Virus record (IMG/VR): IMGVR_UViG_3300020057_000748
Span: 1-30,186 of that record
DNA length: 30,186 nucleotides
Source: a virus
Direction: 5' to 3' (one strand)
The notes under the pieces were generated by a model. The model did not search any database. It was not told the DNA's origin and saw only the letters and a list, made by a program, of their open reading frames with translations. Of the stretch, positions 1 to 30,186 are shown piece by piece. Numbering within the stretch: the stretch's first letter is position 1; the number at the start of each line of letters is the position of its first letter. The position numbers were made by a program, and so were the translations under genes.

Positions 1-53
1 GCGCAGCAAGAGTGCAGCGCCAGCGTCATGAGACTTACCGTGTTATTTTTCAA

Positions 54-89
54 CCGGCTGTGCAGCGTGCGCGCACGCTGCACAGCCGG
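54..89. repeat. perfect 36-bp palindrome (18-bp arms, no spacer)
   Basis: The left arm CCGGCTGTGCAGCGTGCG (54-71) is followed directly by its exact reverse complement (72-89). No U-rich tract follows the stem on either strand, so it is not a normal intrinsic terminator. It lies outside the phage operon terminator. It could be a recombinase or regulator site, a strong RNA hairpin, or part of a dispersed repeat. The rest of positions 1-135 shows no gene I can support. Confidence 0.8.
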
Positions 90-135
90 GGGCGGAGTAT
101 ACGCCGAGTCGCCACTTTTGCAAGGGCGCCCTCCT

Positions 136-179
136 AAAAAAAGGTTGGCCCGCCCGGAGCTCACAACTCCGGACGGACC
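136..179 (-). terminator. rho-independent terminator of the late operon
   Basis: Read on the minus strand, a 13-bp GC-rich stem (arms 167-179 and 147-159, two G-U pairs, 7-nt loop at 160-166) is followed by AACC and then seven T (positions 142-136). It lies about 40 bases past the stop of the last minus-strand gene at 222. It is the clearest transcription end in the window. Confidence 0.8.
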
Positions 180-221
180 CCAAGTCGAACCTGTAACCCT
201 CGGTTCCGAGTGGCGGTGTAT

Positions 222-641
222 CTATTGTGGTCGATCGCCCGACAGGAGCGGCCTCGGCACATAGTCCCGGCACTTCGCACAGCAGGCCAGGCCGTCGAGT
301 GGTTTACCGAGGGTGCAACGCTCGTGCGTTTGACAAGCGAAGACTTTGATGCGCGTCTTACCGATGCACGTCTGGCATTCGATGACTTCTAACGGTTGTC
401 CGCCGAGGTAGAGACAGTCAGCTTTCGGCGCACGCTGCTGCTGTGGCTCCACCTCTGGTGTCTGTCGCACGCGCGGCGTGCCTTCCGCCGTGACGAGCGG
501 CCGGCAGGGGCGCGACGAACCAATCCAGTCTGGTTGGGCGAACAGCAACGTCCGCGGTCGGCCGCACGCTGAGCACGTCCACCATCCCGGCTCTGCGGTT
601 GGTGCGCCTTCGATCCACGGCGCCCAGAGGCATGTGGTCAT
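222..641 (-). CDS. cysteine-rich phage protein, putative metal-binding
   Basis: A 139-residue protein whose ATG lies one base after the upstream stop, so it is the last gene of the late operon. It has CxxC pairs at about residues 23-26 and 89-92 and further cysteines near 76, 103, 109, 120, 121 and 124, arranged like zinc-binding knuckles. The C-terminal half (residues 75-128) resembles a Cys-rich module I associate with planctomycete prophage tail-end proteins and with the N-termini of some phage glycosyltransferases. That resemblance is from memory and untested. No catalytic domain follows, because the protein ends soon after the module. The function is unknown; metal binding is inferred from the cysteine pattern. 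A terminator follows about 40 bases downstream. Confidence 0.75.
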   Translation of the reverse strand: MTTCLWAPWIEGAPTAEPGWWTCSACGRPRTLLFAQPDWIGSSRPCRPLVTAEGTPRVRQTPEVEPQQQRAPKADCLYLGGQPLEVIECQTCIGKTRIKVFACQTHERCTLGKPLDGLACCAKCRDYVPRPLLSGDRPQ

Positions 642-642
642 C

Positions 643-2667
643 TTAAACCTTCACCACGCTGAGGCCGCTGGCGCCGGTTGCGGACAAGCAACAACCGTTT
701 AAGTTTCCGCTCACCCAATCAAGATCAAACTCCGTGCAGGCGCCGCCCTGGTCGAACGCGGTCGTCGCCTCGAAGTAAGCTACGCCGCAACTGCCGCCTT
801 GCGGTATGTAGATGTATCCGAACGCCCGACAAGCGGCGGCGCTAATGGGCATGATTCGAATCTTGACCCACATACTGCCGGCCGCCGCGTCGTTGGTCAG
901 TGCGTCGCAGGGGTTGTCGATTCCGGTGTTAGCCGTGATTTCCCAGTAGGCGTCCGATTTCCAAGTCACGTTGCCCGTGAAGGTGCTGTTCAGGGCCGTT
1001 AGGAACGCCGAGTCGATTTCCGTGCAGTCGGTCAGGCAGTCGCCGCCGCCGTAGTAGGTGATCCCGTTAATGGTGATTTCAAATTCGCCGCCATAGCGCA
1101 GCGTCTCGTAGTCACAGCAGCCGGTCGGGTCGTCGGGACCGGGTTCCTCGGGTGGATCTGGGTCGGTTGGCGGATCGCTGACGAAGGTTTCACAGTCTGC
1201 GCTGTATTCGCAAGCGCCCGCGCCGTCGAGGACCCACAGCAAGCCGACGACCACCTTGGCCGGTGCTGCGACGACTTCAATACCGACGCGCCCGGCCCCG
1301 GTGAAGGTGTACGGCCCGCTGCAAAACCAGCCGACGTCGTCCAGGCTTGGATTACTGCCGCGATGGTTGGCTACCGCTACGGCGACTTTGCCAGCACGAT
1401 CAATCAACACAGCGCTGATCTGCGCCGCTCCGTTCTTGCCGGCCCCTCCGCTGCCGCTGGCACTGACGACGCGATTCAGGACGCCGGCTAGTTCCGCTTG
1501 GGTGGTTTCGCTGCCGGCGGCGCGTTGAATTACCCTGACGGAATCGCAATTTTCGCCGAGCGTGCCGCCCCAGTCGCCGTACTCCCACTCCACGCACCAG
1601 TAGTTGTCCTCGTCAACGTAGTCCCACAGCCAGCGCCACGTTAATCCATCCAGGTGCCAAATAAATTCGAGGTCGAGTCCGAGGTGGATTTGCGCGTAGT
1701 GCGCGTTCGGCGCGCGCAGCAAGTGTCGCAACAGCAGCCTGGCCGGTACGTCTTCGGTCGCGAGCCAGTTACCGGCGCCGCAAATAAACGTGGCGCCAGT
1801 CCACGGCAGCCGAGCACTCAAGTCAGGGTGCTCGAGATCCCAATCGCCGACGTCCTCCTCGTATTCCGCGCCGGGGTAGTCGCAGGCGGCGCGACTAAAG
1901 CAATCGTAGTGACCCACACTGCCCCGATCCCACGCGACGCCGTCGTCGAAGTTGGCGAAGTCTTGGTGAAATTGGAACAGGTGGCAGACGCACGGCGCAT
2001 AGATGTGCCGGAAGAGGATTAATTCGCAGGCTGCGGTGTTCGCGTCCGTGCCCGTGACTAGTCCGCCCTGCAATTCCGTCAGCCCGTTGACGCCGCCTGG
2101 ATCGAAGTAGTCGACGGAAACAGGAAACGCGGCGTCGTTCGCGTCGACAACCACGCCGCGCCAAATCCGCCCACCGGCCACCACTTTATGCGACAACCGA
2201 ATAAAATATTCTTCGGCCGGGTCAAAATCGTAGGCGTTCGTGCCGCAACTCGGAGCGGTCGCGAGGTCGTGCGTCCAGGTTAGGAGCCCATTGTCGTAAC
2301 GGCTCAAAGTCAACCTGCCCAGCGTGCCGCTGCCGAATGTCATGATCGCTGCGACGTAGCTATCGCCGTCGGCATCGAGGAAGAGGCAAACGCCTACACG
2401 GTCGCCGGCCGAAGCTTCGTAATACTTAGCCACAAATTCGCAGTCCAGATCGGCGCTCGGTGTTTCAAAGCGAATTCGCTGGTCGCTAGCAGCGTGGTCT
2501 GGCTCGAGGCCGAGGGTCCCGATCTCCCAGTCGCCGACCAACTCCGTCCAGCCGTCGACGTCCGTACTGCTTGGGCTTGAGCTATAACTTTCAAAGGCGA
2601 TCAGGCAGTCGCCGCCGCAGCTACAGCTGCCGGTTCCACAACCCGGGTTATGGCGTTTGAATACCAT
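643..2667 (-). CDS. large cysteine-rich virion protein with LamG-like domains (tail tip or fibre)
   Basis: A 674-residue protein. The N terminus carries a dense Cys-Gly cluster (GCGTGSCSCGGDC, about residues 9-21). One or two stretches then look like beta-sandwich LamG/concanavalin-type domains (WTELVGDWEIG and FDDGVAW-like motifs with many aromatic and acidic residues). A Pro/Asp/Glu-rich linker (about residues 495-515) leads to a C-terminal Cys-rich domain containing the pairs CC, CLTDC and CC. It lies downstream of the tape measure among tip-side genes, 3 bases after the previous stop. A role in host recognition or tail-tip architecture is inferred. The cysteines suggest disulfides or metal binding. 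No enzyme motif is visible and there is no signal peptide. Confidence 0.75.
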   Translation of the reverse strand: MVFKRHNPGCGTGSCSCGGDCLIAFESYSSSPSSTDVDGWTELVGDWEIGTLGLEPDHAASDQRIRFETPSADLDCEFVAKYYEASAGDRVGVCLFLDADGDSYVAAIMTFGSGTLGRLTLSRYDNGLLTWTHDLATAPSCGTNAYDFDPAEEYFIRLSHKVVAGGRIWRGVVVDANDAAFPVSVDYFDPGGVNGLTELQGGLVTGTDANTAACELILFRHIYAPCVCHLFQFHQDFANFDDGVAWDRGSVGHYDCFSRAACDYPGAEYEEDVGDWDLEHPDLSARLPWTGATFICGAGNWLATEDVPARLLLRHLLRAPNAHYAQIHLGLDLEFIWHLDGLTWRWLWDYVDEDNYWCVEWEYGDWGGTLGENCDSVRVIQRAAGSETTQAELAGVLNRVVSASGSGGAGKNGAAQISAVLIDRAGKVAVAVANHRGSNPSLDDVGWFCSGPYTFTGAGRVGIEVVAAPAKVVVGLLWVLDGAGACEYSADCETFVSDPPTDPDPPEEPGPDDPTGCCDYETLRYGGEFEITINGITYYGGGDCLTDCTEIDSAFLTALNSTFTGNVTWKSDAYWEITANTGIDNPCDALTNDAAAGSMWVKIRIMPISAAACRAFGYIYIPQGGSCGVAYFEATTAFDQGGACTEFDLDWVSGNLNGCCLSATGASGLSVVKV

Positions 2668-2670
2668 GGG

Positions 2671-3468
2671 TTAGGCCTCGCAACCTTCCACGATCACAAA
2701 CGGCGTGCCGACGTCGTCGAAGCCGACGTTGATCAGCTTGTTCCCGGCCACTGCGAAGCTGGTAATGTTGTAGATCGTGGCGTTCCAGCCGGCGTCGATC
2801 GCCGTGCCGCCCGAGCGAATCGCCACGTCGCACGACGCACTGCCGAACGTGTAGGGAAAATTACTGCCGCTGGCCGCCGAGATCCCGCCGCCCGGCGTGC
2901 GCGCGAGCAGGCCCGCCGGCGAGGGCGCACCGAGCAACACCTTCGCCCAGACTTCTCCGGTGCCGGCGGCCTTCCAAAGGATCCGCGCCACGCCGCACGG
3001 GGCGCTGTCGAGATAGCCGTAGGTGTTGTGTTTGAGCTTCGCATATTGGTGGCCCGTTTCCGCGTCGGCAGTGGCGACGTTTATTTTGCAACTCGTCACG
3101 CCGGCCAGGAGCGCTTTGCCGATGCCTGCGGCACGGATCGGTTCCTGCAGCACGGCGTACCGGCTGTAGTGCAGCGGGAAGGCTGGCGCGACGAAGTCGA
3201 ACGCCGCCAGACGATGGAACTCCGCCTCGTTCTCGTTCGCCGTCGGCAGGAAGATCGCATCGCCCAGCCCCACCACGTCGAAGCGCTGGCGCAAACTTTC
3301 GGTCGTGTTGCGCACGTAGATCGTCCGCGCGTGAGCGCTCGGCGAGGCGTCGGCGGCGAAGTTATGCTTGCGGCCGCCGAGCAGTAGCTCGGTCAGCGCG
3401 TTCTCGCGCGTGGCGCTGAACCTGAGCGGTTCTCCGGCGCGGACCGGGCCGAACGGGTCGCGAGGCAT
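2671..3468 (-). CDS. putative tail tip / baseplate-side structural protein
   Basis: A 265-residue protein starting on the base where the upstream gene ends. It has no membrane segment, signal peptide or catalytic motif that I can see. The C-terminal third is beta-rich with small residues (positions about 190-265, Gly/Ser/Ala with scattered aromatics), as in virion decoration or tip proteins. It lies between a tail protein and the Cys-rich tip protein, all downstream of the tape measure, which in siphophages is where distal tail, hub and tip proteins are encoded. The exact role cannot be assigned from sequence alone. Confidence 0.7.
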   Translation of the reverse strand: MPRDPFGPVRAGEPLRFSATRENALTELLLGGRKHNFAADASPSAHARTIYVRNTTESLRQRFDVVGLGDAIFLPTANENEAEFHRLAAFDFVAPAFPLHYSRYAVLQEPIRAAGIGKALLAGVTSCKINVATADAETGHQYAKLKHNTYGYLDSAPCGVARILWKAAGTGEVWAKVLLGAPSPAGLLARTPGGGISAASGSNFPYTFGSASCDVAIRSGGTAIDAGWNATIYNITSFAVAGNKLINVGFDDVGTPFVIVEGCEA

Positions 3469-4280
3469 TAGCTCAACCCCAGCACGCTAAAGTCCGCCGT
3501 GAAAAACACCGGACCGACTTCGACGCCGATCGGCGTTGGAACCAGTTTGTCGCCGGCGGCGTTAAGCTGCTGTTCGGACGTGATCGACAGGTAATGCCAA
3601 CCCGGTTTGTTGATCCCGCTGATTGAGCCCACGCTGAGCGTCGCGTCCGGCGAAACGCTGAAGCGAAACGTGATCTCCACCTTCGCCTGGCCGCGTCCGG
3701 AGCCGGTCGCCTGGTCTAAGAGCACGGTGCCGGTGGCGTGTCCCCGGAAATGCGCATTGTTGACGCGCTTCACGCAATTGCCGACGGCGTTCTGATAGGC
3801 CGTGGTGAAGTCGGGCAGCGAAATGAAGCGCGTCAACGAAAAACTAAAACTCGGCACCGGGACTTCGACCCCTTCGACCGAGCCGTCTTCCCTTACGTTG
3901 ATGAAGCCGTTGTTGTCGGGCGCCGCGCGGCCCGACGGCGCGAACCGCGCGGGGGGCGCGAGAAACGATAACATCTTGGCCGTGGAGCCGCCGAACTCAA
4001 AGGCGAAACTCGGCACGTCTTCGTCGCCGCCGGAGATCGCGCTCGGCAGCACGCCGTATTGCACGATCGCCTTGTAGACCGCCTGATTGCTCTGAAAGCC
4101 GACATGCTCCAGGCTGATCGAGCGCGGGACCAGCTGCTTGTAGACCACGAGGTACGGCAGCATGTCGGCGCGGGCCGTGAGCTCGTCGACCGCGCCGAAG
4201 ATGAACCAGGTCCGCTTGGCCGAGGGATTCTCGCCGTCGTTACTCTCGGGGGAGAACTGGGCTTCGACGATAGTGGACAT
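3468..4280 (-). CDS. putative distal tail / hub-like protein
   Basis: A 270-residue protein whose ATG overlaps the tape-measure stop by one base (TAATG), indicating coupled translation. It is the first gene after the tape measure, the usual place for a distal tail or hub component. The sequence is mixed alpha/beta with an N-terminal segment rich in hydrophobics around residues 40-60 and a C-terminal beta-rich segment ending in a hydrophobic stretch. No known motif could be named with confidence. Assignment rests on position, not on recognised family residues. Confidence 0.7.
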   Translation of the reverse strand: MSTIVEAQFSPESNDGENPSAKRTWFIFGAVDELTARADMLPYLVVYKQLVPRSISLEHVGFQSNQAVYKAIVQYGVLPSAISGGDEDVPSFAFEFGGSTAKMLSFLAPPARFAPSGRAAPDNNGFINVREDGSVEGVEVPVPSFSFSLTRFISLPDFTTAYQNAVGNCVKRVNNAHFRGHATGTVLLDQATGSGRGQAKVEITFRFSVSPDATLSVGSISGINKPGWHYLSITSEQQLNAAGDKLVPTPIGVEVGPVFFTADFSVLGLS

Positions 4281-6148
4281 TAGAAGCCGAACGCCCCTTG
4301 CTGAAACTTGTTGACCAACTGTGCGGTGTTCTTGGCCGTCTCCTCGGCCGCCTTGGTGAGCGAGTCCTTGCCCCCCCCCAGGCCGCGGACCGCAAACGGA
4401 TTGAACGTGCCGGCGGAGCTAAACTTGCGCGCCGCGTCCTGGAGATCCGTGCCGGCCAGGCGATCCGAGGTTTGCTGCTCGGCCGCGGCGCGCTTGGTCG
4501 CGGCTTCCTCGCGCGACTTCGCCAGCTCGGCGATCGCCTCGGCGAGCTCGTCGTCCGACTGTTGGCGATTGCGATCGCGGCCTTTGAAAATTTCGTCGAT
4601 CGCCTGCGTGCGCACCGACTCGTTATTGGCCTCGTCGCGGTTCCGCTGCGCGATCTGCTCGCCCAGTTTCGTGGCGATGTTGTGGGTGACCACGTCCGTG
4701 ACGGCGTCGACGCCGGAGTTCGCGGCGTTGACCTGACGCCCACCTTCTTCCGCGCTGACTTGCCCGGTCAAAATCTGGAAGCCCACTCGCGCCTGGTTAA
4801 GGGCCTTGGCAAACTCTCCCAGCCCCTTGTAGAGGTAGATGAGCGCCGCGTCCATCGAGACATAGAGCGCGGCAAACGCGTTTATCCAGACACTGTTGAT
4901 CGCCGCTCCTAATGCCACGAATGCCACCGCGGCATCGCGTTGAAAATCGCGGACGTAGTCCAGCACGCCCTCGAGCGCCTCGGTGGCCGCGACCTGGACT
5001 GTCAGCCAGGCGATCTTCGCTGCCAATGCCAGGTCGCCGGCCAGGAGCGCATCGACAATTCCGGCAAAACCTTGTTGCACCCGCGCGGCGAACTCGCCGA
5101 CGGCCTGCGTCACGGCTTGGAATGCCTGCTGACCGATTTCGGTGTAGGTCACGAAGGCCACGCCGAGACCGACGACCGCGGCGACGGCCAGGCCGACGGG
5201 AGACAGGATGGCGCCGAGCACGACGCCGATCGCCGCTAAGCCGGCGCTCGTGAGCGACACGGCGCCACCGAGGCCCAGAAGGGCCACGCCCAGGGCGCTG
5301 ATCACGCCGCCAGCGACGGCGAGGCCCACCCCGAGCGCCAACACCGATTGGATCGCCTGGTGATTCCGGCCCACCCATTCCTGCACGGTCGCAGAGATCC
5401 GGCCAAACGACTGGGCCAACGGAGTCAGCACGGGCTCGAGCGCTGCGCCCACGGCGGTGATCGTGGCGCGGATGGCGCCATGCACGAGGTCAAAGGCATC
5501 GCCCACTGCTTCGGCGGAACGGATCGTTTCGCTGTCTAACACCTGACCAAGGCTGCGCGCCTGAGCGCGCAACGCGGCGAGTCCGGCGCTGCCGCCGGCG
5601 AGCAGTGGAATCAACTCCGTGCCGGCCCGGCCCAGTAAACGCACGGCCGCACTGGTGCGCCTGGCCGGATCGTCGATCGCGGCGATCGCGTCCGCCACGC
5701 GGGACAATTGTTGTTCGGGTTTCAGTCGCTTTAATTCGTCGACTGACAGTCCGATCGAAGTAAAGAGCGCGATCGCGTTTTTGCCGCCCGCCGCGCCGGC
5801 CGCCAGGTTGCGTTGCAAAAATTTCAGCCCGTTCGTCACACCCTCCAGCGAGCTCCCAGCCTGCGACGCAGCAAACGCCAACTCCTGAATGGCTTCAATC
5901 CACACGCCCGTCTTCTGGCTGGCTGCCAAAATCGTGCCGCCATACTCCCCCGCCACGCGGGCCGCGGCGAAGAGCGGTGACACGATGCCGATGCCGAGGG
6001 CGGTTAACCCCGCGCCGATCCGCGTGACGCCTTGCCCGAAGGAGGTCAGCCGCGTCTCGACCCGTGAGAGCACGCGTTGCACGTGGCTGTCTTCACCGAA
6101 AATTTCGATGAAGGCGCGGCCGGCTCGAATCGCCCCAGTGTTGGCCAT
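4280..6148 (-). CDS. tail tape measure protein
   Basis: A 622-residue protein that sets tail length and is ejected with the DNA in siphophages. The N terminus (residues 1-110) has the alternating helical and Gly/Ala-rich pattern of tape-measure proteins. A long hydrophobic segment spans about residues 268-333 and could form transmembrane helices during DNA entry. A charged, coiled-coil-like region rich in Glu, Lys, Arg and Ala covers about 490-570. It follows the gpG/gpGT-like chaperone pair by 10 bases and precedes tail-tip genes, the standard order. At 622 residues it is fairly short, implying a short flexible tail if the whole protein acts as a ruler; that is inference. Confidence 0.9.
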   Translation of the reverse strand: MANTGAIRAGRAFIEIFGEDSHVQRVLSRVETRLTSFGQGVTRIGAGLTALGIGIVSPLFAAARVAGEYGGTILAASQKTGVWIEAIQELAFAASQAGSSLEGVTNGLKFLQRNLAAGAAGGKNAIALFTSIGLSVDELKRLKPEQQLSRVADAIAAIDDPARRTSAAVRLLGRAGTELIPLLAGGSAGLAALRAQARSLGQVLDSETIRSAEAVGDAFDLVHGAIRATITAVGAALEPVLTPLAQSFGRISATVQEWVGRNHQAIQSVLALGVGLAVAGGVISALGVALLGLGGAVSLTSAGLAAIGVVLGAILSPVGLAVAAVVGLGVAFVTYTEIGQQAFQAVTQAVGEFAARVQQGFAGIVDALLAGDLALAAKIAWLTVQVAATEALEGVLDYVRDFQRDAAVAFVALGAAINSVWINAFAALYVSMDAALIYLYKGLGEFAKALNQARVGFQILTGQVSAEEGGRQVNAANSGVDAVTDVVTHNIATKLGEQIAQRNRDEANNESVRTQAIDEIFKGRDRNRQQSDDELAEAIAELAKSREEAATKRAAAEQQTSDRLAGTDLQDAARKFSSAGTFNPFAVRGLGGGKDSLTKAAEETAKNTAQLVNKFQQGAFGF

Positions 6149-6158
6149 AGGTGCGCTG

Positions 6159-6449
6159 TTATTGCTCCGGTCGTTGGTCGACGAAGATTCGTTTCAGGAT
6201 CGACAAGTCGTCGGCCAGCATGTCGATCGGCGGCATTGCCGGTGTTCGCAACCGCTCAAAGTAAGGATGCACGTCTGCAAGTTTCACGGGCTGTTGATCC
6301 TTGGCGCGAAACTGATTGGCGACCGTTTGAATCAGCGGCGCGAAACGATTCCAGTCGGCGATCTCGCGCGCCTCGAGCATCCGCAGCAGCTCCCGCAAAG
6401 TGAACGGCGACGGATCGACGCCGCAGACGCCGGCGGCCTGCCAGATCAG
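6159..6449 (-). CDS. tail assembly chaperone T-like part (start uncertain; -1 frameshift or CTG start)
   Basis: An open frame whose last 96 residues read as a real protein: a Trp-Gln-Ala-Ala-Gly region, then a LTLREL-like motif (FTLRELLRMLEA) and a C-terminal Asp-Leu-rich tail. This resembles the small protein usually found just before the tape measure in planctomycete and proteobacterial prophages. There is no ATG, GTG or TTG near the expected start. The frame is -1 relative to the upstream chaperone gene and overlaps its end, as in the lambda G/GT pair. Either a -1 frameshift makes a fusion, or translation restarts at CTG 6449, which overlaps the upstream TGA. I use CTG only as a placeholder. 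I see no canonical X-XXY-YYZ heptamer in the last 60 bases of the upstream frame. Confidence 0.6.
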   Translation of the reverse strand: MIWQAAGVCGVDPSPFTLRELLRMLEAREIADWNRFAPLIQTVANQFRAKDQQPVKLADVHPYFERLRTPAMPPIDMLADDLSILKRIFVDQRPEQ

Positions 6450-6901
6450 CTCTTCGACGAGTTCGCTTTGAGCGTCGCGTGAAAGCGGCTTTCGATCTCC
6501 GCCTCCACCTGCTCCGGGTCGATCGCCGCCTCCGCTAGCTGGTACACCTTCTGAATCCCGCGAGTGACGACGTCCCGCTGCTTGATCAGTGCGGGTCGCT
6601 GATCGCGGCGGGAAAAATGGATCAGGGCTTCCAGCAACGCCGCGGCCGCGTCGTCCAGCACGTCGCCGGCGAACCGGCTGGCGAATTGCTCCTCGGTGAG
6701 TTCCCGCTCGTCGATCTGCGCTTTGCACAGGACGTACAAGATCGTCACGAGCTTGCATTCGTCAGTCGACAGTGCGTAGAAGTCCTCACCGCTCCGCGTG
6801 CCGCCGAGATCTACGCCGGCTTCTTCTCTCACCCGCCGGAGCGCGGCGACGTCGATCCGCACGCTCCAGTCTTGCTTGTCCGCGTCTGAAAACTTAGCCA
6901 T
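6446..6901 (-). CDS. tail assembly chaperone G-like protein
   Basis: A 151-residue, mostly helical acidic protein. The ATG at 6901 starts a sequence MAKFSDADKQDW. An upstream in-frame extension to 6949 looks like leader sequence and is not chosen. It lies between the tail structural protein and the T-like frame, directly upstream of the tape measure, where siphophages encode the G protein that binds and chaperones the tape measure during tail assembly. It ends in a Lys/Ser-rich tail at a TGA overlapped by the next frame in -1. Family assignment rests on size, position and the overlapping second frame. Confidence 0.75.
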   Translation of the reverse strand: MAKFSDADKQDWSVRIDVAALRRVREEAGVDLGGTRSGEDFYALSTDECKLVTILYVLCKAQIDERELTEEQFASRFAGDVLDDAAAALLEALIHFSRRDQRPALIKQRDVVTRGIQKVYQLAEAAIDPEQVEAEIESRFHATLKANSSKS

Positions 6902-6929
6902 CTGATTGCTCCCAAAACAACTGGCGGCG

Positions 6930-7409
6930 TTAGACCGCGTTCGCTTCAATCCACACGGTCACCACGTAGCCCTGACCTTGGCTGCCCGTGGAGCCGCTGG
7001 CGTCGGTGACGAGTTGCAACGAGTCGAGCGCCGCCGCCGACGTGGGCGTACTGGCCAGCACGGCGCTCACCACCTGGCGATCGGTTTCCGCGTCGTCGAT
7101 CTCGACCACGGAACTCAGGATGCTGGCGAATGCGCCGCCGGCGTTACCTTTGCGAATATCCACCGTGTACTTTTTGTCCCCGCCGTTGGGCGCGAGCTGC
7201 GGCGTCACGGTGATCGCCACGATGGCGCCCGGCAGTAGGAACGTGAAGAACGGGGCGGTGAGGTCGACGACGTCGGCCCCGTGCGGCACGACGAAGGTCG
7301 CCGGAAACCGCGAGACGACGCACCGCGCCGGCACCGAGTTGTTGGGCCCGTTCCATGTGGTCCCCGAGACGGAGCCGTTGACGTTCAGCGAGTCGTTGAT
7401 TTGCGACAC
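6930..7409 (-). CDS. putative virion structural protein, beta-rich
   Basis: A 159-residue protein with a GTG start preceded by AGGGAG at suitable spacing. Its sequence is dominated by beta-strand-like alternation with small and Thr/Val residues (for example a VDIRKG segment near residue 85 and a YVVTVWIE segment at the C terminus), as in phage jelly-roll or decoration proteins. It sits between the tail tube and tail chaperone genes, so a tail-associated role such as decoration is the best guess. No catalytic or membrane feature is present. Confidence 0.7.
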   Translation of the reverse strand: MSQINDSLNVNGSVSGTTWNGPNNSVPARCVVSRFPATFVVPHGADVVDLTAPFFTFLLPGAIVAITVTPQLAPNGGDKKYTVDIRKGNAGGAFASILSSVVEIDDAETDRQVVSAVLASTPTSAAALDSLQLVTDASGSTGSQGQGYVVTVWIEANAV

Positions 7410-7444
7410 GAAAGAAACTCCCTGGAGCTAGTTCGCCGGCGAGA

Positions 7445-7885
7445 CTAAGTCACGGTGTGCCAGAGCGGCGCGTTGGCCGAATAGGTCGGCTTCGCGGCGA
7501 CGTCGACGGACAACGCCTCGCGGAGGTTTTCGTTGCGCGTGAAGCGCGGAACCATGCAATCGGCCCGCAATCCTTGACTGCCAACCGTGCCGACCAGGCC
7601 GTCCAGCACCAGCAAGTCGATCACGGTGTCGTTCAAGAAGCTGGTCTTGAAGGCGGTGAAGTGGGCGTCGGCCGTATCCCAGACCATGCCGAATTCGATC
7701 GTCGCGCTCTTGAGCGCGGCGACGGTTTGCTCCCAGCCGTTGCCGCCGCGCGTGGTCACATCCGCTTCCGACTTTTCCAGGGTCAGTCGCAGATCCTTGA
7801 CGTTGTTGATCAGCGTCCAACTCGGCGAGCCGTACGAGCCCACGTTGCGATATAGCTTTGCATTCAGACCCAAGACGAACGCCAT
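7445..7885 (-). CDS. major tail tube protein
   Basis: A 146-residue protein with an ATG at 7885 preceded by GAAGGGG. The opening AFVLGLNAKLYRN, followed by a NNVKDLRL-type strand and a region ending DVTTRGGNGWEQ, matches the general layout of siphophage tail-tube proteins, which form stacked hexameric rings around the DNA channel. It is followed by a further structural protein, the tail chaperones and the tape measure, the expected order. The assignment rests on sequence style, length and position. Confidence 0.85.
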   Translation of the reverse strand: MAFVLGLNAKLYRNVGSYGSPSWTLINNVKDLRLTLEKSEADVTTRGGNGWEQTVAALKSATIEFGMVWDTADAHFTAFKTSFLNDTVIDLLVLDGLVGTVGSQGLRADCMVPRFTRNENLREALSVDVAAKPTYSANAPLWHTVT

Positions 7886-7924
7886 GACAGGTGCCCCTTC
7901 GCTGTGATGTGAAATGATTCTCGG

Positions 7925-8440
7925 TTAGTTTTGCACGCTGTTCCGCCACAGCTCCGCGAGCTTCGGCGCCTCGGCCGCCAGCGCGGGGACCATGAACGGC
8001 CGTGCTTTGTAGGTGACCGTGCGGCTGTCGGCCGTGCTGGATCGGCGGGTCGCGTAGACCACGTCGCCAGTTTTTGTTTTTTTCAGCCGGCCGCTCTTCG
8101 TGCGCGCGGCGAAGCGGATCGTCCGGACCGTGGCCGTGCCGCCGTGCTCGATCCGTGCCAGTAGATTGGGATCCGGCTTGTTGAGGCGTGCCGGTCCGAC
8201 TACCACGCTGCGGCTCGCGTGGTCGTAGGCGAAGTACAGAAAATCCTTGACGTGCCCAGCGTGCGCGCTGGGCGGCTGGCCGGCGACGGAGATTTTCTTG
8301 CGGCGCGGCATCGAGCTTTTGGCGCGGCGACGAATGAACGCGCCCCCCTTCGAGAGCGCGCGGTGCGTCGCCTTGTCGAGGGCGCGGGCGACCAACTCGC
8401 GATCGAAAAAGCCTGCCTTGAATTGCCGGACCGATAACAC
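7925..8440 (-). CDS. HK97 gp10-like / phage virion morphogenesis protein
   Basis: A 171-residue, strongly basic protein with a GTG start at 8440 preceded by GGGGCAG. The N-terminal third is helical (residues 5-40, RELVARALDKATHRALSKG) and is followed by an arginine-lysine patch near 38-50. A VVVGPAR motif occurs near residue 83 and an ARPFMVPAL motif near residue 148. This pattern of a membership helix, a VGP segment and a C-terminal RPFM-type motif is characteristic of the HK97 gp10 family, which links head and tail. It sits directly before the tail tube. Its separation from the head connectors by 11 kb is unusual. Confidence 0.8.
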   Translation of the reverse strand: MLSVRQFKAGFFDRELVARALDKATHRALSKGGAFIRRRAKSSMPRRKKISVAGQPPSAHAGHVKDFLYFAYDHASRSVVVGPARLNKPDPNLLARIEHGGTATVRTIRFAARTKSGRLKKTKTGDVVYATRRSSTADSRTVTYKARPFMVPALAAEAPKLAELWRNSVQN

Positions 8441-8615
8441 CTGCTGCCCCTGCCCTCAAAAAAATTCTTGCCGCCCCGCGCGCCCCGCGTTAGGCTGAAG
8501 CACACCTAGTTCCCCGGAAGGCGTTCTGTTCCCAAATCAGGGACCGGCCGAGCGGATGTGGGGATACCTCCGCCCGGCGCGGCCACTTCATCCACAAGCT
8601 GTTAAGGAGCTTGCG
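8441..8615. promoter_or_regulatory. divergent intergenic region between gp10-like gene and PEP-CTERM gene
   Basis: These 175 bases separate the divergent minus-strand gene ending its 5' side at 8440 and the plus-strand gene starting at 8616. A plus-strand promoter must lie in or near here for the downstream gene. A weak candidate is TTGCCG (8468-8473) and TAGGCT (8491-8496) with a 17-base spacer, but the -10 match is poor. The ribosome binding site AAGGAG at 8604-8609 is clear. Confidence 0.4.
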
Positions 8616-9365
8616 ATGTTCATTCGTTTTTTGCTGGCGGCTGCCGTACTGTCAGCTCTCCTCTGCGCTCCGGTTTCTGCGGAGACCGTGACGTACGACT
8701 TCACCACGATGGAGGAAGTCCCCGATTGGCTCAACCTCCGATACGGGAAGCTGGATCTGCTGAATCACGCACTCCTTAACTTCGGACCGCAGGACCCGGA
8801 AAACTTCTACGGCGTTCTTCAGTTCAGCTTCGATTTCGATCGTCCCTTTCACATCGACTCGATGTCATTCATTGGCGGTGGAGAAGTCATCTACACGCAG
8901 TTTTTTGGTGATTGCGATTTTCAGCCTGGCACTGTCGAATCACATGGAACAGAGCCCGTGGCTTTCACGTACGACTGTTTCAGCTACAACGGCGGTGGTG
9001 GTTTTTACCTTTGGGGCGGCGAAGACGACCTGTGGGGTGACCAGTTTTTTGCCGGCATTACCAGCATGACGCTAACTCACTTCGATCCCGTTCCTCTCGT
9101 TTCTGGCGACACCGATTACGACGCCGACGTCGATGTCTCTGACCTCAACAACACCCGCAACGCGTTCGGCGGCGATCCCGTCCGCGCGTTTGGCGACGTG
9201 GATCGCGACGGGGCGATTGGCGTCTCCGACTTGAATGATGTTCGCAACAACTTTGGCTCCTTCGCTTCCAATCCGGTTCCCGAACCGGCGTCGCTGACGC
9301 TGTTGTTGGGTCTCGCCACCGTGGCTACAGGTCTCCGTATTTGGCGAACAAGGCGGCTTCGATAG
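8616..9365 (+). CDS. PEP-CTERM sorting protein with dockerin-like repeats
   Basis: A 249-residue exported protein. ATG 8616 is preceded by AAGGAG and starts the hydrophobic signal MFIRFLLAAAVLSALLCAPV, with likely cleavage after Ala22. A beta-rich domain with many aromatic and Gly residues follows (about 23-160). Two dockerin-like calcium loops come next: GDTDYDADVDVSDLNNTRNA near 164 and a DVDRDGAIGVSDLNDVRNN-type repeat near 190. The C terminus is VPEP, a hydrophobic helix and an Arg-rich tail, the PEP-CTERM motif recognised by exosortase in bacteria that make exopolysaccharide. It is the only plus-strand gene and overlaps the opposing gene by 41 bases. It is a cell-type, not virion-type, protein and is probably a lysogenic-conversion or moron gene; that role is inference. 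Confidence 0.88.
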   Translation: MFIRFLLAAAVLSALLCAPVSAETVTYDFTTMEEVPDWLNLRYGKLDLLNHALLNFGPQDPENFYGVLQFSFDFDRPFHIDSMSFIGGGEVIYTQFFGDCDFQPGTVESHGTEPVAFTYDCFSYNGGGGFYLWGGEDDLWGDQFFAGITSMTLTHFDPVPLVSGDTDYDADVDVSDLNNTRNAFGGDPVRAFGDVDRDGAIGVSDLNDVRNNFGSFASNPVPEPASLTLLLGLATVATGLRIWRTRRLR

Positions 9366-12300
9366 TCGCCCAACTCGCGCTCACGTCGCCGTCGTAAATC
9401 AGCACTTCGGCGACGTCTCCCGTAAAGAACAACTGTTCCGTGTCGGCGTGCGCGGACGCTCCCAGCAACAGTGAGTCGCGCCACAACAGGCCGTCGACGT
9501 CACCGAACCACCGGCCATCGGCTCCTTCGATCACCGAAGACGCGGATGATGCCATCAGGCTCGTTGAACCGCCGCCGCTGAATACGCCATTGCCATCGCT
9601 AATGGCAAACGTCGTGTTTGTGCCGTTGCTGGCGATCCGAATAATCTGCCAAGTATTTGCCGGCCATGCGTTGGCTTGCGAAGAAACCACCGACTCCGTA
9701 TCCGACTGTCCATTCCGCAGTCGAACGCGAATGCTGTCATCCGACGCCTGACGCTCGACGCGAACATAGGTCGTGTTAGTTTGTTCGTCGGTCGACGCCA
9801 GCAGGACTTGCAGGGCGGCCGCGTCGCTGGTGCATTTGGCGACGAGGTAGATCGTGCCGCTTTGGGCAAAAGAAGTCGCGCTATTCAGCCGCAGCAGGTC
9901 GTTCGATCCGTCGAATCGCGTGATGGCAAAACCATTCAGCGTGTTGGCGTCGTCACCAAGGCCAAACGCAGCATTCATTTTGTAGAGCGGCCGCTTGTCG
10001 TTGGTCCCTTGGCGAAACCGCATCCGCGTTAAGCTGTCGCACCAGGCGGCAATTCGAGTCTGTTCGAGTATGCTGCTATCCTGGATGATCCAGCTATCGG
10101 CGTGAATGTTGTCCGTGCCTTGCACGTAGAGGATGTTTTCATCGCCACGATTGCCGTTGGACGTGTCGAGGTTGCGATCGCTCACCAGCCGCAGCACGCA
10201 ATTGGTCAGCGGCGGCGCAGCGGTGGCGCTAGCGAGCGCTGAGTAGACGTAGCCCGAGTTATTGCTTTCGGTGATTCCCGAATAAGTTCCTCCCGAATCG
10301 ACTTTTAGCAATCGACCGCCCAGTGGCTTCACTGAGTTGTCGCGGAGCGTACTCCGTTGCAAACTGGCCACTTGGAACAAGGCGCTCGGGTTGCCGCCAT
10401 TCATCTCAAAGCCGCGATTGCCCGCAATTTCGCAGTCCGAAACGCCAGCCAAGTAGAAGCCGACTTTTGAGCCGATGATGGTGTTGTCTTTGATGACCGA
10501 ACCAGTTACATCGGCCTGGCCGTTAGTAGAGCTGCCGCCGGCGTTGCCGATGTAGACAGCGTAATCGTTGCGCGGATGTGTCCACTGACCGCCGACTCCC
10601 TCATTGCCGCCGGTGTGCGTCGTGGTGGTCTTGACCCAGATTCCGGCTTGCGTGTCACTGGCCCCCGGCGTGGCATCTGGATCGCCCATCAGGCCCGTGA
10701 TGAAGTGCGTTCCAATGTACGCTGGCGAACCGTCGACCGTGTGCCCGGCTACGGTGATGTAGCCTTTGTATCCCAGTCGATGCGCGGTGTAGTGATTTTC
10801 CGCGATTTTGAAAGCTACGAATCCGTCGCTGGTTTGATCGCTGGCACTGATGCCGCCCGACTCGCTGTCGTCGATTGTGTTGCCGGTGAACTCCAGGCGA
10901 TGCACGTTGTAGAGCTTAACGGGGACGCGGCCGGCAGCGGTCGACACAGATTCTCGTTCGCCATAAACCGTGTACGCCGGAAGATTGGCCGTCGTCAGCG
11001 TACTCGCCAGTTCGCCGCAGTTGGAGATTTTGTTGTCTTTGATGCTCAGGTCACGCGGCCACAGTCCGTTGTTGTCGTCCGTCCAAATGGCGTTGGTCAC
11101 CATGCCGCGAATCGTGTTGCCGTGAATGATTTGGCCGGCGCCGCCATTGCCCCATACGTCGTCGAGCGTCCCCTCGGCTAACGTGCCTTCCATGCCGATG
11201 CCGTTGTCGGCGTTCTCTAAAATGTTATTGATCGCCGAGTGACCGAAACCTCGGAACTTGGCGCAGACACCAGCGCTCAAGCCGTTGCGAATCACACTGC
11301 CTTCAAGCTGGATGTTTCGGCCCGTGACGTAGACGCCATTGTCGAAGAACCATTCGCAGCGAATGGCGCGAAGCAACCCGAACGCGCTGATCTGGTCTTC
11401 CTCGGTCAACTTGACCGGATTGCCAGCGCCGCCGACAAAGGCCCCAGCTGCGTAATACGCCTCGAAGTCGTCGACGAGGAAGTCGTAACCGCCCTCAAGC
11501 TGGATCGCGTAGTTCGGCAAGATGACTTGCTTGTGATCGTTGAAGGATGGCCGCAATCCGGCTGCCCACCCCTCGGTGAACGGTCCAGTGTGCTTGCAAC
11601 CAACCACTTTCCACTTGCTGGACGTGTCGTTGTACAGCAGGCCGTCGACCGCGGAGCTTTCGGTGCCGTTCAGTTCGTGGCCGTCGCCGGAGCTAAACCA
11701 AAACACGCGAGAGCCTTCGAGGTCGCCCATGCGGCGATTGCCGGATGAACTATCAACGCCAGGCGAATCGTCAATGCCGTGTCGCACTTCTCCATAGGCA
11801 CTCGTTTGCGGCGTCGTGACCGTGGGGATGTCCGTGGCTGCCGTGTCCGTAAACGTGAAGGTAGTTCCGTTCAGCACGTCGACCGTTCGTAACCCGTCAA
11901 TCGCTGATCGCGTCCCAGCGCCGCCGCTGCCGTCCAGGCTAATCAGCGGACCGGGCTTTGTTGATCCGGCGACAATTGTGTCGATGCCAAAGTGATCGAG
12001 GTAGTACATGCCGCCGTCGACCAGCCCGACTGTCGAGTCGACGGTAACGACTGGCGGACTGGCCGGATTTCCCGTGGTGCAGGATTGAATTGCCGGCCTG
12101 CCAAGTCCCGCAATGGCGCCAGTCGTGCCAGCGATCGTCACGTTGACGCCGGTGATCTTGAATTTTCCGCGTGGGTTTTTGGAGTCGAGCGCCGAAACGG
12201 TCCATGTGCCATTAACCGAAGGCGTCGAGTTTGAGCCTGCAATCGTTACCGAATCGCCAACTTCCAGGCCGTGGTCGTAGCAGGTGTCGGTGACAAAGTC

Positions 12301-12807
12301 CGTGGTAACGGTGATCGTTTCATCAGTCGCGATACCTGTGATCGTCCGCGCAACGCCTTCCAGCGAAATGTGCCGGTCGTAGCAGGTACTCGTGGTTTCG
12401 ACGCCAGTGAACTTACCGCCGTGCCACTTGATGTTCGTGCAATTTTGCCAAGCAAACCACCACGGCGCGATGCGCACCGTTGCTTGGATCGTCGCCCCAT
12501 GCGCATTGATTGTGATGTTCGACGCGCCCGTCAACGTGACCTTGTCGGTCATCGTCCACGTGCCCGGCGGGATCAAGACATTCGAACCGCCCTGCGCTTT
12601 GGCGATGTCAAAGGCGGTTTGAAACGCCAAGGTGTCGCTGACGCCATCGTTAGGAATCGCCCCTTGCGCGGCCACGTTCACCAACGGCAAGCCGCTACGC
12701 GGACCAGCGAAATGGGCGTACACGCGGCCGCAGCCGGCCACGAGCTGCAGCCACAGCAGCAAGCCAGCGCCGAGTCGGAATCGGTTGAATCGTGGTCGTC
12801 GCATCAT
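9325..12807 (-). CDS. exported beta-helix (pectate-lyase superfamily) protein with lipobox and LamG-like C terminus
   Basis: An 1160-residue protein. I choose the ATG at 12807, which overlaps the upstream stop as ATGA; a longer reading to 12846 is not needed. Residues 1-26 are a signal with basic start, a GAGLLLWLQL core and the lipobox LVAGC, so it may be a lipoprotein anchored at Cys26. A pectate-lyase-3-type opening follows, with GAIPNDGVSDTLAFQTAFD and a VLIPPGTW strand. Long stretches of short repeated beta-strands with asparagine ladders (for example INAHGATI, IKDNKISNCG) mark a right-handed beta-helix. The last about 230 residues look like a LamG/concanavalin domain ending in a VLIYDGDVSASW type motif. 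It probably binds or cleaves polysaccharide; no active site was identified. Confidence 0.8.
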   Translation of the reverse strand: MMRRPRFNRFRLGAGLLLWLQLVAGCGRVYAHFAGPRSGLPLVNVAAQGAIPNDGVSDTLAFQTAFDIAKAQGGSNVLIPPGTWTMTDKVTLTGASNITINAHGATIQATVRIAPWWFAWQNCTNIKWHGGKFTGVETTSTCYDRHISLEGVARTITGIATDETITVTTDFVTDTCYDHGLEVGDSVTIAGSNSTPSVNGTWTVSALDSKNPRGKFKITGVNVTIAGTTGAIAGLGRPAIQSCTTGNPASPPVVTVDSTVGLVDGGMYYLDHFGIDTIVAGSTKPGPLISLDGSGGAGTRSAIDGLRTVDVLNGTTFTFTDTAATDIPTVTTPQTSAYGEVRHGIDDSPGVDSSSGNRRMGDLEGSRVFWFSSGDGHELNGTESSAVDGLLYNDTSSKWKVVGCKHTGPFTEGWAAGLRPSFNDHKQVILPNYAIQLEGGYDFLVDDFEAYYAAGAFVGGAGNPVKLTEEDQISAFGLLRAIRCEWFFDNGVYVTGRNIQLEGSVIRNGLSAGVCAKFRGFGHSAINNILENADNGIGMEGTLAEGTLDDVWGNGGAGQIIHGNTIRGMVTNAIWTDDNNGLWPRDLSIKDNKISNCGELASTLTTANLPAYTVYGERESVSTAAGRVPVKLYNVHRLEFTGNTIDDSESGGISASDQTSDGFVAFKIAENHYTAHRLGYKGYITVAGHTVDGSPAYIGTHFITGLMGDPDATPGASDTQAGIWVKTTTTHTGGNEGVGGQWTHPRNDYAVYIGNAGGSSTNGQADVTGSVIKDNTIIGSKVGFYLAGVSDCEIAGNRGFEMNGGNPSALFQVASLQRSTLRDNSVKPLGGRLLKVDSGGTYSGITESNNSGYVYSALASATAAPPLTNCVLRLVSDRNLDTSNGNRGDENILYVQGTDNIHADSWIIQDSSILEQTRIAAWCDSLTRMRFRQGTNDKRPLYKMNAAFGLGDDANTLNGFAITRFDGSNDLLRLNSATSFAQSGTIYLVAKCTSDAAALQVLLASTDEQTNTTYVRVERQASDDSIRVRLRNGQSDTESVVSSQANAWPANTWQIIRIASNGTNTTFAISDGNGVFSGGGSTSLMASSASSVIEGADGRWFGDVDGLLWRDSLLLGASAHADTEQLFFTGDVAEVLIYDGDVSASWATIEAALFAKYGDL

Positions 12808-13829
12808 GGCGTCGGCGCCTGCACCTTCAAGAGTCGGAGATGGCAATAGTCCAGCCGCAGCACGTTGGCCGCGTTCTGCACGGAGAATTGCCCGGTGAAA
12901 TCAAGGGTCTTGGCCGCGTCGCTCGGCGCGGCGACCGCCGCCGGCCAGGCTTCGCTGCCTTCGGTTTTGGTGGCGCTGCTTTGCAGATCGCCGGCCATGC
13001 TGCCGCGCAGCGTGCCGAGCGCACCCGTGGCGGTCCGCGTCAACCGCGAGCGAATTTCCCACGGCTGCAGGACTTGTCCGGGCGTCAACGTGAGTTCCAG
13101 CGGCAGGCTCGCCTCGGCGCCCACTTTCAGTCGCCAGGTGCAATTGCCGGCCAGGCCGGCCAGCGAGCTATACGCGCCGCCGGCCACGAGCTCCAGCACC
13201 GCGCCCAACGGCCACGCGCCCGCGTCAATCACCAGCGTTCCCGCGCCCGTATCGAGCAACGTCAATTCGCTGGTCGTGTTCGTGATCGTCTTGCCGGTGA
13301 GGGCGCTATACATCAGCGGCTCCTCGCCGACTTCGGGATCGGGGTCGGGATCCGGATCGGGATCCGGCGCTGCGCCGCCCCCGCCGGTCCCCAGCAGACT
13401 GCCGCCCATGGGTCCCAGCATCGGCCAGCGCACCGGCACGGCGCGGACTTCGCCCGAGGTCAGCGTGAACCAATACACCGCCCGATAGAGCGCTGCCGAG
13501 GCCACGGCCGCGGCGGGGATCACGTGGCGAAAGTTGTAGCCCGTGGCGTCCTGGCTCCAGTTTTGAAACGCGTCGAACCAATGGCCGGACTTGTTGAGAT
13601 CGAGCGTGGCGTAGTCCGTGACCGGCGTTTCGACGCCGCTCACCGCGCGGTAGATCGTGTACTGAATCCGTTGGACTTCGCTGGCCAGCAAGATCGCGCC
13701 GTCCGTGCCGGGATTGGCGGCGTCGTGCGTCAGCCGCATTTCGACGATCGGCGTGCCGCCGATCCAAACCGGCTGCACGGCCACCACAATCCGTGGACTC
13801 AAACGCGCGACACATAACTCTGGACTCAT
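12804..13829 (-). CDS. phage fibre / neck-like structural protein with Asp-Pro linker
   Basis: A 341-residue protein. The N-terminal domain (about 1-145) has RIQYTIYRAVSG and a later ATGYNFRHVIPAAA motif, a pattern I associate with small phage neck or Ig-like structural proteins. A flexible linker (DPDPDPDPDPDPE, near residues 155-167) is encoded by a GGATC-type repeat. The C-terminal domain (about 175-341) is beta-rich with a PLELTLTPGQVLQPWEIRS segment, like the head domain of tail fibres. It lies between the spike and the lipoprotein gene, ATG separated from the spike stop by 20 bases, and its own stop overlaps the next ATG. The function is inferred as a virion fibre or adaptor. Confidence 0.75.
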   Translation of the reverse strand: MSPELCVARLSPRIVVAVQPVWIGGTPIVEMRLTHDAANPGTDGAILLASEVQRIQYTIYRAVSGVETPVTDYATLDLNKSGHWFDAFQNWSQDATGYNFRHVIPAAAVASAALYRAVYWFTLTSGEVRAVPVRWPMLGPMGGSLLGTGGGGAAPDPDPDPDPDPEVGEEPLMYSALTGKTITNTTSELTLLDTGAGTLVIDAGAWPLGAVLELVAGGAYSSLAGLAGNCTWRLKVGAEASLPLELTLTPGQVLQPWEIRSRLTRTATGALGTLRGSMAGDLQSSATKTEGSEAWPAAVAAPSDAAKTLDFTGQFSVQNAANVLRLDYCHLRLLKVQAPTP

Positions 13830-13849
13830 GCGGTTCGTTCACTTTTGCC

Positions 13850-16800
13850 TTAAGCCGCCAACGCCGAGGCCACACGTTTCGGTTCGATCGCCCACAGCGC
13901 CAAGCGCTGGAGCGGCAGGATTTCCGGCAGGTCCAGCGACGCCACGTAGTTCTGAATCAGCCAGCCTGTGCCGGCGTCGACGTACACCATGGTCACCGTT
14001 TCCAGCGGCCCCAGCGTGAAGTCCGCGCCGGTCGGCGAGTTGATCTGATTCTTGCGGAGCGAATTCGCGCCCGCGTTCTGATGATCGAAGACCAGGTTGT
14101 CGGCCGAGTCGCGATTTTGCACGCGAATCGTCCGGCCCGGCCAGCCGCCCTCCAGGCCGGTAATCAGATTGGCGGTGTCGTCGGTCGTAAAGCGATGCAC
14201 GTCGACCGGCATCAGCGCCACGTTGTGCGTGTCGGTCGTAATCTCCGCGTAAGTCCAGACGCCGCCGCCGCCGCGCAGGTCGACGTTTTTAGCGCTCTTC
14301 ACCCACAGCGACGGGGCGGTGCTATTGAAGACCGGCGTCGTGGCCAGTTGATTGGCGTTCGCCAAATCCTCCACGCGGCACAGCACGACGATGTTGCTGC
14401 CGGAGAACTCCACGTCGCCGGTCGTGCTGCCGGTCGTGGCATTGGCCTGCGTGTCGTAGAGTTTGTCGTTGCTCCCGCGATACCAAAACGTCTCGCCTTC
14501 GACCGTGATCGCACCGCCGCCGTCGATCGTGGCCGTGGGGAACGTCTCCTGAGCGTACAACCGCACCGGCGCCACGGTCGCCGCATTGACCACGGTGCGC
14601 GTCAAGTGGTGCGAGGCGATGTAGACAGTCGAAGTGTTCGAGGGGTTTTGATTCCAGGTGCGGCGGACCGTGGCCACCTTCGTCGAGCCGACGTAGTCCG
14701 TGATGCTGTTCCGCTCGACGCGACCATTGGCATGCACCGCGACGATGTCCAGGTTGTTGTAGGCGTCGTCAAAGGTCAGCGCCGTCGTGGGCAACGTCAC
14801 GCTGGTCACGCCGCCGGCCTGGGCAGTCCCGATCAGATTGCTTTCGCTGAGCGGCGTCAGCGTGTCGGCGGTCACGTCCAGGCTCAGCAGTTCCTCGTTG
14901 CTACCGAACTTGCAGTCCTCTAACGTGCCATGTCCATCGGGACAGGTGATGTACATGCCCGACTGAGCGTCGGTGTTCGAGAGCGGCACGTCGAAGTTCT
15001 TAAAGGCGAATTTAGAGTTCGCGGTGAACACGCCTTGCACCATCGACAGGCGTTGCGAGGCGCCGACCGACGGGCGCAGGAACGCACCGTCGATCCCGCT
15101 GTCGATAAACAGGTTGGTCCCGGTCCCCAGATCGACGATCCGGTACGTGCCGGAGGTCGGCAGGTTGAACTGCTCGTAGCGGAGATTCTTGAGCCAGCTA
15201 TTCACCCAGACCTTCGATACCGAGGCCGCGCCGACGGTCTTGACCAGGCCGACGCTCGTCAGGTCGGAGCGCGTGCCGCTCACGCCCTCAATGGTCGTAT
15301 CGAACAGGCTCCCCAAGCAGAGCCCAATCGCAGCGCCGGTCGTCGCTGCCGTCGCGATCGAGTCGTAAGGCTCGAGGTCCGGATCATAGTAGACGCCGCT
15401 GGTATTGTTGAGCACTTTGACATACAGCGTGTCCCAGCCCTGGCCGTCCGGATCGCCCCAGGCGGCCGTGCCCGGCGCCAGCGATCCGAAGCCGGTCGTC
15501 CCCACGACCGTCACGCGCTCATCCATGATGATGTGCGTAGGTTGGCTGGCGAGCGCCTTGCCCCCCGTCGCTTTGAGCGTCAGACCGTATTCGTCGTTAA
15601 CCCCGCGTGGCGCCCAGGCGTAATGGTCATTGGTCACCGACGTGGTATCGGACACGTAGTTATGCACAAACTGAATGTCTTTGATCGAGCCGTTGGTCAC
15701 GCCGCTCAACAGCACGGCATGCGCGCCGGTGATCTTGTTGACCTGCAAGCCCTCGACGCCGTCCGTCGGCGCGGCATTGAGACTGCCGATCAGATTGTCG
15801 ATTTGAATGTTCTTGCAATCCTCGGTGATGAACACGGAGGAGCGAATGTTCGTGAGCTGCGCGTTTTCCGTTTCGGCTAACTCCACCAGCACTCCATTGA
15901 CGTTGGAGATCTGCACGTTCTGCACGGGGTTCGACGACGTCACATCACCGACGGCGAGATTGCCGCCATACTGCCCGAACAAATCGCTGATGATGATGTG
16001 CCGCGTGGGATTCTGGTCTTGCGAGCCGCGAATGCTGATGCCGTTTTTGTCCGGCGTATCCACGCCGTACAGGCGATCGCCGCGCGAGACGTAGTTGAAT
16101 TTGCTGACGTTCCAGTAGTGCATGTGCGTGGAGCGCCGACCGTAGTTGCCCCACCAGTTCCCGAGCGTGTAGAAGTCGCCTTGCGCCAGCAGCGTTTGCG
16201 CACCATCTCCGCCGCGCACGGCGATATGGCAATCCTTGACCAGCATCTTGGCCTGCGACCAATAGCTGTAGTCGTCGTTCGTACTGCCGCTCTCCCACCA
16301 ATTGGGCACGAAGAAGGTCGCGTTGGTGAACCGCGTATCGCGCGGCTGCTGGTACGACCCATTGGCCGGCGTGGAGACCGTGAAGCAGACCAGGCCGGAA
16401 AAGCAGGTGCCGACCGTATCATGCTCGGACAGTCCGCCGGCGAAGTCCTCCCAGATCACCCGCCCGTTATCCCAATCGAACTTATGGGCGGAGACGGCGA
16501 ACAGCGCTGGGGCGGAAGGCATGCCCAAGGGCTCGGACGTGCCGTCCTGGATGGTGGTCGCATCCAGACGCACTTTCGACTCCAAGGCCCGCCAGCGAAT
16601 CGTCGTCGAGGGGTGCAATTTGAGGGAGATATTGGTACTCGGCGTGCTGTCGCCTAAGACGTACAGCGCCGGCCGGGTCGGATTGGTCAAGCCGACGTTC
16701 GTGTACCAGGTCACGCCGTCCGGGTCGGCCGTGCCCAGCTTCGGCGAATAGATCGGCATGTTGCCAGGCGGGAGCTCGATCGTCGCGCCCTGGCCCCAGG

Positions 16801-19126
16801 CCCGCGCCGCGGCCACGCATTTACGCAGCGGCATCGTGTCGTCGTGCGTCGCCAGGAGCGAGTTGGTCCCAAGGTCGGCGAACGCCGCGTCTTGCAGCAC
16901 CGCCGTCGTGCTCGTCGGCACCGACTGAATCATCGCCCGCAGGGCCTTGCGGACGGCGCCGCTGGTGTCTTCGTCCGGGACCCACGGCAGGGCCCGCTTG
17001 AGGACGTTGTTGCCGTCGGCGACCAGCGTGTTGGCGGCCGTGCTCGACCAGCTCGGCGTCGAGCTGCCGCTGCGCCCTTGGAACGGGCCGGTCTTCGTGC
17101 AGTCGTAGACTTTCCAGAGGCGGTTGCTGCTGGCGTCCAAGACCGCCGAGCCGATCGGCATCACCGTGTTGGTGCGATGCTCGTAGCTCGGATTCTCGAC
17201 ATCCGGCAGTCCCTTGTAGGCCGCCAATCGCACCTTCTGGCCATAGTCTTGGTACTCGACGAAGGCCTCGTTCAAGTAACCGGAGGCCGTGTCGCTGAAC
17301 GCCTGGTTGATGACGATTAAATTCGGACCGCGCGAGAGCACGCGTTTTTTGGTGTCGTATTCTTCGTCGCTCGTGGAAGTGGAGTTGACCTCGATGATGT
17401 CGTTGTCCGCGTAGTACGTGCCGATGCCCGTCGCGGCGAGTTGACTATTGCCGCCGCTGTCGCTCACGCTGGTGAACGAATAGACCTCGTCGTCGGTGTT
17501 GTTCGGGTTGTGCGCGCGCAGTCCGTCGGCGTCAAGCACGGTGATTACGTCGCGGCCGCTGGTGGTGAAGCCATAGACCGCCATCGACCGCGCGCCCTGC
17601 GGCACGTCGAACCGCCAGCGAATCGCCGTGGTCATGTCGCCGGCGGTGCGATAGTTCCAGGTATTGATCGTCAACACGTCGGCGCTGGCCGGCCCCCAAC
17701 CCCCTTCGCCATCGCCCGGCCGCACCGTGGCAAACCACGGCGTATAGCCCAACATCGTCTGCGTGCCGGAACCGCCGGTCAGCGTGATAATGTTGGCGTT
17801 ATCGATCGCGTTCTGCGCAGTCGGATGCAGCGAGACCGTCTTCGCCAGACCAGGAGCCGTGCCGGAGACCCGGCGCGCAAAATAGGTTGTGACGTTGTCA
17901 AGCGTGATCCCGCCCGTGGGCAGCGCGCCGCCGGAATTGCTCACCCGGATCGGGTCGCCGTTCGCCAGCGGCACTTCGGTTGAGAGCGTGCAGATGTTAC
18001 TCGAGTGCGTCCAAGTCGGATCAGTCCCGACTTTCGTACCGTAGCTGGCCGTCACGCCGTCGACGGTCGTTTGGCTCGCGCCGAGCGTGCATTCCGGTCC
18101 GGAACGCAGCAGCAGAATCCAGTGGTTGACCGCGTAGTCATTCGCTGAGGCGGTGGGCGTACCGGCGTTGTTATTAAACGTGACGGTTGTTTTCAGCCGC
18201 GCCGTATGCGTGCCGCTGCCGGTGTTGGTGAAGTTCAAATCGCCGGTGCCGGCGAGCGCTGCCGCGCGGGTCAAATGCGCCGTGAACGTCGTCGACGATT
18301 GCACGTCGACGAACACGCGCGTACTGGCCGTGAGCGTCCCACTGGACAGGGCCGGCAATGTGGTCGTCGTCGTGAACGAAATCCCGTCGCCGTCCACCAA
18401 GCCATGAGCGCCCGCTGTCGTGACCACGTCCGTAGAGGTATCGACGGTCGCCGTGGAGGAAGTGGTCGCCGTCTGCACAAAGGCGTCGGTGTCCAGCATC
18501 GACGCGCCGTGATTTACCGGGCTGAAGACGGACGACTTCGTGATCGCCGTCGCACCGTCGGGCGCCAGCAGGCCGCCAACTTGCGGAGCTTGCCAGCCGG
18601 GAATTGCGTCGCCGTCAGCAGCCAGCACGTGGCCAATGGTGATGCCCGTCGCATCCACGCCGCCGCCGGTCTGCGGCCCCGGTACAAACCCGCCTGCGCC
18701 GCCGTTGGCCGCGGGATCCCAAATCGGCACGTCGCCGCTGTCGGCCGCGCCGGCGTCCCCTAGGTCCTGCACGTCCAGCGTGTCGAATGTGAAGTCGCCG
18801 TCCCCTTCGGCCAGCAAGGCTTGCCGCGCCGTGGCCGTGGCGGCGTTGGTGATATCGGTGAGCTCGCCGAGCTCGCTGACTCCCATGCCGCCGCCGGCGA
18901 CGTCGATCGGGATCCAGAAGCCGTTGGGATATACGCCCTCATACGCCAGTGCCTGGCCGTCGGTCGGCGCATTCGCGCCCGTGACCTTCACGTCGCCAGT
19001 GAGTTGGCGCAAGCGTGTGACTGTGCGTCCGCCGGCGGGCGGCTGTGCCGCGGCCGGCGCGCACAGCATGGCGCCGATCAACAACCCGACCAGCAAACCG
19101 TGTAATTTTTCGCTAACGCCTACCAT
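13850..19126 (-). CDS. very large beta-helix tailspike / fibre with Sec signal peptide
   Basis: A 1758-residue protein. ATG 19126 overlaps the upstream stop by 7 bases. Residues 1-28 form a signal peptide (KLHGLLVGLLIGAMLCAPAAA, likely cleaved after APAAA), which is unusual for a virion protein. The next segment, with DGQALAYEGVYPNGFW and LGELTDITNAATATARQ, is typical of phage tail fibre collars. A YDCTKTGPF...TPSW segment near residue 675 resembles a small carbohydrate-binding module. Near 765-790 GATIELPPG with preceding helix matches a pectate-lyase-3 opening, followed by a long beta-helix of short repeats. The last 90 residues (FTTDDTANLITGLEGGWPGR, then FTLGPLETVTMVYVD) match a common spike or fibre C-terminal fold. 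A receptor-binding depolymerase is likely. Confidence 0.85.
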   Translation of the reverse strand: MVGVSEKLHGLLVGLLIGAMLCAPAAAQPPAGGRTVTRLRQLTGDVKVTGANAPTDGQALAYEGVYPNGFWIPIDVAGGGMGVSELGELTDITNAATATARQALLAEGDGDFTFDTLDVQDLGDAGAADSGDVPIWDPAANGGAGGFVPGPQTGGGVDATGITIGHVLAADGDAIPGWQAPQVGGLLAPDGATAITKSSVFSPVNHGASMLDTDAFVQTATTSSTATVDTSTDVVTTAGAHGLVDGDGISFTTTTTLPALSSGTLTASTRVFVDVQSSTTFTAHLTRAAALAGTGDLNFTNTGSGTHTARLKTTVTFNNNAGTPTASANDYAVNHWILLLRSGPECTLGASQTTVDGVTASYGTKVGTDPTWTHSSNICTLSTEVPLANGDPIRVSNSGGALPTGGITLDNVTTYFARRVSGTAPGLAKTVSLHPTAQNAIDNANIITLTGGSGTQTMLGYTPWFATVRPGDGEGGWGPASADVLTINTWNYRTAGDMTTAIRWRFDVPQGARSMAVYGFTTSGRDVITVLDADGLRAHNPNNTDDEVYSFTSVSDSGGNSQLAATGIGTYYADNDIIEVNSTSTSDEEYDTKKRVLSRGPNLIVINQAFSDTASGYLNEAFVEYQDYGQKVRLAAYKGLPDVENPSYEHRTNTVMPIGSAVLDASSNRLWKVYDCTKTGPFQGRSGSSTPSWSSTAANTLVADGNNVLKRALPWVPDEDTSGAVRKALRAMIQSVPTSTTAVLQDAAFADLGTNSLLATHDDTMPLRKCVAAARAWGQGATIELPPGNMPIYSPKLGTADPDGVTWYTNVGLTNPTRPALYVLGDSTPSTNISLKLHPSTTIRWRALESKVRLDATTIQDGTSEPLGMPSAPALFAVSAHKFDWDNGRVIWEDFAGGLSEHDTVGTCFSGLVCFTVSTPANGSYQQPRDTRFTNATFFVPNWWESGSTNDDYSYWSQAKMLVKDCHIAVRGGDGAQTLLAQGDFYTLGNWWGNYGRRSTHMHYWNVSKFNYVSRGDRLYGVDTPDKNGISIRGSQDQNPTRHIIISDLFGQYGGNLAVGDVTSSNPVQNVQISNVNGVLVELAETENAQLTNIRSSVFITEDCKNIQIDNLIGSLNAAPTDGVEGLQVNKITGAHAVLLSGVTNGSIKDIQFVHNYVSDTTSVTNDHYAWAPRGVNDEYGLTLKATGGKALASQPTHIIMDERVTVVGTTGFGSLAPGTAAWGDPDGQGWDTLYVKVLNNTSGVYYDPDLEPYDSIATAATTGAAIGLCLGSLFDTTIEGVSGTRSDLTSVGLVKTVGAASVSKVWVNSWLKNLRYEQFNLPTSGTYRIVDLGTGTNLFIDSGIDGAFLRPSVGASQRLSMVQGVFTANSKFAFKNFDVPLSNTDAQSGMYITCPDGHGTLEDCKFGSNEELLSLDVTADTLTPLSESNLIGTAQAGGVTSVTLPTTALTFDDAYNNLDIVAVHANGRVERNSITDYVGSTKVATVRRTWNQNPSNTSTVYIASHHLTRTVVNAATVAPVRLYAQETFPTATIDGGGAITVEGETFWYRGSNDKLYDTQANATTGSTTGDVEFSGSNIVVLCRVEDLANANQLATTPVFNSTAPSLWVKSAKNVDLRGGGGVWTYAEITTDTHNVALMPVDVHRFTTDDTANLITGLEGGWPGRTIRVQNRDSADNLVFDHQNAGANSLRKNQINSPTGADFTLGPLETVTMVYVDAGTGWLIQNYVASLDLPEILPLQRLALWAIEPKRVASALAA

Positions 19127-19443
19127 TGGCCGTGCAACCTCGGTCCGGGCATGAGTTTGAAAGTGGGCGTGCCGGCGCTGGCGAACTTGAGCGTGCCGAT
19201 CCCGGGCGGCAGCGTCACATACTCGCCGTCGGCCAACACGTATTTGTCAGCGCCCGCCGTGGCATCGGCGACGACCGCGGCCTCCGTCGCGAAGTAGATA
19301 TCCGCGGAGTCCGCGTCGCCGTCGGTTTGTTTGCCGATGTGACCGACCAGGTACGAGCGGTCCGGATTGAGCAACACTTGCGACGGCGTCACCGCCGCCG
19401 CGAAGACCGCCGGCCGTCCGTCGATCGACGTAGGGTTAGCCAT
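19120..19443 (-). CDS. small putative structural protein
   Basis: A 107-residue protein that overlaps its upstream neighbour by 8 bases (ATGGCTAA) and the spike by 7 bases. It has no signal peptide or membrane segment. The middle is Ala/Asp-rich (about residues 40-70) and the C terminus is beta-like with a FKLMPGP segment. The tight overlaps suggest coupled expression with tail completion and spike proteins. It may be a spike adaptor or chaperone; no family was recognised. Confidence 0.65.
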   Translation of the reverse strand: MANPTSIDGRPAVFAAAVTPSQVLLNPDRSYLVGHIGKQTDGDADSADIYFATEAAVVADATAGADKYVLADGEYVTLPPGIGTLKFASAGTPTFKLMPGPRLHGQW

Positions 19444-19879
19444 CGATATCCCTCTGAATCGTAAACGTGATTTGAATCACGCTGGCAAATTGCAGCTTCT
19501 GCTCCAGCCAGTCGCGATCGTACAGCGGTTCCGCGCCCGGTTCGAAACTCACGCCGCGGCCGCCGAGCGTGCGGTAGTTGCTGTAGCGATCGCGGATTTC
19601 AATCACCAGCGCCAGCCAGGGATCGCAGCTCTCCGGCGTTTTGTCCCGCACCTTGGCCATCACGCCGACGTCGATGCCCCATTGCTCTTGCACGCGGTTG
19701 CGCGCGATCAGTTCGTTCGACACGTCGCGCGTGGCCACCAACACCAGCGGTCCGCCGCCGCGTTCCAGTTCCAGCTTGGGGCTGTACTGGCGCTCGGCGG
19801 TGAATTGCACCGAAAACAGTTGCGCGTTGAGGTCATTCACGACCTCGTCCGCAATCTCGATCGCGACGTCGTTGAGCAC
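19436..19879 (-). CDS. putative tail completion / tail terminator-like protein
   Basis: A 147-residue protein with a GTG start at 19879, five bases past the upstream stop. A helical N terminus (DVAIEIADEVVNDLNAQ) is followed by beta-rich central segments including LVLVATRDVSNEL and WLALVIEIRDRY. This alpha-then-beta layout with a length near 150 fits the tail-terminator or tail-completion proteins that cap the tail tube at the head-proximal end. It sits among connector genes, consistent with that job. Assignment is by layout and position. Confidence 0.65.
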   Translation of the reverse strand: MLNDVAIEIADEVVNDLNAQLFSVQFTAERQYSPKLELERGGGPLVLVATRDVSNELIARNRVQEQWGIDVGVMAKVRDKTPESCDPWLALVIEIRDRYSNYRTLGGRGVSFEPGAEPLYDRDWLEQKLQFASVIQITFTIQRDIDG

Positions 19880-19884
19880 TTGCG

Positions 19885-20436
19885 CTACGCGCTCCGTCCC
19901 AACGCCGCGATCTGGTAATTCACGTTGCCGGCCGACGCCGCCAGGCGCAACAGGTGATTGGTCGTGTCCGCCACGGCGTAGGCCGGGTCGTTCGGGGCGG
20001 CGAGCATTAAAAATCCGCCCGGCCGGACAGTGACCTTAAAGGTGTCGTCGGCCGCAAAGGGCGCCTGCCAGGCCGCTCCGGTGCCATTGCCGCCGACGAT
20101 CAAATCGCCGGCGCTCGTACTGAGGTTCAAAATCAACACCGCGACCACCTCGGCCAGCGTCACCACATTCCGCGTGGGGTCGGTCGTCGGCGACCAGTTG
20201 GCCAGGTCGAACATATCCAGGTCAACGTTGGCCCCGCTGATAATCGGCAGCCCAGCGTTGGCAGCGCCTTTGTTGACCATGATCCGATCGGCCTTGTTGG
20301 CCGTCGTCCCTTCGGTCAGGCTCAGCGAAGCGGCGAGCTGGGCGATCACGTCGCCGAACGACACGCCGCCGTTGCTGTCGTTGAGTTTCACTTTCAAATC
20401 AACCGTACAGACTAAATCCGTCAGAGACGCGGCCAT
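19885..20436 (-). CDS. putative head-tail or virion structural protein
   Basis: A 183-residue protein with an ATG at 20436 that has only a weak ribosome site (GAAGG). The N terminus is alpha/beta with DVIAQLAASLSLTEG. The C-terminal 60 residues (FKVTVRPGGFLMLAAPND and NHLLRLAASAGNVNYQIAALG) resemble the closing strands of small phage structural proteins in prophages. It lies between head completion and tail completion genes. No enzyme motif is visible and the precise role is unknown. Confidence 0.65.
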   Translation of the reverse strand: MAASLTDLVCTVDLKVKLNDSNGGVSFGDVIAQLAASLSLTEGTTANKADRIMVNKGAANAGLPIISGANVDLDMFDLANWSPTTDPTRNVVTLAEVVAVLILNLSTSAGDLIVGGNGTGAAWQAPFAADDTFKVTVRPGGFLMLAAPNDPAYAVADTTNHLLRLAASAGNVNYQIAALGRSA

Positions 20437-20448
20437 GGAAAAAACCTT

Positions 20449-20811
20449 CTATTCGCTGGGAATCAATTTCGTATGCACGCGGAGCTGCACGCCGTAGGGA
20501 TCGCAGGGCCGAAAGCAGTCCTGCCCCGCGAGCGGCAACACCTCATAAGTTTTCAACTGGCCGGCGACGGTCACTTCGAACACGGCGCCGACCCGCGGCA
20601 ATGTCACGACGCCCAGCAGCACCAGGTCCGCGGCGGTGATCGTAAAATCCCACTGCTCGTGCTGCTCCAGCACGCCGCCCGATTCGACGACTGCTTCCCG
20701 TCGTCCATAGGTCGCGATCAAGGACACCGCCGCCTCGCCATCGCGGTACGTCACCGGCTGGCCGGCGTGCGCTTTCATGCGCGTCGCCAACCGGGCCGCA
20801 CCGATGAACAT
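20449..20811 (-). CDS. head completion / head-tail connector-like protein
   Basis: A 120-residue protein. I choose ATG 20811 because GGGAG lies just upstream; longer readings to 21045 enter the decoration gene's shadow and are arginine-rich. A helix (FIGAARLATRMKAHAG) is followed by QPVTYRDGEAAVSLIATYG, and a later VVTLPRVGAVFEVTV strand leads to a DPYGVQLRVHTK tail. The shape recalls prophage head-closure proteins, where TYR-DG and DPFR-type motifs recur. It sits between decoration and further connector genes, as expected. The exact role is inferred. Confidence 0.7.
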   Translation of the reverse strand: MFIGAARLATRMKAHAGQPVTYRDGEAAVSLIATYGRREAVVESGGVLEQHEQWDFTITAADLVLLGVVTLPRVGAVFEVTVAGQLKTYEVLPLAGQDCFRPCDPYGVQLRVHTKLIPSE

Positions 20812-20852
20812 CCGATCTCCCACGCTGAGCTCCGTGTGTCCGTGCGCGGGAA

Positions 20853-21815
20853 TTACTGTTCCGCAAACCAGGCCCGCAAGGCATCGATCACAAAGCGGCC
20901 GGTCGTCGTGCCGGTCGTCTTTTCCAGGTGCGCGATCAAGCCCAACGGATTGGCCGTGGCCGCGATCGTGAACACGGCGTCCGGCAACACCAGCACGGCG
21001 TTGACGTAGATCTGCACGTCGGCCGGGTTGCGCGTGTCGAACCACACGGTAGTGCGATTGGCCACCGCCGAGCCCGCCACAATGTCGGCGGTCGTGTCAG
21101 TGGCCGCGACTTCGGTCACGGCGTCATCGCTTTCGGCCAGCACATTCAGTGAGCCGCCGTCGATGTGCGCGAACACGCTGGTGCCGATCGCGTCGGCATC
21201 GGTCGTGCTGGTGCCGTCGGCGATGCCGATATTGAAATCGACTGCCGCGCCCGAGCCGGCGTCTGCCGGCCGGAAGACCGCTTCAATGATCGCGTTGGCG
21301 TCCTTGGAAAACTTGTCCGTGCTCAACAGGTCGATGCACTGCGCTTCGCTCGTGGCCGTCAGCTCCAGCGAAGCCGCGCCGCCCAGGATCTTGGGAAACC
21401 CAAAGCCCCCCACGGCCTGCGTCCCCGTCGGCACGCTCAGATAACCGTCGCGCAACGCGTCGACGTCATACCGCGGCCGCACATTGAACGCCACTTCCAC
21501 GGTCGTGGCCGCCGCGACGGCGTCCGCTTGCACACGTCCCAAGTAGAAGTCGCGATCGTTGACCTTCTTGTAGGTCACCACGTTCGCCGAATGATCCCAC
21601 CAGGCTTCGCAACCATACAGCAAAGCGATGTCGGCCGCCTTCGCGACTTTGAACGTGCCAAAGACTTGCACGGCGCCCTGGGCCCCGGCTGCAATCGCGT
21701 CGGTGGCCACCGCGGCCCGGCCGTCGCCGAGTTGCAACACCTGGCCTGCGGACAACGCCACGGCCGGCGTGTAGTCAACAAAGTTCCCCGCCTGGCGGAG
21801 GCTGGCTTCAGACAT
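20853..21815 (-). CDS. capsid decoration (cement) protein with extra C-terminal domain
   Basis: A 320-residue protein with an ATG at 21815 behind AGGTGAAAC. The N-terminal about 110 residues (YTPAVALSAGQVLQLGDGRA, then GAVQVFGTFKVAKA) match the pattern of DUF2190-type cement proteins, which stabilise the expanded capsid. A second beta-rich domain of about 190 residues follows (FNIGIADGTSTTDADAIGTS; VWFDTRNPADVQIYVNAVLV), resembling a jelly-roll or LamG fold. Such fusions put an extra domain on the capsid outside. It lies directly after the capsid gene, its normal place. Confidence 0.8.
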   Translation of the reverse strand: MSEASLRQAGNFVDYTPAVALSAGQVLQLGDGRAAVATDAIAAGAQGAVQVFGTFKVAKAADIALLYGCEAWWDHSANVVTYKKVNDRDFYLGRVQADAVAAATTVEVAFNVRPRYDVDALRDGYLSVPTGTQAVGGFGFPKILGGAASLELTATSEAQCIDLLSTDKFSKDANAIIEAVFRPADAGSGAAVDFNIGIADGTSTTDADAIGTSVFAHIDGGSLNVLAESDDAVTEVAATDTTADIVAGSAVANRTTVWFDTRNPADVQIYVNAVLVLPDAVFTIAATANPLGLIAHLEKTTGTTTGRFVIDALRAWFAEQ

Positions 21816-21882
21816 GTTTCACCTGCAAACCGAAAAGTTAAATGAATTGGAAACGGTTTCGCGTACGCCCGCCGGCGAGGCA

Positions 21883-24054
21883 CTACTGGCCGTTGGCCTT
21901 GGTCGCGGCGCGATGATCTTGGAAGGCGACGCCGAAATCGAAGTAGCAGCGCCACTGCATGCCGAGCACGTTGAAATCGGTTTCTGCCGATTCGATCGTG
22001 GGCGTGCGCGCCCCCATCAGGTAGGCCAGCTCCACCGCGGCAATGTCGTTGGGATTGCCGAACAGGTACCAGCCGGTGGCCGAGTAGCCCGTCATGGCCG
22101 GGTTATCGAGGTACGGCGACACAACCGGTCGATATTTGCCGGCGTGCGGGTTGCTATTGGGACTCGATTTGTTGGCGGTCGTCGTCTCGTTGACGAACTG
22201 ATCCTTGAACAGCTGACCGGCCAAAACCTCAAGCGCGGCCGGCACCAGCAAAATGGACGGCGCCAACACAATCGGTTTGCCATCGGCGTCGACTTGCTGA
22301 CGGAACAACAAGAGCTGCGCGGTCAAACCCGAGATCGACAATGCCGATCCCGCGCCCGTGGCCAGGTTCTTGTTGTTGGCGTGGAAGAAGCTGTTCAAGT
22401 TCGACAGGACCAGACTGAACACCGCCTCTTCGACCGATAATGCCGTCATGCGGCCGAGTACCTTGGGAATCTGCAAGAAGGCGCCCAAGTCGTCGTTCGT
22501 CAGCTGTTGCCGATTGAGCGTGATCATCCGGCCAACCGTGTCGATCTGGTTGCTGTAGGTCTGGTCGCTCAATTCAGTGTGCTTGAGCTCGCCCGTCGGT
22601 CCGACCTTCTCCAACTTGCCGGATCCGGTCATGCGATAGCGGGTGTGCTGCTTAAAGTCGGAGTGATCGACCTGGCTGCAAATCTGGTTGCTGACCACGG
22701 GCACTGCGAAGTAACTTTCCAACAGCGCCTTGTTCGCCACGTTGGACAACGTGCCGGACATGCTCACGTTCGAAAAACCGCCCGAGGCGCGGAGTTCGCG
22801 ATCGGCGTCCAGTGCCGCCCTAATGACGGCATTGTTCACGCGACCTGGTCGCACATATTTGCCCGTCGCACGAATCACCTCGTACATCAGCGTGTGCAAG
22901 CCGGCTCCGCGCAGCTCGAGGCTATTCGCCATATTCAGCGTCTTCTCGTCGTAGTGCTTCTTGAGCGTGTCCTCCGAGATGCCGGCGGACAGGCACAACG
23001 ACGCTTCGAGCGGCTTGCCGAGGATCTCTTCCTCGCCAGCCATGTGGATCGCCGGGCCCTTGGCGCGCCCCTTCCGCATCGCTTCGAGTTCGGTCTTGTC
23101 GACGCTCCAGTTCTGTTCGACAGCATGGGCCGCGATCGACACCTTGCGGGACGTCTTGACACCATTCGCAGTGGCCTCGATCGTCAGCTCCGGATCGCCA
23201 TGCTTGGCGCAGATCTCGCGAATCCGCTCAACCGACTGCAGCTCCTCGGCCACAGCGGCGCGCACGTTCTTGCGTGCGAGCGCTACCGGATCCTCGCCAT
23301 CATCCCCACCGGCCGCGGCCTTCACTTGACCGCCCTTGGGGGGCGTCGCCGGCGGACCTGTCGGATTCTGTTCCGCTGCGAAGGCCTTCTGCATGAACTT
23401 CGCTTGCGATTCGCTCAGCGCCGCCACATCGAACCCTTGCGCCGCGACAAACTCTTCGAACGTCATTTTGCTACTCCCTCTGGATTGACTCGCGGCCACC
23501 CGCGCGCTGGTTTTCCCGTCGGCGCCGCCGGGAACGAAACTGACTTCGCCGAGTAACGTGCGTCGCGCAATCAACGCTGGCCCCCGCACCGTCTGCCCGT
23601 TCACAACCGCCGTACTGCCTTCGTTCAGACTTTCGAGCTCCTCAATGCCGACCCCGACGGACGCCTGCCAAGGGAACTTGTTTTTCGCGGTCGCCAACAC
23701 TTCCTGGGCGGCCGGGCCCGTTCCGCTGACAACGCCGGCCAACGTCAACCGCGTCGGCGAGATGTCCACTTCGTCGGAATGACCGACGAGCTGATTCGCG
23801 TCGTGATTCTTGAGAATCGGCGTGCTCTTGGCGGCGCGGCGCATGCCGGCCAGGTCGAGCACGATCGGACGAAAGAACGTGGTCACGCGCATCAGGCCGC
23901 CGGTGTAGGCGACCATGGAAAAGCGCGGCAGCTGTTGTTGTTCCGACCCATCCGCCGCGGCCGCGGTGATCTCGCTCCATTCGAGCGACGACGCGGTTAG
24001 CTGGATGCATTGCTGCTCGGCGCTGAGCGCCGCAGCCAAGAGCAGGTTAGGCAT
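21883..24054 (-). CDS. fused prohead protease - major capsid protein
   Basis: A 723-residue protein; ATG 24054 is chosen because it overlaps the portal stop (ATGCCTAA), while 24093 would run further into the portal gene. Residues 1-180 look like a prohead protease: VTTFFRPIV, then LKNHDANQLVGH near His84, and WQASVGVGIEELE with Ser132, a His/Ser pair in the right order for HK97-type proteases, then LGEVSFVPGGAD. A helical scaffold-like region (about 190-330) leads to a gpT-like capsid domain at the C terminus, with ILLVPAALEVLAGQ near 605 and WYLFGNPNDIAAVE near 665. A single chain would self-cleave to release mature capsid. No separate scaffold or capsid gene is present, which supports the fusion being the functional form. 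Confidence 0.88.
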   Translation of the reverse strand: MPNLLLAAALSAEQQCIQLTASSLEWSEITAAAADGSEQQQLPRFSMVAYTGGLMRVTTFFRPIVLDLAGMRRAAKSTPILKNHDANQLVGHSDEVDISPTRLTLAGVVSGTGPAAQEVLATAKNKFPWQASVGVGIEELESLNEGSTAVVNGQTVRGPALIARRTLLGEVSFVPGGADGKTSARVAASQSRGSSKMTFEEFVAAQGFDVAALSESQAKFMQKAFAAEQNPTGPPATPPKGGQVKAAAGGDDGEDPVALARKNVRAAVAEELQSVERIREICAKHGDPELTIEATANGVKTSRKVSIAAHAVEQNWSVDKTELEAMRKGRAKGPAIHMAGEEEILGKPLEASLCLSAGISEDTLKKHYDEKTLNMANSLELRGAGLHTLMYEVIRATGKYVRPGRVNNAVIRAALDADRELRASGGFSNVSMSGTLSNVANKALLESYFAVPVVSNQICSQVDHSDFKQHTRYRMTGSGKLEKVGPTGELKHTELSDQTYSNQIDTVGRMITLNRQQLTNDDLGAFLQIPKVLGRMTALSVEEAVFSLVLSNLNSFFHANNKNLATGAGSALSISGLTAQLLLFRQQVDADGKPIVLAPSILLVPAALEVLAGQLFKDQFVNETTTANKSSPNSNPHAGKYRPVVSPYLDNPAMTGYSATGWYLFGNPNDIAAVELAYLMGARTPTIESAETDFNVLGMQWRCYFDFGVAFQDHRAATKANGQ

Positions 24055-25546
24055 TCGCCGGCTCCTTTTTCTTGGAGTCGGCCGGCTTCTCACTTTCCTC
24101 GTCGGTCTCTTCCTCTTCGTCGTCTGGCGATGTGCTGACTACCTGATTCCACGGCACGCCTTGCTCTTCGCACAGCTTGATCTCTTCGGCGCGCTGCAGG
24201 ATCGCATCGCGCCAATCCTGACCTTGTGCCGCGTAGTAAGTCGCCAGCGTCAGCAGATTGTTGCGCAATAAGATTTCGGCGGCGTTGGCTTCCTTGGCTG
24301 GATCAACGTGTTCGTTGCCATCCCAGAACCATTGCCACTGCCAGGCTGCAAAGGGGCCATCCTCGGGCAGCAAGCCCGGGATCATCGCCGCTTCATCCAG
24401 CCAGGCGAGGAACACTCGATCCAGACACACAATGGCCAGGTCATCGCGATCGACCGTCTGACTCTTATAGTAGACCTGGTGATCGAGCCGCCCGGAGGCG
24501 TAGTTGTAGGAAGCGGAATTGCCGGCCGCGACGTTGTACGGCATGTTCAGACACCGCGCCGCCTCGTTCAAAATCTTGCTGACAAACGAATCGTAAGTCG
24601 TCGTCGGCTGCTTGGCGTCGATCTGGTTGATGTCCCAGCCTGCCGGCAAGGTGACGAAGCTCCGCGGCTCCAGTTCGACAACGTCGCCGGAATCATATTT
24701 TTCAACATCCTCCGGCGGCACGTTCGCCTTAATCACTCCGGCGTGATCTGCTGCGGCCTCGGCCGCGGCGATGACGGCCAGCGTGAACCGCCTCAGCTGC
24801 GCAAAGAGATGCAACGCCGGCACGATCTCCGGAATGCCGCGGTACTGCTCGGCGCGCTCGCAACGGAACCAATGCACCATCTGCGAGGCGTCGACCGGCC
24901 GACTTTTCCAATCGTTGATGCCGAGCTCGCGGCCCACGGGTCGATCGAGAATGTCATACGCGACTGGGTTGCCGGATTCGTCAAAGCGAATGCCATCAAT
25001 CCGTTGCGAGTCCGTGACGCTCAGGTCCGTACTGGTCACGCGCTCCGGAGCGATCAAACGCAGGTCCAGCTTGATAGCGCTCGCCAACCGCGGGTTGGTC
25101 ACCAGCTGCAGGAACGCTTCACCGTCGACGGCCCGACCGCGACGCATAATCCGCAGCTTCTCCGCCAGCCGAACTTGTTTGGCCCAATGGGCAAAAGCGC
25201 GTTCGACCCGCTGATTGCCGACGACATCCTTCGTGTTCAGCTGCAGCCGCGGTCCGCGCCCAATGCAATCATTCGACAACGTGCGCATCATTCCCGACAG
25301 GTAACTGTTATTGTCCGTTTCGTAGCGGCCGCGATTCCTCAGGATCCTGCGGACCTGGGCGCTATTGCAGCGTTCGGCAGAGAGTCCGTCCGCGTAACGC
25401 CAGTGCTTGCGGTTTTCGTCGTTTGTCGCGGCGGTGTCGAAAGAGGCATGCGCATTGCCGCCCACAAATCGCACTTCGCGCGGCCGCTCAGCTCGCACAG
25501 GCGCAGCCGGCGGACGTCGAAAGAGCTGTTTGAACGCTTGGAGCAT
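24047..25546 (-). CDS. portal protein, lambda-type
   Basis: A 499-residue protein. ATG 25546 overlaps the previous stop by one base (TAATG). Near residues 65-100, a helical region ending RTLSNDCIGRGPRLQL matches the lambda portal family, where NDVVG-G-RLQ recurs. A later EIVPALHLFAQLRRFTLAVIAAAE segment near 245 and a central MPYNVAAGNSASYNYASGR motif near 340 are also typical. The C terminus is acidic and Lys-rich (EEEETDEESEK...) with no conserved fold. The dodecameric portal forms the DNA entry ring and binds terminase. It lies between the joiner and the capsid gene as in lambda-like phages. Confidence 0.92.
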   Translation of the reverse strand: MLQAFKQLFRRPPAAPVRAERPREVRFVGGNAHASFDTAATNDENRKHWRYADGLSAERCNSAQVRRILRNRGRYETDNNSYLSGMMRTLSNDCIGRGPRLQLNTKDVVGNQRVERAFAHWAKQVRLAEKLRIMRRGRAVDGEAFLQLVTNPRLASAIKLDLRLIAPERVTSTDLSVTDSQRIDGIRFDESGNPVAYDILDRPVGRELGINDWKSRPVDASQMVHWFRCERAEQYRGIPEIVPALHLFAQLRRFTLAVIAAAEAAADHAGVIKANVPPEDVEKYDSGDVVELEPRSFVTLPAGWDINQIDAKQPTTTYDSFVSKILNEAARCLNMPYNVAAGNSASYNYASGRLDHQVYYKSQTVDRDDLAIVCLDRVFLAWLDEAAMIPGLLPEDGPFAAWQWQWFWDGNEHVDPAKEANAAEILLRNNLLTLATYYAAQGQDWRDAILQRAEEIKLCEEQGVPWNQVVSTSPDDEEEETDEESEKPADSKKKEPANA

Positions 25547-25740
25547 TACCGAGTGCCGGGCGGAATGAATTTGCCGTAGCCGACCGCACGGATCGGCCGC
25601 GTCGCGGCATCCTTCGCCCGCAGGTATTTGTCCGCCTCGATCAGTTGGCCGAGGTCGTGTTCCTCGACGCTGCCGGCGTCATTGGTCATCCGCTTCGGCG
25701 CAGACGCCACGTCTTCGATCTGTTCGTTGAGAGTTGCCAT
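25546..25740 (-). CDS. gpW-like head-tail joining protein
   Basis: A 64-residue protein between terminase-side genes and the portal, the usual place of gpW. I choose ATG 25740 (MATLNEQIEDVASAP). An earlier in-frame start at 25776 adds a Pro-rich leader. An N-terminal helix is followed by a second helix around DLGQLIEADKYLRAKDA and a basic, Pro-ending tail (GYGKFIPPGTR). Size and two-helix layout fit gpW, which plugs the head after packaging. No strong ribosome site precedes it, but the end is coupled to the portal. Confidence 0.75.
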   Translation of the reverse strand: MATLNEQIEDVASAPKRMTNDAGSVEEHDLGQLIEADKYLRAKDAATRPIRAVGYGKFIPPGTR

Positions 25741-25782
25741 CAAGGGGATGTTTCGCCCCGTCGCCGGCGGCGGCAAGGCGCG

Positions 25783-25802
25783 AAGTTACACCGGTGTAAC
25801 TT
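25783..25802. promoter_or_regulatory. perfect 20-bp palindrome in the zinc-ribbon/gpW gap
   Basis: AAGTTACACCGGTGTAACTT is an exact inverted repeat with no spacer, in the 75-base gap between two head genes. It has the size and symmetry of a dimeric regulator operator or methyltransferase-related site. The half-site GTGTAACTT recurs at 29014-29022 in the other main gap, which may be chance. Confidence 0.55.
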
Positions 25803-25815
25803 ACTCGGAAAACAA

Positions 25816-25998
25816 TCAGCATTCGTGACGTTCGCTGGTGATATAGGTCCGTCCGCAATGCCGGCACTCGCGTTTGCGGCGAGTGATCCGGTTCGTCTTA
25901 CCGTTCACCGTCGCCATCACCTGCCGTGTCCACACCACGCGACTCTGGGCGCAATTGCAGGATCGGCAGCGTTCCGGGCTAACCTCGGCGGCACTCAC
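25816..25998 (-). CDS. Com/zinc-ribbon-like small protein
   Basis: A 60-residue protein with a GTG start at 25998 that overlaps the terminase TGA by two bases. It has CxxC at residues 11-14 and 45-48, and a highly basic RRKRECRHCGRTYITSE segment that resembles the closing half of NrdR- and Com-type zinc ribbons. Phages use such small ribbons as transcription or translation regulators (for example Com of phage Mu). Here it sits between terminase and gpW, so it could tune head gene expression. It was not marked by a long frame of its own but the cysteine spacing and overlap support it. The regulatory role is inference. Confidence 0.75.
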   Translation of the reverse strand: MSAAEVSPERCRSCNCAQSRVVWTRQVMATVNGKTNRITRRKRECRHCGRTYITSERHEC

Positions 25999-28130
25999 CT
26001 GCGTTGCTCCCGCTTGGCGCGCAGCTTCGCCGACATGCTCATCGCCGGCGGCGGCGCGACCTTCGACGCCGCCCGGCCTTCTCCCACCTCGATCAGCTTG
26101 ACCCCTTCCATGCTGGCCACGACGTGACAGCCGACGAACACGTCGAGCCAGTGATTCTCTTTGCCCGGTAGCAGCTTCCAGACCCAGACCATCCGCCCCT
26201 TGCCGTAGGCTTCCTCGGCAAATTCGGCGGTTAAGTGCTCGGCCAAGAACCAATGCGCTTTGGCCTGGTCACCGAACAAGGCGAACGCGCCTTTGTTGCC
26301 CAGGCCGACGCGCAGTCGCGTTTGAAAGAAGCTCTTCCACCAATTCGTGTCAAACAGCAGGTACGGGATCATCCGCTTCTGGCTGCGCGTGACCTTGGCG
26401 TTCAGGCCGATCCGCTCGCCGGGCTTCTTTTGCCCTTCACACAACGGGTTTTCGTGGGCGGAAATGCCGATGCCGCGACTCGGGATCAAGATGCTGGCAA
26501 ACCGCGATTGCTGGCAGAAGCGGTACACGACGTCCGTCGACATGCCCCACGCGCTATCGATCGCACACCGCGAGATGCGCAGCGACCCGCCCCCTTCGCG
26601 TGGCCATTCGCGCCCGAGCTGCTCTTCGCACAATCGCTGCAAACCGGCGTAGAGTTGCCCCTCCAGGCTGGGTTCTTTCGTCTCGGCCGCCAACGTGCGT
26701 GGCAAGGCCAGCGCCGTAAATCGCGACCGTCCTTGTTCCGGCCACGTCGAGTACTGTACGGCGGCGCCCGTGAAATCGTCACTGAACGCCGAGACGCCCC
26801 AGTACAGCCCCTTTTGTTGGACGTCGATGAACATCACCAACTTGGTTGCCCAAGCCGGCACGGTGCCGCGCTTTAAGCGATTCAGCCGCGCGCAAATCTC
26901 ATCGGCCGTGGCCAACTCCAGCGAACTCGATTCCACGAGCGGATCATTCTGGTATTCCGCGGCGAACGCCCGCGCGTCGTGCAGTCGCAAGTTCATCGCG
27001 TACTGAATGCCGGACAGTTCACCGCTGCGGTATCGCTCCGGCCAGGCGACCTTGGCGCCGACGTCCATCTTCTTGCGGTTCTTGCGATAGAACTCGGTGG
27101 CCGCCTTGCCGCCGTCCTCGTTGCGGAGCCCCTCCTCGCGGAGCTCGGCGTACTTGGCCCAGATCTCTTCCTCCGTCGGCCAAGCGTACACGAGCTTCAG
27201 TCGCTCCCCCTGCCAGGCAGGATTGCGTTGCCGATCGAGAAACCGCTCGGCGACGTCGTTGCGTTCGATCACCGTGACGCACAATAGTCCCGACATACTT
27301 TGTCCTGGACCGGGCAAGCCAAGAAAGCTGCCGGAAATGGTTTGTTCGCGAGCGCTGTTCATCGTCTCTGATTTGGCCGACCGGTCGTTTTGCGGATCGT
27401 CGATCAAACCGAACGTCGGCCGCACCGTACTGCCGTCGGGGCGCGTGTGTTTCAAGCCGCGGAAACTCGACGTGATGCCGGCCACCTGGATGATGCTGGC
27501 CGAGGCCTGGCTCCCCTCGATCGTCGGCAACACAATCCGAGTCTTGGTAAAGAGCGTGCGGATCGGGTCGCCCTGGTACAACAGCTTCCGCTGGTGAATG
27601 CCTTCCAACTTCTGAATCGGATAGCAGACCTCGGGAAAGTCGGCCAACAGGTCGTCGTTGGTTTCCAGCTGCGTTTGAATCGCTTGCAGGTTGTTCTTGG
27701 CGGCGTTCATCGTGGCGCCGACCAGGAGCGCAAACGCGTGGTAGCCCCCCAGGATCGCGTACAAGCAACCGACTTCGCAGAGCGACGTCTTGCCGCTGCC
27801 GCGCGGCATGGCGATCGCGAACAGTTCACCTTCGCGCACCGAGCGTTCGATCTTGGCGATCACACGCTTATGGTCGGCCGACCAGTTGAGCGTGAACACG
27901 CGCGAGAAATAGGTCTCGCAGAATAACCGAAAATCGTCGATCGACTTCCGCCGCCGCTCCGGATCTACGACCGCCGGCAGCGCGCCAATCTCGCGCACCT
28001 CCTCGGACTTCTCGCGACTGGCCAGCGCCATCTGCCGGCGATTCCGCTCACCGGCCAGCAAAGCATCCATCGCCGCCGAGGCCTTGGCCTTCGGCTTTGC
28101 TGGTGCGCGCTTTGCTGCCTTCTTAGCCAA
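25995..28130 (-). CDS. terminase large subunit
   Basis: A 711-residue packaging ATPase-nuclease. I choose TTG 28130, which overlaps the methyltransferase stop (TTGGCTAA); an upstream in-frame ATG at 28226 lies inside that gene and gives an improbable leader. The N terminus is Lys/Ala-rich (residues 1-20). Walker A is PRGSGKTS at about 109-116 and Walker B is FGLIDDPQND at about 240-249, both typical of TerL. A SGSFLGLP segment near 265 and later conserved Asp residues (for example MFIDVQQKG near 470) fit the coupling motif and RNase H-like nuclease half. It lies upstream of the portal as expected. No small terminase subunit was recognised. Confidence 0.92.
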   Translation of the reverse strand: MAKKAAKRAPAKPKAKASAAMDALLAGERNRRQMALASREKSEEVREIGALPAVVDPERRRKSIDDFRLFCETYFSRVFTLNWSADHKRVIAKIERSVREGELFAIAMPRGSGKTSLCEVGCLYAILGGYHAFALLVGATMNAAKNNLQAIQTQLETNDDLLADFPEVCYPIQKLEGIHQRKLLYQGDPIRTLFTKTRIVLPTIEGSQASASIIQVAGITSSFRGLKHTRPDGSTVRPTFGLIDDPQNDRSAKSETMNSAREQTISGSFLGLPGPGQSMSGLLCVTVIERNDVAERFLDRQRNPAWQGERLKLVYAWPTEEEIWAKYAELREEGLRNEDGGKAATEFYRKNRKKMDVGAKVAWPERYRSGELSGIQYAMNLRLHDARAFAAEYQNDPLVESSSLELATADEICARLNRLKRGTVPAWATKLVMFIDVQQKGLYWGVSAFSDDFTGAAVQYSTWPEQGRSRFTALALPRTLAAETKEPSLEGQLYAGLQRLCEEQLGREWPREGGGSLRISRCAIDSAWGMSTDVVYRFCQQSRFASILIPSRGIGISAHENPLCEGQKKPGERIGLNAKVTRSQKRMIPYLLFDTNWWKSFFQTRLRVGLGNKGAFALFGDQAKAHWFLAEHLTAEFAEEAYGKGRMVWVWKLLPGKENHWLDVFVGCHVVASMEGVKLIEVGEGRAASKVAPPPAMSMSAKLRAKREQRR

Positions 28131-28860
28131 CGTTGCTCGCCGAGGAAATACGCTGAGAAGCCTTGGCGAAGTAACGGCGATCGCGCTCGTAACCGACGAA
28201 TCGCCGTCCATTGCGCACGGCCGCAACTCCGGTCGTCCCCGACCCCATCACCGGATCCAAGATCGTGTCGCCCTGATTGGTGAAGGAACGGACCAACCAT
28301 TCCACCAGCGCATATGGTTTTTGCGTGGGATGCCAGCCACTTTGGTCGAGATCGAACTTGAGCACGCTCCGCGGATGCCGATCGCCGGTGTTGACCGTCG
28401 GCACGCGTGTGCAAGTGTGGTAGGGCGCGGAACTCTGGCCGTGCTTGTTATGGTACGGCTTGCCCGGTGTTTTCTGGGCGTTGTACGTCGAGCCTTGCCA
28501 ACGCTTGGCAAATATCAAGATCTGCTCGTGAGCTCGCAGCGGCCGGCGGTTCGCATCCAAGAACCCCACCGGTCGGACCTTCTCCCAGACCAGCTCGTAG
28601 CGGAACGCCCGTCGGTTCAACTCGATCAATTCGAGCGTGAGCGGGTAGGCGCTAAACGCGCAGACCACGGCCAGCGGTTTGGTCACGCGCAGGATTTCGC
28701 GCCACCAGGCCACCAGGTCTAGTCGCCGGTCCCACGCCAGGTCGGTCGTTCCGTACGGCAAATCCGCAATCACCGCGTCCACGCTTTCATCCGTCAGCCC
28801 GGCCAACAGTCGTAAACAATCCCCGCGGCGCAACTCCACATTCCCATTTTTCTGGCACAT
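28123..28860 (-). CDS. DNA methyltransferase, beta class (N4-cytosine or N6-adenine)
   Basis: A 245-residue enzyme with an ATG at 28860 behind AGGTAGGT. Motif IV is DLPYGTT (33-39, the DPPY position with Leu in place of the first Pro). HPTQKP (177-182) and the SAM site DPVMGSGTT (202-210) follow, then FVGYERD (221-227). This DPPY-first order defines the beta class. No restriction enzyme gene is nearby, so it is likely an orphan phage methylase protecting the genome or altering host regulation. Target specificity cannot be read from the sequence. Its stop overlaps the terminase start, so the two are probably translationally coupled. Confidence 0.9.
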   Translation of the reverse strand: MCQKNGNVELRRGDCLRLLAGLTDESVDAVIADLPYGTTDLAWDRRLDLVAWWREILRVTKPLAVVCAFSAYPLTLELIELNRRAFRYELVWEKVRPVGFLDANRRPLRAHEQILIFAKRWQGSTYNAQKTPGKPYHNKHGQSSAPYHTCTRVPTVNTGDRHPRSVLKFDLDQSGWHPTQKPYALVEWLVRSFTNQGDTILDPVMGSGTTGVAAVRNGRRFVGYERDRRYFAKASQRISSASNVG

Positions 28861-28883
28861 CCGCTCGTGACCTACCTTTCGCT

Positions 28884-28949
28884 TCGTGGACTTAGCGCGG
28901 CCGCAGGTTGCGGCGTGCTTACCTCACGTCGTGGACTTAGCGCGGCCGC
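28884..28949. repeat. direct 21-bp repeat pair, each with an adjacent hairpin
   Basis: The core GTGGACTTAGCGCGGCCGC occurs at 28886-28904 and 28931-28949 (21 identical bases from 28884 and 28929). Each copy runs into a different hairpin: 28900-28914 (6-bp stem) and 28946-28968 (9-bp stem ccgccgagt/actcggcgg). They lie upstream of the methyltransferase gene, in its 5' leader. This could be a regulatory leader or a dispersed repeat. Confidence 0.65.
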
Positions 28950-29048
28950 CGAGTCGCACACTCGGCGGTCGCGCGACTTGTTTAATTCGCCGGGCCATCC
29001 ACAAACAAACAGTGTGTAACTTCCCGACTGTTCCCGGCGTAGCTATGA

Positions 29049-29078
29049 GCGTACGGGTGCCAGGAAGGACCCGTACGC
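29049..29078. repeat. 10-bp stem hairpin
   Basis: gcgtacgggt (29049-29058) and acccgtacgc (29069-29078) form a perfect stem around a 10-nt loop. No U-tract follows on either strand. It is one of four hairpins in the 268-base gap between the methyltransferase and the small coiled-coil gene. Confidence 0.6.
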
Positions 29079-29102
29079 GTGAATGAGCGCTCGCACCTGG
29101 GC

Positions 29103-29121
29103 TCGGGGGTCAACCCCCCGA
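29103..29121 (-). repeat. 7-bp G/C-rich hairpin just past the 104-aa gene
   Basis: tcggggg (29103-29109) and ccccccga overlap (29115-29121) pair around a 5-nt loop. It begins 8 bases past the stop at 29129 on the minus strand. A terminator role is possible but no U-tract follows, so it may attenuate or simply mark the 3' end. Confidence 0.5.
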
Positions 29122-29128
29122 ATGTGCA

Positions 29129-29443
29129 TCACTCCGATAGAATCTCGACTTCGAATCGATTGACGCCGCATTGCTTGAACGCTTTATTGCGGCGCGCGAA
29201 GTTGTCCTTCAACCTCGCGACACGCCCGTCCGAGATCCGCACCTTCTTCCGCTTCTTGAGTAGCGGAATGATCTCCTCGGCCAACTCATCGGCCGCGGCG
29301 TAATTGGCTCGCGCCTTGTGCTGCAGCTTTTCCATCGCGATGATCTTTTCGGCCAACTCATCCTTGGGCTTGGGCGCTACCTGTCCATCTTCTTCGGCGA
29401 TCGCCTGTTGTTGCACGTCGGTCGTCAGATCGTCGCTAGCCAT
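29129..29443 (-). CDS. small coiled-coil protein of unknown function
   Basis: A 104-residue protein. I choose ATG 29443 because a GGAGGGG ribosome site lies just upstream and the ATG overlaps the stop of the frame before it (TGATG). Residues 30-90 are strongly helical and charged (EKIIAMEKLQHKARANYAAADE; LLKKRKKVR) with heptad-like spacing, suggesting a coiled coil. The C terminus is Arg/Lys-rich then ends NRFEVEILSE. It lies between the immunity genes and the methyltransferase. I recognise no family; an early regulatory or DNA-associated role is only a guess. Confidence 0.65.
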   Translation of the reverse strand: MASDDLTTDVQQQAIAEEDGQVAPKPKDELAEKIIAMEKLQHKARANYAAADELAEEIIPLLKKRKKVRISDGRVARLKDNFARRNKAFKQCGVNRFEVEILSE

Positions 29444-29600
29444 CAGCCCCCCTCCATCTTCCCGCCCGGACAACGCCGAGCTAAATCGGTCACCGCGTCT
29501 TTCATCCGCTCCAAACAGGAGAGATGATCTGCCCTGTCCTCCGATAGCGCTTGCGTGAAGTCCTTCCGCTGCGCTGTGAGCGTCGCATCGTACCGGCGAA
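29443..29600 (-). pseudogene. alternative-frame tail of the ImmA-like gene (possible frameshift)
   Basis: Beyond residue 125 the metallopeptidase frame becomes arginine-rich and unfamiliar. A different frame that is open from about 29600 to a TGA at 29443-29445 reads as ordinary protein (ATLTAQRKDFTQALSEDRAD, then SCLERMKDAVTDLARRC) and ends overlapping the ATG of the next gene. It has no start codon of its own near its opening. This fits a frameshift near 29580-29600 that split one gene. A separate gene with an unusual start is the alternative. Confidence 0.4.
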
Positions 29601-29966
29601 GCAGTCGGCCTGCCGCTCCAGGGGATCGCCGGAGATGAAACCGCTCCTGGACTCATGAAGCCCGTCACCGTGCGGGAACAGTTTCTCTGGGTGGCCGGGC
29701 AGGAAATAGTGGCCAAGTTCATGCGCTACCGTGAACCGCATGTAGCCTTCGTTCGCAATGTGCTGGGCGTAGCGAATTCCAAAGACATTGCCGACGCGCA
29801 TCAGGAATCCGGACACACCTGGTTTGCTCGATTGCTTGGCTTCAACATGGATGTCGTGCTTCTTTGCGACTTCAAAGGGGCAGATCGGCAATGCGGAAAA
29901 TCCGCAATCCTTGACGACCTGTAGGGCTGCGTGTTCAGCCTCCGCACGAGCGAGTTTGTCGGACAT
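29502..29966 (-). CDS. ImmA/IrrE-type metallopeptidase (C terminus doubtful)
   Basis: A 154-residue frame. Residues 1-60 are helical then beta, and HELGH (82-86) followed by ERQAD (117-121) gives the zinc-binding HExxH plus distal acidic residue of ImmA/IrrE peptidases. Such enzymes cleave phage repressors or act in stress responses, and they often sit next to a Cro/CI repressor, as here (the repressor stop lies 3 bases upstream). After about residue 125 the usual FAxxLLMP-type tail is replaced by an arginine-rich sequence that looks out of frame, so the protein may be inactivated or the sequence may contain an error. The catalytic residues are intact. Confidence 0.75.
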   Translation of the reverse strand: MSDKLARAEAEHAALQVVKDCGFSALPICPFEVAKKHDIHVEAKQSSKPGVSGFLMRVGNVFGIRYAQHIANEGYMRFTVAHELGHYFLPGHPEKLFPHGDGLHESRSGFISGDPLERQADCFAGTMRRSQRSGRTSRKRYRRTGQIISPVWSG

Positions 29967-29969
29967 GGC

Positions 29970-30186
29970 CTATTTGTCCTCCTGACGGCGACGGTTCTTC
30001 TCCGCCAGCATGGCCGCGAACTTGGCAAGGTCGTCCTGGTCTTCGGCCGTCATCTGCTTGAAGTTGCGGAAGAGCTTCTGAGCAACGGGACCGGCGGTGG
30101 TGGGCACGGTTTCTCGACCCAGCAGGAAGTCAATGGTGACGGCAAGGGCGTCGGCGAGTTTTTTCAAGTTATCAAACGAAGGTGCC
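29970..30186 (-). CDS. Cro/CI-family repressor, C-terminal part (5' end outside window)
   Basis: The visible 72 residues end the gene. They open with APSFDNLKKLADALAVTIDF and LLGR, the classic end of the HTH_3 domain (helix 4-5 and the D-x-L-L-G-R signature). A basic, charged tail follows with no peptidase domain. The recognition helix and start are beyond the right edge. Its position just upstream of an ImmA-like gene suggests an ImmA/ImmR-like immunity switch, though the pair could be unrelated. The frame remains open to the window edge. Confidence 0.85.
   Translation of the reverse strand, partial: APSFDNLKKLADALAVTIDFLLGRETVPTTAGPVAQKLFRNFKQMTAEDQDDLAKFAAMLAEKNRRRQEDK

Follow-up and report, generated by a model that had tools for sequence, protein, structure and literature searches.

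A host-type PEP-CTERM/dockerin-like gene in the late operon of a planctomycete phage: a putative moron and candidate lysogenic-conversion gene

Proteins of the PEP-CTERM/exosortase (EpsH) class (TIGR02595/PF07589) are encoded on host chromosomes and combine a signal peptide with a PEP motif, a hydrophobic helix and a basic tail; fewer than 10% of them match any Pfam family, and a model exists for the processing of the exported proteins by exosortase (PMC1569441). In phages of the P22 type, a gene counts as a moron if comparison with related phages shows it to be an insertion in an operon, and such genes are usually independently expressed (PMC2629481). The protein described here resembles the PEP-CTERM class in each of the four elements, as well as in a middle region that lacks homologues among other proteins, but differs in that its gene lies in a phage operon.

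We analysed the whole of IMG/VR record IMGVR_UViG_3300020057_000748, a stretch of 30,186 bases referred to below as the window. Its late operon, on the minus strand, encodes a DNA methyltransferase, large terminase, portal, protease-capsid fusion, head decoration and head-tail joining proteins and, in its tail part, a fibre-like protein of 1758 aa (the fibre label is a reading of the sequence, the protein being without a family match), spike, tail connector, tail tube, tape measure and more tail proteins. The phage context was confirmed by TerL, portal, protease-MCP, head-tail joining, tape measure and tail spike. Relatives of the capsid protein occur in hundreds of viral contigs and in 65 of the 392 sampled Planctomycetota genomes, several of them within megabase-size planctomycete contigs; the phage group is thus widespread in planctomycetes, integrates, and is probably temperate. 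An integrase was not seen in the window contig. The phage features needed for the argument are the following:

4280-6148, minus strand: tape measure protein
7445-7885, minus strand: tail tube protein
7925-8440, minus strand: gene of the tail-connector type, with conserved counterparts across the phage group; neighbour of the PEP-CTERM gene
9325-12807, minus strand: tail-spike-like beta-helix protein with a LamG-like C-terminus; neighbour of the PEP-CTERM gene
21883-24054, minus strand: fused head protease/major capsid protein, used as comparison marker
29502-30185, minus strand: HTH protein (cut by the contig end), then an ImmA/IrrE-type protease; candidate lysogeny-control pair

The frame of the ImmA/IrrE-type protease appears altered near its C-terminus. 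Two of the late proteins start with signal sequences, which is unusual for virion adhesins: the fibre-like protein (13850-19126, minus strand; MVGVSEKLHGLLVGLLIGAMLCAPAAAQ) and the spike-like protein (1160 aa; MMRRPRFNRFRLGAGLLLWLQLVAGC, with the lipobox LVAGC).

A sequence-only reading had placed a PEP-CTERM gene with calcium loops alone on the plus strand of this operon, between tail genes, and our results confirm that description. The reading frame is intact, a codon-usage gene call made it the single plus-strand gene inside the late operon, with all others on the minus strand, and it is flanked by the fibre/spike genes on one side and the tail-connector/tail-tube genes on the other. The 249-aa protein passes the PEP-CTERM model TIGR02595 with 16.3 bits (cut-off 16), and its match to PF07589 (E=0.00087, 19.7 bits) falls one bit short of the cut-off of 20.7. 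The gene is laid out as follows:

8604-8609, plus strand: Shine-Dalgarno sequence AAGGAG, 6 nt ahead of the ATG at 8616
8616-9365, plus strand: PEP-CTERM/dockerin-like cargo gene, 249 aa
8616-8681, plus strand: Sec signal peptide of 22 aa, with cleavage between VSA and ETV judged by eye
8682-9104, plus strand: orphan N-terminal domain, with strands in a low-confidence model and no homologue in sampled Planctomycetota genomes
9105-9257, plus strand: two dockerin-type calcium loops (GDTDYDADVDVSDLNNTRNAFG and GDVDRDGAIGVSDLNDVRNNFG), identified by sequence comparison
9273-9353, plus strand: PEP-CTERM sorting signal, VPEPAS and a hydrophobic stretch; the Arg-rich tail extends to 9362
9325-9365, both strands: convergent overlap of 41 bp, in which the Arg-rich tail and stop lie antisense to the end of the LamG-like domain of the spike

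An alternative in-frame ATG at 8556 would give a protein of 269 aa; the start at 8616 is preferred because of the Shine-Dalgarno sequence and because it opens directly on the signal peptide MFIRFLLAAAVLSALLCAPVSA, followed by ETV at the putative mature end. Beyond the N-terminal domain come the two loops, both canonical (D-x-D-x-D...D) and each followed by DLN-x-x-R-N-x-FG, and then the sorting signal NPVPEPASLTLLLGLATVATGLRIWRTRRLR. Pfam Dockerin_1 (PF00404) does not match the protein even at E<=10, yet the two loop signatures and the homology to proteins that do match justify the term dockerin-like, and only that. Homologues of the N-terminal domain were found neither in 297 genomes of the order nor in 392 of the phylum, and two weak matches were discarded as chance frames. 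A fold search was ruled out by the quality of the structure model (mean pLDDT 51.5). An orphan N-terminal domain is normal for the class, given how few of its members match Pfam. Since the last 41 bases run antisense to the end of the spike gene, the basic tail and stop codon are built over phage sequence.

The same reading had taken the product for a host-type exported protein and no recognisable part of the virion, and this too held: the best match among host proteins (E=2.6e-18) is above chance, and no PHROG matches the protein. Its C-terminal third is a module with 122 matches in a single Pirellulales metagenome-assembled genome (G045), where the calcium loops and PEP tail share 44-50% identity with the host proteins; some of those aligning to the loop segment clear the Dockerin_1 cut-off. 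This genome encodes an exosortase (E=1.3e-51), and exosortases were present in three of the four genomes carrying the nearest phages. G045 provides not only the best PEP-CTERM matches but also, among sampled genomes, the closest sister phage (MCP 49-52%, tail tube 80% identical). Taken together with the exosortase, this makes a Pirellulales host likely.

Comparison with the sister phage (contig C5 of G045; loci L138 and L232) suggests how the gene came to its place. Gene order there is as in the window, with a 19436-type gene, a 19120-type gene, a LamG-SGNH-like gene and the tail-connector gene, but the PEP-CTERM gene is absent; the LamG-SGNH-like gene overlaps the tail-connector gene by ATGA. 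The equivalent stretch of the window is occupied by the long fibre gene, then a gene for 341 aa, the spike gene with its LamG-like end and, last, the PEP-CTERM gene. At 20 related loci, no more than about 110 bp separates the two flanking core genes. The differing content between these core genes indicates that the region is variable in the phage group, and that the PEP-CTERM gene was inserted at its edge. At the spike position of the sister phage, the LamG-like plus SGNH-hydrolase-like protein (L138:7485-8825, minus strand; domains assigned by eye, no Pfam match) is possibly a surface-glycan esterase.

We did not find the gene in about 90 related viral records and contigs, nor a homologue in phage, plasmid and IMG/VR viral-contig collections, so that within the collections searched it has so far been seen in one phage only. 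Two apparent matches were set aside as chance: a PEP-CTERM match in L045 (G024), which is antisense to portal/MCP, and a Kineobactrum match (L096) in the wrong frame over unrelated genes. On sequence grounds, the gene is best described as a moron, a gene of host type that was inserted among the operon genes of a phage, and we hold its host-type origin and insertion to be highly probable.

Cargo is usual in the late operon of this group, as judged from the relatives. Two loci carry an opposite-strand GNAT acetyltransferase of the same kind just after the capsid gene (L068:11995-12414 and L089:3642-4061, both minus strand), which is another moron of the group, and in a third a radical SAM gene lies on the opposite strand, between the terminase and portal genes (L077:5377-6264, minus strand). 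Trypsin-like proteases with a signal peptide occur in the tail operon of three further relatives (L013:14198-15229, plus strand; L154:12260-13756 and L162:11958-13406, both minus strand), on the same strand as the operon, and two of them are fused to a thioredoxin-like domain. A gene for an ECF-type sigma factor (L030:15496-16638, minus strand) lies on the opposite strand, adjoining the tape measure gene.

The late transcript cannot express the PEP-CTERM gene, which lies on the opposite strand, and a promoter of its own would be needed. A consensus scan detected no promoter or terminator near the gene, but this should be interpreted with some caution since planctomycete promoters may not fit that consensus. 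One putative weak promoter falls under the scan threshold:

8469-8497, plus strand: TTGCCG-17-TAGGCT, agreeing with the sigma-70 consensus at 7 of 12 positions

A promoter motif that the gene would share with the PEP-CTERM genes of G045 was not clearly seen. We rejected a riboswitch or structured leader, as there was no Rfam match and folding was no better than that of shuffles.

According to our hypothesis, a temperate planctomycete phage captured a chromosomal gene of Pirellulales type that encodes an exported dockerin-like/PEP-CTERM protein; the gene was placed on the opposite strand between the spike and tail-connector genes, and became an exosortase-sorted moron acting on the surface of the lysogen. 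In the lysogen, with the late operon silent, transcription would start from the gene's own leader; the protein would pass through Sec, be cut at the PEP motif by the host exosortase, and be released to the outer membrane or the matrix outside the cell. There its orphan domain could modify the lysogen surface, e.g. in adhesion, matrix formation or exclusion of other phages. We give this hypothesis as a whole an even chance. Lysogenic conversion had been proposed from the sequence, and the proposal is supported in part, by the insertion relative to the sister phage, by relatives in planctomycete chromosomes, and by likely hosts that have exosortases and many such proteins. The expectation of homologs at the same locus in other planctomycete prophages failed, with none in some 40 loci, and as far as the collections reach homologues exist as ordinary chromosomal genes only and are absent in related phages. 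This counts against conversion being conserved across the group, and is compatible with a recently acquired conversion gene.

A young insertion, however, might equally be a neutral passenger: host DNA that recently entered an insertion-tolerant spot by illegitimate recombination, is of no use to the phage, and has an intact reading frame only through youth. We consider this a serious rival, though the less probable of the two. The gene is a singleton in the collections, very many copies of its homologues sit among the ordinary genes of the host and make an easy donor, consensus expression signals are lacking nearby, and its composition (GC 56%, GC3 65%) is unlike that of the phage genes and also unlike that of the sampled host genes; a recent functionless capture would, moreover, look the same as a conversion gene. 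Against this, the frame is complete, with a strong Shine-Dalgarno sequence and both sorting signals, the insertion lies between genes and broke neither neighbour, and the C-terminal Arg tail runs to completion across the phage junction. Useless DNA also tends to be lost from phage genomes. Set against the neutral passenger and the lesser rivals together, a conversion role remains about evenly balanced on the present sequence evidence.

An extension of the conversion hypothesis is that the gene belongs to an exported cassette. As the fibre-like and spike-like proteins also start with signal sequences, the spike with a lipobox, these adhesin-like phage proteins (13850-19126 and 9325-12807) may be displayed on the lysogen while the phage makes use of the host exosortase route, although we regard this as unlikely.

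The remaining rivals concern the contig itself or the virion. That the contig is a decayed prophage, a remnant with host genes intruding, has a parallel in locus L063, where a true dockerin/PEP-CTERM gene (1-1395, plus strand; E=2e-8), unrelated to that of the window, lies immediately upstream of a small gene plus the portal, in the place of a TerL that is present in 56 of 61 comparable loci; L063 may itself be a prophage in decay, or else a misjoin. The late operon of the window is instead complete in order, with frames open from TerL to beyond the tape measure, and decay is distinctly improbable. A chimera assembled from phage and host reads could be suspected in a metagenomic contig, and queries with spike, tape measure, tail tube and fibre yielded no second contig spanning the PEP-CTERM site, two contigs 99% identical to the window (L002 and L003) covering other parts only. 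Nevertheless, it would take two misjoins that lead back into one and the same phage operon with its gene order kept, and the junction lies between genes. A direct repeat flanking the gene (14 of 16 positions; 8389-8404 and 9367-9382) is not significant, since 10 of 300 control pairs of window segments match at least as well, which speaks against a chimera just as it disqualifies the repeat as an insertion footprint; we consider a chimera very improbable. Finally, a late-made protein that decorates the particle or aids release through the surface layer would explain the position amid tail genes, but is scarcely credible given the wrong strand for the late transcript, the absence of a PHROG match, and Sec and PEP-CTERM signals that point to the envelope.

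Returning to the preferred reading of a captured moron, planctomycetes make PEP-CTERM/dockerin-like proteins in large numbers. Should the gene be functional in lysogens, phages would both use exosortase-sorted surface proteins and act as their vehicles, and their carriage by phages could, if true, help explain the number and variability of these proteins. If it does nothing, it exemplifies the ready entry of high-copy host genes into phage genomes. Judged by titles and abstracts, the papers found on PEP-CTERM proteins with prophages or planctomycete phages include none that presents such a protein as phage cargo, and this class of cargo appears new for phages, resting on one contig.

Among known systems, the dockerin-like PEP-CTERM proteins of Pirellulales (G045 loci L098, L100, L101, L104 and L106) share with the window protein the motif GDxxxDxxVxxxDLNxxRNxFG, present twice, followed by VPEPAS and an Arg tail, but the window protein differs in its orphan N-terminal domain and in loops degenerate enough to miss Dockerin_1. 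The Ltp-type superinfection-exclusion lipoproteins that prophages place at the surface (PMC3952083) offer an analogy only, insofar that the window protein, too, would be exported, prophage-made and at the cell surface, while anchoring, sequence and host group differ. The 'ant moron' that P22/epsilon34-type phages carry beside their tailspike gene (PMC2629481) is likewise a late-operon insert that adjoins a spike gene and is absent at the relatives' junction; here moron status follows from the insertion, independent expression being a prediction, and the cargo differs in being a predicted exosortase-sorted surface protein.
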